NCBI RefSeq assembly: GCF_023195515.1
Contig: NZ_JALPKR020000002.1
Span: 3,263,001 to 3,327,000 of the forward strand
DNA: 64,000 nucleotides
Reading direction: 5' to 3'
Source of the DNA: Variovorax sp. S12S4
GTDB lineage: Bacteria > Pseudomonadota > Gammaproteobacteria > Burkholderiales > Burkholderiaceae_C
In this document: piece by piece, positions 1 through 64,000 of the stretch
Layout: the number at the start of each line of letters is the position of its first letter
How positions within the stretch are numbered: position 1 is the first letter of the stretch
Translations under genes and position numbers: made by a program
The notes under the pieces: model-generated
Database searches by the model: none
Told to the model about the DNA's origin: nothing
What the model saw: the letters and a program-made list of their open reading frames with translations, nothing else

Positions 1-538
1 CGGCTTCGCGCGCCAGGGCCGGGCCGCCCATCTGCGCCTTGACGATGGCGCCGTCCACCCCCAGTGCGGCAGCCTGCGCGAGCGCCATGCGCGACGCAGC
101 GCCGGCAGGCAGCAGGCCCGCGATGACCTCGGCCATCTCGCGCTTGTGTTCGCGCGCGCGCTCGGCGGCGCCTTGCACGCTGCCGCCCACCTCGGCCACC
201 GAGTTGATGAACGCGCAGCCCCTGAAGACCGGGTCGGCGAACCATTCGGCCATGACCTCGGGCAGCAGCAGCAAGGCCCCCGCATTGCCTGCACGTTCAT
301 GCGCGCCGCGCCGGCCGAGCGCATCGACGAACCATGCCATCCACCGCGCATGGCGGTGATCGAGAAACTCGCGCACCAGGTCGTCCTTGGATGGAAAGTG
401 CCGGTAGAAGGTGACCTTGGTCACGTCCGATGCCGCAATGACGCGGTCGATGCCCGTGGCACGAATGCCGTCGGCATAGAAGAGGTCGTGCGCGGTGTGC
501 AGGATGCGCTCGCGCGCGGGCAGTCCGGAGATGTCCAT
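1..538 (-). CDS. TetR/AcrR family transcriptional regulator (C-terminus cut by window edge)
   Basis: The reading frame starts at the ATG at 538 and runs off the window at base 1, giving about 179 residues. The N-terminus carries a TetR helix-turn-helix: an ILHTAHDLFYADGIRATGID segment, then a recognition helix ending VTKVTFYRHFPSKDDLV at about residues 40-57. The rest is the helical ligand-binding domain, which fixes no ligand. It diverges from the DUF1348 gene, and a perfect palindrome at 556-573 lies between the two starts. By analogy with the family it probably represses itself and the divergent gene, releasing DNA when an inducer binds. The inducer is unknown. Confidence 0.9.
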   Translation of the reverse strand, partial: MDISGLPARERILHTAHDLFYADGIRATGIDRVIAASDVTKVTFYRHFPSKDDLVREFLDHRHARWMAWFVDALGRRGAHERAGNAGALLLLPEVMAEWFADPVFRGCAFINSVAEVGGSVQGAAERAREHKREMAEVIAGLLPAGAASRMALAQAAALGVDGAIVKAQMGGPALAREA

Positions 539-555
539 GGCCGTATTGTAGGCAT

Positions 556-573
556 GTAGACAGGTCTGTCTAC
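556..573. promoter_or_regulatory. Palindromic TetR operator
   Basis: A perfect inverted repeat, GTAGACAG-GT-CTGTCTAC, sits 18 bases upstream of the tetR start and 62 bases upstream of the ATG at 636. Eight-base arms with a two-base centre are typical of TetR-family operators. Its place between divergent genes fits autoregulation plus control of the DUF1348 gene. Binding itself is inferred. Confidence 0.7.
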
Positions 574-635
574 GTGTGGCACATTGCGGGCCTTCGCAAT
601 CCCTTCTTCCCTTTTTCATTCACCGAAAGACCGCC

Positions 636-1057
636 ATGGAATCCCGCCCCCGCTGCCGCCCTTCACCCTTGAAACCGCAACCAGGAAAGTGCAGGCCGCC
701 GAAGACGCCTGGAACACACGCGACCCGGTCCGTGTGAGCCTGGCCTACACGCCCGACACCGAATGGCGCAACCGCGCCGACTTCGTCAACGGCCGCGAAC
801 AGGTGGTGCAATTTCTCACCCGCAAGTGGGAGCGCGAGCACGACTATCGCCTGAAGAAAACGCTCTGGGCCTTCATGGACAATCGCATTGCCGTGCGCTT
901 CGAGTACGAGTGGCACGACGCGGCGGGGCAGTGGTTTCGCAGCCACGGCAACGAGAACTGGGAGTTCGCCGAGAACGGCCTGATGCAGCGGCGCTACGCG
1001 AGCATCAACGACCAGCCGATTTCCGAATCGGAGCGCAAGTTCCGCTGGGAACGCTGA
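636..1057 (+). CDS. DUF1348 / NTF2-like (SnoaL-fold) protein, apparent frameshift near its start
   Basis: The product is a small single-domain NTF2-like protein of the DUF1348 family (WxF...[22 protein letters not shown] region and C-terminal ERKFRWER). Its biochemical role is unknown. The natural start looks like the ATG at 636, after a GAAAGA ribosome site, giving MESRP, but that frame is lost within six codons. The family sequence ([15 protein letters not shown] onward) continues in the frame that is open from a TTG at 584. One extra C in the five-C run at 647-651 would join them as [13 protein letters not shown]. The alternative is a real start at TTG 584 with an atypical leader. It diverges from tetR and shares its operator. 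Confidence 0.75.
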
Positions 1058-1088
1058 GCGCCCAACTGCCGCCGCACCCTCACCCCAA

Positions 1089-1110
1089 CCCTCTCCCCCA
1101 GGGGAGAGGG
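1089..1110. repeat. CTCTCCCC/GGGGAGAG palindromic intergenic repeat
   Basis: The sequence CCCTCTCCCC-CA-GGGGAGAGGG forms a perfect ten-base-pair stem with a two-base loop. It is preceded by CCCTCACCCCAA, the usual flank of a palindromic intergenic element common in proteobacteria. It lies between the DUF1348 gene and the histidine kinase and may act as a transcriptional or mRNA-stabilising hairpin. No T-run follows, so it is not a classical terminator. Confidence 0.65.
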
Positions 1111-1149
1111 AGCAAGTAAGCAGGAACGTTTGTTGCTTGCTTTTGGTGC

Positions 1150-2331
1150 ATGGAAACGCCCGTACTCAACCCCACCGCCAGCCACCCGCTGTGGCAGCAC
1201 CAATTGGGGTTGCTGCTCGAGTCGACAGGCGAGGGCATCTTCGGCATCGACCTGGACGGCCATTGCATGTTCATCAACCGGGCCGGCGCACAGATGCTGG
1301 GCCACGAGGCGCGCGACGTGATCGGCAGCAACATGCACGAGCTCACGCACCACTCGCATCTAGACGGCTCGCATTACGCCGACACGGACTGCCCCATCTT
1401 CAACGCCTTTCGCCGGGGCCTGCCGTGCCGCATCGACACCGAAGTGTTCTGGCGCCGCGATGGCAGCGCCTTTGCGGTGGAGTATTCGAGCCACCCCATC
1501 ATGGACGGCGCGCAGGTGCGCGGCGCCGTCATTACCTTTGTCGACATCACCGAGCGCCGCCGGCAGGCCGAGGCGCTGCAGCAGGCGAAGGACGAACTCG
1601 GCCTGCGCGTGCAGGAGCGAACGCGCGAGCTGAGCGATGCGCTGGCGCAGTTGCGGGAGCTCTCGGCCTGGCTCGACAAGGTGCGTGAGGACGAACGCAC
1701 CCGCATCGCGCGCGAAGTGCACGACGAGCTGGGCAGCCTTTTGGTGGCGCTGAAGATGGACGTCAACTGGATCGGCAAGCGCCTGGGCGAACAGCAGGAG
1801 CGCGCACCCGACGCAGCGCAGGCGATGCGCGAGCAGATGCGCGGCAAGTGCGGCAACATGAGCCAGCTGATCGAGCGCGCGGTCGACAACGTGGGCCGCA
1901 TCATCACCGACCTGCGCCCGAGCATCCTCGACCACCAAGGCCTGTGGGCGGCGCTCGAATGGCAGGCGCATGAGTTCGTTCAATCGGCCGAGCTGGCGCT
2001 GCAGTGGCACCTCGACGTGCCGGCGGGCGTGGAGCTTCCCGAGCCCGCGGCCATGGCGGTGTTCCGCATCTTCCAGGAAATGCTCAGCAACGTCGGGCGC
2101 CATGCCAAGGCGCGCAGCCTCGACATTCGCATCGATGTTCAACAGCAGCACTTGAGCATCAGCGTGCGCGACGACGGCATCGGCGCGCCGGCGCAGGCCT
2201 TCGAGGCGGCCACCGCCTATGGCGTGCTCGGCATGCGGGAGCGCGCACGCCACTTCGGCGGGCGCATCGATATCGAAAGCCATGTGGGCGAGGGCAGCAC
2301 CTTCCGCCTGCATCTGCCGTTGCCGGTGTAG
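1150..2331 (+). CDS. PAS-domain sensor histidine kinase, NarL/DegS type
   Basis: 393 residues with no membrane segment, so probably a cytoplasmic sensor. Residues about 15-135 form a PAS domain ending in the PAC-like VDITERRRQAEAL. A coiled coil (140-175) links it to a HisKA_3 dimerisation domain with phospho-acceptor His191 in REVHDELGSLLVAL. A HATPase_c domain closes the protein (N-box ML SNVGRHAKA, G-box YGVLGMRERA). It pairs with the LuxR-type regulator 10 bases downstream. The pair sits directly upstream of the cyanate transporter and cynS genes, so it may control them, but the signal is not evident from sequence. Confidence 0.93.
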   Translation: METPVLNPTASHPLWQHQLGLLLESTGEGIFGIDLDGHCMFINRAGAQMLGHEARDVIGSNMHELTHHSHLDGSHYADTDCPIFNAFRRGLPCRIDTEVFWRRDGSAFAVEYSSHPIMDGAQVRGAVITFVDITERRRQAEALQQAKDELGLRVQERTRELSDALAQLRELSAWLDKVREDERTRIAREVHDELGSLLVALKMDVNWIGKRLGEQQERAPDAAQAMREQMRGKCGNMSQLIERAVDNVGRIITDLRPSILDHQGLWAALEWQAHEFVQSAELALQWHLDVPAGVELPEPAAMAVFRIFQEMLSNVGRHAKARSLDIRIDVQQQHLSISVRDDGIGAPAQAFEAATAYGVLGMRERARHFGGRIDIESHVGEGSTFRLHLPLPV

Positions 2332-2341
2332 GCTCCGACGA

Positions 2342-3010
2342 ATGAACGACATCCGCGTACTCATCGGAGACGACCACCGCATCGTGCGCGAGGGCCTGAA
2401 GCAGATGCTCGGCGACCTCTCCAACGGACTGCCCTCGATGACAGTGCGCGCCGAAGCGCAAACAGGCCCCGAGGTGCTGGCCGCCGTGCAGGAACTCGGT
2501 GGCTCCGAAGGCCTGGACGTGGTGCTGCTCGACATCGCAATGCCGGGCCGCGACGGCCTCGACGTGTTGCAGGCCCTTCGCAAGGACTGGCCCACGCTCC
2601 CGGTGCTGATGCTCAGCACCTACCCCGAAAAGCAGTACGCGGTGCGCTGCATCAAGCTGGGCGCTTCGGGCTACTTGAACAAGAGCGCAGACGCCGACGA
2701 CATGGTGGGTGCGGTGCGCAAGGTGGCGGCAGGCGGCCTTTATGTATCGGCCGCCACGGCCGAAGCGCTGGCTGCGGCTGTGGGCCGCAACGCGGGCAAC
2801 GGCACGGAACAGCTCTCGCACCGCGAGCACCAGGTGTACCGCCTGCTCAGCGCCGGGCGCAGCGTGAGCGAAATTGGTGCGCAGCTTGGCCTGGCGCCCA
2901 ACACCGTGAGCACTTACCGTGCGCGCATTCTCGAAAAGACCGGCACCAAGAACGACGTGGAGCTTGCGCTGTATGCCGAGCGCCACGGCAAAGCGGCTCC
3001 GGCTGCCTGA
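2342..3010 (+). CDS. NarL/LuxR family response regulator
   Basis: 222 residues. The N-terminal receiver domain has acidic residues Asp10/Asp11, phospho-acceptor Asp64 in VVLLDIAMPGRDG, and a conserved-type Lys in GYLNKSAD. The C-terminal LuxR helix-turn-helix reads LSHREHQVYRLLSAGRSVSE followed by LGLAPNTVSTYRARILEKTG. The ATG at 2342 is chosen because it follows the kinase stop by 10 bases and begins the receiver strand. It is the likely partner of that kinase. A TGTAG-N8-CTACA palindrome just downstream, before the transporter gene, is a possible target site. Confidence 0.93.
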   Translation: MNDIRVLIGDDHRIVREGLKQMLGDLSNGLPSMTVRAEAQTGPEVLAAVQELGGSEGLDVVLLDIAMPGRDGLDVLQALRKDWPTLPVLMLSTYPEKQYAVRCIKLGASGYLNKSADADDMVGAVRKVAAGGLYVSAATAEALAAAVGRNAGNGTEQLSHREHQVYRLLSAGRSVSEIGAQLGLAPNTVSTYRARILEKTGTKNDVELALYAERHGKAAPAA

Positions 3011-3034
3011 AAACGAAGCCGGTGGGCACCGGCG

Positions 3035-3052
3035 TGTAGTGCTGCCCCTACA
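3035..3052. promoter_or_regulatory. Candidate operator upstream of the cyanate transporter operon
   Basis: TGTAG-N8-CTACA forms an inverted repeat about 105 bases before the solute-binding protein start. NarL-type regulators often bind such heptamer-like pairs. A second small hairpin (AGGCC-tttc-GGCCT, 3088-3101) lies between it and the gene. Its role as a site for the upstream response regulator is inference. Confidence 0.4.
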
Positions 3053-3157
3053 AAGCCTCGACAACACCTGCACGATCTGCGGTCCATAGGCCTTTCGGCC
3101 TCGCGTCGGCCCGCGCCTTGCATCGTGGCATGCATCTTTTCACCGAGGTGCACCACC

Positions 3158-4513
3158 ATGTCCAGCCCATCCGATTCGACCGCCTGCGATCTCTATGACG
3201 CCGACCGGCCACTGAACATGCGCTGCGCCTGCGGCCGCAATCATGGCCGCGGGGCGGAGATCGACGTCAGCCCCGACGACAAGCTCGAGGCCAGCCTCAT
3301 GAAGGCGCTGTTCCCCATCGACAGCGTGCGCCGTAACATCTTGCGGGCCGTGGGCGCCAACACCGCGCGCGCCGCCATCGCGTCGGTGCTGCCATTGGGT
3401 GCGCTGCAGGCCATGGCGCAAGACAAGGCGTCGCTCGAGAAGACCAATCTCAAGATCGGCTTCATTCCCATTACCTGCGCCACGCCGCTCATCATGGCGC
3501 ACCCGCTGGGCTTCTATCAGAAGCAGGGGCTCAACGTGGAAGTGGTCAAGACGGCCGGCTGGGCGCTCATTCGAGACAAGATGCTCAACAAGGAATACGA
3601 CGCCACGCATTTCCTGTCGCCCATGCCGCTGGCCATTTCGATGGGCGCGGGCTCCAACCAGGTGGCGATGAATGTCGCCACCATCCAGAACACCAACGGC
3701 CAGGCCATCACGCTGGCCAACAAGCACAAGGACAAGCGCGACCCGAGGATGTGGAAGGGCATGAAGTTTGCCGTGCCCTTCGAGTACAGCATGCACAACT
3801 TCCTGTTGCGCTACTACGTGGCCGAGGCCGGCCTGAACCCCGACACCGACATCCAGATCCGCGTGGTGCCGCCGCCCGAGATGGTGGCCAACCTGCGCGC
3901 CGGCAACATCGACGGCTACCTGGGCCCCGACCCTTTCAACCAGCGCGCCGTGTTCGAGGAAATCGGCTTCCTGCACCTGCTGACCAAGGACCTTTGGAAC
4001 GGCCACCCGTGCTGCGCCTTCGGCACCTCGACCGAGTTCATCGAGAAGAACCCCAACACCTTTGCCGCGCTGGTACGCTCGGTGCTCACCGCATCGGCCA
4101 TGGCGCGCGACCCGAAGAACCGCGAACTCATCGCCAAGGTGATAGCGCCCGCGCAGTACCTGAACCAGCCGGAGACGGTGATCAACCAGGTGCTCACCGG
4201 CAAGTTTGCCGACGGCCTGGGCAACATCCGCACCGTGCCCGACCGCGCCGACTTCGACCCGATTCCGTGGCAGTCGATGGCGGTGTGGATGCTCACGCAA
4301 ATGAAGCGCTGGGGCTATGTGAAGGGCGACGTCAACTACAGGCAGATTGCGGAAAAAGTGTTCCTGCTGACCGACGCCAAGAAGCGCATGAAGGAACTCG
4401 GCCAGAGCGCGCCCGATGGCGCCTACCCCAAGTTCACCATCATGGGCAAGGTGTTCGACCCCGCCAAGCCCGACGACTACGTCAAGAGCTTTGCCATCAG
4501 CAAGATGGCCTGA
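3158..4513 (+). CDS. Nitrate/cyanate-type ABC transporter substrate-binding protein (NrtA/CmpA family)
   Basis: 451 residues from the ATG at 3158; the frame is open further upstream but the family resemblance begins here. The first ~48 residues form an extension with a CACGRNH motif. A twin-arginine-like export signal (RRNILRAVG, hydrophobic stretch, cleavage near AMAQ) follows. The mature part is the NrtA fold: IGFIPITCATPLIMA, a VPFEYSMHN segment, and GYLGPDPFNQRAVFEEIGF. Family members bind nitrate, bicarbonate or cyanate. The cyanase gene at the end of this operon makes cyanate the best guess. It should deliver substrate in the periplasm to the permease encoded next. Confidence 0.88.
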   Translation: MSSPSDSTACDLYDADRPLNMRCACGRNHGRGAEIDVSPDDKLEASLMKALFPIDSVRRNILRAVGANTARAAIASVLPLGALQAMAQDKASLEKTNLKIGFIPITCATPLIMAHPLGFYQKQGLNVEVVKTAGWALIRDKMLNKEYDATHFLSPMPLAISMGAGSNQVAMNVATIQNTNGQAITLANKHKDKRDPRMWKGMKFAVPFEYSMHNFLLRYYVAEAGLNPDTDIQIRVVPPPEMVANLRAGNIDGYLGPDPFNQRAVFEEIGFLHLLTKDLWNGHPCCAFGTSTEFIEKNPNTFAALVRSVLTASAMARDPKNRELIAKVIAPAQYLNQPETVINQVLTGKFADGLGNIRTVPDRADFDPIPWQSMAVWMLTQMKRWGYVKGDVNYRQIAEKVFLLTDAKKRMKELGQSAPDGAYPKFTIMGKVFDPAKPDDYVKSFAISKMA

Positions 4514-4516
4514 ACC

Positions 4517-5385
4517 ATGAACGGCAAGAAGAACCTGTCGCTCAAGGCGGCGCTGGTGTCGCTCCTGATGTTCCTGTTGCTCGTGGGCGCGTGGCAGCTG
4601 GCCACCATGCCGGCCGCCGGCAACGGCGCCCCGCCGGCATGACTGCCGAGCAGATCGAATACCAGAAGATGCTCGGCAAGGACCCGGGCGGCCAGGTCAA
4701 GAGCTCGGGCTTTCCGGCTCCGGCGGAAATGGCCGCGACCGCGTGGAAGCACTTGTCGAACCCGTTCTACGACAACGGGCCGAACGACAAGGGCATTGCC
4801 GTCCAGCTGGCGTATTCGCTCGGGCGCGTGGGCCTGGGCTTTCTGCTGGCCTGCGCGGTCGCGGTGCCGCTGGGCTTTGTCATCGGCATGTCGCCGCTGC
4901 TGCACAAGGCCTTCGATCCGTTCATCCAGGTGCTCAAGCCCATCTCGCCGCTCGCGTGGATGCCGCTGGCGCTCTACACCATCAAGGACTCGTCGGTCAG
5001 CGGCATCTTCGTGATCTTCATCTGCTCGGTGTGGCCGATGCTGCTGAACACCGCGTTCGGCGTGGCATCGGTCAAGCGCGAATGGCTCAACGTGGCCAGT
5101 ACGCTCGAAGTGAAGCCGCTGCGCCGTGCGTTCCGCGTGATATTGCCTGCCGCGGCGCCCACCATTCTCACGGGCATGCGCATCAGCATGAGCATTGCGT
5201 GGCTTGTCATCGTGGCGGCCGAAATGCTGGTGGGCGGCACGGGCATTGGCTACTTCGTATGGAACGAGTGGAACAACCTCTCGCTCACCAACGTGATCTT
5301 CGCGATCCTGGTGATCGGCGTCGTCGGCATGCTGCTGGACCAGGCCTTTGCCGGGCTGCAGCGAAAGGTGACCTATGTGGAGTGA
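4517..5385 (+). CDS. ABC transporter permease (NrtB/CynB type), apparent frameshift after first membrane segment
   Basis: The reading frame from ATG 4517 (MNGKKNLSLKAALVSLL) encodes the first transmembrane helix, ending with WQLATMPAAGNGAPPA, and stops at 4642. The rest of the permease (from MTAEQIEYQKMLG at 4639) is open to 5385 in another frame. It carries the binding-protein-dependent transport inner-membrane domain, with helices and a loop matching the EAA region (VASTLEVKPLRRAFRVILPAAAP). In related permeases these parts belong to one chain. One extra base near the CCCC at 4629-4632 would restore it. The ATGA overlap could also permit restart, but the product would lack helix 1. The gene lies between the binding protein and the ATPase. 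Confidence 0.8.
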
Positions 5386-5407
5386 TCGATCGGCACAAGG
5401 CGCCCTC

Positions 5408-6235
5408 ATGACAGCTGTTCCCAACCCATCGTCCGCTACCAGCGGCTTCCTGCGCATCGAGGAGCTTGCCAAAGCCTTCGCGCCCGCGCGCCCGGTGTTC
5501 GCCGACGTGTCGTTCACGCTCGACCGGGGCGAGTTCGTCTGCATCATCGGCCACTCGGGCTGCGGCAAGACCACCATCCTCAACGTGCTGGCCGGGCTCG
5601 ACCAGGCCAGCGCCGGCCACGTGTTCATGGACGGCCGCGAAGTGGCCGGCCCGAGTTTGGAGCGCGGCGTGGTGTTCCAGAGCCACGCGCTCATGCCGTG
5701 GCTTACCGTGCGCAAGAACATCGCATTCGCCGTGAGCTCGCGCTGGCCCGACTGGTCGGCCGCGCAGGTCGACATACAGGTGCGGCGCTTCGTGGCCATG
5801 GTGGGCCTGGAGGCCGCCATCGACAAGAAGCCGTCGCAGCTTTCGGGCGGCATGAAGCAGCGCGTGGGCATTGCGCGCGCCTTTGCCATCCAGCCGAAGA
5901 TGCTGCTGCTCGACGAACCCTTCGGCGCGCTCGATGCGCTCACGCGCGGCACCATTCAAGACGAGCTGATGGCCATCGTGCGCCAGACGCAGCAAACCGT
6001 CTTCATGATCACGCACGACGTGGACGAAGCCATTTTGCTGGCCGACCGCATCCTGCTGATGACCAACGGCGCCGACCAGCCCGGCGGTGGCTGGCGGCCC
6101 GGCAACATCGCCGAGACCGTGGTCAACCCGCTGCCGCGCGAACGCACGCGTGCCTCGCTGCACCACCTGGACGGCTACTACGCGCTGCGCAACCACATCG
6201 TCGATTTTCTCGTCACGCGGGCCAAGGCCGCGTGA
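5408..6235 (+). CDS. ABC transporter ATP-binding protein (NrtD/CynD/SsuB type)
   Basis: 275 residues. Walker A is GHSGCGKTT, the signature is LSGGMKQRVGIARA, Walker B is MLLLDEPFGALD, and the switch His lies in MITHDVDEA. It energises the cyanate/nitrate-type importer with the preceding permease. ATG 5408 has AAGG six bases upstream. An ATG at 5375, inside the end of the permease gene, is the alternative start and would add 11 residues. The C-terminal tail (NPLPRERTRASLHHLDGYY) is typical of the nitrate/taurine importer ATPases. Confidence 0.9.
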   Translation: MTAVPNPSSATSGFLRIEELAKAFAPARPVFADVSFTLDRGEFVCIIGHSGCGKTTILNVLAGLDQASAGHVFMDGREVAGPSLERGVVFQSHALMPWLTVRKNIAFAVSSRWPDWSAAQVDIQVRRFVAMVGLEAAIDKKPSQLSGGMKQRVGIARAFAIQPKMLLLDEPFGALDALTRGTIQDELMAIVRQTQQTVFMITHDVDEAILLADRILLMTNGADQPGGGWRPGNIAETVVNPLPRERTRASLHHLDGYYALRNHIVDFLVTRAKAA

Positions 6236-6284
6236 CCCATATTTTTCCCAGCCACCCATTCAATTCAATCAGGAGCAAACCCGC

Positions 6285-6728
6285 ATGAACCGCAACGACG
6301 TTACCGAGAAGATCATCACCGTGAAGGTGTCCAAGGGCATTCAATGGGCCGACGTGGCCAAGAAGGTGGGCCTTTCCAAGGAGTGGACCACTGCCGCGTG
6401 CCTGGGACAGATGACGCTCGACGACAAGCAGGCGAAGATCATCGGCAAGATCTTCGGCCTGACCGTGGAGGAGCAGAAGTGGCTCAAGGTCGTGCCCTAC
6501 AAGGGCTCGCTGCCCACGCCCGTGCCGACCGATCCGCTCATCTACCGCTGGTACGAGGTGGTGAGCGTGTATGGAACCACCATCAAGGAACTGATCCATG
6601 AAGAGTTCGGCGACGGCATCATGAGCGCCATCGACTTCAGCATGGACATCCAGCGCCAGGCCGACCCGAAGGGGGACCGCGTCAACGTGGTGCTGTCGGG
6701 CAAGTTCCTGCCCTACAAGACCTACTGA
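6285..6728 (+). CDS. cynS: Cyanate hydratase (cyanase)
   Basis: 147 residues, full family length. It converts cyanate plus bicarbonate to ammonia and carbon dioxide. The N-terminal helical domain resembles a helix-turn-helix fold. The C-terminal half forms the decamer active site, with Arg88, Glu91 (YRWYEVVSVYG) and Ser114 (GDGIMSAIDF) matching the catalytic Arg96/Glu99/Ser122 of the E. coli enzyme. AGGAG at 6271-6275 is the ribosome site. It is the last gene of the ABC operon and gives that operon its likely function: taking up cyanate for detoxification or as a nitrogen source. No carbonic anhydrase gene (cynT) is nearby. Confidence 0.97.
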   Translation: MNRNDVTEKIITVKVSKGIQWADVAKKVGLSKEWTTAACLGQMTLDDKQAKIIGKIFGLTVEEQKWLKVVPYKGSLPTPVPTDPLIYRWYEVVSVYGTTIKELIHEEFGDGIMSAIDFSMDIQRQADPKGDRVNVVLSGKFLPYKTY

Positions 6729-6754
6729 CCCGCGGCCGTTCGGAAGTTCGGAAG

Positions 6755-6778
6755 ACGCGGCCCCTCAGAAGGCCGCGT
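6755..6778. terminator. Bidirectional hairpin between cynS and the SDR gene
   Basis: ACGCGGCC-N8-GGCCGCGT is a perfect eight-base-pair stem placed where two convergent genes end. The SDR stop codon lies at the edge of the loop. No long T-run follows, so it is either a weak intrinsic terminator or an mRNA 3' end stabiliser. Confidence 0.5.
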
Positions 6779-7517
6779 GCTCGGCCGGCTTCGGCCGCCA
6801 CGCCGGGCGTCGGGGCGCCGAGATGCTGCCGCCTTCGATGGCGCCTGCAATCGAGCGGGCCACGGCTTCCACTGGCACCGCGATGCGCCGCCGGGTGACC
6901 ATGCGCTCGAAGGTGCTGCAGGCGGCAATGCGGTCGGCCAGCGTCTTGTCGGCCTCATTCACGTCGGGGCGCACCACCGTCACGCGCACCCGCCCGGCAT
7001 GCTCTTGCCGCAGCCCTTCGGAGATGGCGTCCACCGCGTATTGCGTGCCGCAATACACCGCCGAGTTGGGCGACACGCCGTCCGCGGGCACCGGCGCCAC
7101 GTTCACGATGTGGCCCCAGCCTTGTTCCTGCATGGTCGGCAGCACCGCCGCAATGCCCAGCAGCACCCCGCGCAGGTTCACGTCGATCATCAGTTCCCAT
7201 TCGTCGATCTTGCGCGTCCACAGCGGCGAGACCGGCATCACGCCCGCGGCGTTCACCAGCACGTCGATGCGGTCGTGCTGCTCGAGGGCGAACTCGGCAA
7301 ACGCTTCCACGTCGGGCCGGTAGGTCACGTCGAGCCGCTGGAAGCTCGCCGTTCCACCGGCCGCCGTGATTTCTTCGGCCAGAGCCTCGAGCTTGTGGGT
7401 GCGCCGCGCGCCGAGCACCACCTTGGCGCCGCGCCGCGCCAAGAGCCGTGCAGCCGCTGCGCCAATGCCACCGCTTGCGCCCGTGATGAGGACGACTTTT
7501 TCCTGGATTGCGCTCAT
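6765..7517 (-). CDS. Short-chain dehydrogenase/reductase-fold protein with degenerate active site
   Basis: 250 residues from the ATG at 7517, with AGGAG seven bases upstream. The Rossmann NAD(P) motif TGASGGIG is intact, and NAAGV is present. The usual catalytic Ser pair is replaced: HIVNV is followed by AP rather than SS. The YxxxK motif reads YCGTQ, so the essential Lys is Gln. The surrounding sequence (VYCGTQYAVDAISEGLRQE) otherwise fits the common SDR subfamily closely. The protein may be a non-catalytic NAD(P)-binding paralogue. It lies upstream of no other gene on its strand and ends convergently with cynS. Confidence 0.9.
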   Translation of the reverse strand: MSAIQEKVVLITGASGGIGAAAARLLARRGAKVVLGARRTHKLEALAEEITAAGGTASFQRLDVTYRPDVEAFAEFALEQHDRIDVLVNAAGVMPVSPLWTRKIDEWELMIDVNLRGVLLGIAAVLPTMQEQGWGHIVNVAPVPADGVSPNSAVYCGTQYAVDAISEGLRQEHAGRVRVTVVRPDVNEADKTLADRIAACSTFERMVTRRRIAVPVEAVARSIAGAIEGGSISAPRRPAWRPKPAEHAAF

Positions 7518-7660
7518 AAGAAACTCCTCGTGCTGGTCTGTTTGAACCATGGCGCAACGCTGCGCCGGCATGGTGACAAGTCTCGCGCGGATGGCGCCTC
7601 GGGCGTTAGACGAATCGAACGGCGTTCTTGCCTGATTCTGCAAAACGCGCGTCTTGGGGC

Positions 7661-8026
7661 TCAGCGCCGCGGTGTACTTTCGCGGTAGAGCACCATGCCG
7701 GCGTGGTACAGCACGCCGTCGCGAAAGTCGCCATCGGCCGTAAAGCCTGTGTCGTCGACGTAGTCGATGTGATCGCCGCGCAGCGTGTAGCGGCCCTGGT
7801 AGGCGCTGCGGCGGTTGCCGCGCGCCTCGTCGTAGCGGCCGCCCGGCAGCAGTTCATGGCGGATGTAGCCGTCCTTGGTGACCCACATGCCGACATAGCG
7901 GTTCTGATCGGTCGGCGCGCGGGCCGGTTCTGTTTGCGAATGCGATGGCGCCGAAGCCATCGCCAGGGAGAGCGAGAGTGCGGCCAGGGTGCTGCCGCCG
8001 CGGTGCGTGGTGGTGCCGGTGGACAT
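7661..8026 (-). CDS. Exported Atu4866-domain protein
   Basis: 121 residues. An N-terminal hydrophobic stretch (LAALSLSLAMASAPSHS) suggests a signal peptide. The remainder (RYVGMWVTKDGYIRHELLPGG ... YVDDTGFTADGDFRDGVLYH) matches the small beta-barrel Atu4866 family, whose function is unknown. AAAGG precedes the ATG at 8026. It lies just upstream of the SDR gene on the same strand, 143 bases apart, and diverges from the alpha/beta hydrolase. Confidence 0.8.
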   Translation of the reverse strand: MSTGTTTHRGGSTLAALSLSLAMASAPSHSQTEPARAPTDQNRYVGMWVTKDGYIRHELLPGGRYDEARGNRRSAYQGRYTLRGDHIDYVDDTGFTADGDFRDGVLYHAGMVLYRESTPRR

Positions 8027-8214
8027 GGTGTGCGCCTTTCTTTCGATGGTGTGGATCGATCGGCCGGTTTGGCTTTTCGTGCCAGTCCATTGTGAAAAGA
8101 GCACCCCTGCGAGCGTTATCCGCTTCGTGTCGATTTTTTGCCCAATTCTGCGGAAGTCTGCGGAAGAATAGAGCGCCCCGAGGCTCACCCTTGAAAACCT
8201 CCAGACGCCGAACC

Positions 8215-9216
8215 ATGCACATCGCTTTGGGAGTCGCCGCATTCGCAGCGTTGCTCGTGCTGGCGGGCATCGTCTACGAGCGCCTGGGCCAGTACCGGGC
8301 CGCACGGGACTTTCCTCCGCCCGGAACAATGGTCGACATCGGCGGCCGGAAGATCCAGCTGGATTGCCGGGGCTCGGGCTCTCCCACGGTCGTGTTCGAG
8401 GCGGGGCTGAGCGTCGAAGGTTCGCTGAGCTGGACCGACGTGCAGCCGAAGATCGCCGCCCACACGCGCGCCTGCGCGTACAGCCGCGCGGGCCTGATGT
8501 GGAGCGATTTCTCGAGCGCCCCCCACAGCGCCAGGCAGGTGGCGCAAGACCTTCATGCGGCGTTGACCAAAGCCGGCGAGCGCGGTCCCTTCGTGCTGGT
8601 CGGCCAGTCCATCGGAGCGCTTTACGCGATGGGTTTCACGAGGCACTTCGGCCCGGAGGTCGCGGGACTTGTCTTCGTCGATCCCTCGCATCCGGAGCAG
8701 GTCGAGCGCGTGGCGGGCTTCATGACCGAATCGCGTTCCATGTTGTCCCGGGTCGGCGTGGCGCTGGCCTGGACCGGTCTGCTGCGCGCGGCGGCCCCGG
8801 TGCTTCTGCCTCGGCCGCCGCACCGGACTGCACGCGATGCAGAGGCCATATGGGCTTACGCGCCCAAGTCATTGACTACGCAGCTCGCGGAGAGCGATTC
8901 GACCGACAGTACGCTTGCCGAGACCCGGGACTTTCAGGATCTGGGTAACCGCCCGCTGGTGGTGCTCACGGCAATGGCTCCCTACACCGCGGCCGAACTC
9001 CGGGGAATGAAGATCACGCCGGAGCAAGGAAGGCAGGTCCAGGCCATCTGGAAGCAGCTGCATGAAGAGCAGGCGACCTGGTCGTCTCGAAGCACCCACC
9101 GGGTGCTGCCGAATTCAGGGCACAACATCCAGCTCGAAGATCCGGATGCCGTGGTCGATGCGGTGCTGTCGGTGGTGCGTGCGGTGCGCGCGGGCGGAAC
9201 TGCCGAGGCCCCGTAA
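8215..9216 (+). CDS. Membrane-anchored alpha/beta hydrolase
   Basis: 333 residues. One N-terminal membrane helix (GVAAFAALLVLAGIVYERL) is followed by an alpha/beta hydrolase fold. The nucleophile elbow is LVGQSIGALYA, a likely acid is in FVDPSHP, and the catalytic His is in PNSGHNIQLEDP. The domain probably faces the periplasm. Substrate cannot be told. Base composition here and in the next 600 bases is slightly less GC-rich than in neighbouring operons. Confidence 0.85.
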   Translation: MHIALGVAAFAALLVLAGIVYERLGQYRAARDFPPPGTMVDIGGRKIQLDCRGSGSPTVVFEAGLSVEGSLSWTDVQPKIAAHTRACAYSRAGLMWSDFSSAPHSARQVAQDLHAALTKAGERGPFVLVGQSIGALYAMGFTRHFGPEVAGLVFVDPSHPEQVERVAGFMTESRSMLSRVGVALAWTGLLRAAAPVLLPRPPHRTARDAEAIWAYAPKSLTTQLAESDSTDSTLAETRDFQDLGNRPLVVLTAMAPYTAAELRGMKITPEQGRQVQAIWKQLHEEQATWSSRSTHRVLPNSGHNIQLEDPDAVVDAVLSVVRAVRAGGTAEAP

Positions 9217-9327
9217 CGACCCCGCTGCAGCGGACCGATTCACGACGATGTTGTTACTCCCCGCTGCGCTCCGGGGTGAATAGAGTTGCCTTGCGGCGCC
9301 GCCCGAAGTGCGCCTCAAGGACTGGCG

Positions 9328-9687
9328 ATGACCCGCAAGAGAAGCGAAGACCTCATGAGCTGCGCACAGCAAGCTCCCGGCCGAGTTGCAATGGCGCTCG
9401 AAATCCATGAAAGCATTGCGGCATGCAATGAACACCTTGCGCGGGGCAACGACGTCCATGCGCTCACGGCGGCGCTGATGTTGCCTTGCTACCTGGCCGA
9501 GTTCAGGAACCTGGTGTTGGGGCTGACCGAGGTGGAGGAGAACGAACTCAGGTCCGTTCTCGCAAGCTATTCCTTGGCTTCCTCGATGGAGTCGTCCCAC
9601 TCGGCGCCCAGCGCAACCCGAATGTGCGATGCCACGGCCGAGAGGCGTGCATCGGACACGGCCACAGGCGGCGCGTCGTCCAGGTGA
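9328..9687 (+). CDS. Small hypothetical protein
   Basis: 119 residues, starting at ATG 9328 with AAGGA seven bases upstream. The first ~85 residues read as plausible helices (EIHESIAACNEHLARG, LMLPCYLAEFRNLVLGL). The Ser/Thr/Ala-rich tail is antisense to the convergent small gene at 9567-9815 and looks less natural. No family was recognised. It may be a real short gene whose end has run into its neighbour, or a chance ORF. Confidence 0.35.
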   Translation: MTRKRSEDLMSCAQQAPGRVAMALEIHESIAACNEHLARGNDVHALTAALMLPCYLAEFRNLVLGLTEVEENELRSVLASYSLASSMESSHSAPSATRMCDATAERRASDTATGGASSR

Positions 9688-9815
9688 TTGGCAATGATTT
9701 GAAGCTCGGCAGCCGCCTGCGGCGAGTATTTCAGTACCGAAGCCAGGCATGTGGTCAACGCGAATATGCGGCTTTCCGCGGCTTCCAGGCGCCGGGTGAC
9801 TGCGTCGAGGTCCAT
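9567..9815 (-). CDS. Small hypothetical helical protein
   Basis: 82 residues. The start at 9815 follows an AGAGAAG ribosome site. It is probably helical and acidic (MDLDAVTRRLEAAESRIF ... SIEEAKE), with heptad-like spacing in the first 30 residues. No membrane segment or signal is visible and no family was recognised. It overlaps the 3' third of a convergent ORF. The good ribosome site and composition make it the better of the two calls. Confidence 0.5.
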   Translation of the reverse strand: MDLDAVTRRLEAAESRIFALTTCLASVLKYSPQAAAELQIIANHLDDAPPVAVSDARLSAVASHIRVALGAEWDDSIEEAKE

Positions 9816-9987
9816 TTTTTCTTCTCTGCCTCGCGCAGAGGCCGTAATGGGAAACCTCTACGTTACGTCCTGCCGGTGGCCAAATATGTCGGCGAACATC
9901 CGGAGCGTGTGTCGGGCATCCCCCTGCCGGCGTCCCAGGATTGGTGCGCTCATCAATAGCGCGAGCCGATCTTCTCTGCGGCCCGTT

Positions 9988-10012
9988 CAGCCCGATCAGC
10001 CCGATCAGCCCG
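9988..10012. repeat. Short 9-bp tandem repeat at the end of the TRAP permease gene
   Basis: CAGCCCGAT occurs twice and then partly a third time (CAGCCCG). The stop codon of the TRAP large permease lies inside the second-to-third copy junction (10005-10007). The array is too short to suggest a function. It resembles a slippage product at a gene end. Confidence 0.6.
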
Positions 10013-11306
10013 TATATCCCGCCAACCTCGGCAGCAACAGCACCATGTCCGGCCACACCGTCACCAGCGCCAGCGCGGCCAGCATCACCATGAGAAAGGG
10101 GAAGGTCTCGCGGATCAGCACCATCAGGGACACATTCGCGATCTTGGCCATCATGAACAGCAGCAGGCCGTAAGGCGGCGTCACCAGGCCGATCATGATG
10201 TTCAGCACCGCCATCACGCCGAAGTGCACGGGGTCGATGCCCAGCGCAGTGGCGGTCGGCAGCAGCACGGGCAGCATGATCAGGATGATGGTCGAGCCCT
10301 CGAGGAAAGCGCCCAGCACCAGCAGCAGAACATTCACCAGCAGCAGGAATCCGAGCGGCGACAGCTCGAGTCCCTTCATTGCGGTGCTGAGCGTCGCTGG
10401 AATGTTCTCTGACGTGATGACGTAGTTGAACACCATCGCGCCGGCGATGAGCATGCCGATGGAAATGCTCATTCGCGCACTGGAGAGCAGCGACTGGTAC
10501 AGGTCGGCCCAGCGCATGCTGCGATAAAGCCCCACCGAAATGAGCAGCGCGTACGCGGCCGCAATGCCCGCCGCCTCGGTGGGCGTGGTCACGCCGCTGT
10601 ACAGGCAGCCCAGCAGGATGACCGGCAACATGAGGGCCGGCAGCGCCTCGCGCGTGATGCGGGGCATTTCGCGCAGCGGCACCCTCGGCTCGACCGGAAA
10701 GCGGCGCCGGCGCGCCAGCACGTAGATGAGGCCCATCTGCACCACGCCCAGCAGCAGGCCCGGCAGCACGCCGGCAATGAACAGGTAGCCGATCGAAGTT
10801 CCCGACACCAGCGCATACAGCACCAGGGGAATGGAAGGCGGCAGGATCGGCCCGATCACGGACGACACGGCGCTCAACGCCGCGGCAAAGCCCGGCGTGT
10901 ACTTGCCGTCCTTGGTCATCATCTCCTGCATCAGCTTGCCCGAGCCGGCCGCGTCGGCCAGCGCCGAGCCCGACATGGTGGCGAACACGATGCTCTGCAG
11001 CACGTTCACCTGCGCCAGGCCGCCCGGAAAGCGGCCCACGATGGCGTTGCAGAAGCGCAGCAGCCGGTCCAGGATGCTGCCCGAGCTCATGATGGTGGCC
11101 GCAAGGATGAACAGAGGAATGGCCAGCATCAGAAAGCTGGAGTAGGTGCCGTTGAGCAACTGCTCCGCCGCGGCGCCCATGTCCATGCCCTTGAGGTACA
11201 GGTAGAGCACGGAGCCGCCGATCATCGCGTGGCCGATGGGCACGCCAAGAAGACTGAGCGCCACGATGACGTAGAGCGCCAGCGAAAAAGGACTGGTGAA
11301 ATTCAC
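10005..11306 (-). CDS. TRAP transporter large permease (DctM type)
   Basis: 433 residues, a normal DctM length, with about 12 hydrophobic segments. Typical motifs are GVPIGHAM near the N-terminus, SGSALADAAGSGKLM, GPILPPSIPLVLYA and PPYGLLLFMMA. There is no early ATG. A GTG at 11306 overlaps the TGA of the small permease gene as GTGA and gives the expected start (MNFTSPFSLALYV). It forms the channel of a sodium- or proton-driven importer for an organic acid. Confidence 0.93.
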   Translation of the reverse strand: MNFTSPFSLALYVIVALSLLGVPIGHAMIGGSVLYLYLKGMDMGAAAEQLLNGTYSSFLMLAIPLFILAATIMSSGSILDRLLRFCNAIVGRFPGGLAQVNVLQSIVFATMSGSALADAAGSGKLMQEMMTKDGKYTPGFAAALSAVSSVIGPILPPSIPLVLYALVSGTSIGYLFIAGVLPGLLLGVVQMGLIYVLARRRRFPVEPRVPLREMPRITREALPALMLPVILLGCLYSGVTTPTEAAGIAAAYALLISVGLYRSMRWADLYQSLLSSARMSISIGMLIAGAMVFNYVITSENIPATLSTAMKGLELSPLGFLLLVNVLLLVLGAFLEGSTIILIMLPVLLPTATALGIDPVHFGVMAVLNIMIGLVTPPYGLLLFMMAKIANVSLMVLIRETFPFLMVMLAALALVTVWPDMVLLLPRLAGYTG

Positions 11307-11806
11307 AATGCGGATGAGGAAGAAGAGGGTGGTTGGTCCGTCAGTGGCGCGGGCCCGCGAACGAGTTGGCGCAGGCTCCGGGCAATCACGGCCACGACGA
11401 AGACCAGGTAGATGGCATACATCACATCCATGCGAATGCCCAGGTACGAGCTCTTCTCGACCTTCATGAAGCTCACGTAGGCGTACGAGGCCGGCAGCGA
11501 CATGCCGAACAGCACGATCACGCCCAGCGCGGCAATGGCGCCGACGGCACGGCGCATGCGCGGGCCGGCATTCGCGGCGACGAAGTCCATGCGGATCTCG
11601 TCGGAATCCTTCAGTACGAAGGCCGCGCCCCAGAGCACCAGCCACAGCCACGCCGCCAGCGAAACCTCCGAGGTCCAGCCCACCGGCCAGTTGAACAAAT
11701 AGCGCAATGCGATCTGCACGATGAACGCGACGAAGATCACTCCCAGGAACAGCGCGGCAACCGCTTCGGCGAAGCGGTGCAGCAACGACAGCGCACGGTC
11801 GAACAT
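11303..11806 (-). CDS. TRAP transporter small permease (DctQ type)
   Basis: 167 residues, four predicted membrane helices, family motif WTSEVSLAAWLWLVLWGAAF. It pairs with the large permease, to which it is coupled by a GTGA overlap, and lies 10 bases after the binding-protein gene. The Ser-rich tail (QPPSSSSSAL) reaches into the overlap. Confidence 0.92.
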   Translation of the reverse strand: MFDRALSLLHRFAEAVAALFLGVIFVAFIVQIALRYLFNWPVGWTSEVSLAAWLWLVLWGAAFVLKDSDEIRMDFVAANAGPRMRRAVGAIAALGVIVLFGMSLPASYAYVSFMKVEKSSYLGIRMDVMYAIYLVFVVAVIARSLRQLVRGPAPLTDQPPSSSSSAL

Positions 11807-11816
11807 GGCTTTGGGG

Positions 11817-12809
11817 TTATTTCATGGCGTTGATCTTGTCGAGCATGCCGGGCGGCCAGTTCTTCGCATCGTCCGAGGCCAGGTAGGCCTTCTGCGCGTG
11901 GTCGCGAAAGGCGTTGATGTTGGGCACATACACCTCCAGGCCCAGCTTGCGAAAGCTCTCGGCCAGCTCGGCCTCGCGCTTCTGGTGCTCGGCCGTGCTC
12001 CAGGCAATGGCCTTGTCCGCGGCAGCCTGAAAGCTGCGCTGCTTTGCGGGCGGCATGGCCTGCCAGGTCTTCATGTTCACCGTGAGCAGGTCGAAGGCCA
12101 CCAGGTGCGAAGTCAGCACGATCTGCGACATCACCTCATTGAACTTCATGTTCTGAACATTGGGCAGCGGGTTGTCCTGCCCGTCGATGGCGCCCGTCTG
12201 CAGGCCGGTGTAGGTTTCCGCGTAGGCCATGGGAGTGGGGTTGGCGCCGAGCGAGCGCCCCAGCATCTGCCAGGTGTCGCCGGGCGGCATGCGCAGCTTC
12301 ACGCCGGCCAGGTCGGCGGGCGTGCTGATGCGCTTCTTCGTCTTCAGGCCCACATGGCGCGTGCCGAAGAAGGTCGGCCCGAGGATCTTCACCTTCACCT
12401 GGTCTTCCACCATCTTCTTCATCTGCGCACCCAGGTCGCTCGCGAAGAACTTGCTCAGGTGATCGGGGTCGCGGAACAGGTAGGCCGAGGTCAGCAGCGA
12501 CCAGGCCGGCACCTGCTTGGAAATATCCTGCGGCGCGATGTTGCCCATCTCCAGGTTGTCGCGCTGCAGGGCGACGAGTTCCGTGCCCTGGCGGAACAGC
12601 GTGGAGTTCAGGAACAGCTCGACCTTGTAGTCGGCCTCGATGTCCTTGGCGAACATCTTCATCATGTCGGCGCGGATGTCCTTGTCCGAAAACACCGCGG
12701 CAAACCGCAGCGTGGGCGGTGTGGTCTGGGCCCGGGCGGGCAGCACGGCGCCTGCGGCCAGCGCGGCTCCAGTGCCCAGCAGCGTACGGCGATCGATGGA
12801 AAAGGTCAT
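11817..12809 (-). CDS. TRAP transporter solute-binding protein (DctP family)
   Basis: 330 residues. A Tat-like export signal (DRRTLLGTGAALAAGAVLPARA) precedes a DctP fold. The conserved ligand-carboxylate Arg region is KLRMPPGDTWQMLGRSLGANPTPMAYAE, followed by GAIDGQDNPLPNVQNMKFNEV. It captures an organic acid in the periplasm for the Q/M permeases downstream. The adjacent AroQ-like dehydratase hints at a hydroaromatic or related hydroxy acid, but this is inference. Confidence 0.93.
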   Translation of the reverse strand: MTFSIDRRTLLGTGAALAAGAVLPARAQTTPPTLRFAAVFSDKDIRADMMKMFAKDIEADYKVELFLNSTLFRQGTELVALQRDNLEMGNIAPQDISKQVPAWSLLTSAYLFRDPDHLSKFFASDLGAQMKKMVEDQVKVKILGPTFFGTRHVGLKTKKRISTPADLAGVKLRMPPGDTWQMLGRSLGANPTPMAYAETYTGLQTGAIDGQDNPLPNVQNMKFNEVMSQIVLTSHLVAFDLLTVNMKTWQAMPPAKQRSFQAAADKAIAWSTAEHQKREAELAESFRKLGLEVYVPNINAFRDHAQKAYLASDDAKNWPPGMLDKINAMK

Positions 12810-12851
12810 GGTGTCTGTCTCCTGTTGTGTTGTGATGATGAACGCTGAAAC

Positions 12852-13310
12852 TCAGGCTGCCGGCGCAGATGCGGCCGCGAGCCGCTGCGCCAGCGCCCGG
12901 ATCGCCAGCTCGTAGCCGAACGGGCCAAAGCCGCAGATCACGCCCGTGGCGGCCAGCGAGACCAGCGAATGCTGATAGAGCGCGTCGCGGCGGTGAATGT
13001 TGGTGATGTGCACTTCGGCGATGGGCTGATCCAGCGTCTTGAGCGCGTCGAGCAGCGGAATCGATCGGAACGACAGCCCCGCGGGGTTGATGACGACGGC
13101 CGCGGCGCGCTCGCGCGCTTCTTGCACCCAGTCCACCATCACGCCTTCGTGGTTGGTCTGGCGAAACTCGCAGTCCAGGCCCAGCTCACCGGTGACGCCG
13201 CGGCACAACTGCTCCACCTGGGCCAGCGTGGTGCTGCCATACAGGTGCGGCTCGCGCACCCCCAGCAGGTTGAGATTGGGGCCGTTAAGGATGTAGACGA
13301 TGGAACTCAT
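12852..13310 (-). CDS. Type II 3-dehydroquinate dehydratase-like protein with altered active site
   Basis: 152 residues, normal length for the AroQ family and starting with the family LNGPNLNLLG motif. Arg19, catalytic Tyr24 (REPHLYG), Asn75, His101 and Arg108 are retained in the Mycobacterium tuberculosis AroQ numbering, which happens to match. His81 is Phe, Ser103 is Thr and Arg112 is Tyr, so the substrate pocket is remodelled. The gene heads the TRAP operon and diverges from an IclR regulator. A catabolic role on a compound related to dehydroquinate is likelier than aromatic amino acid synthesis. Confidence 0.85.
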   Translation of the reverse strand: MSSIVYILNGPNLNLLGVREPHLYGSTTLAQVEQLCRGVTGELGLDCEFRQTNHEGVMVDWVQEARERAAAVVINPAGLSFRSIPLLDALKTLDQPIAEVHITNIHRRDALYQHSLVSLAATGVICGFGPFGYELAIRALAQRLAAASAPAA

Positions 13311-13342
13311 GCGGCCGATTCTTCGGCGCGGCCACGAAAGAC

Positions 13343-13357
13343 TTTCCAAACTGGAAA
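13343..13357. promoter_or_regulatory. Palindromic IclR operator
   Basis: TTTCCA-AAC-TGGAAA is a perfect inverted repeat between the divergent starts of the AroQ-like gene (13310) and the IclR gene (13369). IclR-family operators are often short palindromes of this TTCCA/TGGAA type. It probably serves both promoters. Confidence 0.65.
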
Positions 13358-13368
13358 CTGCTTTCATA

Positions 13369-14172
13369 ATGCAGAATATGAGCATCTCACTCGACCGCGG
13401 CCTTTCCATGGTGGAGCACCTTGCACGCCATCCGCAGGGGCTGCCGCTCACGCTGCTCGCCTCCGAGCTCGACATTCCGCTTGGCGCCTGCCACCGCTTG
13501 CTGGCCGACCTGCAGCGCTGCGGCTACGTTCGCCAGACGCGCAAGCAGGGCGACTATGTGCTGACGACCAAGGTGGTGTCGCTGGGCCTCGGCTTCCTGA
13601 GCGGCGCCGGCATCGTGAACATTGCCGAGCCGCTGCTGGAGCGGCTCGCGCAGGCATCGGGCGAACTGGTGCGCCTTTCGATCGTGGATGAAGACCGCCT
13701 CACCTGGGTCGCCAAGTCGCAGGGCACGCGACAGGCGGGGCTGCGCTACGACCCGGACATGGGCATGGATGCGCGCCTGTCGTGCACGTCTTCCGGCCAC
13801 GCGTGGCTGATGACGCTGAGCGACGAACGCGCACTGGAGCTGGTCTCGCGCCAAGGCTTCGGCACGCCGGCGGAATACGGTCCGAAGGCGCCGACCACCA
13901 TTCGCGCGCTGCTGGGCTTTCTGCATGCGGCGCGGGTGCGCGGCTACGCCATGATCGACGAAGTCTTCGCGCCCGGCATGGCCGCCATGGCGGCGCCGGT
14001 GTTCCGCCGCAAGGAAGTGATCGGCGTCATCAGCATTGCCGGGCCGCGCACGCGCCTTGGCAGCGAGCGCATGCATGAGCTGGCGCCCGCGCTGCTGGCC
14101 GCAACGGCCGAGCTCGGGCCGATCAGCAACGCGTCGAGCCTGTTCGGCCGCCCTTCGCTGGGCAAGGGCTGA
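13369..14172 (+). CDS. IclR family transcriptional regulator
   Basis: 267 residues from ATG 13369; ATG 13378 is an equal alternative, and the longer upstream frame would cover the operator. The N-terminal winged helix reads RGLSMVEHLARHPQGLPLTLLA, then LGACHRLLADLQRCGYVRQT. The C-terminal effector domain includes LSCTSSGHAWLMTL and GYAMIDEVFAPGMAAMAAPVF. It diverges from the AroQ-like/TRAP operon and is its probable regulator, likely sensing the imported acid or its product. Confidence 0.92.
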   Translation: MQNMSISLDRGLSMVEHLARHPQGLPLTLLASELDIPLGACHRLLADLQRCGYVRQTRKQGDYVLTTKVVSLGLGFLSGAGIVNIAEPLLERLAQASGELVRLSIVDEDRLTWVAKSQGTRQAGLRYDPDMGMDARLSCTSSGHAWLMTLSDERALELVSRQGFGTPAEYGPKAPTTIRALLGFLHAARVRGYAMIDEVFAPGMAAMAAPVFRRKEVIGVISIAGPRTRLGSERMHELAPALLAATAELGPISNASSLFGRPSLGKG

Positions 14173-14204
14173 GCGGCGCGACCCGGCTTGCCAGACCCGG
14201 CTTC

Positions 14205-14795
14205 TCAGTAAGGCGGCGCCTTGCGCGCCCGCTGCTCGCGCGCGGCGTCGGTCCACCACGCGAGGTCGTCGGCAAAGCGGCCGAATGAGCGCTGGAGAGA
14301 TTCGCCCGCACTGCCCGTGGGCTTGCCGTCCGCGTCGAGCGTTTGCGAGATCGGCCCGACGGCGAGCGTGCTCGAGACGACGACCATGCCCATCTCCGAC
14401 AGGATCGAATGCCACACGGTGCCCGAGCGCACGCCTGAAAACCGGCCGGCCGAATAGCTGGCAACGGCAGCAGGCCGCCAGAACCATTCTTCTAGGAAGT
14501 GGTCGGTGAGGTTCTTCAGGCCGGGCTGCGGGCCCCAGTTGTATTCGCCCGTCACGAAGACGAAGGCGTCCGCGCCGCGGATCTTCTGCGCCAGCGCTTC
14601 CATGGGGGCGGGCGCGGTGCCCTTGGGGTACTCCTTGTACATGCGGTCGAGCATGGGCAGGCCCACCGCCTGCGCGTCGATCAGTTCGGCCTCGGCACCT
14701 CGCGCGCCGAGGCCCGCCACCAGGTAGTCGGCCAGGCGAATGCCCATGCGGTCCGACCTGTAGGAACCGTAGAACACCAGGATCTTGTCAGCCAT
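14205..14795 (-). CDS. NAD(P)H-dependent FMN reductase family flavoprotein
   Basis: 196 residues. It has the flavodoxin-like fold, with phosphate-binding loop GSYRSDRMGIRLAD at residues 10-23 and the FMN-contact loop TGEYNWGPQPGLKNLTDHF. The family reduces FMN or quinone-like compounds with NAD(P)H. It is convergent with the iclR gene and there is no operon partner. The exact substrate is not evident. Confidence 0.88.
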   Translation of the reverse strand: MADKILVFYGSYRSDRMGIRLADYLVAGLGARGAEAELIDAQAVGLPMLDRMYKEYPKGTAPAPMEALAQKIRGADAFVFVTGEYNWGPQPGLKNLTDHFLEEWFWRPAAVASYSAGRFSGVRSGTVWHSILSEMGMVVVSSTLAVGPISQTLDADGKPTGSAGESLQRSFGRFADDLAWWTDAAREQRARKAPPY

Positions 14796-14904
14796 TCGTC
14801 GCTCCGTTGTCGAGGCCGGGCGGCCACGGGGCGAAGGCTACAACATTGGCATGTCGGCGCATTTGGTAGCAGCATCTTTCGAATCCTCTGGCTACCATTC
14901 CGGC

Positions 14905-15690
14905 ATGAACAAGCCGCCTGCTTTTTGCACTGCCGCCATGGTGCTTGCCGCATCGGCCGGCCATGTGTTCGCCGCTCCCTCGGCGCAGGTGCTCGATGCG
15001 GTCAAGAAGCCGCAGTCGGTCGATCCGGACTGGCGCGCCCGCCTGTGCGCATTGCTGCCGCAGCCTTGCGACCCGCATGCGCTGGGCTTGTACCGGCTGC
15101 GCGGCGCCGCGGCAAACAGCTTTGCAGTGCTCTCGGCCGAGCCGCTGGCCATGGCGCGCATCAGGCGCGACAAGGACGCGAAGACCTGGCAGATCGAGCG
15201 CCTGCACGACTTCAGCGCCTATGTGGCCGGCATGAAGAAAGACGCCGCAGCCGGCATGTCCGACACGCGCCTTTCGCTTGCGCCGGCACTCTATCCGCTG
15301 GCCGAAGGGCAATGGGCCATGGCCGTGCTGCAGACCGTGTCCGAGATGTATTCGGGCGGCGGCGCCTCGTTCAGCAAGGCCGACTTCGTGCCGCTGGACG
15401 ACACCCGGGCCGTCCACGAGGGCATTCCTTTTTCTTGCTCGAAGATGATCCGCGCCTGCTTCAGCGAAAAGGAATACAAGAGTTCGAAGCATTGCCACGA
15501 CGAGAGCAACGGCAGCCTTCGCATTGCCTACGAAGAACCCAACAAGCCGCGCGGACCCTACAGCTGGCAATACACGTGGCTGCAGAGCGAGTGGCCCGCC
15601 AACACACCCGCCAGCGGCACCACCACCACGCGTCTTCACTTCACCGCCAAGACCACCGAAAGGGTGAGCTTCTGCGGCGGACCGCAGTAG
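14905..15690 (+). CDS. Secreted hypothetical protein
   Basis: 261 residues. The N-terminal signal peptide is NKPPAFCTAAMVLAASAGHVFA. The mature part contains six Cys residues (CALLPQPC; FSCSKMIRACF; KHCHDE; SFCGG), which suggests disulfides in the periplasm. No family was recognised. The ATG at 14905 is chosen because it starts the signal peptide. The gene stands alone, ending just before the palindrome and sigma-54-like promoter of the next operon. Confidence 0.75.
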   Translation: MNKPPAFCTAAMVLAASAGHVFAAPSAQVLDAVKKPQSVDPDWRARLCALLPQPCDPHALGLYRLRGAAANSFAVLSAEPLAMARIRRDKDAKTWQIERLHDFSAYVAGMKKDAAAGMSDTRLSLAPALYPLAEGQWAMAVLQTVSEMYSGGGASFSKADFVPLDDTRAVHEGIPFSCSKMIRACFSEKEYKSSKHCHDESNGSLRIAYEEPNKPRGPYSWQYTWLQSEWPANTPASGTTTTRLHFTAKTTERVSFCGGPQ

Positions 15691-15710
15691 CTTCGGTGCG
15701 CGTTTCCATC

Positions 15711-15734
15711 CGCGTGCGCCCCTGTGCGCACGCG
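15711..15734. promoter_or_regulatory. Perfect 8-bp-arm palindrome upstream of sigma-54-like promoter
   Basis: CGCGTGCG-N8-CGCACGCG lies 20 bases after the secreted-protein stop codon and six bases before the -24 element at 15741. It could be the terminator hairpin of the preceding gene, although no T-run follows. It could equally be a binding site for a regulator of the next operon. The sequence alone does not separate these. Confidence 0.5.
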
Positions 15735-15740
15735 CCCGAG

Positions 15741-15756
15741 TGGCACGCATTCTGCT
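15741..15756 (+). promoter_or_regulatory. Sigma-54 (RpoN) -24/-12 promoter
   Basis: TGGCACGCATTCTGCT matches the RpoN consensus TGGCACG-N4-TTGCT except for one T-to-C change. The invariant GG and GC are spaced by exactly ten bases. Transcription should begin near 15767, just before the glycine riboswitch that starts near 15786. This would place the peptide operon under nitrogen-type or other enhancer-driven control. Confidence 0.6.
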
Positions 15757-15785
15757 TAGAAGAAACCATCCAGGAGAAATGCCGG

Positions 15786-15985
15786 CTCGGTGCTTCGAGT
15801 TAGTGCATTACCGAAGGCGACAGCCCGTAACGCTCAGGTCCCCAGACTGGATGAATGACTAACGCTGGAGAGCGCTGCCCGGCGTCCTGAACAAAAGGAC
15901 TCCGAGGGCGGCCGCCGAAGGGGCAAGCCATGCGCGATGAGCGTGCATGGTGAATCTCTCAGGCCAAAGGACAGCAGGGGCATCT
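15786..15985 (+). ncRNA. Glycine riboswitch (intact aptamer, probable degenerate first aptamer)
   Basis: The segment 15863-15980 has the glycine aptamer hallmarks in order: GGAGAG, a variable stem, GCCGAAGGGGCAA, another variable stem, then ATCTCTCAGGCCAAAGGACAG. The stretch upstream, about 15787-15855, repeats the same logic more weakly (CCGAAGGCGACAG, then CGCTCAGGTCCCCAGACTGG), as in tandem glycine riboswitches. About 190 bases of leader separate it from the start of the peptide-binding protein gene at 16176. A hairpin (CGCGC-agt-GCGCG, near 15985-16000) may belong to the expression platform. Short ORFs crossing this region are not credible. Glycine is the expected ligand. Confidence 0.85.
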
Positions 15986-16175
15986 CGCGCAGTGCGCGGG
16001 GTGGCCTTGCGCGCTTCCGGAGCCTTCTTCTTCATGACCTTTGCCAGAGCGCACCGCGCATCGTTCCCTTCTTCATCGGGTGTGCCGAGGCCTGCGCACG
16101 CACGCAGGCGCCTGCCCGAATCGCCCCCGTTTTTCGCTGACTTTCCTCACGATTTTTTCAACCGGAGAACCGAAG

Positions 16176-17759
16176 ATGCTGTCGAAACGAAACCTGAAAG
16201 CCGTTGTCGTGGGCGCCATGCTCGCTATTGGCGTTGCAAGCGCGTTCGCACAAGAAGCGGGCAAGGTGCTGCGGGTGGTGCCCCAGTCCGATCTGAAGAT
16301 TCTCGATCCGATCTGGACCACCGCGTTCATTACGCGCAACCATGGCTATGCCGTGTACGACACGCTGTTCGGTGTGGACGAGCAGGGCAAGGTCAAGCCG
16401 CAGATGGTCGACAAGTACACCACCAGCGCCGACGGCAAGACCTGGACGTTCACGCTGCGCAAGGGCCTGGAATTTCATGACGGCAAGCCGGTGACCTCGG
16501 AAGACGTGCTGGCGTCGCTCAAGCGATGGGGCCAGCGCGACGGGCTGGGGCAGAAGATGTATGCGGCGCTCGACAAGGCCGAGGCCGTCGACGCCAACTC
16601 ATTCAAGCTGGTTTTCAAGGACACCTTCGGCATGGTGCTGGACGCGCTGAGCAAGCCTTCGTCGAATCCGCCTTTCATCATGCCGGCGCGCGTGGCCGCC
16701 ACGCCGCCCGACAAGCAGATCGACGACGCCACGGGATCGGGCCCCTACATCTTCAAGAAGGACGAGTACCGCCCCGGCGAGAAGATCGTGTACCTGAAGA
16801 ACGCCAAATACGTGCCCCGCGCCGAAGCGCCCTCGGGCACGGCGGGCGGCAAGAACGTGTATGTGGACCGCATGGAATGGATCATCCTGAAGGATGCGCA
16901 AACGCAGGCCAATGCGCTTGCCAACGGCGAGGTCGACATGATCGAGTGGCTGCCGCCCGAGCAGTACACGGCGCTGAAGGGCAACACGTCCATCACGGTC
17001 GACAACCCGATTCCGAAGGGCTCGTTCGCGCTGCACCTGAACCACGTCATTCCGCCCTTCGACAACCCGAAGATCGCGCAGGCCGCCATCATGGCCATCA
17101 ACCAGGAGGCGCTCATGCGCGCCCAGATGGTGCATAAGGAGCTCTACAACAGCTGCGCATCGGTGTACCCGTGCGGCACGATCTTCGCCAGCGACAAGAC
17201 CGGCTACTTCACCGGCAAGCCGCAGTTCGAGAAAGCCAAGGCCCTGCTGAAGGATGCCGGCTACGACGGCAAGCCCGTGGTGCTGATGTACCCGGCCGAC
17301 TTTGCACTGCTCAACAAGTTTCCGCCCGTGATGGCGCAGCTGCTGAAGCAGGCCGGCTTCAATGTCGACATGCAGTCGATGGACTGGCCCACGCTGGTGA
17401 CGCGCCGCGCCAAGAAAGACCCGGTCGACAAGGGCGGCTGGAATCTCTTCATCACCGGCTGGGGCATTGCCGACAACATGAACCCGATGTTCTATGCGCC
17501 GCTCACGGGCAACGGCGAGAAGGGCTGGTTCGGCTGGGCCACCGACGAGAAGCTGGAGCAGCTGAAATCCGACTTCCTCGCGACGGCCGACGAACCCCGG
17601 CGCAAGGAGCTGGCCACGGCCATCCAGCAGCGCGTGTACGACACCGGCATCTACGCGCCCATCGGCGAATACAAGCCGCTCACCGCCTACCGCAAGGCTG
17701 CGGTGAGCGGCGTGGTGCGCTCGCCCGTTGCCGTGTTCTGGAACATCAAGAAGAACTGA
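16176..17759 (+). CDS. Peptide ABC transporter substrate-binding protein (DppA/OppA, SBP family 5)
   Basis: 527 residues. Signal peptide is KAVVVGAMLAIGVASAFAQ. The SBP_bac_5 fold shows the conserved WTFTLRKGLEFHDGKPVTSEDV segment near residue 92 and ATGSGPYIFKKDEYRPGEKI. GGAGAA lies seven bases before the ATG at 16176. It is the first gene after the riboswitch and feeds the two permeases downstream. Family members bind dipeptides, oligopeptides, glutathione or related compounds. The metallopeptidase and amidohydrolase at the operon end suggest a peptide-like or N-acyl-amino-acid substrate. Confidence 0.93.
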   Translation: MLSKRNLKAVVVGAMLAIGVASAFAQEAGKVLRVVPQSDLKILDPIWTTAFITRNHGYAVYDTLFGVDEQGKVKPQMVDKYTTSADGKTWTFTLRKGLEFHDGKPVTSEDVLASLKRWGQRDGLGQKMYAALDKAEAVDANSFKLVFKDTFGMVLDALSKPSSNPPFIMPARVAATPPDKQIDDATGSGPYIFKKDEYRPGEKIVYLKNAKYVPRAEAPSGTAGGKNVYVDRMEWIILKDAQTQANALANGEVDMIEWLPPEQYTALKGNTSITVDNPIPKGSFALHLNHVIPPFDNPKIAQAAIMAINQEALMRAQMVHKELYNSCASVYPCGTIFASDKTGYFTGKPQFEKAKALLKDAGYDGKPVVLMYPADFALLNKFPPVMAQLLKQAGFNVDMQSMDWPTLVTRRAKKDPVDKGGWNLFITGWGIADNMNPMFYAPLTGNGEKGWFGWATDEKLEQLKSDFLATADEPRRKELATAIQQRVYDTGIYAPIGEYKPLTAYRKAAVSGVVRSPVAVFWNIKKN

Positions 17760-17783
17760 CGGGCGCTCTTTTCTGGAAACCCC

Positions 17784-18725
17784 ATGCTGATCTTCCTTGC
17801 GCGCCGAATCCTGTCGACCGTGCCGGTGCTCGTCATCGTTGCGCTGATCGTGTTTCTCATGCTCCGGCTGGCGCCCGGCGATCCGGCGGCCGCCATCGTG
17901 GGCGACAGCGGCACCAGCGAGAACATCGCCAAGGTGCGCGAGCAACTGGGGTTGAACGAATCGCTCCCCGTGCAGTTCGTGCGCTGGAGCGGCCGCTTGC
18001 TGCAAGGCAACCTGGGCGAATCCTACTTCATGAAGAAGACGGTGGTGGAGCTCATCGGCCAGCGCATCGAGCCGACGGTGTCTCTCGCGGCGGTGACGCT
18101 GGTGGTCACCATCCTCGTCGCGGTGCCGCTCGGGGTTGTTGCCGCCTGGCGGCACGGCGGCTGGCTGGACCGCATGCTGATGGGCTTTTCGGTCATGGGC
18201 TTTTCCATACCGGCGTTCGTGATCGGCTATGTGCTCATCTGGATCTTTGCGCTGCACCTGCAGTGGCTGCCGGTGCAGGGCTACCAGCGGCTGAGCCAGG
18301 GGCCGCTGCCCTGGATCAAGCACCTCATCCTGCCGTCGATCACGCTGTCGATCATCTATGTAGCGCTGATTGCGCGCGTCACGCGTGCGGCCGTGGCCGA
18401 GGCCATGACCGAAGACTACATCCGCACTGCGCGCGCCAAGGGCATCTCAGAAAAACGTGTGCTCATGCGGCATGCGCTCGCCAATGCGGCAATCCCCATC
18501 GTCACGGTGATCGGGATCGGCATTGCACTCCTGATCGGCGGCGTGGTGGTTACCGAAACCGTGTTCGCCATTCCGGGCCTTGGCCAGCTCACGGTGGATG
18601 CGGTGCTGTCGCGCGACTTTCCGCTGATACAGGGCATCACGCTGTTCTTTTCAGTCGTCTATGTGCTGGTCAACCTGCTGATCGACCTGAGCTACCTGGT
18701 GTTCGATCCGCGCATTCGCTATTGA
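17784..18725 (+). CDS. Peptide ABC transporter permease (DppB type)
   Basis: 313 residues with six predicted membrane helices. The N-terminus (FLARRILSTVPVLVIVALIVF) and the LAPGDPAAAIVG loop are typical of DppB. The EAA loop reads DYIRTARAKGISEKRVLMRHALANAAIP. It forms half of the channel for the riboswitch-controlled importer. Confidence 0.93.
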   Translation: MLIFLARRILSTVPVLVIVALIVFLMLRLAPGDPAAAIVGDSGTSENIAKVREQLGLNESLPVQFVRWSGRLLQGNLGESYFMKKTVVELIGQRIEPTVSLAAVTLVVTILVAVPLGVVAAWRHGGWLDRMLMGFSVMGFSIPAFVIGYVLIWIFALHLQWLPVQGYQRLSQGPLPWIKHLILPSITLSIIYVALIARVTRAAVAEAMTEDYIRTARAKGISEKRVLMRHALANAAIPIVTVIGIGIALLIGGVVVTETVFAIPGLGQLTVDAVLSRDFPLIQGITLFFSVVYVLVNLLIDLSYLVFDPRIRY

Positions 18726-18746
18726 GGCGCAAGAAGAAGCAAACAC

Positions 18747-19694
18747 ATGACCGATTCACTTGCCACTCCCATGCCTGCAGGCGAAGCCATCGTCGAACCG
18801 TTGCCGCCGCCCAGGCGCCGGTCGCTGCTCAAGCGCATCCTGGCCGACTGGTCGGTGCGCGCCGGCGGCGGCGTGCTGATGCTGCTGGTGCTCATCTCGC
18901 TTGCCGCGCCATGGCTCGGCACCATCGACCCGACCGCCATCGACCCCGGCAGCGGCAACCTGTTGCCCGGCACGCGCGGCGAGTTCAACAGCCTGGCGGG
19001 CGACACCTTCGAGCACCTGTTCGTCATGGGCACCGACAGCCTGGGCCGCGACATCTGGAGCCGCACGCTCTACGGTGCACGCGTGTCGCTTACCGTGGGT
19101 GTGTCGGTCGCCGTTCTGGCGGTGGTGTTCGGCATGCTCGTCGGCTTGCTGGGCGGCTACTTCCGGCGGCTCGACAGCGCGATCATGCGGCTGATGGACG
19201 GCGTCATGGCCATCCCCGGCATTCTGTTTGCGATCAGCCTGGTGGCGCTGTTCGGCGGCAAGCTGCTGACAGTGGTGGTGGCCATTGCAGTGCCCGAGAT
19301 TCCGCGCGTGGCGCGCCTCGTGCGCTCGGTGGTGCTCACCGTGCGTGAAGAACCCTATGTGGAAGCAGCCATTGCGCTGGACACGCCGACGTGGAAGATC
19401 CTTGTGCGCCACATCCTGCCGAACGCCGTTGCGCCGCTCATCATTCAGGCGACCTATGTGTGCGCCTCGGCGATTCTTGTCGAAGCCATCCTGTCGTTTC
19501 TCGGCGTCGGGCTGCCGGCCGACATGGCCACCTGGGGCAACATCATGGCCGAGGGCAGGGCGCAGTTCAACCAGTTCCCGCACAACGTGCTGTTCCCCGG
19601 CATCTTCCTGGCGCTCACGGTGCTGGCGGTCAACATCCTCGGCGACGGGCTGCGCGACACGCTCGATCCCAAGTTCAACAAGCGCGGGGGCTGA
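18747..19694 (+). CDS. Peptide ABC transporter permease (DppC type)
   Basis: 315 residues. A cytoplasmic N-terminal arm precedes the first helix (GGGVLMLLVLISLAAPWLG). The periplasmic HLFVMGTDSLGRDIWSRTLYGAR segment is the DppC hallmark, and the EAA loop includes ALDTPTWKILVRHILPNAVAP. It pairs with the DppB-type permease 21 bases upstream and runs into the ATPase gene after two bases. Confidence 0.93.
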   Translation: MTDSLATPMPAGEAIVEPLPPPRRRSLLKRILADWSVRAGGGVLMLLVLISLAAPWLGTIDPTAIDPGSGNLLPGTRGEFNSLAGDTFEHLFVMGTDSLGRDIWSRTLYGARVSLTVGVSVAVLAVVFGMLVGLLGGYFRRLDSAIMRLMDGVMAIPGILFAISLVALFGGKLLTVVVAIAVPEIPRVARLVRSVVLTVREEPYVEAAIALDTPTWKILVRHILPNAVAPLIIQATYVCASAILVEAILSFLGVGLPADMATWGNIMAEGRAQFNQFPHNVLFPGIFLALTVLAVNILGDGLRDTLDPKFNKRGG

Positions 19695-19696
19695 AC

Positions 19697-21313
19697 ATGG
19701 CGCAAGCACCTGTTCTTTCCGTTCGCGACCTTGCCATTTCTCTTCCGCGCGGCGGCGATCGGCCGCATGCGGTCGACAAGATTTCCTTCGACGTACCGCC
19801 CGGAAAGATCGTCTGCCTGCTCGGCGAGTCCGGCTCGGGCAAGTCGGTCATTGCCAACGCGGTAATGGGGCTGCTGCCTTCCGGCCTTGTACCGGTGCGC
19901 GGCACCGTCGAGCTGCAGGGCGAAAACCTGCTGGCCGCAACCCCCGCGCGCCTGCGCCAGCTGCGCGGGCCGTCGATGGCCATGGTGTTCCAGGAGCCCA
20001 TGACCGCGCTCAACCCGGTAATGACCTGCGGTGCGCAGATCGACGAAATGCTGGCGCAGCACGTGCAGATGGGCTCGGCCGAGCGGCGGAAAAAGATCAT
20101 GGCCATCATGGCGCGCGTCCGGTTGCCCGAGCCCGAACGCATCTACGCTTCGTATCCGCACCAGCTTTCGGGTGGGCAGCGCCAGCGCATCGTGATTGCG
20201 ATGGCGCTCATCCTGAAGCCCGTGCTGCTGATCTGCGACGAGCCGACCACCGCACTCGACGTGACCACGCAGGCCGAGATCTTGCGGCTCATTCTCGAGC
20301 TGCAAACCGAGAACGGCACGGCCGTGCTTTTCATCACGCACGACTTCGGCGTGGTTGCGGAAATTGCCGACGAGGTGGTGGTGCTGGAACTGGGCGCCAT
20401 GATCGAGAAGGGCGACAAGATGGCGGTGCTCACGGCTCCGCGCGAGCCCTACACGCGGATGCTGCTCGATGCCGTGCCCGAGCTTTCGCCGCCGCGCCGG
20501 CCGCCGGTGGTGGACACCTATCCCCTGCTCAACGCGGTGAACATCTGCAAGACTTACATCACGGGCAGCTGGCCCGGCAAGCGCCGCACGGTGAATGCGG
20601 CGCGCAATGTGTCGCTCGAAGTGAGGCCCGGCGAAACCGTGGGCATCGTGGGTGAATCGGGCTCGGGCAAGTCGACGGTGGCGCGTTGCATCGCGCGGTT
20701 GATCGACCCGAGCTCGGGCGACATCTTTGCCGACGGCCGCTCGGTGGCGCATGTCAAAGGGCGCGCGCTGTCGCCGTTCCGGCGCACGGTGCAGGTGATT
20801 TTCCAGGACCCGTACCGTTCGCTGAATCCGCGGCAGACCGTGGGTGCCTCGATCGTCGAAGGCCCGGTCAACTTCGGCATGCCTCACGAGCAGGCGTGGG
20901 CGCGCGCCGAAGAGCTGATGCGCCTTGTGCGCCTTTCACCCGATGCGCTGCGCCGCTACCCCAGCGAGTTTTCGGGCGGCCAGCGCCAGCGCATCTCGAT
21001 TGCGCGCGCGCTGGCCTGCGATCCCAAGGTGCTGATTGCCGACGAGGCCGCGTCGGCGCTCGACGTCTCGGTGCAGGCGCAGATCCTTCGGCTGCTCGAC
21101 GAGATCCAGCAGCGGCTGAAGATCGGCATTCTCTTCATTACCCACGACCTGCGCGTGGCCAGCCAGATCTGCGACAGCGTGCTTGTCATGAGCCAGGGCG
21201 AGATCGTGGAGCGCGGTTCGGTGCGCGACGTGTTCTTCGCGCCCAGCCACGACTACACGCGCAAACTGCTGGCGGCGGCGCCGGGCCGCGACTTTGCCTT
21301 TGCACGCAGCTGA
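19697..21313 (+). CDS. Fused dual ABC ATPase for peptide import (DppD-DppF type)
   Basis: 538 residues with two complete nucleotide-binding domains in one chain. Domain 1 has Walker A GESGSGKSV, signature LSGGQRQRIVIAMA, and Walker B LLICDEPTTALD. Domain 2 begins near residue 280 and has GESGSGKST, FSGGQRQRISIARA and a Walker B ending ADEAASALD. The carboxylate next to the second Walker B Asp is Glu, as needed for hydrolysis. Fusion of the D and F subunits is known in several proteobacterial importers. The gene starts two bases after the DppC stop. Confidence 0.93.
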   Translation: MAQAPVLSVRDLAISLPRGGDRPHAVDKISFDVPPGKIVCLLGESGSGKSVIANAVMGLLPSGLVPVRGTVELQGENLLAATPARLRQLRGPSMAMVFQEPMTALNPVMTCGAQIDEMLAQHVQMGSAERRKKIMAIMARVRLPEPERIYASYPHQLSGGQRQRIVIAMALILKPVLLICDEPTTALDVTTQAEILRLILELQTENGTAVLFITHDFGVVAEIADEVVVLELGAMIEKGDKMAVLTAPREPYTRMLLDAVPELSPPRRPPVVDTYPLLNAVNICKTYITGSWPGKRRTVNAARNVSLEVRPGETVGIVGESGSGKSTVARCIARLIDPSSGDIFADGRSVAHVKGRALSPFRRTVQVIFQDPYRSLNPRQTVGASIVEGPVNFGMPHEQAWARAEELMRLVRLSPDALRRYPSEFSGGQRQRISIARALACDPKVLIADEAASALDVSVQAQILRLLDEIQQRLKIGILFITHDLRVASQICDSVLVMSQGEIVERGSVRDVFFAPSHDYTRKLLAAAPGRDFAFARS

Positions 21314-21361
21314 AATTCTTCGTTCATCCGTTCGAGAAAAGTTCGAGAAAAAAAGGATCCC

Positions 21362-22864
21362 ATGAAAGTCTTCATCGCCGGTTTCCAGCACGAGACCAAC
21401 ACCTTCGCACCCAGCAAGGCGGACTGGGCCGCATTCAACGCCGGCTCGAGTTTTCCTCCGTACCGGCGCGGCGCAGAAATCATTGCCGCTTACGCGGCCA
21501 AGAACATTCCCATCGGCGGCTTCATCGATGCGGCGCGCGAGAACGGCTGGTCGCTCGTGCCGTCGGCATGGGCAGGTGCCACGCCCTCGGCCCACGTGAC
21601 CGAAGACGCGTTCGAACGCATTGCGGGGGCCATCGCCGAAGACCTGGCGGCCGCACTCGCGCAGGGCGGCATCGACGCGGTGTATCTCGACCTGCACGGC
21701 GCGGCCGTCACCGAGCACCTTGAAGACCCCGAAGGCGAACTGATTGCGCGCATCCGCAAACTCGTCGGGCCCGACATCCCCATCGTTGCGAGCCTCGATC
21801 TGCACGGCAACATCACCGCGCAGATGCTGGCCGAGGCCGATGCGCTCGCTACCTACCGCACCTATCCGCACGTCGACATGGCAGACACCGGGAAGCTGGC
21901 CGCCCGGCTGCTCGCGCGTCGCATTGCACGCGGCACGCGAGAACCGCTGCATGCGCGGCGGCTTTCCTTCCTGCTGCCGCTCAACGTGCAATCGACCATG
22001 ATCGAGCCGGCCGCCTCGGTGTACCGGCTGCTCAAGGAGCTGGACGAAAAGCACGATGCGGTGCTGAGCTTTGCCACCGGCTTTCCGGCTGCCGACATTG
22101 CCGAATGCGGCCCGGTGGTGTGGGGCTATGGCGACGACGCGGGCGCCGCCGTTGCCACGCTGTTCGAGCGCATCGACCAGCCACGCTCTCAATGGCGGCT
22201 CGAAGTGCTGGAGCCCCGCGCCGCGGTGGCCCGTGCGCTTTCGCTGGCCGAAGGCGCCGGCAAGCCGGTGGTCATTGCCGACACGCAGGACAACCCCGGC
22301 GCGGGCGCGGACAGCAACACTTCGGGCATGCTGCACGCGCTGCTGGCCGAAGGCGCGGGCAAGCGCTACCCGGGCAAGATCGCGCTCGGCCTGATGTTCG
22401 ATCCCGCCGCCGCGGCGGCCGCCCACGAGGCCGGCGTGGGCGCGCAGATCCGCATCGGCGTGGGCACCTCGGTGCCGACCTGGGGCGGCAGGTTCAGCGA
22501 CAAGCCGGTGGAAGGGCTGTTCACCGTGCGGGCGCTGAGCGACGGCGTGGTGACCTTCAAGGGCCCGATGTTCCGGGGCGGCGCGGTGCAGCTGGGCCCG
22601 AGCGCCTGCCTCGAGATCGATGGCGTGCTGATTGCCGTGGGCAGCGGCAAGAGCCAGATGCTCGACCGCGAGCTGTTCCGCTTCGTCGGCATCGAGCCGG
22701 AGGCGATGAAGGTGCTGGTCAACAAGAGCTCGGTGCACTTTCGCGCCGACTTCGCGCCCATTGCGAGCCACATCCTCGTGGCCAAGGCGCCTGGGCCGAT
22801 GGCCGCCGACCCGGCCGACCTGCCGTGGACCCGGCTGCCCGCCACGATGGCGCTGCAGCCCTGA
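21362..22864 (+). CDS. M81 family metallopeptidase (MlrC/microcystinase C type)
   Basis: 500 residues. The N-terminus FIAGFQHETNTFAPSKADW and the YLDLHGAAVTEH and ASLDLHGNIT motifs define the M81/DUF1485 family and supply likely zinc ligands. MlrC_C follows from about residue 300 (VIADTQDNPGAGADSNTSG). The best-known member cleaves small peptides at the end of microcystin breakdown. Most members, like this one, sit in peptide-transport operons with other roles. No signal peptide is seen, so it should act on imported material in the cytoplasm. Confidence 0.92.
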   Translation: MKVFIAGFQHETNTFAPSKADWAAFNAGSSFPPYRRGAEIIAAYAAKNIPIGGFIDAARENGWSLVPSAWAGATPSAHVTEDAFERIAGAIAEDLAAALAQGGIDAVYLDLHGAAVTEHLEDPEGELIARIRKLVGPDIPIVASLDLHGNITAQMLAEADALATYRTYPHVDMADTGKLAARLLARRIARGTREPLHARRLSFLLPLNVQSTMIEPAASVYRLLKELDEKHDAVLSFATGFPAADIAECGPVVWGYGDDAGAAVATLFERIDQPRSQWRLEVLEPRAAVARALSLAEGAGKPVVIADTQDNPGAGADSNTSGMLHALLAEGAGKRYPGKIALGLMFDPAAAAAAHEAGVGAQIRIGVGTSVPTWGGRFSDKPVEGLFTVRALSDGVVTFKGPMFRGGAVQLGPSACLEIDGVLIAVGSGKSQMLDRELFRFVGIEPEAMKVLVNKSSVHFRADFAPIASHILVAKAPGPMAADPADLPWTRLPATMALQP

Positions 22865-22914
22865 GCAGACCTTCCGTCATCCATCCACCCACCCATTCGC
22901 AACGCGAGACCACG

Positions 22915-24099
22915 ATGCCTCAAAGCGCCCAGCACTACCTCGAGTACATGAGAAAGAATGCCGCCGAATTCGTCACGGTGCGCCAGCAGATCCACCAGAA
23001 CCCAGAACTCGGCTTCGAGGAGTTCGGCACCAGCGACCTGGTGGCCGAGCGCCTCACCGCCTGGGGCTACGAGGTGGAGCGCGGCCTGGGCGTGACGGGG
23101 CTCGTGGGCCGCCTGAAGCGCGGCAGCGGAACGCGAGCCATCGGCATTCGCGCCGACATGGACGCATTGCCCATCGAGGAGAAGACAGGCCTTGCCTACC
23201 GCAGCGGCCGCCCCGGAATCATGCACGCGTGCGGGCATGACGGCCACACCGCCATGCTGCTCGGCGCAGCCAAGTACCTCGCGCAGCACGGCGAGTTTTC
23301 GGGCACGCTCAACCTTATCTTCCAGCCGGCCGAAGAGGGCATGGGCGGCGCCGTGAAGATGATGGAAGACGGCCTGTTCGACAAGTACCCGTGCGATGCG
23401 GTCTATGCCATGCACAACTCGCCAGGGCGCCGGCAGGGCGACCTGGTGTTTCGCGAGGGCGCGGCCATGGCCTCGTCGGACTACGCCACCGTCACGCTCA
23501 CCGGCGTGGGCGGCCACGGCGCCATGCCGCACCGCACGGCCGACCCGATCGTTGCCGCGTCAAGCATCGTGATGGCGCTGCAGACCATCGTCTCGCGCAA
23601 TGCCGATCCGCAAGAGATGGCCATCGTGACCGTGGGCGCCATTCACTCGGGCAAGGCCAACAACGTGATTCCCGAAACGGCGGTGCTCGAGATCAGCGTG
23701 CGTTCGCTCAACCGCGAAGTGCGTGAGCTGCTCGAAAAGCGCCTGAAGGCCATCGTCACGGCCCAGGCCGAAAGCTTTGGCGTGAAGGCCCAGGTCGACT
23801 ACCGCAAGGGCTACGCGGTGCTGGTGAACACACCCGAAGAAACCGAGTTCGCACGCCGCATCGGCTACGAGCTCGTGGGCGCCGAACACGTCGAGCCGCA
23901 AGGCCCGGCGGTTACCGGCAGCGAAGACTTCGCGTTCATGCTCGAGAAGAAACCCGGCTGCTATCTCTTCATCGGCAACGGCGCGACGGGCGAGCACGGC
24001 GGCTGCATGGTGCACAACCCGGGCTACGACTTCAACGACAGCAACCTGCCGATCGGCGCGGCCTACTGGGCGATGCTTGCCGAGAGCTACCTGCGATAG
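22915..24099 (+). CDS. M20 family amidohydrolase (hippurate hydrolase/N-acyl-amino-acid type)
   Basis: 394 residues. Metal-site motifs are GIRADMDALPI, MHACGHDGHTAMLLGAA and QPAEEGMGGAVKMM; Cys in HACGHDGH is the usual M20D metal ligand. The dimerisation insert has GGHGAMPHRTADPI, and the C-terminal TGSEDFAFMLEKKPG supplies the last ligand. Enzymes of this class release the amino acid from N-acyl or small peptide conjugates, hippurate to benzoate plus glycine being the classic case. As the last gene of a glycine-riboswitch operon, a glycine-yielding reaction is attractive but unproven. Confidence 0.93.
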   Translation: MPQSAQHYLEYMRKNAAEFVTVRQQIHQNPELGFEEFGTSDLVAERLTAWGYEVERGLGVTGLVGRLKRGSGTRAIGIRADMDALPIEEKTGLAYRSGRPGIMHACGHDGHTAMLLGAAKYLAQHGEFSGTLNLIFQPAEEGMGGAVKMMEDGLFDKYPCDAVYAMHNSPGRRQGDLVFREGAAMASSDYATVTLTGVGGHGAMPHRTADPIVAASSIVMALQTIVSRNADPQEMAIVTVGAIHSGKANNVIPETAVLEISVRSLNREVRELLEKRLKAIVTAQAESFGVKAQVDYRKGYAVLVNTPEETEFARRIGYELVGAEHVEPQGPAVTGSEDFAFMLEKKPGCYLFIGNGATGEHGGCMVHNPGYDFNDSNLPIGAAYWAMLAESYLR

Positions 24100-24126
24100 C
24101 GGGTAAACAAATGCGGTGCGCCGGCC

Positions 24127-25407
24127 TCAGCGCCGGGGAACCGTCACCGCGCCCACATGCATCGTGCGCCCCGCGCCGAGGCCCGCAATCACCAGCGCAA
24201 TGCCCAGCCCGATGAAGAGCCACGACGATGCGCGGAAGCTCCCGGTCCAGCCATGCAGCAGGCCCGCAAGCAGCGGGCCGCACGCGGCCACCATATAGCC
24301 CACGCCCTGCGCCATGCCCGAGAGGTGCGCCGCCACATGCGAATCGGGCGAGCGCAGCACCATGAACGTGAGCGCGAGTGCAAAGGTGCCGCCTTGCGCA
24401 ATGCCCAGCAGCACGGCCCAGAACCACACGCCAGAGAGCGGCGCGAACAGCATCGCCAGCATGGCGGCCAGGGTGAGCAGGGCCAGCCCCACGGCCAGGC
24501 CGCGCTGGTTGCGCAGCCTTACCGCCACGGCGGGAACGACGAGGCAGGTCACCACCTGCGTCATCACGGCGAGCGACACCACGTAGCCGGCGGTTTCGCC
24601 GCCCAACCCACGCTCGCGCAGGATGGGCGCGAGCCAGCCCATCACGATGTACGCAAGGGCCGACTGCAGACCCATGAAGAACGTGACCTGCCAAGCGAGG
24701 CGGTCGCGCCAGAGCCCGCGAACGGTAAAGCCCGATTCGCTTGCCACCGGCTTCAGCGGCAGGGCCTGCGGCGCCCAGATCAGCGTGACCAGCAGGGCCG
24801 GCAGCGCCCACATGGCCAGCGCGGAAGTCCAGCCGCCGCCCAATGCATGTTCGAGCGGCACCGTGAGCCCGGCCGCGCTGGCCGCGCCGCCGCAAACCGC
24901 CATGGTGTAGAGGCCCATCATCAGCGCCGCCTGCCCGGCGAAGTCGCGCTTCACCAGGCCCGAGAGCAGCACGTTCGACACCGCGATGCCGCTGCCCGCA
25001 ACGGCCGAGGCCAGGAACAGCAGCGGAATGTTGCCGGTGCCGCGCAGCGCGGTGCCCACCAGGATGAGCACCATGCAGCCGAGCAGCGTGCGCTCGGTGC
25101 CGAAGCGCCGGCCCAGGCCCGGCGCCAGCGGCGCGAACACGCCCAGGCAGACGATCGGCAGGGTGGTCAGCAGGCTCGCGGCGGTGGCCGAAAGGCCGGT
25201 GGCCGCCATGATTTCGGGCAGCATCACCGAAAGGCTGGCAAACACCGGCCGCAGGTTGAATGCAATCAGCACCACGCTCGCGCCCAGCAGGATGCGGCGG
25301 GCCAGGCTCGGCGCCGGCGTAGGGTGCGGCGCGGGCATGCTGTCCGCCTCGGCGTCGATCAGCAGTTCACCGGCGGCCCGGTTGGTGGAAAAAGGCACCG
25401 CGCTCAT
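24127..25407 (-). CDS. MFS transporter, CynX/NimT family
   Basis: 426 residues, about 12 membrane helices. Family-type features include GASVVLIAFNLRPVFASLSVMLPEI at the N-terminus and LSGMAQGVGYMVAACGPLLAGLLH in the second half. CynX relatives export or import small anions and nitroimidazole-like compounds. It is unlinked to the cynS locus 18 kb away, so cyanate is not implied. It follows the FadR-type regulator by 10 bases, probably in one transcript. Confidence 0.88.
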   Translation of the reverse strand: MSAVPFSTNRAAGELLIDAEADSMPAPHPTPAPSLARRILLGASVVLIAFNLRPVFASLSVMLPEIMAATGLSATAASLLTTLPIVCLGVFAPLAPGLGRRFGTERTLLGCMVLILVGTALRGTGNIPLLFLASAVAGSGIAVSNVLLSGLVKRDFAGQAALMMGLYTMAVCGGAASAAGLTVPLEHALGGGWTSALAMWALPALLVTLIWAPQALPLKPVASESGFTVRGLWRDRLAWQVTFFMGLQSALAYIVMGWLAPILRERGLGGETAGYVVSLAVMTQVVTCLVVPAVAVRLRNQRGLAVGLALLTLAAMLAMLFAPLSGVWFWAVLLGIAQGGTFALALTFMVLRSPDSHVAAHLSGMAQGVGYMVAACGPLLAGLLHGWTGSFRASSWLFIGLGIALVIAGLGAGRTMHVGAVTVPRR

Positions 25408-25417
25408 CGAATGCCCT

Positions 25418-26098
25418 TCATGGCTCGGCTTTCGACAGTGCGTCGAGCATGGGCGCCATGAAAGCGCGAACCGCTTCCGCGGCACGGTCGGGGTCGCGGC
25501 TGGCAATGGCTTCGACGATGGATTCGTGCGCCGCCTGGTCAGGTTCCGGCAGGCTGGTGCCGATTGAACTGCCGATGGTGTCCTTGATGTAGCCGGTAAT
25601 GAAGCGGCAGGTTTCTGCCAGCGCCAGGTTGCCCGAAACGTCGACGATGGCCAGGTGGAAATCCAGGTCGCGCTGGATGAAGCTCGCGCCGCCGTCGCTT
25701 GCGTCCGGCGAGCCGCGCTGGTCGAGCAGGGCCCTCAGGTTGCGCAGGTCCGTGGCGGTGTGGCGCACGGCGGCAAGCCGGGCGGCTTCTACCTCGAGCG
25801 CGCGGCGCACCTCGAACTGGTCGCGCAGGCTCGCGCGCCGCATTTTCTGCAAGTTGGCCGAAGGATCGAACCCGGAGCGCACATAGGTGCCGGAGCCCTG
25901 CCGCACTTCTAGCAGCCCGCGCGAGACCAGCGTTTTCACGGCTTCGCGCACGGTGCCGCGGCTTACGCCCAGGAGCAGTGCGAGTTGCGGCTCGACGGGA
26001 ATGCGCGAACCGACGGCCCAGCGGCCGGCCGAGATTTCGGCGCGAATGCTGTTGGCCGCGCTGTCGGCAAGGGAGGTTCGGGGTGCTTGGGCCAGCAT
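25418..26098 (-). CDS. GntR family regulator, FadR subfamily
   Basis: 226 residues. The winged helix reads SLADSAANSIRAEISAGRWAVG, then LLLGVSRGTVREAVKTLVSRGLLEVRQGSGTYVR. The C-terminal FCD domain has the metal-site His residues in RDLDFHLAIVDVSGN and AAHESIVEAIASRD. It precedes the CynX-type MFS gene on the same strand and probably controls it and itself. The effector is likely a small carboxylate, judging by the subfamily. Confidence 0.92.
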   Translation of the reverse strand: MLAQAPRTSLADSAANSIRAEISAGRWAVGSRIPVEPQLALLLGVSRGTVREAVKTLVSRGLLEVRQGSGTYVRSGFDPSANLQKMRRASLRDQFEVRRALEVEAARLAAVRHTATDLRNLRALLDQRGSPDASDGGASFIQRDLDFHLAIVDVSGNLALAETCRFITGYIKDTIGSSIGTSLPEPDQAAHESIVEAIASRDPDRAAEAVRAFMAPMLDALSKAEP

Positions 26099-26115
26099 AT
26101 GTATCAGAAAGGCCT

Positions 26116-26138
26116 ATTCATTGAATCATTGGATGAAT
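26116..26138. promoter_or_regulatory. Possible operator upstream of the FadR-type regulator
   Basis: ATTCAT-N11-ATGAAT, in an unusually AT-rich patch 18 bases before the regulator start codon, is an imperfectly supported inverted repeat. It is the only dyad in this gap and would suit autoregulation. Confidence 0.3.
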
Positions 26139-26182
26139 TGTCCGCCGGCTTCAATACCGCAGTCGCAAGCAGGGGATTGCAG

Positions 26183-27580
26183 CTACCAGCTGCCGGATGC
26201 CCCGCCGCCGCTGCTGGAGCCGCCGCCGCCCGATGAAGATGACGAAGACGACGACGAGGAAGAAGAGCTGCTGGAGGAGCTGCCGCTCCAGCCCCTGTCG
26301 CCCGAGCTGTAGCGAACGCGGCCCGCGCCGTTCCCATTGCCGAAGGCGAGCGGAAGAAAGGCGAATGCCGATGTCACCACAGCCACCAACGTGAGCGGCA
26401 TCCACATCGTGTCCTCTGCAATGCTCTGGAAGGCCGTCGCGCCCATCACGGCCATGGCACCGAGCACGAAAAGAAGGCGCAACCCGAAGCTGGCGAAGCT
26501 TGCGCGCCAGGCATTGCGCATGCCGAACGCCACGCCCGAGGCGAACGCAAGGCCGATCGTGGCGGCGAACAGATACATGGCACCCTGCAGCAGCACGTCC
26601 GCTCCCACCCTGCGGGCCGCCACGACGAGCAGCACGATCAGCAGCACCGCGGCGGCGGTAACGCGCCGCGCCGTGCGCGAGCGGGCGCAGGCCATTCCCA
26701 GCCCGAAGCCGAGCGGGGCGGGCATCGTCGCAAGCATGAAAAGCATCACAGGTTCGCGCAGGATGACGGCGGCCGCCAGCGCAGGGGCCATGAGCATGCC
26801 GAACGACAGCTTCCAGTGGGAATGGGCGCGCAAGAAAGAATCCGGGGCCGGGGCGGCCGCGCGCCTGCGCTTCGGCTTGCCGGACCGCCGGCTGTGCCAG
26901 ATGCCCACGCCAACGCTCCAGAGCAGAACGCCGAAGAGGGCCCAGCCCGCAGGCGTCACGCGGCCCATGCCGGTGGGGCCGCTTTCTTCCGGCTCTTCCT
27001 GTGCTTGCAGCGTGTGCTGTTCGTCCTCCGGCGTGTCCGGCTCGGCGATCATCATGGAGGGCTGCGTGCCGGCCCGCTGCGACAGCACCTGCAGCGTCGC
27101 CTCGATGCCCTCCGCGAACTCGCCCTTGCGAAAGGCCGGCGTCATCTGCTCGTCGATGGCGCGGGCGGCCTGTATGTCGGTGATGGCGCCTTCCAGGCCC
27201 GTGCCCACCTCAATGCGCATGCGGCGGTCTTTCAGCGCCACCAGCAGCAGCACGCCGTCGTCTTCTTGCTCGCGGCCCAGCTTCCAGGCGGCGAAGACAC
27301 GCGTGGCGTACTGCTCGATCGAGTCTTCCCCGGTGGTCGGCACGATCAGTACCGCAAACTGCGCCTGGGTTTCGTTCTCGATGGATGCAATCTGCTGCCG
27401 CAAAGCCTCGGCTTGGGAGGGCTTCAGCGTCTTCGTCAGATCGACCACGCGCGACTGCATCGGTGGCACGGGCACAGGCTTGGCTTGCGCCGGCAAGGGC
27501 CACGCGAGCAGCGCAGCCACATGCAGGCTCAACCACCACCAGAGCCGCAGAGCTCGCATCCCGCCGAAGGCTGCCTTCAT
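26183..27580 (-). CDS. TPM-domain membrane protein with poly-Ser/Gly tail
   Basis: 465 residues. A signal peptide (LWWWLSLHVAALLAWPLPAQA) leads to a periplasmic TPM domain (VVDLTKTLKPSQAEAL; ALKDRRMRIEVGTGLEGAITD; FRKGEFAEGIEATL). A single helix near residue 240 and about six more in the C-terminal half follow. The protein ends in a run of about 18 Ser, then Gly/Ser and SGSW, typical of TPM proteins. TPM domains occur in YgcG-like and photosystem repair proteins; their role here is unknown. The ATG overlaps the pbpC stop as ATGA, so the two are translationally coupled. Confidence 0.85.
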   Translation of the reverse strand: MKAAFGGMRALRLWWWLSLHVAALLAWPLPAQAKPVPVPPMQSRVVDLTKTLKPSQAEALRQQIASIENETQAQFAVLIVPTTGEDSIEQYATRVFAAWKLGREQEDDGVLLLVALKDRRMRIEVGTGLEGAITDIQAARAIDEQMTPAFRKGEFAEGIEATLQVLSQRAGTQPSMMIAEPDTPEDEQHTLQAQEEPEESGPTGMGRVTPAGWALFGVLLWSVGVGIWHSRRSGKPKRRRAAAPAPDSFLRAHSHWKLSFGMLMAPALAAAVILREPVMLFMLATMPAPLGFGLGMACARSRTARRVTAAAVLLIVLLVVAARRVGADVLLQGAMYLFAATIGLAFASGVAFGMRNAWRASFASFGLRLLFVLGAMAVMGATAFQSIAEDTMWMPLTLVAVVTSAFAFLPLAFGNGNGAGRVRYSSGDRGWSGSSSSSSSSSSSSSSSSSGGGGSSSGGGASGSW

Positions 27581-29869
27581 CGGCGGGCGCTTTTCGCGAC
27601 CACGCCCGCGCCGCGTACTTCGAGCCTGCGCTGGTCGACCACCTTGCCCGTCGCGTCGACGAGTTCGATCACGTGGCGCCCCGGCCAGGGCAGCCATTGC
27701 GCGCTGTTGCCGCGCGCAAAGTGCTTGCCGTCGATGCGCCATTGCACGCCGCGGCCTTCGGACTCGAAGCGCACGCGCTGGTGCAGGGGCGGAATGTCCG
27801 GGTCGAGCGCGATGATGGTGCCGTCGACCGGCGCGATGATGCGCGCCGCCGCGTTGTTTGCCGCCGGCGTGCCCGCGCCGGTATCGAGCGCAAAGAGCGG
27901 CTGCTCCGTACCTTGCAGGAACCACTCGCTGCGCGCGGCCTCCAGCGGGTTGCCGTCGGCGCCGGGTCCGAAGGCCACGGGTGCTTCGACCAGGCCCGCG
28001 GGCGGCCTCGGCGCACGGCTCGGCTCGCGTGCGTGCAAAAAGCGCATCACCTCGGCCCACACCGGGGCCGCGCCGCTGGTGCCGCTCACGTCCCACATCG
28101 ACGCGCCGCTCGCGTTGCCGACCCACACGCCCACCGTGTAGCGCTGCGACCAGCCCACGGCCCAGTTGTCGCGCATGTCCTTGCTGGTGCCGGTTTTCAC
28201 GGCGGTCCAGAAGCGCGTCGAAAGAATGCTGTCGGGCCCGAAGGTGCGCGTGCGTGCGTTCGCGTCGGACAGGATGTCGCCGACGATGAAGGCCGCGGCC
28301 GGGTCGAGCATGGGCGCTGCGGCAGCGGATGCGTTGTCGGCGGCCCTGGGTTTGGCCGATGAGGCCGGCGGCGGCGCGGCCGTGCGCGCCGTGAGCGTGG
28401 TGGGCCCGTGGCGCCCGCCGTTCGCCAGCATGCGATAGGCATTGGTGAGCGACAGCAGCGACACCTCGGCGCTGCCGAGCGCGAGGCTGTAGCCGTAGTA
28501 GTCGCCGCTTTCGCGCAGCGGCAGCCCGGCCGCGCGCAGTTGCCGCGCGAACGATTCGGGCGACACCATCGCCAGCGTGCGCACGGCCGGCACGTTGAGC
28601 GATGCGGCAAGCGCCGTGCGCGCCGACACCGGCCCCTTGAACTGGCGGTCGTAGTTCTGCGGAATGTAGAGGCCGCTGGCGGTGTTGATCTGCGCCGACG
28701 AATCGTCGATGAGCGATGCCGCGGTGAGCCGCCGTTCGGCAATGGCCTGTGCATAGAGCAGCGGCTTGAGCGTGGAGCCCGGCTGGCGCAGCGCGGTGAC
28801 GGCATCGACCTCGGCCGCCTGGCTCAGCGCGCCCGACGAGCCGACCCATGCCAGCACCTCGCCGCTCGCGTTGTCGAGCACCACCAGCGCGCCGTCTTCC
28901 ACATGGCGGCCGCGCAGTTCCTTCAGGTGGCGCTGCAGCGCATCGAGCGCAAAGCGCTGCAGCGGCGCGCGCAGGGTGGTGCGCACGGCAGTTTCCTTTG
29001 GGGCTCGCTTGCCGCGCGGGCGCCGCGGACTTTGCGGTCGCTTCGGCCTCGCCCAATTCCTTCAGCACGCGACGAGCCGCGTGCGGCGCAATGCCTTCGT
29101 TCGCATCGAACGCCCGCCGCTGCACCGCCGCACTGGTGAACATGTCGAGCGCATCGCAGTCGATCTTCTGGCCCGGCTCCATTGCGCGCATGACCTCGCA
29201 CGCGCGCTGCGCCACCTGCGCGGGCTTGGCGTTGGGTGCGCGCACCAGCGCCGCGGCCACGGCCGCCTCGCGCGCGTCCAGCCCGCTCGGTGCCTTGCCG
29301 AACAGCGTGCGCGAAAGCGCATCGATGCCTACGATCTCGCCGCGGAACGGCACGGTGTTGAGGTAGGCCTCCAGGATCTGGTCCTTGCGCCAGTTGCGCT
29401 CCAGCTGAGTGGCCGCCACCGTCTGGCCGATCTTCTGCGTGAAAGTGCGCCCGCTGTTGGCACGGCGCAGGTCTTCGTCGAGCAGGCCCGAGAGCTGCAT
29501 CGTGATGGTCGAGGCGCCGCGCGTGCGGGTGTTCCACAGGTTGGCCCACGCCGCCGACGACACCGCGCGCCAGTCGATGCCACTGTGCTCGTAGAAGCGC
29601 CTGTCCTCGCTCAGCACCATGGCCATGCGCAGCGCCGGCGACACATCGGCCAGCGCAATCCATTGGCCGCGCCGCACCGTGGCGTCGGTGCGCACGCGCT
29701 GCAGCAGTTCGCCGCTGCGGTCGAGCACCGCGGTGTCCGACGAGCGGAACCCGCGCTTCACTTCGTCGAAGCTCACCGCACCGGCCGCAAAGGCAGCGGC
29801 CGGCTGCATGCAGGCAGCCACGATCAATGCAGCGGCAAGATGGCTGGCGGTAAATGACGGGCGATGCAT
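27577..29869 (-). pseudogene. pbpC: Penicillin-binding protein 1C, split by an apparent frameshift
   Basis: Starting at 29869, the first frame encodes a signal/membrane segment and the GT51 glycosyltransferase domain (LSEDRRFYEHSGIDW; RGASTITMQLSGLL). The transpeptidase domain continues in another frame to 27577, with the STLK active-site motif (QPGSTLKPL), SLN (ALAASLNVPA) and KTG (VKTGTSKDM), then the PBP1C C-terminal domain (RIDGKHFARGN). The change of frame lies near 29000-29003, where one base fewer in the CCCC (coding strand) restores a continuous SPKETAVRTTLRAP. Either the gene is broken or the assembly has a homopolymer error. A GTG at 28986 opens the second part. It is coupled to the TPM gene. 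Confidence 0.85.
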
Positions 29870-30139
29870 GAAGGGCGTGAACTGGAGGCGGGCAAATCGA
29901 TGGCGAAGCCGCGCCATTCTCGGCGATGCGCCCACGGGAACTGCACCTACTCCGACTCAGGCGTGCCGCCGCCTCCCGTGCTCAGAAATTACAGCCAAAG
30001 TTCGCAGCAAGGTTCCACATCCGGTAACGAACTTCACGCCCGAGCGTCATTCGGGATACGCAGCCGAGACGGAGGTGGCCTTCAATGCAGACGACGGCTT
30101 GCGGAGGCAGGCCGCGTTTGAAAACTCCAAGGAGAAATC

Positions 30140-30349
30140 ATGAAAAAGACATTGGCCATTCTGCTTGCCGCATCGGCTGTTCTGGCCGGCTGCGTGGTTG
30201 CACCTTACGACCGTCCGCCTCCGCCGCGCGGCCAGTACTACGGCGGCGATCGAGACCGCGACGGCGTGCCCAACCGCTATGACCGCGACCGCGATGGCGA
30301 CGGGGTGCCCAACCGCTACGACCGCAGGCCGAACAACCCGTATCGCTGA
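30140..30349 (+). CDS. Small lipoprotein with Asp-rich calcium-binding-like repeats
   Basis: 69 residues. The lipoprotein signal ends in the lipobox LAGC, giving lipidated Cys at residue 18. After a PPPPRG linker the protein repeats DRDRDGVPNRYDR and DRDGDGVPNRYDR, the DxDxDG pattern of thrombospondin type-3 calcium sites. The CAAGGAGAAATC before the ATG is a strong ribosome site. It diverges from pbpC across a 270-base gap in which no other gene was seen. A cell-envelope role is likely. Confidence 0.85.
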   Translation: MKKTLAILLAASAVLAGCVVAPYDRPPPPRGQYYGGDRDRDGVPNRYDRDRDGDGVPNRYDRRPNNPYR

Positions 30350-30367
30350 TCCAGGCTGCAGCGCGCC

Positions 30368-30994
30368 TCAGGCGGGCCGGCGCGGGAGCAGCGCCCACAC
30401 GCCCGCCGCGCTCAGCAGCGAGCCGCCCGCAAGGTTGAAGCGCCGTTGTGCGCGCGGCGACGAAAGCAGCTTGCGGGCCGATCCCGCAAACACGGCATAG
30501 AGCGTGGCATTGAGCGCGGCCATGGCCACGAAGGTGACCGCCAGCACCCACAGCTGGCGCGTCATGTTGGCTGCGGGGCTCAGAAACTGCGGCAAGAACG
30601 CCACGAAGAACACGATGCCCTTGGGGTTGAGCGCCGTCACCAGGTAGGTGTTCGCGAACAGCCGCCAGCGCGAATCGGGCGCGGCAGGCGCCGCGACTTC
30701 GGACGACGTGATGCCCGCGCGCAGCAGCTTGATGCCGAGGTACAGCAGGTACAGGCCGCCCGCCCACTTCACCACCGTGAACCAGAACGCCGAAGCGGCC
30801 AGCAGCGCACCCAGGCCGAGCAGCGAAACCACCAGCGCCGTCGAATCGCCCAACGCCACAGCAGCCACCAGCGGCACATTGGCGCGCCGTCCGTGCGACA
30901 TGGAATAGCTGATCACCGTGAGGATGGTCGGGCCGGGAATGATCAGCAGCACGGCCGATGCCGCCACGAAGGCGAGCCAGAGTTCAACGGGCAT
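30368..30994 (-). CDS. LysE/RhtB family amino acid exporter
   Basis: 208 residues, about six membrane helices. The family signature PGPTILTVISYSMSHGRRA lies near the N-terminus, and NPKGIVFFVAFLPQF in the middle. Members export amino acids such as homoserine, threonine or lysine. The substrate is not evident. It converges with the small lipoprotein gene, ending 18 bases from it. Confidence 0.92.
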   Translation of the reverse strand: MPVELWLAFVAASAVLLIIPGPTILTVISYSMSHGRRANVPLVAAVALGDSTALVVSLLGLGALLAASAFWFTVVKWAGGLYLLYLGIKLLRAGITSSEVAAPAAPDSRWRLFANTYLVTALNPKGIVFFVAFLPQFLSPAANMTRQLWVLAVTFVAMAALNATLYAVFAGSARKLLSSPRAQRRFNLAGGSLLSAAGVWALLPRRPA

Positions 30995-31021
30995 GAAAAG
31001 TCTCCAGGGTTGTTGTTGCGG

Positions 31022-31291
31022 TCAGGTGCCGAAGCGCGCGGCCGACCTGGCCTTGGCACGCTCCGCCTCTATGGCGCGGTCGCGCGGCTCGGCAGTGGTC
31101 ACCAGCGAATCGATCAGGCGCGCAGCCGTTGCAGCCACTTCGTCGACCGCGCGCTCGAAGGCCTCCTCGTTGGCCTTGGAGGGCACGCTGAAGCCGCTGA
31201 GCTTGCGCACGAACTGCAGCGCCGCGGCGCGGATCTCCTGCTCGGTGGCGGGAGGCTCGAAGTTGTAGAGGGTCTTGATGCTTCTGCACAT
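31022..31291 (-). CDS. DUF2277 family protein
   Basis: 89 residues. The N-terminus MCRSIKTLYNFEPPATEQEI and the following FVRKLSGFSVPSKANEEAFERAV match the compact helical DUF2277 family, of unknown function. It is cytoplasmic and just upstream of the LysE gene on the same strand. Confidence 0.85.
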   Translation of the reverse strand: MCRSIKTLYNFEPPATEQEIRAAALQFVRKLSGFSVPSKANEEAFERAVDEVAATAARLIDSLVTTAEPRDRAIEAERAKARSAARFGT

Positions 31292-31338
31292 GGGCGAACT
31301 CCATTCGGCAGTATTCGGCAGTGGATGCGTCCGCCAGT

Positions 31339-31833
31339 CTAGCGAAGCAGCGCCATCGCGTGGGCGTCGTGATAGACGCCGACGATCAGGCTGGCGCGGC
31401 GCACGAGGCCTTCGTGCTCGAAGCCGAAGCGGTCGTACAGCGCCTTCGCATTCAGGTTGTCCGTGCGAACCGTCAGCTGAATGCGCGTGAGTCCGCGTGC
31501 CCACGACCTGTCGATGGCGGCCTGCAGCAGCTGCGCACCGAGCCCCTGGCCGCGTGCCTCGGGCAGCAGTGCGATGCCCAGGAGGCCGATGTGGGCGCGC
31601 GAATGGCCGAATACCGGCGACACGTCGCACCAGCCCACGACCTTGCCGGTGCCATCGACAGCAACGAAATGAGGGAAGCCCGTGGACAGCACATTCTGAT
31701 AAAAGGCAAGCGACTGCTCCAGCGGCGGTGCTTGCGTGAGCGCGAGGTACTTCTGCTCGCGCGCCACGGCGTCGAGCGCCTTGTGCAGGCTTTCGAAGTG
31801 GTGTTCTTCGGTGGCAACGACGGAATGGTTCAT
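31339..31833 (-). CDS. GNAT family N-acetyltransferase
   Basis: 164 residues. The acetyl-CoA loop is LLPEARGQGLGAQLLQAAI, following the beta-4 strand HIGLLGIALL. The C-terminal NAKALYDRFGFEHEGLVRRA is typical. The acceptor is unknown. It lies 22 bases after the next GNAT gene on the same strand, so the two may be cotranscribed. Confidence 0.88.
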   Translation of the reverse strand: MNHSVVATEEHHFESLHKALDAVAREQKYLALTQAPPLEQSLAFYQNVLSTGFPHFVAVDGTGKVVGWCDVSPVFGHSRAHIGLLGIALLPEARGQGLGAQLLQAAIDRSWARGLTRIQLTVRTDNLNAKALYDRFGFEHEGLVRRASLIVGVYHDAHAMALLR

Positions 31834-31855
31834 GCGCGCGAGACGAAACGCGTGC

Positions 31856-32281
31856 TCATTCGATCAGCCCGCGCTCCGCGGCCTGCGCCTGGTTCTCGAA
31901 GACGGCCATGGCGGTCTTCATTCGCCTGAAGCCGAACTTTTCGTAGAAGGGCTCCTTGCCCGCCACCGCATACAGAATGATCTTGCGGTGGCCTTTTGAA
32001 AGCTCCATGAGCCGAGAGACGAGCTGCTTGCCGAGGCCCGTGCCCTGATGGGTGGGGTGCACCGCCACGTCACAGATGTAGGAGCAGTCGAGCCCGTCGG
32101 CCACTGCACGCCCGGCGCCGACCATGTGGCCGTTGTCGTACACGAAGCACTTGAACATGCTGTTGGAGAACACGAGCTTCAGGCCGTCGGGCTGCTTGTT
32201 GCCGAGCGGTGCGGCCTGGTAGAGCCGCGAGAGTTCTTCCCAGTCGATGCCTTCGAGCGAATGGCGCCATTCGAGTGTCAT
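31856..32281 (-). CDS. GNAT family N-acetyltransferase
   Basis: 141 residues. Acetyl-CoA binding motif is AVHPTHQGTGLGKQLVSRLM; the C-terminus has EPFYEKFGFRRMKTAM. The single-domain form with FVYDNGHMVGAGRAVADG resembles YhbS-like or arylamine-type acetyltransferases. Substrate is unknown. It lies 28 bases beyond the mnmH stop and may be read from the same transcript. Confidence 0.88.
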   Translation of the reverse strand: MTLEWRHSLEGIDWEELSRLYQAAPLGNKQPDGLKLVFSNSMFKCFVYDNGHMVGAGRAVADGLDCSYICDVAVHPTHQGTGLGKQLVSRLMELSKGHRKIILYAVAGKEPFYEKFGFRRMKTAMAVFENQAQAAERGLIE

Positions 32282-32309
32282 GGAGCTTGCCTTCTCTGTT
32301 CTCGGCCGG

Positions 32310-33383
32310 TCACCCGGCCGCGTTCAACCGCAGGATGGCCTCCGCCACGGCCTCGATGCCTTGGTCCGTGAGGTCCGGCGCAGCCACCTGCTGGCGCAGC
32401 GGCCACTTTTTGAAATGGCGCGCCTGCGAGCGTTCGTAGTGCGGATCGTAATGAAGCGCCATCAGTTCCGCAAAAAGCTGCGGCAGGTCGCCCGCCATCG
32501 CCCATTCCTGCCAGCGCTGTACCACGGCCTTGCCCTGCATTTCCTTCAGCCTGCCTAGCTGTTCTGCGAGCGCCGCGCGGTCGTCGCCCAGGTAGGCATA
32601 GTCGCGCAGCAGGTAGTCGAGCCGGGCGGCCGCATCCGCTTGAATTTCGATGCATGCCGCGGCGCGCATGTGCGCGACCAGGGGAATGGGAACCGAGAGC
32701 CTGCCGATGCGGGCGCTTTCGCCTTCCACATACAGCGTGCGCGAGAGGTCGAGCGCACCGAAGCAGGTGGCAATGCGCGTTTCGAACTGCTTTTGCGACG
32801 GCTGCGGCACGCCGGGCAGGGCGCCCAGCAGCGAGCCCTTGTGGCTGGCGTAGTGTTCCAGGTCGAGCACCTGTTCGCCGCGGTCAGCCAGTGCCTGCAG
32901 CACGCGCGTCTTGGCGCTGCCGGTGGCGCCGCAGATCACCTTGAGCCGAAGCTTCGGCACCGCGGCCTCGATTTGCGCCAGCACATGGTGGCGAAAGCTC
33001 TTGTAGCCACCGGCAAGCTGCTGCGCGTCCCACCCGACCAGGCGCAGCCAGGTGACCATCGAACCGCTGCGCAGCCCTCCGCGCCAGCAATACACGAGCG
33101 GCCGCCAGTTGGCGGGTTGCTCGCCGAAGCGTTCGCGCAGGTGCCGCGCGAGGTTGGCGGCCACCATGGCGCCGCCCACGCGACGCGCCTCGAATGCGCC
33201 GGTCTGCTTGTAGATGGTGCCGACGATGCGGCGCTCTTCGTCGTCGAGCACCGGGCAGTTGATGGCGCCGGGAATGTGGTCGAGCGCAAACTCGGAAGGC
33301 GAGCGCGCATCGATGACGGTGTCGAACCGGTGCAGGTCGGCCACGCGCGTGGGCTGGTGGCGCGGGTTGTCGTGCTCACGCAT
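32310..33383 (-). CDS. mnmH: tRNA 2-selenouridine synthase (SelU/MnmH)
   Basis: 357 residues. The N-terminal rhodanese domain has VIDARSPSEFALDHIPGAIN and catalytic Cys99 in VYCWRGGLRSGS. A P-loop (GATGSAKT, 152-159) begins the C-terminal domain that handles the geranylated intermediate. The enzyme replaces sulfur by selenium in 2-thiouridine at the tRNA wobble base, using selenophosphate from SelD. Its ATG at 33383 overlaps the stop of the ABC permease gene by eight bases, which ties it to that transporter operon. selD lies divergently at the other end of the transporter cluster. Confidence 0.95.
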   Translation of the reverse strand: MREHDNPRHQPTRVADLHRFDTVIDARSPSEFALDHIPGAINCPVLDDEERRIVGTIYKQTGAFEARRVGGAMVAANLARHLRERFGEQPANWRPLVYCWRGGLRSGSMVTWLRLVGWDAQQLAGGYKSFRHHVLAQIEAAVPKLRLKVICGATGSAKTRVLQALADRGEQVLDLEHYASHKGSLLGALPGVPQPSQKQFETRIATCFGALDLSRTLYVEGESARIGRLSVPIPLVAHMRAAACIEIQADAAARLDYLLRDYAYLGDDRAALAEQLGRLKEMQGKAVVQRWQEWAMAGDLPQLFAELMALHYDPHYERSQARHFKKWPLRQQVAAPDLTDQGIEAVAEAILRLNAAG

Positions 33384-34179
33384 GGGCGTGCCCCAGGTTG
33401 CGCCGCAGCCGGCCGCTTGCCAGGTCGACAAGCGCCACCAGGACGAACATTGCAATCAATACGGTCATGGCCTGCTGCTGTTGAAAGATCGACAAGTGAA
33501 AGTAGAGAAGCTGGCCCAGGCCGCCGCCGCCGACAAAACCCAGCACGGCGGCCATCCGGATGTTCATTTCCCAACGATACAGCGCATAGGCCACCCATTG
33601 CGGCAGCACGAGTGGAAGGCTGCCGTAGGCAAAGGCCGCTGCCGCGCCGGTACCACTGAGAACCAGTGCCTGCTCGGGTTCGCGCGGCGCGTTCTCCAGG
33701 CTTTCTGCGAACAGGCGGCCCAGCACGCCGGTGGTGTGCAGCGCGAGCGCGAGCGCACCGGCAAACGGGCCGATGCCCGCGGCCAGCACCATGAGCGCGG
33801 CCCACACCAGTTCAGGCACGCTGCGCAGAAAGTTGAGGACAAAACGGCAGCCCTGCCGTACCAAGAGGCCCGACCGGCCGGAGGCCGGTAACGCCAGCGC
33901 GGCGGCACCCGCGGCAGCCAGCAGCGTGCCGAGCGCCGAGACGGCCAGGGTCTGCAGTGCGCCCCACGCCGTCTTGGCGAGAAAGGCGCTCGACAAATCG
34001 GGCGGAAAGAACTCGGCGATGAACTTGCCCATGAAGCCGATCGACTCCGCTGTGAACAGCGCACGGTAGTCGATGGCCAGGTAGGCGAAGCTGGCCACCA
34101 CGGCCGCGAGCACCAGCGCCGATGCGATCCAGCAGCGGATGCAGCGAGGTGGTCCGGCCAGGTCGACGTGCCCGTTCAT
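33376..34179 (-). CDS. PhnE-like ABC transporter permease (second)
   Basis: 267 residues, about six membrane helices. The PhnE-type coupling region is AFAYGSLPLVLPQWVAYALYRWEMNIRMAAVLGFVG. The start at 34179 overlaps the preceding permease stop as ATGA, and its stop overlaps the mnmH start by eight bases. It forms a heterodimeric channel with the other PhnE-like protein. No phosphonate-degrading genes are in the window. Sandwiched between two selenium genes, the cargo may be a selenium compound, which is inference. Confidence 0.9.
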   Translation of the reverse strand: MNGHVDLAGPPRCIRCWIASALVLAAVVASFAYLAIDYRALFTAESIGFMGKFIAEFFPPDLSSAFLAKTAWGALQTLAVSALGTLLAAAGAAALALPASGRSGLLVRQGCRFVLNFLRSVPELVWAALMVLAAGIGPFAGALALALHTTGVLGRLFAESLENAPREPEQALVLSGTGAAAAFAYGSLPLVLPQWVAYALYRWEMNIRMAAVLGFVGGGGLGQLLYFHLSIFQQQQAMTVLIAMFVLVALVDLASGRLRRNLGHAHA

Positions 34180-35030
34180 GCCAGCAGCCGCCGCAACGCA
34201 TTGCTCAGCGCATCGGCGAGCAACACCAGCACCAGGAACACCAGCAGGATGCTGCTGGCTTCGCCGCCGTTGAGCATCTTCATCGACTGGTCCATGAGCT
34301 GGCCCAGGCCGCCCGCGCCCACGAAACCCATCACCACCGAGGCCCTGACGGCGCATTCCCAGCGGTACACGGTGTAAGAGATGAGCTCCTGCGCGGAGTT
34401 GGGCAACAGGCCGTACACCAGTGCGGCAAAGCGCCCGCTGCCGCTTTCCAGCAACGCGCGGGCGGGGCGGGTGTCGGTCGATTCGAGCACTTCGGCATAC
34501 ACCTTGCCGAGCATGCCGCCATAGGTGATGGCCAGTGCCAGCACGCCGGCCGCCGGGCCAAGGCCCAGCGCACGCACGAAGACCAGTGCCCAGACGATCT
34601 CGGGCACGGCGCGCAGCACCATCAGCACCGAGCGCCCGGCTTGCCGCACCATGCCGGCTTGCGCACGGCCAGGTCCGGGGCCGATGCGCGAAACCGAGAG
34701 CGCGCGGGTGGTCACAAAAGCCAGCGGCGCGCCGATGACGAATGCCAGCGCCGTGCCGGCGGTGGCCATGGCCAGCGTCTCCAGCGTGGCCTTGGCCAGC
34801 ATCGCCAGAAAATCCGGTGCGGTTTCCGGCGGCAGAAAGCCAGCGAGGAAACCGCCGATCACCTGCAGGTTGCCGGGGGCGAACAGGGCCGAGGGCGCAA
34901 AGCCCGACAGCTGCAGCATCGGCCATGCGATGACGAACGCGGCCAGCAGCCACACTAGGCGGCGGCGCGCCAGCGGGTCGCGCAGCGCGGGCGCTGTGCG
35001 TTGCGGCAATGGCTGCTGCACGGTGCTCAC
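34176..35030 (-). CDS. PhnE-like ABC transporter permease (first)
   Basis: 284 residues. The membrane domain begins after a short basic arm ([24 protein letters not shown]). The coupling segment reads [44 protein letters not shown], closely parallel to the second permease. ATGA overlaps join it to the ATPase gene upstream and the second permease downstream. Two adjacent PhnE-type permeases are common in phosphonate/phosphite importers. Confidence 0.9.
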
Positions 35031-35866
35031 AGGCAGTCAGGGCGTTCGATGGTGTTGGCGGCGCCCGAAGCGAATGCGCCCGACGCGATGTCGATCGGCC
35101 GTTCGCGTGCCTGCACCGGCAGCCCGCCTTCGCTTGCATAGAGCGCCACGAGCATCGGCTCGGTCACATTGCCGACTGGCTCGTCGAACACCACCTGCCC
35201 ACCGCGCATGCCGACGATGCGAGGAAACCAGCGCAGCGCCAGGTCGACCGCATGCAGCGAGGCCACGAGCGTGGCGCCGGTCGATTCGCTTTGCGCCACC
35301 AGCTGCTGCAGCGCGGCATCGGCCAGCGTCGGGTCGAGCGCGGACACCGGTTCGTCGGCCAGCAGCAGCGCGGGCCGCTGGTAGAGCACGCGGGCGATAC
35401 CCACGCGCTGCAGCTGGCCGCCGGAAAGACGGTCGCAGCGGTCGAACAACCGCTCTTCGAGCGAGAGGCGCGACAGCACCTCGTGCGCCCCTGCAAGGTC
35501 TGACGGGCGCAGCAGCGAAGCCAGAGCGCGCATTGCGCTCCATTGCCCCAGGCGCCCCGAGAGCACGGCGGTGACCACGCGCAGGCGCGGCGCGATCGGC
35601 GGGCTCTGGTGCACGGTTCCGATGCGGGAGCGCAGCTTGCGCAGTGCGGGCGCAGCCAGGCTCCAAGGCGATTGGCCGAGCAGCTGCACCGTGCCTTCGC
35701 CGGGCCGCAGCGCAGTGCCGAGCACGCGCAGCAGCGTGGTCTTGCCGGCGCCAGAAGGCCCGATGACGGCCACGCGCTCGCCCGCACGTGCGGCAAACGA
35801 CACGCCTCGCAGCGCGCGATGGCCGTTCGGGTGAACCAGCCCGACGTGGTCGAGCGAGAAACTCAC
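35027..35866 (-). CDS. PhnC-like ABC transporter ATP-binding protein
   Basis: 279 residues. Walker A is [11 protein letters not shown], signature [15 protein letters not shown], Walker [14 protein letters not shown], and the switch region is [20 protein letters not shown]. The last feature is typical of PhnC. About 50 unusual C-terminal residues ([20 protein letters not shown]) follow the normal PhnC end. It powers the PhnD/PhnE-like importer. Confidence 0.9.
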
Positions 35867-35897
35867 GCGACGGCTCCGCTGGCGCGCCGCAATCGCA

Positions 35898-36755
35898 TCA
35901 CTTGATCAGCCCAGCCGACTTGGCGGCGGCTTCGATGCCGTCGTAGTTCGACGACTTGGTGGCAATGAACTTGCTCGCGCGCTGAAGGTTCATGATGTCT
36001 TTCATGGCGGGGTTGGCCGGGTCCAGCTTCAGGAAGGCCTCGGTGAGCTTTTTCGTCAGTGCCGGATCGAGGCCGGGGCGCACCGTCCAGTTGTAGTCGT
36101 AGTAGGTCGGCGTGGTGGCCAGCACGCGCACCTTGGCGGCGTTCGGGTTCTTGCTTTCGACCAGCTTCTCCCACACCGACGCATTCAGCACGCCGGCTTC
36201 GGCGCGCGAGGCGGCCACGAAGGCCACGGTGGCGTCGTGCGCGCCGGAAAACGCGACCGTCTTGAAGTCCTTTTCAGGGTCGATGCCGGCCTGCATGAGG
36301 AAGTAGCGCGGCATCAGGCTGCCCGAGGTGGAGGAGGGTGCGCCGAACGCGAAGGTCTTGCCCTTCAGGTCGGCCAGCGTCTTGGCGGTGCTGTCCTGCG
36401 GCACGATGAACTTGCTGGTGAACACTTCGTCTTCCGCGCGCTGCACGATCGGCACCGCGCCGCCGTTGGTGCGAAGGCGGGCCTGCACAAAGGTAAAGCC
36501 GCCGAGCCACGCCAGGTCGATCTTGTTCGTGGCCAGGCCTTCGACCACCGCGGCGTAGTCGGTCACGGGCGTGAACTGCACGTCCATGCCGGTTTCCTTC
36601 TTCAGATAGTCGCCCAGCGGCGTGAACTTGCGCTGCAGTTCGGTGGGCGCCTCGTCGGGAATGGCGGAGACGCGCAGCACCTTGCCTTGTGCAAAGGCAC
36701 CCAGGGCGAAGGCGGACAGCGAGAGTGCAAGGGCGATGCGAAGGATGGGTTTCAT
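35898..36755 (-). CDS. PhnD-like ABC transporter substrate-binding protein
   Basis: 285 residues. Signal peptide is [20 protein letters not shown]. PhnD hallmarks are [48 protein letters not shown] and [21 protein letters not shown]. The SSTSGS loop forms the oxyanion-binding site in phosphonate- and phosphite-binding relatives. Here the gene heads an operon that ends with mnmH and diverges from selD across about 118 bases. A selenium oxyanion or organo-selenium ligand would explain that; phosphonate remains the default family ligand. An in-frame ATG at 36770 is an alternative start. Confidence 0.9.
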
Positions 36756-36873
36756 GGCGTGGCGCGGCATGGCGCAAGGGAGAAGGGACAACCTTCGATT
36801 GTAGAAACCCGTGTCCGGGCGCCGTTTGCGCGCGGCTTCGATAATGGGCGACTGCCCTGATACGGATTGCGCC

Positions 36874-37953
36874 ATGACCGACACGCCGACGATTTCACCC
36901 CTCAACCCGCTGGCTCCGCTGCGGCTCACCAGCTTTTCGCACGGCGGCGGATGCGGCTGCAAGATCGCACCCGGCGTGCTGTCTGAAATCCTGAAGAACA
37001 GCGGCGGCGGCCTCATTCCGCCGGAGCTGATGGTGGGCATCGAAACGGCCGACGACGCGGCCGTGTACCGCCTGAACGACAAGCAGGCGCTGATCGCGAC
37101 CACCGACTTCTTCATGCCCATCGTGGACGACCCGTACGAGTTCGGCCGCATTGCAGCCACCAACGCCATCAGCGATGTCTACGCAATGGGCGGCAAGCCG
37201 ATCATGGCGCTGGCGCTGGTCGCAATGCCGGTCAACCAGCTGCCGGTGGAAGTGATCGGCGACATCGTGCGCGGCGGGCAGGACGTGTGCCGCGCGGCCG
37301 GCATTCCGATTGCGGGCGGCCACACCATCGATTCGGTCGAACCGATCTACGGGCTCGTGGTGATGGGCCTGGTCGACCCGGCCCACGTCAAGCGCAACGC
37401 CGAGGCCCGCGCGGGCGACGTGCTGGTGCTGGGCAAGCCGTTGGGCGTGGGCGTGCTCTCGGCTGCGCTCAAGAAAGAAAAGCTTTCGCTTGCCGGTTAC
37501 CGGCAGCTCATCGAAAACACCACGCGGCTCAACACGCCGGGCATTGCGCTGGCCACGATGCCGGGTGTGCATGCGCTCACCGACGTCACCGGCTTCGGGC
37601 TGGCCGGCCATGCGCTGGAGCTCGCGCGCGGCGCCAAGCTCACGGCCACCATCGACTGGCCGCGCGTGCCGCTGCTGGACGGCGTGGCCGCCATGGCGGC
37701 GGATGGTTTCGTGACGGGCGCCTCCGGCCGCAACTGGGCCGGCTACGGCGCGGAGATCGAGCTTGCGAAAGGCCTCCCGGCCATGGCGCAGGCACTGCTG
37801 AGCGACCCGCAGACCTCGGGCGGCCTGCTCGTGAGCTGCGCTGCCGAGTCGGCCGAAGCGGTGCTGCAGGTCTTTCGGCGCGAAGGCTTTGCGGATGCCG
37901 CTGTGGTCGGCCGCATGGAGCAAGGCCCCGCGCGCCTGCTCGTGTTGGCCTGA
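36874..37953 (+). CDS. selD: Selenophosphate synthase
   Basis: 359 residues. It makes selenophosphate from selenide and ATP. The N-terminal catalytic loop is SHGGGCGCK, with Cys27 in the place of the Cys or selenocysteine nucleophile and Lys30 conserved. The AIRS ATP-binding fold follows (ATTDFFMPIVDDPYEFGRIA; GGHTIDSVEPIYG; DPQTSGGLL). The ATG at 36874 was chosen over the upstream in-frame start because the family begins here. It diverges from the PhnD-like transporter operon that ends in mnmH. No SelA, SelB or tRNA-Sec gene was seen, so tRNA selenation is the evident use. Confidence 0.95.
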   Translation: MTDTPTISPLNPLAPLRLTSFSHGGGCGCKIAPGVLSEILKNSGGGLIPPELMVGIETADDAAVYRLNDKQALIATTDFFMPIVDDPYEFGRIAATNAISDVYAMGGKPIMALALVAMPVNQLPVEVIGDIVRGGQDVCRAAGIPIAGGHTIDSVEPIYGLVVMGLVDPAHVKRNAEARAGDVLVLGKPLGVGVLSAALKKEKLSLAGYRQLIENTTRLNTPGIALATMPGVHALTDVTGFGLAGHALELARGAKLTATIDWPRVPLLDGVAAMAADGFVTGASGRNWAGYGAEIELAKGLPAMAQALLSDPQTSGGLLVSCAAESAEAVLQVFRREGFADAAVVGRMEQGPARLLVLA

Positions 37954-38051
37954 AGACCGTGCGGATGACGCCGAAAGCGCCGAGTTCGAGCCAGAATGAT
38001 GCCAGGGGCAGACAACAACGCCAGGCTCCGGCAGCCAACAGCGAGGGTCGC

Positions 38052-38531
38052 ATGATGCGCACAACGGTCCTTTTCATTTCGGTCTTTGCAGCCGCGGCCT
38101 TGGCGCATGCTGCAGACGTGGTTCGCTGCACCGACGCCAGCGGCGGCATCGTCTACACGCAGGGCCAGTGCCCGCCCGGTACCAAGCTTTCGCGCCAGGT
38201 GCCTATTTCCGAGCCGTTGTCGGTGGTACCGCCTGCTTCCTCCTCCGAAGAAGCGCGCCGCCCGGCCTACACGCCGCCGCCGTCGAGCGCGGCGTTGCCG
38301 CAGCCCCCCGTCAGCAATGTGCCGCAGGGCCCCGCCATCATTCCGCGCAACGTCGAAGAGCCGCGCGTGGCCCCCGAGCCGCCGCCGGTCTACAGCTGGG
38401 GGCCCGATCCGTACTACGACGGCGGCCGCCCGGTCATCCGCCCGCGGCCTCCTCGCCCGCAGGACCCGGGCCCGCCACCGGGCCAGCGGCCGTGCCAGAA
38501 CCTGGCGGGCATCAAGCGCAGCAACTGCTGA
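38052..38531 (+). CDS. Exported DUF4124 protein with Pro-rich tail
   Basis: 159 residues. A signal peptide (TTVLFISVFAAAALAHA) precedes a DUF4124 segment (VVRCTDASGGIVYTQGQCPPGTK) with two Cys residues. The rest is Pro-rich and disordered (PPPSSAALPQPPVS; RPRPPRPQDPGPPP), closing with CQNLAGIKRSNC. It is periplasmic, function unknown. It follows selD by 98 bases and precedes the RNase H gene by 13 bases. Confidence 0.82.
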   Translation: MMRTTVLFISVFAAAALAHAADVVRCTDASGGIVYTQGQCPPGTKLSRQVPISEPLSVVPPASSSEEARRPAYTPPPSSAALPQPPVSNVPQGPAIIPRNVEEPRVAPEPPPVYSWGPDPYYDGGRPVIRPRPPRPQDPGPPPGQRPCQNLAGIKRSNC

Positions 38532-38544
38532 GCCGACGCAGCCG

Positions 38545-38988
38545 ATGCAACTTCGCCCGTGGACCGTGTACTGCGACGGCAGCGCCATGCCGAACCCCGG
38601 CCGCATGGGCGCCGGCGCGGTCATCACCGAGCCCGACGGCACCCGCCACACCTTGTCGCTGGCCAGCCACGCCACCGGCTGCAACAACGAAGCCGAGCTG
38701 AGGGCACTGACCCTTGCGCTCGAAGAACTGAAGGCAAGGGGAGCGACCGCGGTGCTGGCCTATACCGACAACAGCATCCTCGTCGAGCAGCTCGTCGAGC
38801 CCGGCGCCAGACCGATCGCGCGCATGGCCGGCTTGTTCGAGGATGCCCGAGCGCTGCTCGGCTCGTTTGAAGAAGCGAGCCTTCGGTGGGTGCCGCGGCA
38901 CCGCAACCAAGAGGCCGACGCGCTCGCGCGCGCCTCGCTCGGGTTTGCGCCCAAGGCGCCCGCCAAGGCAACAAAGAAGCGGCGTTAA
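38545..38988 (+). CDS. Ribonuclease HI family protein
   Basis: 147 residues. The four catalytic acids of RNase HI are present: Asp11 (YCDGSAMPNPGRMGAG), Glu51 (CNNEAELRAL), Asp75 (AYTDNSILVEQ) and Asp125 (HRNQEADALA). It lacks the basic handle region of E. coli RNase HI, as in the RnhA-like or dual-function archaeal/actinobacterial type. A Lys-rich tail ends the protein. It should cut RNA in RNA-DNA hybrids; the main rnhA is probably elsewhere. Confidence 0.9.
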   Translation: MQLRPWTVYCDGSAMPNPGRMGAGAVITEPDGTRHTLSLASHATGCNNEAELRALTLALEELKARGATAVLAYTDNSILVEQLVEPGARPIARMAGLFEDARALLGSFEEASLRWVPRHRNQEADALARASLGFAPKAPAKATKKRR

Positions 38989-39029
38989 GCTGCGCGGTTC
39001 AGTTTTTCAGATAGATAACCGTTTATTCC

Positions 39030-39278
39030 ATGACCGAAGCCAATTCCCTCCCACCCCTTCCCGACCACCTGTCCACCGACCCGCGCAGCCCGCACCACGT
39101 CGCGGCCGTTTTCGAGCACGACATCGGCATCCGCTTCAACGACAAGGAGCGCCTGGACGTCGAGGAATACTGCATCAGCGAAGGCTGGATCAAGGTGCCC
39201 GCGGGCAAGACGGTGGACCGCAAGGGCAAGCCGCTGCTGATCAAGCTGAAGGGCAGGGTCGAGGCGTTCTATCGGTAA
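39030..39278 (+). CDS. DUF3297 family protein
   Basis: 82 residues. The family pattern is LPDHLSTDPRSPHHVAAVFE, then DIGIRFNDKERLDVEEYCISEGW and GKPLLIKLKGRVEAFY. It is a small cytoplasmic protein of unknown function, sometimes mislabelled glutathione peroxidase. It is convergent with the cytochrome gene, separated by a strong hairpin. Confidence 0.85.
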   Translation: MTEANSLPPLPDHLSTDPRSPHHVAAVFEHDIGIRFNDKERLDVEEYCISEGWIKVPAGKTVDRKGKPLLIKLKGRVEAFYR

Positions 39279-39297
39279 GAGAGCCTGCTGGTGACTC

Positions 39298-39322
39298 GAT
39301 CTGCCGTGACCCACGGCGGATC
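39298..39322. terminator. Hairpin between convergent genes
   Basis: GATCTGCCGTG-acc-CACGGCGGATC forms an 11-base-pair stem with one G-U pair and a three-base loop. It lies between the ends of the DUF3297 and cytochrome c genes. Without a clear T-run, it is a likely bidirectional terminator or mRNA end. Confidence 0.55.
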
Positions 39323-39327
39323 AGAGA

Positions 39328-39657
39328 TCAGGGCGGCGAGGGCAGGGAAAGAATCCAGCGCGCGAGCAGCCGCGCATCCGCTTCCGACACATGGGGCTGG
39401 CGCGGCATGATGACGCGCCCCCAAGTTCCAACGCTGCCGTTCCGGATCTTTGCTGCGAGTTGCGACGGCGCGGCCGGATCGTTGCGATACCGATCCGCAA
39501 TCTGGGCGAACCCGGGGCCGACTTGTTTTCGAAGCATGCCATGGCATGCGGTGCAGCCGCGCTCATGCGTCAAGGCACGCATCCGCTCTTCGGCGGCGGT
39601 GGCACCCGCAACCGGTGCCATCAATCCGAAGAGCAGCGCGAGCTTGAAAAAACCCAT
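39328..39657 (-). CDS. Small c-type cytochrome
   Basis: 109 residues. A signal peptide (FKLALLFGLMAPVAGATAA) precedes a class I cytochrome c domain. Heme attaches at CTACH (residues 35-39), and Met in VIMPRQPHVS is the likely sixth ligand. The domain ends with LLARWILSLP. It is periplasmic, an electron carrier resembling cytochrome c551/c552. No partner oxidase is in the window. Confidence 0.9.
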   Translation of the reverse strand: MGFFKLALLFGLMAPVAGATAAEERMRALTHERGCTACHGMLRKQVGPGFAQIADRYRNDPAAPSQLAAKIRNGSVGTWGRVIMPRQPHVSEADARLLARWILSLPSPP

Positions 39658-39712
39658 ACCCCGAACAATGTAGAAAGCGAGCCGCCGCCGCGTCGAAGGG
39701 CGGCGGTCGCGC

Positions 39713-42700
39713 TTACTTCGCCGCCTCCACCTTCACCCGCGCATTCGGCGTTTCGCCGAACATCTCGGGCGCATACATCGCTTCGACGCGGCTCGGCGGC
39801 AGCGCAAAGTCGCCCACGTTGTTGAGGCGCACGGTGTATTCCATCTTCACCACGCCCTTGGGCAGGTACTCGTAGTAGCTGCGGAAGGCTTCGAAGCTGC
39901 GCTCCTCGAAAGCCGGCCAGCCGGCGCCCGACTTCTTCTCGCCTTGCGTGGCGATCTGCGAATCGCGGCCCAGGCCGCTGCCCAGGATGGTGGCGCCGCC
40001 GGGAATCGGGTCGCTGATCACGACCCAGGTCATGTCGGCGCTGGCGTTCACCTCGATGCTCACGCGCAGCACGTCGCCGCGCGTGTACTTGCCCGCGGTG
40101 GCTTGCTCGACGGGCGTGATGGTCTTCTTGAGCGCATAGCCGGCGGCGAACGGCGCCTTCAACTGCACGGCGGCAATCGACTGCATCGTGAGCCACGGCT
40201 TGCCGGTGCCTTGCTGCGTGACCAGCAGCGTGTCGCGCACCGGCGCGCCCGAAGGCGATGCCGCCCACGGCAGGAACATGGTGTTGTTCTTCAGGTTGCC
40301 CGGTGACGCGGGCGCGCCGAAGAAGGTGCTCTGGTTCGGTGCGCCGGCCGCATCGGTGGTCTTCACGCGATCGACCTTGCTCCAGTCGACCTGCGCCTTG
40401 GCTGCGCCGAGCGTGGCGGCGGTGATGCCCGCCACCGGCGTGCTTTCGAATACCTTGGAGAACTTCTCGAGCGCGAGCCCGCCCCACAGGTTGGCAGTGG
40501 TGGTGTGCCAGGCGCCGTTCTGCTGGCGGCCGATGAAGCCGTTGGCGAGCTTGCCGATGTCGTCCTTCCAGGCCGGGTCGTCCATCACGCTGAGCAGCAG
40601 CCGCGCGGTGTTGACGTCGCCGTTGGTCATGAGCCACCACCAGTAGTCGTCCCGCTCGGTGCTGAAGACGAGCTTGGTGCCCTGGTAGGACAGGCGCGCT
40701 TTCAGCACGTTGTTGGCCTCGTCCAGCCGCTGCTGCCGCTGCGGCACGTCGGGCAGGCGCTTGAGGATGTTGAGCCAGTCGATCACGGCGCTGGTGGGCC
40801 ACTGGTTCGGCGCAATGGTGATGCTGCCGAGCATGCTGGCCTTGGCACTGCCGTAGCGCGACAGCGCCTCGAGCGCGGCGAGCTTGCGCACGTCCAGGTC
40901 CTTGCGCGGGCTCCAGAACTCGCGCTGGATGCGGCCGTCGACAAAAGCGATAAGACCCGACTCCATGGGCGCGCGCACGTCGTCCGCCAGCGCGAAGGCC
41001 GGGTTCAGCGCGGCGGCCTCGTGCGTTGCGGCCAGCAGGTACGAGGTGAGGATGTCGCTGCCGCGGTTGGCTTCGCCGTCTCGCGGTGGAAAGTAGTTGG
41101 CCAGGCCGTCGCTGTCCAGGTAGGTTGGCAGCTGGGCCAGCACGCCTTGCCACATCTTTGCGTCGCGCAGGCCGACCGATTTGCTGGTCTTCTGTTCGAG
41201 GCAGATGAACGGGTAGTTCGCAAACCAGTCGCGCACGCCCGGCAGGCCTTCGGCGAGCTTGGGCTGCAGGGCGAGCTTGAGGCCGCCGCGGCCGGGCAGG
41301 GCATCGGCCGGCGGCGCCACGTCGATGGTGAAGGGGCCGTCGAGCTGCACCAGCGTGGCCTGCTGCACCGTGAGCGGCACCGAAGGCACGATGCGCTGGC
41401 GCACCTTGAGCGCGTCGCGCGCGCCGCCGAGGGTGTCCTTGGCCTCGATCTCCCACAGGATGGCCTCGGCACGCGTCTGCGCAAGCTGCGCGGGTGCGGT
41501 CACGGTCCATGCAACTTCACGCGCCTCGCCGGGCGGAATTTCCACCGTCTGCGTCTCCAGCGTGAGCAGCGTGGCACGCGGCGTGGCTTCCACCTTCATC
41601 GGCTTTTGCGTGGTGTTGCGTAGCGTGATCTGGGCGCGGAACTGGTCGTCCTCGCGCACCAGCGGCGGCAGGCCGCTGATGATCTGCAGGTCTTGTGTGG
41701 CCTGAATGCTGGTCTGGCCCGTGCCGAAGAGGCTGGTGCCCGAATCGGCCACCGCCACGATCTTGAAGGTGGTGAGCGCGTCGTTGAGCGGCACTGTCAC
41801 CACGGCCTGGCCGTTGGCGTCGAGCACCACCTTCGGATTCCAAAGCAACAGGGTGTCGAGCAGTTCGCGCGTCTGGCCCTTGCCGCCGCCGCCGCCCGCG
41901 GGCACGGCCTTGCGCCCGTAGTGGCGCCGGCCGACGATTTCCATCTGCGCGGTGGAGGTGCTCACGCCCCAGCTGCGCCGCTGCAGCATGGCGTTGAGCA
42001 GGTTCCAACTCTCGTTGGGCATGAGCTCCAGCAACGCCTGGTCGACCGCGGCCAAGGCCACCTCGGCACCGGCCGCGGGCTTGCCGTCGGGCAGCTTGGC
42101 GGAAATGGTGATCTGCGCCTTGCTTCGCACCGGGTAGCTGGGCTTGTCGCTGGTCACGGTCACGTCGATCTGGTGCGCGCGCGTGCCGACGCGAATTTCT
42201 GCCATGCCCAGGCGATAGGCGGGTTTGCTCAGGTCGACCATGGCGGTGGGCGCGACATATTCCTTGCCTTCGTACCAGAAGGCGGTCCACCATTCGCGCG
42301 GTGCCTTGAAGCCCCAGGTGAAGAAGCTGTACCACGGCACGTCGCGCAGGCGGCCGCGCAAGGCGAGCACGCTCACATAGGCGTTCGGTCCCCACTCGGG
42401 CTTGACCTGCAGGCTCACGGTCGGGTCCTTGCCGTTGAGCTGCACCACGTGCGTTTCGATGATGCCTTCGCGTTCCACCGACACCAGCGCGGTGGCAAAG
42501 CGGAACGGGCTGCGCACCTGGAACTTGGCGATCTCTCCGGGCTGGTAGCTCTTCTTCTCAGGCAGCACGTCGATACGGTCGTTGTCCTCGCCGCCAAACC
42601 AGAGTTCGCCCTGCTTGGTCACGTACACCGAGCTGGCGGCGCGGCTGTCGCGGCCTTCGCTGTCGGTGGCGCTGGCCACCAGCTCGACCTCGCCGGCCTC

Positions 42701-45700
42701 CTTCAGCTCGGATTCGCACAGCAGCAGGCCGCGTGCGTCGCTCTTGCCGCTGCAGACCGTGCCGATGTCCTTGGTCTCGGTCTTGTTGTCGTAGGTGTAG
42801 AAGCCGCCCACCATGCGCTTGCGGCTGGTGGTGGTGATGCGTGCCACGGCGCGCACATTCAGCGTCACACCGGCCTGGGGCTTGCCCGAAAGGTCGAGCG
42901 CAAGCGCCTGGTACTTGAGCTTCTGGCTGGTGGAGACCCAGCCTTCGGTCTTGATGCCGGCAATGACGGAGGAGGGCCACAGCGTCTGCGTGCTGCGAAT
43001 GGTCTGCACCTCGCCGTTCGGGTCGGCGTAGGTGGCTTCGAGCAAGAGCTCGCGCGCGGCCTTGACCTTGGGCACCTTGTCGATGGTGACCTTGCCGGCG
43101 CCGTCCTTGTTGAGCGTGAGGGGCAGCTTGTCGGCGACCACGCGGGTGTCGCTGGCGCTGTTGATGTCTTCCTCGCCGCCCGCGGCATCGGCGGCCGGCG
43201 TGGCCGCCTGGGCACCGTCGGCCTGCACGCGCGGCGGGCTGAAGCTGAAGGCCTCATGGTCGGCAAAGGCGAGGCTCTTGCCGCGCACCATGGCCGACAC
43301 GCGCACCGGCAGGTTGGCGGCGCCGCCGCCGGCCACGTAGTTGATCTGCACGTCGGCCGGCACCGCGGTCACGCTCACCAGCGGCTTCTTGTCGGCGGGC
43401 GTGATGCGGCCTTCGAGCACCGGCAGGCGGAATTCTTCGACGCGGAACAGGCCGGTGGAGAAGCTCCGGTTGTAGTTGCCGTCTTCTCCGTCGCCTTCGG
43501 AGTCGCCGTTGCCGTTGCGCAGCATGACCTCGTACACGCCGAGCTTGGCGGCCGGCGGAATGGCGAAGGTGTTTTCGGCGCTCAGGCCGCCGGTCGGCGT
43601 CTTGCGCCATGCCAGCGGCTGCGTAAAGCGCTGGCCGCTGCCGGTGTGGGTTACCACCAGCGTGTCGGGCCGGTTTTCAGGCAGGCCGAAGCCCTTGCTG
43701 GTCTGGGTGCGGATCAGGTGCTTCATCGACACCGTTTCGCCGGCGCGCAGCAGCGTGCGGTCGAAGATGGTGTGGGCCACGCGGTCGGGCTCGGCCTGCA
43801 GGCTGGTGGGCACGTTGAAGCGCCAGGGCTCGATTCCGCGCTGCCAATCGCTCCAGGTGAAGGCCAGGTCTTCGATGCCCTTGTCGTCCTTGGCGCGCGC
43901 GCTGACGAACCATGCGCCCGCGTTGTAGTCGTCCGGGCCGCTGCAGTTGGGCGCCTCGGGCGCAACGCCCGCCAGGTTGACCACGCCGTTGGCGTCGGTC
44001 TTGCCCGATGCGACGGCCACGCCGCGGCAGTCGGACACGCGCACTTCGGCGTTCGGCACCACCTTGCCCTTGTCGAGCGTGGTGACCCACGCCACCGAGT
44101 TTTCACGGCCGAGCTTGAAGTGCACGGCCAGGTTGGTGGCCAGCGCGGTGGTGCGCACATACATCGTGCGGCTGGCGCCGTAGCGCTCGTCGAGCAGCGC
44201 GTCGCCGAGCTTCTGCGACGCGATCTCGAGCACGTGGAAGCCGGGCGTCAGCGGAATGCCGATGACTTCGAACGGGCGCGGATCGCCGCTCTCGGCCTTG
44301 GGCATGTCGAGCGCCTTCACGCCAGGCTGGCCTGCAAGAAGAGACAGCATGCGGGTCTGCAGGCTGGTGCGGTCGTCCTTGTCGATGACCGGCGGCAGCG
44401 CGCCCTTGATGTCCTTGCGGGCCTGCTCGCGCGAGACGGTGTAGTTGTCGTAGCGGCGCACCTTGCGGAACCACGCAATGATCTCGGCGTCCGTCTTGGG
44501 GTTCATGTCGCTCACCTTGCCGGGCGTGAGCGCCTGCACCATGAGCGCGGGTTCCACGCGGCGCACGGTCACCGGCATCATGGCCGGTGTGCCGGGCTCG
44601 GCCAGCCGCTCGACCACGCCGAAAGGCGAGGCGGCAAACTTGGCCAGCGGCGGCATGGCGCCGGTTGCCACGTTCAGCGGAAAGCTGCCGGGCGAGGCCA
44701 GCGGCCGGCCCGATGCGTCCTCGAACTTGGCGGGCAGCTCGACGGTGAACTTGGTGTCCTCGGCGAGCGGCGGGCCAAAGCTCGCAGAACTGACCACGTC
44801 GTCTTCGCTGGGTGTGCCGCCGTCGTTCTCAAGGGTGGCGGCAATCGACTTTCCGCCGCCCTTGAGCTGGATCTGCGAGGCCATCTTGCGCGTGACCGGC
44901 GCATTGAACTGCAGCTGCATCGGCCGCAGCGGCAGGCAGGCGGCCTGCGCGTTCTCGCGCTCGCAGGTGAAAGACACCGCGAACGGCTCGCGCACCTGGA
45001 AGCTCAGGCGGCGTTCCACGTTGTTGGCAACACCCGAAGGCGTGGCCACGCCCTTGCCGTAGACGATCTGCACCTTGCTGCCGGGCGTGAGCGTACGGTT
45101 GCACTGCAGCGCAATAAAGCGCAGCGGGTCTTTCGCGGCTTCCTTCTCGCGGCTGAAGGCCTTGAGCAGGCCGGCGCGCTGCTCGCCTTCGAGCAGCCTG
45201 ACGGGAATGCGCTCGCCAATGCCCTCGGCCGCGCACCACACGTTCTGGCGCACGCTTTCGACGGTGGCCGCGCCGTTGAGCTCGAGCATGAACATCTGCT
45301 GCTCGTCGATCCGCCCATAGCTGCCCGGCATGAAATTGCGCACGAACGGGCCGCCGCTATTGAATTGATAGCGCTCCGGTCCGGTCAACTCGCCGCCGCC
45401 GCTCGGCTTGAAGGTGGAAATCCGCGTGACGGTGCAGCGCACGCCGGGCGGCAGGTCGTTTTCGAAGTCGTACACCCACTGCTTGGCATCGGTCCAGCGG
45501 CCCGTGCCCTTGCCGGCCTGGGCGTCGGTGCAGCTCACGGCCAGCGGCGCGGGCGCCTTGGGGTCGCCGAAAGTCACGGCGGTCTGGTCGAACTTGGCAA
45601 CGATCTGCCGTACGCGCGCCACTTCGCCCTGGGGCGTGAGGCTGGTGATCTGGAGGGCGTGGCCCGGGCCGGCAAAAAAGGCACTGCCGGCCAGAAGCAG

Positions 45701-45721
45701 TGTTGGAATGGTTTTTTTCAT
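39713..45721 (-). CDS. Bacterial alpha-2-macroglobulin (YfhM-type protease trap)
   Basis: 2002 residues, larger than E. coli YfhM (about 1650). The signal peptide is TIPTLLLAGSAFFAGPGHA; there is no lipobox Cys, so it should be soluble in the periplasm rather than lipid-anchored. MG-type domains fill the first two thirds. The thioester motif CLEQ (Cys1507, codon at 41201-41203) lies in YPFICLEQKTS, and the alpha-helical thioester domain follows. Such proteins trap invading proteases and usually act with PBP1C. Here pbpC lies about 10 kb away instead of adjacent. The gene diverges from the opgC-like gene. Confidence 0.93.
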   Translation of the reverse strand: MKKTIPTLLLAGSAFFAGPGHALQITSLTPQGEVARVRQIVAKFDQTAVTFGDPKAPAPLAVSCTDAQAGKGTGRWTDAKQWVYDFENDLPPGVRCTVTRISTFKPSGGGELTGPERYQFNSGGPFVRNFMPGSYGRIDEQQMFMLELNGAATVESVRQNVWCAAEGIGERIPVRLLEGEQRAGLLKAFSREKEAAKDPLRFIALQCNRTLTPGSKVQIVYGKGVATPSGVANNVERRLSFQVREPFAVSFTCERENAQAACLPLRPMQLQFNAPVTRKMASQIQLKGGGKSIAATLENDGGTPSEDDVVSSASFGPPLAEDTKFTVELPAKFEDASGRPLASPGSFPLNVATGAMPPLAKFAASPFGVVERLAEPGTPAMMPVTVRRVEPALMVQALTPGKVSDMNPKTDAEIIAWFRKVRRYDNYTVSREQARKDIKGALPPVIDKDDRTSLQTRMLSLLAGQPGVKALDMPKAESGDPRPFEVIGIPLTPGFHVLEIASQKLGDALLDERYGASRTMYVRTTALATNLAVHFKLGRENSVAWVTTLDKGKVVPNAEVRVSDCRGVAVASGKTDANGVVNLAGVAPEAPNCSGPDDYNAGAWFVSARAKDDKGIEDLAFTWSDWQRGIEPWRFNVPTSLQAEPDRVAHTIFDRTLLRAGETVSMKHLIRTQTSKGFGLPENRPDTLVVTHTGSGQRFTQPLAWRKTPTGGLSAENTFAIPPAAKLGVYEVMLRNGNGDSEGDGEDGNYNRSFSTGLFRVEEFRLPVLEGRITPADKKPLVSVTAVPADVQINYVAGGGAANLPVRVSAMVRGKSLAFADHEAFSFSPPRVQADGAQAATPAADAAGGEEDINSASDTRVVADKLPLTLNKDGAGKVTIDKVPKVKAARELLLEATYADPNGEVQTIRSTQTLWPSSVIAGIKTEGWVSTSQKLKYQALALDLSGKPQAGVTLNVRAVARITTTSRKRMVGGFYTYDNKTETKDIGTVCSGKSDARGLLLCESELKEAGEVELVASATDSEGRDSRAASSVYVTKQGELWFGGEDNDRIDVLPEKKSYQPGEIAKFQVRSPFRFATALVSVEREGIIETHVVQLNGKDPTVSLQVKPEWGPNAYVSVLALRGRLRDVPWYSFFTWGFKAPREWWTAFWYEGKEYVAPTAMVDLSKPAYRLGMAEIRVGTRAHQIDVTVTSDKPSYPVRSKAQITISAKLPDGKPAAGAEVALAAVDQALLELMPNESWNLLNAMLQRRSWGVSTSTAQMEIVGRRHYGRKAVPAGGGGGKGQTRELLDTLLLWNPKVVLDANGQAVVTVPLNDALTTFKIVAVADSGTSLFGTGQTSIQATQDLQIISGLPPLVREDDQFRAQITLRNTTQKPMKVEATPRATLLTLETQTVEIPPGEAREVAWTVTAPAQLAQTRAEAILWEIEAKDTLGGARDALKVRQRIVPSVPLTVQQATLVQLDGPFTIDVAPPADALPGRGGLKLALQPKLAEGLPGVRDWFANYPFICLEQKTSKSVGLRDAKMWQGVLAQLPTYLDSDGLANYFPPRDGEANRGSDILTSYLLAATHEAAALNPAFALADDVRAPMESGLIAFVDGRIQREFWSPRKDLDVRKLAALEALSRYGSAKASMLGSITIAPNQWPTSAVIDWLNILKRLPDVPQRQQRLDEANNVLKARLSYQGTKLVFSTERDDYWWWLMTNGDVNTARLLLSVMDDPAWKDDIGKLANGFIGRQQNGAWHTTTANLWGGLALEKFSKVFESTPVAGITAATLGAAKAQVDWSKVDRVKTTDAAGAPNQSTFFGAPASPGNLKNNTMFLPWAASPSGAPVRDTLLVTQQGTGKPWLTMQSIAAVQLKAPFAAGYALKKTITPVEQATAGKYTRGDVLRVSIEVNASADMTWVVISDPIPGGATILGSGLGRDSQIATQGEKKSGAGWPAFEERSFEAFRSYYEYLPKGVVKMEYTVRLNNVGDFALPPSRVEAMYAPEMFGETPNARVKVEAAK

Positions 45722-45875
45722 TTATTCGTTTCTCCACCTTGAAGCACCGCGCAGCGTAGCCGATTTGAAAGGCGGTTCGGCAGTGCCAGGAGTCATATGC
45801 CGTGGCGGTCTTCATACAATCGGAGGTGTCGTGCGTGCGCCGCGCGGACCGCCACCAAGACCTCGCCGCCGACCG

Positions 45876-47129
45876 ATGAAACGCTACTGGGAAATAGACG
45901 CCTTGCGCGGGCTGATGCTCGTGCTGATGACCGTCACCCATTTGCCGACGCGCCTCACCGATCCGCTGGGGCAGCCGTTCGGCTTCGTTTCGGCGGCTGA
46001 GGGCTTCGTGCTGCTGTCGGCCTTTGTGGCGGGCCTGGTCTACAGCCGCATCGGCTACGTGCGCGGCGTCGACTCGATGCGGCAGGCCTTCTGGCGGCGC
46101 GTGCTCAAGGTGTATCTGTGCCAGGCGGCGATCCTGCTGTTCCTGTTCACCGTCATTGCCGCGCTCGGCCTGCACATCGACCAGCCGGCGGTGAAGAACC
46201 TGGTGTCGTACTACCTTGCGGAGCCGCGCGACGGCTTCCTGTTCGGGCTGCTGCTGGTCTACGAACCGGCGCTGCTCGACATCCTGCCGATGTACATCTT
46301 CTTCATGTTGATGAGCCCCTGGGTGCTGGCATTTGCCATGCGGCATGGCTGGGCGCTGGTCATGGCCGTGAGCGCGACCGTGTGGGCCCTGGCCCAGTTC
46401 GGGCTCAGCGAATGGATCTACGGGTTGGCCGTGCACTACCTGCACATTCCGGTGCCATTTCATGAGATGGGCGCCTTCAACAGCTATGCGTGGCAGTTTC
46501 TCTGGTTCGCGGGGCTGTGCATCGGCGCGAGCCGCAACCTGCCCGATGCGCGGCCGATGCGTTTTCCGGCCTGGCTGTGGGTGCCCGCGCTGGCCATTGC
46601 GGTTTATGGCTTCTGGTGGCGCCACCACGGCATCAACGGCCAGGCGCCCTTTGGCGGCGACGTGGAGCTGAACCTGCTGTTCGACAAATGGCAACTCGGG
46701 CCGCTGCGCCTGGTCAACCTGGTGGCGCTGGGCATCCTGGCGGTGCGTTTCGGGCCGTGGTTCATGCGCAAGATTCCGCGCCTGCACTGGCTGGAGGCCA
46801 TGGGCTCGGCCTCGCTGCCGGTGTTCTGCGCGCACCTGGTGGCGGTGCTGCTGGTGCTGGCCTTCTACGGCGACAGCCAGACCGCGCGGCCCTGGTGGGG
46901 CGATGGCTTGCTGCTGCTGGCGGTTTTTGCCGGCATGTATGCGGTGGCGCGATTCGCGCGCGGGGCCGACGATGCCGCCGCCGGCGGACGACGTGCCGAC
47001 CGAACCTGTGCGGGCCTGAAAGCGTTCAGGGCAGGGCAGGCGCAGGTGCCGTCACAGGAACGGGCATCGGTGCCGGGGCCGGAACCGGGGTCGCCGCCGC
47101 AACGGCTCCCGGCAGCCGGGCAGCGATGA
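45876..47129 (+). CDS. OpgC-like acyltransferase membrane protein
   Basis: 417 residues, about ten membrane helices. The start MKRYWEIDALRGLMLVLMTVTHLPT and AAEGFVLLSAFVAGLVYSR match the OpgC family, which succinylates osmoregulated periplasmic glucans. Conserved Asp/Arg (DALRG) and His (THLPT) correspond to the acyltransferase-3-type active region. No opgG/opgH glucan synthesis genes are nearby, so the true acceptor is uncertain. The last ~40 residues are low-complexity (SQERASVPGPEPGSPPQ) and overlap the convergent SGNH gene by 104 bases. Confidence 0.87.
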   Translation: MKRYWEIDALRGLMLVLMTVTHLPTRLTDPLGQPFGFVSAAEGFVLLSAFVAGLVYSRIGYVRGVDSMRQAFWRRVLKVYLCQAAILLFLFTVIAALGLHIDQPAVKNLVSYYLAEPRDGFLFGLLLVYEPALLDILPMYIFFMLMSPWVLAFAMRHGWALVMAVSATVWALAQFGLSEWIYGLAVHYLHIPVPFHEMGAFNSYAWQFLWFAGLCIGASRNLPDARPMRFPAWLWVPALAIAVYGFWWRHHGINGQAPFGGDVELNLLFDKWQLGPLRLVNLVALGILAVRFGPWFMRKIPRLHWLEAMGSASLPVFCAHLVAVLLVLAFYGDSQTARPWWGDGLLLLAVFAGMYAVARFARGADDAAAGGRRADRTCAGLKAFRAGQAQVPSQERASVPGPEPGSPPQRLPAAGQR

Positions 47130-47841
47130 TCGACTGCCAGAGCCGGTAGCCCTCGTCCGTCATGTGCAGCCTGTCGCTGCGGAACAGCTCCGGCCGCGGC
47201 CGGCCGTCGGCGCCGAGCATCGGCGTGAAGACGTCGATGTATTCGCTGTCGGGCAGCCGGTTGAGGTAGGCCGCAATCACGTTGTTGGTTTCGCGCACCA
47301 GCGGCATCAGGTGCTCGCGCGAGGGACTCGGCTTGACGGAGATGAAGCTGATGCGCGTGTTGGGCAGTTCGGCGCGCACCGTGTTGACGAAGCGCGCAAA
47401 GCTTTCGAGCACCTGCAGCGGCGTGCGGCCTTCGGCCAGGTCGTTGTCACCGGCGTATACCAGCACCTGCCGCGGCTTGTAGCGCACTACCAGGTCGCGC
47501 GCGAACAGGCTGCAATCGGCCATGGTCGAGCCGCCGAAGCCGCGGTTGACGACGCCGGGCACCTGGCGAAAGTCTTGCAGCAGGCTTTTCCACATGCGCA
47601 CGGAGGAACTGCCCACGAACACCACGCCGCCGGGCGCTGGAAACTGCTGCTGGTCGGCGCGCGAAAAGGCCGCGAGCTCGTTGTGCCAGCGCGCCTTGGC
47701 CGCCAGGTACTCGGAAGACGTATCGACCGCCGTGCTGTCCAGCGACTCGTAGGGCAGCACGGCATTGTGGTTCTGGGCGTGCGAGGCGAGTGCCGCCGTC
47801 AGCAGCAAGGCCGCGGCCAGCGCGGTTTTGATCGAAGGCAT
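47026..47841 (-). CDS. Secreted SGNH/GDSL hydrolase
   Basis: 271 residues from the ATG at 47841, after which comes a signal peptide (SIKTALAAALLLTAALASHAQ). The SGNH blocks are VVFVGSSSVRMW (Ser), VVNRGFGGS (Gly), VYAGDNDLAEG (Asn) and SDRLHMTDEGYRLW (Asp and His). It is a periplasmic esterase or lipase-like enzyme of unknown substrate. The Pro/Ala tail (PVPAPAPMPVPVTAPAPALP) is what overlaps the OpgC-like gene. An extracytoplasmic link with the acyltransferase is possible but speculative. Confidence 0.9.
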   Translation of the reverse strand: MPSIKTALAAALLLTAALASHAQNHNAVLPYESLDSTAVDTSSEYLAAKARWHNELAAFSRADQQQFPAPGGVVFVGSSSVRMWKSLLQDFRQVPGVVNRGFGGSTMADCSLFARDLVVRYKPRQVLVYAGDNDLAEGRTPLQVLESFARFVNTVRAELPNTRISFISVKPSPSREHLMPLVRETNNVIAAYLNRLPDSEYIDVFTPMLGADGRPRPELFRSDRLHMTDEGYRLWQSIIAARLPGAVAAATPVPAPAPMPVPVTAPAPALP

Positions 47842-48099
47842 CGGAAACAAGGCGGAACGCAAGTCAGGTGGTTTTTTCAGGCACGGCCCGAGGCTGGTCT
47901 TCGGCGCGGGCACGCGAGCGTCCTATTCTGACGCAGTCAGCTGCGGGCGGCTTTGTCGCACCGGCCCATGCAATCCATTTGCGCTTGGCATGCGTACAAG
48001 CATGCGAGACCGTCCGGGCGCACGGCGCCGAGGCACGGACTCGCCTTCACGGGCTCGTCTTTTCATTCACCTCTCGCTCAGGCGACAAAGGAACCGACC

Positions 48100-48645
48100 A
48101 TGACCATCCGCACCCTGACCGTCCTCGCAGCCGCCGCGGGCCTTGCCGCCTGTTCCGGCATGGGCGCCAAGCCCCCGATGTATTCCCAGGCCGGCCTGCC
48201 CGACGCGGTGAAGGTGCCGGCCGGCCACACCGTAGTCATGGAAACCGTGGGCGCAGGCGACATCACCTACGAATGCCGCGCCAAGGCCAACATGCCCGGC
48301 CAGCACGAGTGGGTCTTCGTCGGCCCGGACGCCAGGCTGATGGACCGCGCCGGCAAGCAGGTGGGCAAGTACTACGGCCCACCGGCCACCTGGGAGAGCA
48401 TGGACGGCTCCAAGCTCACGGCCACCCAGGTGGCGGTGGCGCCCGCCGGCACCGGCAACATTCCCTACCAGCTGGTGAAGGCCAACCCGGCCATGGGCTC
48501 GGGCGCGATGCAGGGCGTGAGCTACATCCAGCGCGTGTCGACCCAGGGCGGCGTGGCACCGGCGGCGGCTTGCGGCGCCTCGAACATGGGCCAGAAGCAG
48601 GTCGTGAAATACCAGGCCGACTACATCTTCTACCGCGCCGTCTGA
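48100..48645 (+). CDS. DUF3455 lipoprotein
   Basis: 181 residues. Lipobox LAAC gives lipidated Cys18. The DUF3455 body has PAGHTVVMETVGAGDITYECR and HEWVFVGPDARLMDRAGKQVGKYYG, and the YFYRAV-type end reads DYIFYRAV. The ATG at 48100 follows AAAGGAA. Function is unknown; homologues occur as envelope proteins in bacteria and fungi. Confidence 0.85.
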   Translation: MTIRTLTVLAAAAGLAACSGMGAKPPMYSQAGLPDAVKVPAGHTVVMETVGAGDITYECRAKANMPGQHEWVFVGPDARLMDRAGKQVGKYYGPPATWESMDGSKLTATQVAVAPAGTGNIPYQLVKANPAMGSGAMQGVSYIQRVSTQGGVAPAAACGASNMGQKQVVKYQADYIFYRAV

Positions 48646-48743
48646 GCGGCTTTCAGGCCCGGTTCATCGCCTCAGGAAACATTCGGCAACGTATACTTCC
48701 CCGCAAAATCGGAGCGGAGCGCACCAGCGTGTGCGGGCGGGGA

Positions 48744-49280
48744 ATGAAGCAAATTGCGATCGTTGTCGCGCTCTGCGTGGGCGCGTGGTACTTCTTCATC
48801 GGCGGGCGCAAGCTCGACGAATCGATGGTGCGCACGTACTACGAGAAAGAAGCCCACGCCATCTATTCGCGTGACGCCGACAAGCTGTGCAAGCAGCTCA
48901 GCAAGAAGGTCGTCATCCAGAGCAAGACGGTGATGATGGGCCGCACCACCGAGACCAGCAGCGACCGCGAACAGGCCTGCGACTCGTTGCGCAAGACTTT
49001 CAAGATGTTCGAGTCGGTGGGCGAGCGCATGGGCGGCATTCTCACCATCGAGTACGAGTACCACATCGACAGCATCGAGGTGGCCAGCGACCGCAAGAGC
49101 GCGACCGTCGAAGGCACCAGCGTGCTGAAGATGGGCGAGGCGGCCATGCAGTTCAAGAGCACTTTCACGCAGCGGCTGGAGCGCGAACTCGGGCAGATGC
49201 GGCTGGTACGCGGCGACGACGTTACCGTGGTGCGCATGGGCGGCCGCGGCGCCATGAGCCAGAGCGACTTCTTCAAGTAA
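48744..49280 (+). CDS. Hypothetical single-pass or secreted protein
   Basis: 178 residues. One N-terminal hydrophobic segment (IAIVVALCVGAWYFFIGG) could be a membrane anchor or signal. The rest looks like a small alpha+beta domain (VRTYYEKEAHAIYSRDADKLCKQLS; IEYEYHIDSIEVASDRKSATVEG) reminiscent of an NTF2-like fold, but no family is certain. GGGGA precedes the ATG at 48744. It sits 18 bases before the next membrane-protein gene and is probably cotranscribed with it. Confidence 0.72.
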   Translation: MKQIAIVVALCVGAWYFFIGGRKLDESMVRTYYEKEAHAIYSRDADKLCKQLSKKVVIQSKTVMMGRTTETSSDREQACDSLRKTFKMFESVGERMGGILTIEYEYHIDSIEVASDRKSATVEGTSVLKMGEAAMQFKSTFTQRLERELGQMRLVRGDDVTVVRMGGRGAMSQSDFFK

Positions 49281-49298
49281 GCGCGGAGCGCCGCCACC

Positions 49299-50600
49299 AT
49301 GCTCGTCAACGACTCGCTGCCGCCCCCGCCGCCGTTCTGGCACCGCCTCAACAGCTTCTTTGCGTTTCCGTTCCAGCTGCGGCCGCTGATGTACGGCCTG
49401 GTGCTCGCGTTCTGCAGCCTGTTGTTCGAAGCCATTCCTTTTCTGCACCCCGGGCTGTCGCTGCTGGTGATCGAGCTGGGCATCGTGCTGGCGGCCAGCC
49501 GCTACGGCTTCAAGGTGACCGCTCTCGGCTCGCGGGGCATCTGGCGTTCGGAAGACTTTCCGCGCGAGCTGAATGAAGACTGGGTCAACCTGCCGTGGAA
49601 GCTGTTTGCCATTTCGGTGGTGCAGGGCGCGCTGATCGGTTGGCTGGCCTGGTACGAGCCGGTGCTGGGCACCGTCGGGGTGTTCGTGGTGTCGTTCACT
49701 TTTCCGGCCGCAGTGATCGTGCTGGTGCAGTCGGGCAGCTTCTTCCAGGCCATGAACCCCGGGCACGTGATGGATGCAATGCGCATCATCGGCTGGCCCT
49801 ATGCGCTGCTGTGCTTCTTCCTGTTTCTGTTGAGCGCGGGTGCGCAGATTGCCATTGGCATGGTGCTGCCGATGATCGACGGCCTGATCGTGCTGCCGAT
49901 CGCCAATTTCGCGTTCATCTACTTCGGCTGGGTCATGGCCAGCCTGCTGGGCTATGTGATGTACCAGCACCATGATGCCTTCGGCATCGACCTGCTGCCC
50001 GGCGGCGGAGTGGACGACGGCGCGCCGGTAGACCGCCGCACGCCCGAGCAGATTGCCGCGCAGCGCACCGATGCCGAAGTGGCGCAGCTGGTGACCGACG
50101 GCGACGTGGCCGGTGCGCTGGGCGTGGCCTACGAAGCGCAGCGCGTGGCGGCGGCCGACGACCTGGCGGCGCAGCGCCGCTACCACCGCGTGCTGCTGCT
50201 TGTGCCCGACAAGGCGCCCACCTTGCTCGACCATGCGCGCCGCTACATCCCGCTGCTGCTGCGGCGCGACCTGGCGTCCGAAGCGCTCAAGGTCTTCAAG
50301 GCCTGCCGCGAAAAAGACAAGGCCTTTGCGTTGGACGACGCGCCCACGGTCATGACGCTGGCAAAAGCCGAATGGCGCAATGGCGATGCGCATGCCGCGC
50401 TGGCGCTGCTGTCGGGCTTCGACCGGCGCTTTCGCGGGCACGCGGCCATTCCGCAAGCCTACGAGCTGGCAGCCAGGGTGCTGGTGCAGGGGCTGGGCCG
50501 CGCCGACATGGCGCAGCCGATCCTGAAGACGCTCGAATCGCGCTTTCCGGACAGCGAGCAGACGCAGGAAGTGCGCTGGCTGCTGCGGCCCACGGCCTGA
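49299..50600 (+). CDS. Membrane protein with C-terminal tetratricopeptide-like region
   Basis: 433 residues. About six hydrophobic segments lie between residues 25 and 225 (LRPLMYGLVLAFCSLLFEAI; NFAFIYFGWVMASLLGYVMY). A soluble helical tail of about 200 residues carries TPR-like repeats (AQLVTDGDVAGALGVAYEAQ; DLASEALKVFKACREKD; AHAALALLSGFDRRFRG). The family resembles DUF4013-type proteins in the membrane part. Function is unknown. The convergent rhomboid protease, 15 bases away, also has a TPR-like tail. Confidence 0.78.
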   Translation: MLVNDSLPPPPPFWHRLNSFFAFPFQLRPLMYGLVLAFCSLLFEAIPFLHPGLSLLVIELGIVLAASRYGFKVTALGSRGIWRSEDFPRELNEDWVNLPWKLFAISVVQGALIGWLAWYEPVLGTVGVFVVSFTFPAAVIVLVQSGSFFQAMNPGHVMDAMRIIGWPYALLCFFLFLLSAGAQIAIGMVLPMIDGLIVLPIANFAFIYFGWVMASLLGYVMYQHHDAFGIDLLPGGGVDDGAPVDRRTPEQIAAQRTDAEVAQLVTDGDVAGALGVAYEAQRVAAADDLAAQRRYHRVLLLVPDKAPTLLDHARRYIPLLLRRDLASEALKVFKACREKDKAFALDDAPTVMTLAKAEWRNGDAHAALALLSGFDRRFRGHAAIPQAYELAARVLVQGLGRADMAQPILKTLESRFPDSEQTQEVRWLLRPTA

Positions 50601-50615
50601 GTTCTTCTTGCCGGC

Positions 50616-52091
50616 TCAGGCGCGCTCGAGGGCGCGCGTCACCATGTCGTTGGGCGCAAGCCGCAGCAGATGCGGCAGCCAGCCCTTCGCCATTTCGCGC
50701 TCGCCGGCATGCAGCAATCCGTTGGCGCAGGCTGAGAGCGTATCGGCCAGTTCCGGATGGTCGGGCGCGGTCTTCAGCAGCACGCGGCACAGCTTGTCGG
50801 CGTCCTGGAACTGGCGCACGCGCGTGAAGCGCCGGGCGAGCCGGGCCATGTCGTCGGGCTTCAGGCGCGCGCCGGGCTTGGCCTGGTCGAGGTAGGTGGT
50901 GTAGCTGGCGTGCTGCAGCGCCAGCGTGTCGGGGTCGGTGGCGGGCAGGCGGAAGATGCGGCGCGCGGCCTGGTGAAAGTCTTCGCTCGCGGGCTGCAGC
51001 CGCGCGGTGTTGAACCAGGCGCGCAGTGTGTCGGTGTCGCCAGGTTGCAATGCGGCGGCGGCGCGCCATTCGGCGGCGGCGGCCTCGAACTTCATGGCGG
51101 CGCCCAGCCGCCGCGCCGCGGCCACGTGGCCGTTGAACTCCTCGTCGCCGTTCGACTGTTCCGAAGCCACGGTCTCCGGCGTCTTCACGCGGTTCAGCGC
51201 CATGGCGCAGGCCATCAGCGCTGCGCCGGTCAAAAGGCCGCCCAGGTGCGCCATGTAGGCAATGCCCTGGCCGCCCACCGCGTGCTGGAGCAATTCATTG
51301 GCAATCCAGGCCGGCAGCAGCAGCAGGGCCGGCGCCGTGACGTAGTTGAAATAGAAGAACAGCTGGTAGAAGAACCGGATGCGCCGCAGCCTGTACATCA
51401 CCGCGTACATGCCCATCAGCGCCGACACCGCACCCGAGGCGCCCAGGCCGTAGCTGCCCTTGCCCGCATAGGCCCAGTCGGCCAGCACCGAGGCGCCCAC
51501 CGCGCCCAGGATGTAGAAGCTCAGGTAGGTGCCGCGGCCGAGTGCCAGCTCGACCGAAAACCCGAACAGGAAGAGGAACAGCATGTTGCCCAGCAGGTGC
51601 CCTGTGCTGCCGTGCAGGAAGGCCGCGGTGACCCAGGTCCAGGGCTTGAACTCCGCGTCCTTGGTGTAGTCCTGCGCCCAGCGTTCAGTGAACGGCGCGG
51701 GCTGCATCGATTCGTACTGCTGGCGGTCGCGCTTCCACTCGGCGTACCGAGGGTTCGCGGGTGTGACCACGCCATCTGCCCGCAGCTTTTGCAGGAACGC
51801 TTTTTCCTGCTGCATGCCGTCGAGCAGCGGCCCTGTCTGCTTGCGGGCCAGCAGCCGCTGCGCGGCCTTGGCGCGCGGGGAACGTGTTTCCTCGAGCCAG
51901 TCCACGAAGGGCGGCAGCTCCAGCTCGGGCAGCACGCTCTGCGCGTAATAGTGGGCCGCGCGTTCGTCGGCCTTTTCTTCACTGCGCTGCGGCCCCCAGA
52001 ACACGATCATGTTCACGAGGATCAGCAGCACCGTCATCCACGGTGGATTGCGCCAGCTCGGTTTGTTCTCGAGCGGGATGGCGTAGAACAA
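50616..52091 (-). CDS. Rhomboid family intramembrane serine protease with TPR-like C-terminus
   Basis: 491 residues. After one N-terminal helix and a periplasmic insert of about 120 residues, the rhomboid core has His160, His165 and Asn169 (HGSTGHLLGN), the nucleophile Ser219 in GASGA, and catalytic His282 in AHLGG. It cleaves membrane-spanning segments inside the inner membrane. The last ~200 residues are soluble helical repeats (AARRLGAAMKFEAAAAEW; PGDTDTLRAWFNTARL), possibly for partner binding. It ends convergently with a TPR-tailed membrane protein and starts 15 bases after argH. Confidence 0.92.
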   Translation of the reverse strand: MFYAIPLENKPSWRNPPWMTVLLILVNMIVFWGPQRSEEKADERAAHYYAQSVLPELELPPFVDWLEETRSPRAKAAQRLLARKQTGPLLDGMQQEKAFLQKLRADGVVTPANPRYAEWKRDRQQYESMQPAPFTERWAQDYTKDAEFKPWTWVTAAFLHGSTGHLLGNMLFLFLFGFSVELALGRGTYLSFYILGAVGASVLADWAYAGKGSYGLGASGAVSALMGMYAVMYRLRRIRFFYQLFFYFNYVTAPALLLLPAWIANELLQHAVGGQGIAYMAHLGGLLTGAALMACAMALNRVKTPETVASEQSNGDEEFNGHVAAARRLGAAMKFEAAAAEWRAAAALQPGDTDTLRAWFNTARLQPASEDFHQAARRIFRLPATDPDTLALQHASYTTYLDQAKPGARLKPDDMARLARRFTRVRQFQDADKLCRVLLKTAPDHPELADTLSACANGLLHAGEREMAKGWLPHLLRLAPNDMVTRALERA

Positions 52092-52106
52092 GCGGGGCCT
52101 TGAAGG

Positions 52107-53504
<1,398 letters not shown>

Positions 53505-53553
53505 GGGAGCCGTTCGAGAGGCAATAATGGGTTGGTTACCCAATGTATCTGTG

Positions 53554-54627
53554 ATGCGCAACCCGGCGATTTTATCGGCCACCTCCAACCCCACGCCTCC
53601 GTCCTCGCCGGAAAGAGGGCGTTTGCCTGCGCGCGGCGGTTCCGGGCTGTTCGACGCCTGCCAGATCGGCGTGGTCCTGCGCGCGGTTCTCTTCGTCGAG
53701 GCGCTGGTGGCAACCGCCACGCTTTTCGTATCGTCCTCCCCGGGCGAATGGCTGGTGCAGACCGCTACCGTCACCGGCGGTGCCCTGCCCGCTACGCTTC
53801 TTTGGCTGGTGGCGGCCTGCGCGCTCAAGAAGCCGCTCGGGCGCCTGCCGCGGCAGGCGCAGTACGCCGCGGGCGCAGTGCTGGGCGCGGTTTCGGCGCT
53901 CTACGGCTGCGGCCTGTTGCGGCTGACCGGTGTGCTGGGCACGGCGCCGTGGCTCGCCAGCGCCGTGGCGGGCGCCTTCATCGCCGGCATGGTCATGGCG
54001 GCCATGGTGCTGCGCGCGCGCGGCCAGACGCCCGCCGCCATGACCGCCCGGCTCGAGGAACTGCAATCGCGCATCCGCCCGCACTTTCTGTTCAACACCC
54101 TCAACAGCGCCATTGCACTGGTGCGCGAAGAGCCCGCCAAGGCCGAGACCATGCTGGAAGACCTGGCCGAACTGTTCCGCCAGGCGCTGGCCGACCCCGG
54201 CGAATCGGGCACGCTGGCCGACGAGATCGCGCTGGCCGAGCGCTACCTGGCCATCGAGCAGGTGCGTTTCGGCGACCGCCTGCGCATTCGCTGGGACCTC
54301 GATGCCGCGGCCAGCAGCGCGCGCCTGCCGCCGCTGCTGCTGCAGCCGCTGGTGGAAAACGCCATCAAGCACGGCGTGGAGCCCAGCCCCGAAGGCGCCA
54401 GGCTGCGCATCCGCACCGAGCGCCGGGGCGATGTGGTGGTGATCGAGGTGGTCAACAGCCTGCCGCCCCTGCGCTGGGCCGACGAGCCTTTGCCGCGCGG
54501 CCACGGCATTGCATTGGCCAACGTGCGCGACCGGCTGCGGCTGCTGCACGACATGCAGATGCAGTTCAGCGCCGGCATGGACCAGAAGAACTACCGCGTG
54601 CGCATTGCCATTCCCGCCGAATCATGA
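53554..54627 (+). CDS. LytS/AlgZ-type sensor histidine kinase
   Basis: 357 residues from ATG 53554; an in-frame ATG at 53527 would leave only 22 bases to argH. Four membrane helices fill residues 35-155. The His_kinase domain has acceptor His177 in [12 protein letters not shown], and the ATPase N-box reads [17 protein letters not shown] with [12 protein letters not shown] as G-box. It pairs with the LytTR regulator, whose ATG overlaps this stop codon as ATGA. The signal is unknown. Confidence 0.92.
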
Positions 54628-55370
54628 CCCTCAAGACCCTGATCGTCGACGACGAAACCCTTGCGCGTTCCCGGCTGCGCACCTTGCTGCGCGACTGCCG
54701 CTCGCCCGCGGCCGAAGTGGTGGCCGAGGCGGCCCAGGGCGCCGAGGCGCAGCAACACCTGGCGAGCATGGCAATCGACCTTGTGCTGCTCGACGTCCAC
54801 ATGCCCGGCGTCGACGGCATCGAGGTGGCGCGCATGCTGCGCGAGCAGGCGGACGCGCCAGCCGTGGTGTTCGTCACAGCCCACGCGGCCCATGCGGTCA
54901 CGGCGTTCGATCTCGATGCGGTCGACTACCTGACCAAGCCGGTGCGGGCCGAACGCCTGCAGCAGGCGCTGCAGAAGGCCGGGCGCTTTCTGAAGGAACG
55001 GCGGGCACTGCAGGCGAACGCGGTGCAGGAAACCGTGCTCATCCAGGACCGGGGCCGCGCCGAGCGGGTGCCGCTTTCGGAGGTGCTCTACCTGAAGTCG
55101 GAATACAAGTACCTCACGGTGCGCACCGCCACGCGCAGCCACATCCTGGACGGTTCGCTGAACGAATTCGAAGAGCGGTACCCGGGGCGCTTTTTGCGCG
55201 TGCACCGCAATGCGCTGGTGGCGCGCACAGCCATCCGCGCACTGGAGAAATACGATGACGGGGAAGACGCCGAAGGCTGGGCCTTGCGGCTCGACGCGAT
55301 TCCCGAACCCGTCGCGGTTTCGCGGCGGCAACTGGCTGCAGTGCGCGAAGTGCTGAAGGAAGCCCGATGA
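54624..55370 (+). CDS. LytTR family response regulator (AlgR type)
   Basis: 248 residues. Receiver domain with Asp9/Asp10 and phospho-acceptor Asp57 (LVLLDVHMPGVDG), Lys in DYLTKPVRAERL. The C-terminal LytTR DNA-binding domain includes VLYLKSEYKYLTVRT and FLRVHRNALVARTAI. It is coupled by ATGA overlaps to the kinase before it and to the AI-2E permease after it. Confidence 0.95.
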   Translation: MTLKTLIVDDETLARSRLRTLLRDCRSPAAEVVAEAAQGAEAQQHLASMAIDLVLLDVHMPGVDGIEVARMLREQADAPAVVFVTAHAAHAVTAFDLDAVDYLTKPVRAERLQQALQKAGRFLKERRALQANAVQETVLIQDRGRAERVPLSEVLYLKSEYKYLTVRTATRSHILDGSLNEFEERYPGRFLRVHRNALVARTAIRALEKYDDGEDAEGWALRLDAIPEPVAVSRRQLAAVREVLKEAR

Positions 55371-56625
55371 CCGACGACAAGAAAACCGCCGACGAGACAA
55401 CGGCAGCAGGACAGCCTCCGCCGGAGGCTGCCGAAACCCCACCCGAACTGCCCCTGAGCCCGTTGCGGCGCCTCCGCCACAAGCAGCGGCCCCCGAACCT
55501 GAACCGGAACCTGAACCCCAGCGCATGCTGCTGCACATGCCGGTCGATGTGCGCAGCGCTTCGCTGGTGGTGCTTGCGGTGCTGGCCGGCGTGTTTGCGT
55601 TGCGATGGGCTTCGGCGGTCTTCATTCCGCTGATGGTGAGCCTGCTGCTGAGCTATGCGCTCTCGCCCCTGGTGGACCGGCTGGAGCACTGGAAAGTGCC
55701 GCGCTGGATCGGCGCGACGGTGATCCTGCTGGGCCTGACCGGCGGCCTGGGCTGGACGGGCTATTCGCTGTCGGGCAGCGCCTCGGAGCTGCTCGATTCG
55801 CTGCCGGTTGCCGCGCAAAAGCTGCGGCAGGCCACGCGCAGCAACAAGAGCGCCACCGCCACGCCGCTCGACAGCGTGCAGCAGGCTGCCGCGCAGCTCG
55901 AACGCGCGGCCGAGGAAAATTCGGCCCGCGTTGCGGCCCGCAAAGGCGTGGCGCGCGTCGTCATCGAGCGGCCGGCCTTCAATGTGCGCGAGTACCTGTG
56001 GAGCGGCACCGTCGGGCTGCTGGCCGCCGCGGGGCAGTTCACGCTGGTGATCTTTCTGACCTTCTTCGCGCTGTGCTCGGGCAACACGTTCCGGCGCAAG
56101 CTGATCAAGATCACCGGCCCCAGCCTCGAAAAGAAAAAGATCACCGTGCACGTGCTGGACGACATCACGCGCAACATCGAGCGCTACCTGCTGGTGCAGA
56201 TACTCACCAGCGTGCTGGTCGGTGTGGCCACGGGGCTCGCTTTCTGGAGCCTGGGGCTGGAGAACGCGGCCGTGTGGGGCATTGTTGCGGCGGTGACCAA
56301 CCTCATTCCGTACATCGGTTCCGTCATCGTCATGGCCGCCGCGGGGCTGGTGGCCTTCCTTCAGTTCAACACGCTTGAAATGGGGCTGCTGGTGGCCGGC
56401 ACGTCGCTGCTTATCCACACCCTGGTGGGCAACCTGCTGCTGCCGTGGCTCACCAGCCGCACCAGCCGCATGAACCCGGTGGCGGTGTTTGTCGGCGTGA
56501 TCTTCTGGGGCTGGCTCTGGGGCGTTTGGGGGCTGCTGCTGGGCATTCCCATCACCATGGTGGTCAAGTCGATCTGCGACCGGGTGGAAGACCTGCAGCC
56601 GATCGGGGAGCTGCTGGGAGACTAG
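55367..56625 (+). CDS. AI-2E family transporter, apparent frameshift in the N-terminal linker
   Basis: The start at 55367 overlaps the regulator stop as ATGA and opens an acidic, Pro-rich leader (TDDKKTADETTAAGQPPPE). The membrane protein itself is in another frame, open from upstream of ATG 55525 (MLLHMPVDVRSASLVVLAVL) to 56625. That frame also encodes a natural-looking linker (PEPVAAPPPQAAAPEPEPE) upstream of 55525. One extra C at the CCCC of 55451-55454 joins the two as ELPPEPVAAPPPQ. The core is a full AI-2E/PerM protein of about 366 residues, with GIVAAVTNLIPYIGSVIV and a C-terminal LGIPITMVVKSI. Cargo is unknown. Translation from 55525 alone may suffice. Confidence 0.85.
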
Positions 56626-56646
56626 GCAGGTGGCGCCGCAAGGGCT

Positions 56647-57903
56647 TCAGCCGGGCCGGGCGCGGGCCTGGTTCAGCCTCGAGAAGCGCACGATCATCCA
56701 CGGTCCGAGCAGCGCACCCAGGCCGACGGAGCTCCATGCCGCGACCCAGCCGTAGGTGCTGCCGAAGCCGAAGTGCGACTGTCCCCAGTCCAGCGCCAGG
56801 CCGAACACCCAGGGGCTCAAGGCACCGGCGCCGAAGCCCATCACCGAGCGCACGGAGTACGCCACGCCCAGGCGGTGCGGCGCCACCACGTCGGCCAGCG
56901 CGGTCGAATAGACCGACGAGTCGGCGATGGCAAGCAGGTTGTAGATGGCGGCCATCGCGGCCAGCAACCACAGCGGCCAGGTCCACATCCAGCCGAAGCT
57001 GAACGACATGCACAGGCTGGCCACCGTGGCAACCATCATGATTCGCGCACGGCCGAACCGATCGGATGCGGCGCCGCCCGCGATACTGCCGAACACGCTC
57101 ACCAGGTGCGCAAGCGCGGCCAGTGCAATGCCCGCGCCTTGCCACGGCGCGCTACCGCCCGCGGACGCCACGAGGTAGGCGGGCAGCCACGCCCACAGGG
57201 CCATCAGCTCCCAGCAATGAAAGGCGTAGGCCCAGTTGCCGGCCATCGCGGGCTTGTCGCGCACCGTTTCGCGCAGCGCCTGCCAGGTGCCTTCGCGCGG
57301 CGTGCCGGCATCGGCAGGCGGTGCGGGTGGGCGCATGCGCCGCAGCGCGGGTAGGGTCAGCAATGCACCCGCCAAGGTGCAGCCAGCCGCCACGAACAGC
57401 CCGAGCCGCCAGTGCTGCACATGGCTCAACACCGCCACCACCGCGAGCGACAAGGCATAGCCCATCGACGCCGCGCCGAGAAACAGCCCCATCGCGCGGC
57501 CGCGCACGGCGGGTTGGGTGTTGCGCGCCAGGAGCTGCAGGCCGGGCGTGTACGAGGCGCCTGCGCACAGCCCCGTCAGGCCGTAGAGCAGCATGGCCGA
57601 ACGATGGTCGTGCGCGAACACCGCGAAAGCCGCTGCCGCCACAGCACTGATGATGCTGCCGATGAGCAACACGCGGTGCGGTCCGAAGCGATCGGCCAGC
57701 AGGCCCACCGCGAACAGCGAGCTCATGTAGCCGATGTGCCAGGCGCTCTGGATGGAACCTGCCTGCGCGGCCGTCATGTGCCAGTCGACCATCATGAACG
57801 GCAGCACGCCGGAGTAGGCGGTGACGATCATTGCCTGCAGCAGCCGGCTCGCGCACAGCAGCGCCAGCCATCCGCGTGCGGGTGCGGCCTCAGCGCAGTG
57901 CAC
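56647..57903 (-). CDS. MFS transporter
   Basis: 418 residues, 12 membrane helices. The motif-A-like loop is LLADRFGPHRVLLIG, repeated in the second half as GAASDRFGRARIMMV. No ATG fits near the beginning; a GTG at 57903, overlapping the acetyltransferase stop by 14 bases, gives MHCAEAAPARGWLALLCASR. The substrate is not apparent. It is probably coexpressed with the acetyltransferase, perhaps as a resistance pair. Confidence 0.87.
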   Translation of the reverse strand: MHCAEAAPARGWLALLCASRLLQAMIVTAYSGVLPFMMVDWHMTAAQAGSIQSAWHIGYMSSLFAVGLLADRFGPHRVLLIGSIISAVAAAAFAVFAHDHRSAMLLYGLTGLCAGASYTPGLQLLARNTQPAVRGRAMGLFLGAASMGYALSLAVVAVLSHVQHWRLGLFVAAGCTLAGALLTLPALRRMRPPAPPADAGTPREGTWQALRETVRDKPAMAGNWAYAFHCWELMALWAWLPAYLVASAGGSAPWQGAGIALAALAHLVSVFGSIAGGAASDRFGRARIMMVATVASLCMSFSFGWMWTWPLWLLAAMAAIYNLLAIADSSVYSTALADVVAPHRLGVAYSVRSVMGFGAGALSPWVFGLALDWGQSHFGFGSTYGWVAAWSSVGLGALLGPWMIVRFSRLNQARARPG

Positions 57904-58414
57904 GTTGCATGAGCACGGTGTCGACCCACTGCCCGAACTTGAAGCCCACGTTGCGCAGCACGCCCACCATCTCGAAGCCGAGGCTTTGGTGCAGGCGCTG
58001 CGATCCGGCATTGGCGCTGTTGCCGACCACCGCCACCATCTGCGTGAAGCCGCCATCGGTGCAGCGCCCGATCACCGCCTGAAGCAGCGCCTTGCCGATG
58101 CCGCGGCCCTGCATGCCTTGCGCGATGTAGACCGAATCCTCCACCGTGTGGCGGTACGCGGACCGGCTGCGGTAGGGGCTTGCATAGGCATAGCCGGCCA
58201 CCTCGCCGTCCTTCATTGCCACGAGGTAGGGCAGGCCGCGTGCAAGCACGTCGGCGCGCCGCGCTTGCATCTGCTGGACGGTGGGAACCTCTTCCTCGAA
58301 GGAGCACAGGTCGTGCAGCACGTAGTGGCTGTAGATGGCCTGCACCGCGGGCATGTGGTGCGGTTCGGCGTCGAGGATTTCCAAGGAGGTGGAGGCGAGA
58401 GTTTGTGAGGGCAT
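57890..58414 (-). CDS. Phosphinothricin/methionine-sulfoximine-type N-acetyltransferase
   Basis: 174 residues. The GNAT fold of the PAT/MddA subgroup is seen in AIYSHYVLHDLCSFEEEVPT, GYAYASPYRSRSAYRHTVEDSVYI and the acetyl-CoA loop GMQGRGIGKALLQAVI. The end GFKFGQWVDTVLMQRAL is characteristic. Family members acetylate phosphinothricin, methionine sulfoximine or related amino acids. It overlaps the MFS gene and diverges from the LysR gene. Confidence 0.9.
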   Translation of the reverse strand: MPSQTLASTSLEILDAEPHHMPAVQAIYSHYVLHDLCSFEEEVPTVQQMQARRADVLARGLPYLVAMKDGEVAGYAYASPYRSRSAYRHTVEDSVYIAQGMQGRGIGKALLQAVIGRCTDGGFTQMVAVVGNSANAGSQRLHQSLGFEMVGVLRNVGFKFGQWVDTVLMQRALR

Positions 58415-58433
58415 GCCCCGGATCTTGACGATC

Positions 58434-58451
58434 CTTCATGGATAAGTGAAG
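58434..58451. promoter_or_regulatory. Possible LysR-type binding site
   Basis: CTTCA-N8-TGAAG is a dyad in the AT-richer gap between the acetyltransferase (start 58414) and lysR (ATG 58464). LysR-type regulators favour partly palindromic T-N11-A sites in such divergent gaps. A second small dyad, ATGCAAAGCAT, covers the lysR start itself. Confidence 0.4.
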
Positions 58452-58463
58452 CTTGGTCGGCCT

Positions 58464-59465
58464 ATGCAAAGCATAAGGAATACTTTGGAAAAGACATTGA
58501 ACCTCGACCAGCTGAAGTCCTTCGGGCTGGTCATTGAAACCGGCAGCTTCTCCGCCGCGGCCGACAGGCTCGGCCTCACGCAGCCCGCGGTAAGCCTGCA
58601 GATCCGCCAGCTGGAGCGCAAGCTGGCCGTGCGCCTGGTGGAGCGTGTGGGCCGGCAGGTCAAGGCCACGCCCGCCGGTGCGGCACTGCTGCTGCACGCC
58701 CAGCACATCGAGACCGCGGTGGAGAACGCCATCGACGCGTTGGCGGACCACACCAGCGGCGTGACGGGCCGCGTACGGCTGGGCACCGGCGCAACGGCCT
58801 GCCTTTATTTCCTGCCGGGCTTGCTGCGCGGCCTGCGTGAGCGGTTCCCGGCGCTCGGCATCGTGGTGAGCACCGGCAACACCGACGACCAGGTCCGCAA
58901 GGTGGAAGAAAACAGCATCGACCTCGCGCTGGTCACGCTGCCGGCGGCGGGCCGCTCGCTGAGCGTGGTGCCGGTGCTCGACGACGAGTTCGTCGCCATA
59001 GGCCGCGGCGATCTCGCTCCGCTGAAAGCCCGCGTGGGGCCCGCGGACCTGGCCGCGCTGCCGCTGGTGCTGTTCGAGCCCGCGGCCAACACGCGCAAGC
59101 TGGTCGACCGCTGGTTTGCCGCCGAAGGCCTGCAGCCGCAGCCCGTCATGGAGCTAGGCAGTGTCGAGGCCATGAAGGAGATGGTGGCCGCGGGGCTGGG
59201 CTACGGCATCGTGCCGCGCATGTCCATGGCGGGCCGCGGCGCCCACCCCGGGTTGAAGACAAGCCGGCTGAGCCCGGGCATGCACCGCACGCTGGCCATC
59301 GTGATCCGGCGTGACAAGCCGGTCAGCAAGGCCCTGCGCGTGGTGCTCGATGCGATTCTTGCGGCGGGCAAGAAGGGGAGTTCGGCCTTTACTCCGGCCT
59401 TTACTCCGGCCGTTATTCCGGCCGTTATTCCGGCCGTCACTCCGGCGAAAAGGCCGAAGACGTAG
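58464..59465 (+). CDS. LysR family transcriptional regulator with repetitive C-terminal tail
   Basis: 333 residues from ATG 58464. A TTG at 58497, preceded by GGAAAAG, would give the classical MNLDQLKSFG start and may be the true one. The helix-turn-helix is SFSAAADRLGLTQPAVSLQIRQLERKL; the effector domain follows (GRVRLGTGATACLYFLPGLL). After about residue 305 comes an abnormal tail built of five tandem four-residue units (AFTP, AFTP, AVIP, AVIP, AVTP). The tail runs into the convergent MFS gene by 29 bases. It may regulate the divergent acetyltransferase/MFS pair. Confidence 0.92.
   Translation: MQSIRNTLEKTLNLDQLKSFGLVIETGSFSAAADRLGLTQPAVSLQIRQLERKLAVRLVERVGRQVKATPAGAALLLHAQHIETAVENAIDALADHTSGVTGRVRLGTGATACLYFLPGLLRGLRERFPALGIVVSTGNTDDQVRKVEENSIDLALVTLPAAGRSLSVVPVLDDEFVAIGRGDLAPLKARVGPADLAALPLVLFEPAANTRKLVDRWFAAEGLQPQPVMELGSVEAMKEMVAAGLGYGIVPRMSMAGRGAHPGLKTSRLSPGMHRTLAIVIRRDKPVSKALRVVLDAILAAGKKGSSAFTPAFTPAVIPAVIPAVTPAKRPKT
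59385..59447 (+). repeat. 12-bp tandem repeat at the 3' end of lysR
   Basis: Five units of GCC-TTT/GTY-ACT/ATT-CCG follow each other in frame, from GCCTTTACTCCG twice to GCCGTTATTCCG twice and GCCGTCACTCCG once, then a partial GCG. The pairwise identity of neighbouring units points to recent slippage or duplication. It encodes the AFTP/AVIP tail of the LysR protein. Confidence 0.9.
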
Positions 59466-60684
59466 CACGCGCCGCGCCGCCGCGCGCGCGGCCCAGCGTG
59501 CCGACGATGAGCGCGGCAACCAGCACCAGCGCGCCGCTGAGCACCATCGCGCTCGAGATGCCGTAGTTGTCGACCGTCACGCCGCCGATCAGCGCGCCCG
59601 AGGCAATGGCCACCTGGAAGCCGCTCACCAGCAGTGCTTGTCCGGCCTCGGGTGCATCAGGCACCGCTTCCATCATCCAGCCCGTGAGCGCCACCGGAAT
59701 CAGGCCGAAGGCCACGCCCCAGATGAAGACCACGACCGCGCCCGCGACAAAGCCGCTGCCGATCACCGTCGAGAGCAGCAGCGCGGTCGCCAGCATCAGC
59801 GCCGCGAGCAGGGTGGTGCCCCGCACGCTGCGTGCGACGAGGCTACCGCCCAGGAATGTGCCAATGAAGCCCACGGCGCCGTACACCAGCAGCAGCGTGG
59901 AGACGGAGTGCGGCGCCAGGCCGAACACCTGCTGCAACAGCGGCTTCAGGTAGGTATAGGCGGCGAAATGGCCGGCAATGAAGAACAGCACGGCAAGCAG
60001 GCCGACCTGCGCCATGCGGCGCGTCAACGGCGTGAGCAGGTCGCGTGCGCCGATGGCGCGCACCGGCGGTATCGCGGGCAGCAGCCACAGCTGCACCAGC
60101 AGCACGACCGCGGCAAGCGCGCCGGTCACCGCGAACGAGGCACGCCAGCCGAACAGCGTTCCAAGCAGGGAACCGGCGGGCACGCCGAGCACCGTGGCCG
60201 CGGACACGCCCGCCAGCACAAGCGACATGGCCCGCGCCTTCGAGGCTTGCGGCACCAGTTGCGTGGCTGCCGCCGGTGCAAAGGTCCAGAAGCCGCCCAC
60301 GCACAGGCCCAGCATGAGCCGCGCAACCAGCATGGTGGCGAAGTTGGGCGCAAAGGCCGCCAGCAGGTTCGATGCGATCAGCAGCGTGGTGAGCGCGATC
60401 AGCACCGTGCGCCGGTCCAGGCGGCCCGAAGCGACGATGAGCCCGGGCCCTGCAAGAGCGGCAAGCACGCCTGGCATGGTGATCATGAGCCCCGCCGTGC
60501 CGTCCGACACATTGAGCCCGCGAGCGATGTCGGTCAGAAGGCCGATGGGCATGAACTCGGTCGAAACCATTGCAAAGGTGCCGACGGCAATCGAGCTGAC
60601 GGCCAACCAGGCCGAACGGGTCGTCTTGACCGGCTCCGGCGACAGATCGTCGATGCAGGGGTTGCTGCTGGGTGAATTCATCAT
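59437..60684 (-). CDS. MFS transporter (DHA1/AraJ-like efflux)
   Basis: 415 residues from the ATG at 60684. Twelve helices; family features are STEFMPIGLLTDIARGLNVSDGTAGLMITMPG near the start, RLDRRTVLIAL as motif A, and GLCVGGFWTFAPAAATQLVP. This pattern fits sugar/drug efflux pumps such as AraJ or YdhP. AGGACC lies before the start. It is convergent with lysR and its last codons overlap that gene. Confidence 0.92.
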   Translation of the reverse strand: MMNSPSSNPCIDDLSPEPVKTTRSAWLAVSSIAVGTFAMVSTEFMPIGLLTDIARGLNVSDGTAGLMITMPGVLAALAGPGLIVASGRLDRRTVLIALTTLLIASNLLAAFAPNFATMLVARLMLGLCVGGFWTFAPAAATQLVPQASKARAMSLVLAGVSAATVLGVPAGSLLGTLFGWRASFAVTGALAAVVLLVQLWLLPAIPPVRAIGARDLLTPLTRRMAQVGLLAVLFFIAGHFAAYTYLKPLLQQVFGLAPHSVSTLLLVYGAVGFIGTFLGGSLVARSVRGTTLLAALMLATALLLSTVIGSGFVAGAVVVFIWGVAFGLIPVALTGWMMEAVPDAPEAGQALLVSGFQVAIASGALIGGVTVDNYGISSAMVLSGALVLVAALIVGTLGRARGGAARATSSAFSPE

Positions 60685-60839
60685 GGGAGGGTCCTGGAGT
60701 CGCACCGGCCAAAAAGGCGCGCGCCGATGCGTTGTTGCGAAAGGCTGTCCAGTGTCGAAGCGGACGGACTCTTCACAAAGGGCCTTGCCGGCAGTAGTCA
60801 GTTTCCCGGTCGCGAACAATCGCCGGTTTCAGCGCAACC

Positions 60840-61382
60840 TCAGGTGGCCGCCGAGCGATGCTGCAGCACCCGTCCGTCGGCGATGAAAGAGTCGCCGACC
60901 AGTACACGAAAGACCGCACCGTCGGGCAGTCGCGCGCTTGCCGTCTCTGGCGTCAGCAGCTCGACGTCGAGCGCGTGCGGCTTTCCGCGTTCGAGCTGCG
61001 CGCCGTGCGGCACGAGCCAGCGCGCGGAAAAACCTTCGTTGCCGACCACCAGCGCGCAGCGGTATTCGCCGGCCGCCAACGGCACGTCGTGCGAAGGCAG
61101 CGCCGGCGGGCGCAGCGTGAGTTCGACGGAAAGATGCGGCGTGAAGGCGCGCGCCGAATCGAAGGTCGGAGGCTGCGCTGGCGGTGCACGCCGCGGCAGC
61201 TTGCCGATGAGCCACGCGATGACGTTGCCGATGATCGGCACCCACAACACCATCAGCAGCGTGCCGATGTCGCGCGTGGTCGAGCCGGGGGTTGCGTAGT
61301 GCCGCACGACCGCGCCGCCGACGGCCACGCACAGCAGAACGGCGACGATCAGCTTGCGCCGGGACTGTATGGTGCTGCTCAT
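60840..61382 (-). CDS. Hypothetical membrane protein
   Basis: 180 residues. Two N-terminal hydrophobic segments (LIVAVLLCVAVGGAVVRHY; IGTLLMVLWVPIIGNVIAWLIG) are followed by a soluble beta-rich domain (HLSVELTLRPPALPSHDVPL; EYRCALVVGNEGFSARWLVP). No family was recognised. It lies 30 bases after the ppc stop on the same strand. Confidence 0.72.
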   Translation of the reverse strand: MSSTIQSRRKLIVAVLLCVAVGGAVVRHYATPGSTTRDIGTLLMVLWVPIIGNVIAWLIGKLPRRAPPAQPPTFDSARAFTPHLSVELTLRPPALPSHDVPLAAGEYRCALVVGNEGFSARWLVPHGAQLERGKPHALDVELLTPETASARLPDGAVFRVLVGDSFIADGRVLQHRSAAT

Positions 61383-61412
61383 GGCGGAGCGGTTGCCTGT
61401 AGGTCCATCGCA

Positions 61413-64000
61413 TCAGCCCGTGTTCCGCAAGCCCGCCGCCACCCCGTTGATCGAAATGTGGATGCCCCGCTGCAGCCGCTCGCCGCCTTCGCCCGCGCGG
61501 TAGCGCTGCATCAGCTCGACCTGCAGGTGATGCAGCGGGTCGATGTACGGAAAGCGGTGGCGCACCGAGCGCTGCATCTCGGCATTGCCTTCGAGGCGCT
61601 GCTTTGCGCCGGTGATCAGCGTGAGCGCGTCGGAGGTGCGATGCCATTCGGTGTCGATCATCGAGAACACCTTCTGGCGCAGCTTGCGGTCGCCTACCAG
61701 CTCGGCATAGCGCGAAGCCAAGGCGAGATCGCTCTTGGCAAGCACCATGTCCATGTTGGAGAGCAGGGTGCGAAAGAACGGCCATTGCGCATACATGCGG
61801 CGCAGCAGCGCCACGCGCTCCTTGCGCGCGGCCGGCGTGCCGGCCGACGCGAGGAACTGCTCCACGCCCGAGCCGAAGCCGAACCAGCCCGGTATGGTGA
61901 GCCGGCACTGGCCCCAGCTGAAGCTCCACGGCACGGCGCGCAGGTCGTCGATCTTGTGGCTCGGGTTGCGCGATGCGGGGCGCGAGCCGATGTTGAGTTC
62001 GGCAATTTCGCGGATGGGCGTGGAGCCGAAGAAGTAGTCGCCGAAGCCCGGGGTTTCGTAGACCAGCTTGCGGTACGCCGCCATGCTCGCGGTCGACAGC
62101 TCCGCCGCCGCCGAAAGAAAGGTGGCGGGTGCCGACTTGCCCTGCGGCAGCAGCGTGGCTTCGAGCGTGGCGGCCACCAGTGTCTCGAGGTTGCGCCGGC
62201 CGATCTCGCGGTTGGCGTATTTGGAGCCGATGACTTCGCCCTGTTCGGTCAGGCGGATCTGGCCACGCACCGTGCCCGGCGGCTGCGCGAGGATGGCCTG
62301 GTAGCTCGGGCCGCCGCCGCGTCCCACCGTGCCGCCTCGGCCATGGAACATGCGCAGGCGGATGGGGTTGGTCTTCTTTTTCTTGTTGAGCTCGTCGAAC
62401 AGCGACACCAGCGCAATGCCGGCGCGGTAGAGCTCCCAGTTGCTGGTGAAGATGCCGCCGTCCTTGTTGCTGTCGCTGTAGCCGAGCATCACGTCCTGCT
62501 CAGCGCCGGAGCGTTCGATCAGCTCTGCAATGCCGGGCAGGGCGTAGAAGGCGCGAACGATGGGGGCGGCATTGCGCAGGTCTTCGATGGTTTCGAACAG
62601 CGGCACCACGATCAGGTCGCAGGTTGCATTGCTGTTCATTGCACCGCGCAGCAGGCCCACTTCCTTTTGCAGCAGCAAGGCTTCGAGCAGGTCGCTCACC
62701 GTTTCGGTGTGGCTGATGATGTAGTGGCGAATGGCCGCCGCGCCGTAGCGGGCACGCGCAGTGCGGGCGGCCGCGAAGATCGCGAGTTCGCTCTGTGCGA
62801 GCGGCGAATATTCGGCATCGGGCACGCGCAGCGGACGTGCATCGTCGAGCAGCTTGAGCAGCAATTGCTGCTTGGCTTCTTCGGCCAGCGACGCATACGA
62901 GGGCTCGATGCGCGCGGTGGCCAGCAGTTCGGCAATCACGGCCTCGTGCTTGTCGGAGCTTTGGCGCAGGTCGACAGTGGCCAGGTGAAAACCGAACACC
63001 TCGACCGCGCGGATCAACGGCCGCAGGCGCGGCGCGGCCAGCACGCTGCCGTGCTTTTCGTTGAGCGACTCTTCCACGGTGCGAAGGTCGGCCAGGAATT
63101 CTTCGGCCGCGGTGTAGGGGTTTTGCGGCGGCACCGCGTGGCGTGCCGCCTCGCCGCCGGTCAGGTCGCGCAGCGTGGCCGCAAGGCGTGCATACACGCC
63201 GGTGAGTGCGCGGCGGTAAGGCTCGTCCTTGCGGTGCTCGCTGGTGTCGGGCGAACGCTCGGCCAGCGCCTGCATTTCGACCGATACATCCACCAGCGTG
63301 GCCGAAAGCGAGAGCTCTCCGCCCAGGTAGTGCACCTCGGTCAGGTAGTGGCGCAGCGCCAACTCGGCCTGCCGGCGCAATGCGTACTCGAGCGTTTCGG
63401 CCGTGACGTTCGGGTTGCCGTCGCGGTCCCCGCCGATCCATTGGCCCATGCGCAGGAAGGGTGCCACCGAGGGCACCACGCCGTTCTGGCCCAGTGTCTT
63501 TTCCAGGTCGGCATAGACGCGCGGAATCTCGCGAAGGAAGGTGGCTTCGTAATAGCTCAGCGCGTTTTCGATTTCGTCGGCCACGGTGAGCTTGGAGAAG
63601 CGCAGCAGGCGCGTCTGCCAGATCTGCGTGACGCGGATGCGCATCTGTGTTTCGTTCTCGGCAAACTCGAGCGGCGTGAGCGCGTCCTTGCCGCCTGCGT
63701 AAGCGCTCTGGCGAAGCTTGATCTCGTCGCGCGTGGTGAGCAGCTGCGCAATGGCGCGCTCGGCGTCGAGGATGCTCTTGCGCTGCACTTCGGTCGGGTG
63801 CGCGGTGAGCACCGGCGACACGTAGCTGTGCGCGAGGGAGGCGACCACTTCGTCGGGCTTGACGCCGGCCTTGCGGATGCGTGCAAGAGCGGTCTGCAGG
63901 TCGCCGTCGGCGCTCTCGCCGGCACGCTCGGCCTCGGTGCGGCGGCGAATCAGGTGCCGGTCTTCCGCCAGGTTGGCCAGGTGGCTGAAGTAGGTGAAGG
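61413..64000 (-). CDS. ppc: Phosphoenolpyruvate carboxylase (N-terminus beyond window)
   Basis: 862 residues are visible and the frame is open to the window end, so the start lies outside; an internal Met at 63848 is not the start. The enzyme carboxylates phosphoenolpyruvate to oxaloacetate, refilling the citric acid cycle. Seen are the catalytic His region [24 protein letters not shown], the [14 protein letters not shown] loop, and the C-terminal NTG that ends all members. No truncation or missing key residue is apparent. Confidence 0.96.

Follow-up and report, generated by a model that had tools for sequence, protein, structure and literature searches.

Organization of the locus

The window, i.e., the whole 64,000-nucleotide stretch of Variovorax sp. 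S12S4 DNA that was analyzed, contains a locus of six intact open reading frames (ORFs): phnD-phnC-phnE-phnE-mnmH on the minus strand and selD on the plus strand (Table 1). A preliminary description of the sequence had proposed this gene order, which was confirmed from the ORF coordinates together with the extent of the overlap between mnmH and the last permease gene and the size of the gap from which phnD and selD diverge. The ATGA overlaps that it had placed between the genes are found only at the PhnE1/PhnE2 junction, since PhnC and PhnE1 overlap at GTGA and 31 bp separate PhnD from PhnC. In the phnD/selD intergenic region, a ATTATCGAA-like stretch is conserved in most of the aligned Variovorax relatives; no promoter motif common to the selD-phnD and senB-senA intergenic regions was seen in alignments inspected by eye.

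Table 1. Genes and intergenic region of the locus, with the scores obtained in profile searches
Feature	Position	Strand	Description	Evidence
PhnD	35898..36755	-	PhnD-family substrate-binding protein (periplasmic) in the TIGR04553 clade; putative binder of a selenium oxyanion	TIGR04553 368.4 bits (cut-off 250); PF12974 243.6 bits
PhnC-like ABC ATPase	35027..35866	-	GTG start	TIGR02315 208.9 bits (best match; under cut-off 266.1); PF00005
PhnE1, PhnE-like permease 1	34176..35030	-	GTG start; GTGA overlap with PhnC	TIGR01097 210.2 bits (slightly below cut-off 216.7); PF00528
PhnE2, PhnE-like permease 2	33376..34179	-	ATGA overlap with PhnE1	TIGR01097 226.9 bits (above cut-off 216.7)
mnmH/selU	32310..33383	-	tRNA 2-selenouridine synthase; 8-bp overlap with PhnE2	NF008752 513.2 bits
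phnD/selD intergenic region	36756..36873	.	Divergent, 118 bp; both promoters presumed here	Coordinates
selD	36874..37953	+	Selenide, water dikinase (selenophosphate synthetase)	NF002098 531.9 bits; TIGR00476 426.3 bits

The PF12974 domain, the substrate-binding protein (SBP) fold and the adjoining ATPase and permease genes identify the first four genes as a PhnD-family ABC importer with a cluster F SBP. The PhnD N-terminus is signal-peptide-like, as judged by eye, and the predicted model of the protein (pLDDT 91.6) has its best fold matches in 5LQ8, 5LQ5 and 7S6G. Against TIGR03431, the phosphonate importer model, PhnD scores 189.3 bits, under the cut-off of 261.1. The identities given to mnmH and selD in the preliminary description stand: both are equivalog-level matches, and they keep the residues at E. 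coli MnmH Cys97, the rhodanese cysteine, and at E. coli SelD Cys17 and Lys20, all of which we take to be catalytic. The full D-C-E-E set is kept in 75 of 80 named relatives, more than expected by chance, the gene contexts of these loci having been obtained by tblastn. Four of the five remaining loci (L073, L087, L098 and L126) reach the end of the available sequence, and L102 has no PhnC or PhnE match despite 2.6 kb beyond its phnD.

Association of the transporter with selD

The idea of a selenium transporter already exists as the NCBIfam model TIGR04553, “putative selenate ABC transporter”, a predicted family whose model describes the binding protein only. The preliminary description had named, as the finding that would speak against selenium uptake, a PhnD clade equally common without the selenium genes. 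This check was run for selD and did not count against selenium uptake: the gene is present in all 13 TIGR04553 genomes of the class compared with 62 of 274 genomes in the class (Fisher 1.4e-9), and in 32 of 34 TIGR04553 genomes compared with 129 of 398 in the phylum (Fisher 3.7e-15), both values being uncorrected for relatedness. In the union of the class and phylum sets, selD is found in 40 of 42 TIGR04553 genomes, the exceptions being G435 and G554. The window genome has a single selD match, the one adjoining the transporter. Among the named loci, 31 have no selD match in their flanks (8 kb at most); 30 were traced genome-wide and 28 of these have selD, in a count that omits L069 (no genome search) and L123 (which carries a piece of selD), whereas the two genomes still without it after the whole-genome search are MAGs. 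The distance between the two varies: among the 40 genomes with both, selD and the transporter lie within 10 kb in 18, farther apart on the same contig in 12, and on separate contigs in 10.

The reverse dependence does not hold. Of the 62 genomes in the class with selD, 49 have no TIGR04553 transporter, and E. coli, itself a selD carrier, gives no TIGR04553 match above the cut-off; therefore, selenium use does not need this transporter. Among other PhnD relatives, the association with selD is weak or absent: selD occurs in 25 of 102 genomes with only sub-cut-off PhnD matches vs 24 of the 159 that lack any match (P = 0.07), and in 0 of 11 genomes of the group scoring 181–240 bits, or 0 of 10 without G036, whose protein (L026) is in that list and falls outside the sister clade of the tree. 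A search for a second selenium-linked clade, of the PtxB type, was unproductive: a match of at least 51% identity was found in 6 of 248 genomes, the query's own included, and only the query's lies beside selD.

Selenium users and phosphorus genes around the transporter

A selenium gene lies within ~8 kb of the transporter in 53 of the 80 nearest named loci (selD in 49, senA/B in 26, mnmH in 23, selB in 15 and selA in 14), and none in the other 27. Depending on the relative, the transporter adjoins mnmH, the selenoneine genes (senAB) or the selenocysteine genes (selAB), a variety that fits selenium supply and not a single use. At least one consumer is present in each of the 13 TIGR04553 genomes of the class: mnmH in 8, SenA above the cut-off in 7, and SelA in 4. 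The tie to the tRNA-selenation pair put forward in the preliminary description therefore stands for selD and not for mnmH, whose presence in just 8 of 13 genomes led us to reject a transporter specific to tRNA selenation; the link is to selenium supply in general. In the window genome, selenoneine synthesis was rejected because all SenA and SenB matches are sub-cut-off, and selenocysteine synthesis because there is no SelA match. The locus is related to the V. paradoxus sen cluster (SenA, SenB, SenC/SelD) through relatives including ISL-3 (L078), in which senB-senA lie between selD and the transporter; it differs from it in that the window transporter neighbors mnmH, in a genome without SenA or SenB above the cut-off.

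The frequency of senA/senB among the named loci, and the organic ligands taken by several substrate-binding proteins of the same fold, raise the possibility that the importer takes up a small organo-selenium compound, selenoneine or a selenosugar itself. Nevertheless, the transporter is also found in genomes that have mnmH or selA and no SenA above the cut-off, and Tyr204, which caps the pocket of the picocyanobacterial protein PhnD1 and is said to exclude large phosphonates from it (PMC10284923), is kept in 60 of 62 aligned rows. We regard this explanation as very improbable.

An importer of phosphorus (phosphite, phosphate or a small phosphonate) that has no part in selenium use, and owes its place next to selenium genes to common inheritance or regulation, would agree with the fold and family, which match phosphite and phosphonate binders. 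The genes found around the transporter argue otherwise, as it accompanies selD and three different selenium users. The C-P lyase gene PhnJ is found in 5 of 42 TIGR04553 genomes and has no match in the window genome, and E. coli PhnG/H/I/J/M have no match in any of the 80 named loci. The dehydrogenase gene adjoining the PtxB-type relatives L046 and L052 was read as ptxD, though NCBIfam does not so name it; a ptxD-like query gave one weak 31% match (L044) in the flanks of the TIGR04553 loci scanned. The E. coli PhnCDE importer, of the same ABC family and with the same subunit types as the window importer, is part of a C-P lyase operon; its PhnD lies outside the TIGR04553 clade, with the PtxB branch in between, and has Gly-Asp at positions 203–204, where the window PhnD has Asp-Tyr.

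Clade placement and binding pocket

The picocyanobacterial PhnD1 proteins of known structure (7S6G and 5LQ5), published as part of a phosphate transporter, pass the TIGR04553 cut-off with 338.0 and 301.6 bits and nest inside the TIGR04553 clade in the trees, one of which deliberately omitted 11 rows that were long, distant or oddly composed. This placement is what is new here. The two proteins, which are among the top folds, are 40% and 36% identical to the window PhnD, and their pockets match it at 11 of 11 positions (7S6G) and 9 of 11 (5LQ5; T65S, S123N); the direct ligand contacts of PhnD1 are the same as in the window clade. Pocket residues alone were rejected as proof of selenium, because 8 of the 10 rows from the sister clade, which has selD in 0 of 10 genomes, retain these direct contacts. 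A sister-clade protein carries Leu at position 123. The PtxB/PhnD2 phosphite importers (5O2J, 5LV1, 5JVB) have the fold, the STS motif, the His and the Tyr cap in common with the window PhnD, but they carry Gln at position 203 instead of Asp and form a separate branch, a close PtxB-type relative scoring 147 bits against TIGR04553, below the cut-off.

PhnD1-phnCE of Prochlorococcus and marine Synechococcus, near which tesA is found, has been described as a “paradoxical” constitutive phosphate transporter (PMC10284923). In vitro, PhnD1 binds phosphite, phosphate and methylphosphonate, with KD values of 0.05–4.3 μM for phosphite and 7–182 μM for phosphate; the preference for phosphite over phosphate ranges from about 6-fold to >1000-fold in the five PhnD1 proteins of Table 1 of that paper, the text of which gives at least an order of magnitude (PMC10284923). 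Phosphate co-purified with the crystallized PhnD1, and in a broad ligand screen the protein was stabilized only by cocktails with phosphorus sources, in a paper whose main text has zero occurrences of “selen” (PMC10284923). These data speak for a phosphorus importer, whereas two Synechococcus strains with PhnD1 failed to grow on phosphite, and phosphorus starvation reportedly does not induce phnD1C1E1 (PMC10284923). On balance, a role in phosphorus uptake alone appears quite unlikely for the window transporter.

Selenate, a common environmental form of selenium, is the ligand named by TIGR04553, and a tetrahedral anion can be accommodated, as tetrahedral phosphate fits the 7S6G pocket. However, in 7S6G three ligand oxygens receive three hydrogen bonds each and the fourth position only one, from the capping Tyr204 (PMC10284923), a pattern that, together with the phosphite preference, would suit a pyramidal XO3 anion, to judge from these relatives. 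Selenite is such a three-oxygen pyramid, resembling phosphite. The pocket held in common with the PhnD1 structures thus appears better suited to selenite than to selenate, and to a small selenite-like anion than to a bulky organo-selenium compound. Although NCBIfam and the present analysis express the same idea of selenium transport, we consider selenate an unlikely physiological ligand.

Discussion

The transporter is tied to selD rather than to one selenium consumer or to C-P lyase, and the genome comparisons support the selenium uptake proposed in the preliminary description as its probable function. We infer that the four genes encode an ABC importer of high affinity, through which SelD would receive inorganic selenium, most likely in the form of selenite (HSeO3-/SeO3 2-), a reading to which we give a probability of roughly two in three; that selenium supply is the role of the transporter, with most of the weight on selenite, seems very probable. 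In the periplasm, the selenium anion would be bound by the PhnD-type protein, and PhnE1/PhnE2 and PhnC would then carry it inward, driven by ATP. Once reduced to selenide by the cell, the imported selenium would be converted to selenophosphate by SelD and then used by MnmH to form 2-selenouridine in tRNA. The importer of the relatives would likewise provide selenium to SenA/SenB for selenoneine or to SelA/SelB for selenocysteine.

The balance tips slightly toward extending this proposal to the whole TIGR04553 clade, including PhnD1-PhnCE, as the missing dedicated selenium importer, with selenite as its physiological ligand. Every one of the 97 picocyanobacterial strains in one database is reported to have PhnD1-PhnCE. 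With selenite as the ligand, there would be an explanation for the tight binding of phosphite by PhnD1 in strains unable to use it, and for its lack of induction on phosphorus starvation. Selenite would also account for this universality, because SelD occurs fused to an oxidoreductase in Prochlorococcus and Synechococcus, and the cyanobacteria with ybbB/mnmH have selD too (Romero 2005).

According to reviews from 2022 and 2026, a specific transport system with high affinity for selenium has yet to be identified in prokaryotes. The name “selenate ABC transporter” appears in print as an annotation, in a P. putida exoproteome table and in a Modicisalibacter genome, where it was read as exporting selenite. 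In the open-access literature, no mention of TIGR04553 by name was found, and no match for selenium uptake combined with binding proteins; a paper matching PhnD together with selenite was unrelated. The open-access papers on selenoneine and SenB that were examined make no mention of a transporter.

If the proposal is true, it provides a concrete family of selenium-importer proteins with solved ligand-bound relatives, for which a binding test would be simple. It would also reassign a conserved transporter of marine picocyanobacteria from phosphorus to selenium, and would affect the interpretation of phnD genes in surveys of marine phosphorus.

Locus and gene identities

The transporter at the window locus is probably a selenium importer (a probability of roughly 85%), and as its ligand we favour selenite over selenate. 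The locus is a member of an already named family of putative function, TIGR04553 (NCBIfam, "putative selenate ABC transporter" binding protein; cut-off 250 bits), against which the window PhnD scores 368.4 bits, and it lies below the cut-off of the phosphonate equivalog TIGR03431 (189.3 versus 261.1 bits). The gene layout of the preliminary description, phnD-phnC-phnE-phnE-mnmH with a divergent selD, stands, as do the 8-bp overlap of phnE2 and mnmH, read with the other junctions from the sequence, and the 118 bp between selD and phnD. The claim that the genes are joined by ATGA overlaps holds at one junction only, phnE1/phnE2; phnC and phnE1 overlap by GTGA, and phnD and phnC are separated by a 31-bp gap. 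In alignments, SelD keeps the residues corresponding to E. coli Cys17 and Lys20, and MnmH, the tRNA 2-selenouridine synthase, the one corresponding to Cys97, all of which we take to be catalytic. By PhnD, the closest named relative among the matches listed is a Variovorax (98% identity).

A ATTATCGAA-like stretch is kept in most of the aligned Variovorax selD-phnD gaps (window and L054-L071). The first GNAT gene 3' of mnmH begins 28 bp past the mnmH stop.

Features of the window and of loci of relatives (L numbers; G numbers are genomes)
Feature	Position	Strand	Basis
PhnD-type binding protein	35898-36755	-	ORF and profile search
PhnC ATPase, two PhnE permeases, mnmH	mnmH end at 32310	-	ORF and profile search
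selD, facing away from phnD	start 36874	+	ORF and profile search
selD-phnD gap	36756-36873		
Two GNAT acetyltransferase genes and LysE-type exporter gene	30368-32281	-	
Penicillin-binding-protein-like gene, apparently split over two frames near 28990	27577-29935		ORF list, by eye
Glycine riboswitch	15855-15984	+	RF00504, 58.1 bits
PtxB-type PhnC-PhnD-PhnE set	L049 (G179), 8568-13123		
Rv1679/Rv1680-pair relatives	L060 (Variovorax gossypii), 36-6610		
Lone TIGR04553 copy	L163 (G435), 9005-9793		
Tandem TIGR04553 copies	L165 (G562), 9543-11342		

Co-occurrence with selD

Two genome sets were searched, one of the class (274 genomes) and one of the phylum (398 genomes), with five TIGR04553 genomes common to both. 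The family is found over cut-off in 13 class genomes, with a clean score gap from 347 to 240 bits. With P-values that ignore relatedness, selD is present in 62 of the 274 class genomes and in all 13 with TIGR04553 (Fisher P = 1.4e-9), mnmH in 45 of the 274 and 8 of the 13 (P = 2e-4), and in the phylum set, with TIGR04553 in 34 genomes and selD in 129, both occur in 32 (P = 3.7e-15). A clade equally common without selD and mnmH, which the preliminary description would have counted against itself, is not what these sets show: selD is present in 40 of the 42 TIGR04553 genomes of both sets joined, beside the mnmH count in the class. As a control, selD was found in 25 of the 102 class genomes with below-cut-off PhnD-like matches only versus 24 of the 159 with none (P = 0.07). 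The implication from transporter to selD runs one way, because 49 of the 62 class selD genomes are without the transporter.

Two TIGR04553 genomes gave no selD match. One of them, G554 (L164), is 78% complete and carries the full operon. The other, G435, is listed as 100% complete; its copy departs from the usual residues at positions 174, 203 and 204 of the pocket, and no match to PhnC or PhnE was found in the 19 kb around it. The tandem copies of G562 stand beside selD, and one of them, altered at pocket positions 203-204, has the lone G435 copy as its nearest tree relative.

Gene neighbourhood

In whole-genome matches, transporter and selD lie less than 10 kb apart in 6 of the 13 class genomes, and at a contig end of a seventh (G209) the transporter adjoins part of an oxidoreductase-SelD gene. 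The same proximity is seen in 12 of 27 further phylum genomes, a count from which the five shared genomes and the two lacking selD are excluded. Taken together, the sets place transporter and selD within 10 kb in 18 of 40 genomes, farther apart on one contig in 12 and on different contigs in 10.

Among the nearest 80 loci of a longer list, a sample biased towards near relatives of the window, 53 have a selenium gene within ~8 kb and 27 have none. Their flanks contain selD (49 loci), the selenoneine genes senA/senB (26), mnmH (23) and the selenocysteine genes selB (15) and selA (14), with selA and selB together with selD and mnmH at 12; E. coli PhnG, PhnH, PhnI, PhnJ and PhnM had no match at any of the 80. 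The flank is without selD at 31 loci; 30 of those genomes were searched and 28 contain selD; the remaining two, L116 Delftia and L124 Comamonas, are MAGs. Across Variovorax, selD and the transporter are constant and the consumer changes: one layout is selD / phnDCEE-mnmH (for example L054 and L055), the other selD-senB / senA-phnDCEE (for example L078, V. paradoxus ISL-3). For SenB, SenA and EgtD, NCBIfam searches with five proteins bore out the assignments. Each of the 13 class genomes has at least one of SelA (4), SenA over cut-off (7) and mnmH (8), and the C-P lyase PhnJ occurs in 5 of the 42 TIGR04553 genomes. The transporter accompanies SelD and every selenophosphate user sought, which fits selenium supply.

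At L049, a PtxB-type set outside TIGR04553 directly precedes selD and mnmH and may have been recruited independently; a close match to its PtxB-type protein is found in 6 of 248 genomes (its own included), and beside selD only in G179. At L060, the Rv1679/Rv1680-pair relatives, an acyl-CoA-dehydrogenase-like and a PhnD-like protein, both under NCBIfam cut-offs, stand with one further protein between selA and selB. The PhnD-like protein has no obvious signal peptide, and similar weak PhnD matches occur at L057, L062, L063 and L066.

Ligand pocket

In 7S6G, a structure of the picocyanobacterial binding protein PhnD1, each of three ligand oxygens receives three hydrogen bonds and the fourth ligand position a single one, from the capping Tyr204, and position 123 helps to hold a buried water (available text of PMC10284923). 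The direct contacts Y44, S124-T125-S126 and H156 are identical in all 62 clade rows (61 distinct), D203 being kept in 56 and Y204 in 60. At position 203 the phosphite importers PtxB and PhnD2 have Gln and E. coli PhnD has Gly, whereas the clade has mostly Asp. By comparison with the solved pocket, these residues would fit a pyramidal XO3 anion that carries no bulky group at its fourth position, a description that phosphite, which is bound in vitro, matches and that selenite would match by analogy. At neutral pH HSeO3- is the main form of selenite, and an Asp acceptor could be suited to it.

A sister clade of PhnD-like proteins below the TIGR04553 cut-off (L017-L025 and L027) keeps all direct contacts in 8 of 10 rows, the exceptions being one Asn for D203 and one Thr for S126, and selD is absent from all 10 genomes. 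With the same contacts present there without selD, the direct contacts speak to the geometry of the ligand and not to which element it contains. The two clades differ conspicuously at position 123, where all 10 sister rows carry Leu and none of the 62 clade rows does; in the latter the residue is S in 41, G in 14, T in 5, and A and D in one each.

Relation to picocyanobacterial PhnD1

By sequence and by fold, the latter compared through a predicted model of the window PhnD (pLDDT 91.6), the closest solved chains are those of Synechococcus MITS9220 (7S6G) and Prochlorococcus MIT9301 (5LQ5/5LQ8). As aligned fragments, 7S6G and 5LQ5 score 338.0 and 301.6 bits against TIGR04553, both over the cut-off. 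In a midpoint-rooted tree of 87 rows, which carries a long-branch warning in this part and a composition warning for 5LQ5 among others, PhnD1 falls inside the TIGR04553 clade (support for clade plus PhnD1 95/86) and joins, at 100/99, a 23-row branch that includes SelD-fusion and sen-gene loci. Rebuilt without 11 long, distant or compositionally odd rows, 5LQ5 included, and again midpoint-rooted, the tree gave supports of 98/83 and 100/99.

In its available text, PMC10284923 (ISME J 2023) terms the PhnD1 system paradoxical and proposes it to be a constitutive phosphate transporter; the system is present in 97 of 97 strains of that study's database and is not induced by phosphorus starvation, and PhnD1 binds phosphite best, while two strains tested cannot grow on phosphite. 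The available text of Romero et al. 2005 (PMC1273633) describes a SelD with an oxidoreductase-like extension in Prochlorococcus and Synechococcus, and the occurrence of ybbB together with selD in cyanobacteria.

The open-access literature searched contained no mention of "TIGR04553"; the family name is used as an annotation in the available text of PMC13077682 and PMC9426549. In their accessible portions, two reviews (PMC9312934, PMC13188914) state that a specific, high-affinity system for selenium transport has yet to be identified. "ABC" and "PhnD" are absent from the available main text of PMC5322559, as is "selen" from that of the PhnD1 paper and from the related papers PMC8786288 and PMC5700983. 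No sign of a link between TIGR04553 and PhnD1 appeared in the open-access literature searched. The new step is the tie of the TIGR04553 family to PhnD1, through which the selenium question can be put to the test on proteins purified in earlier work.
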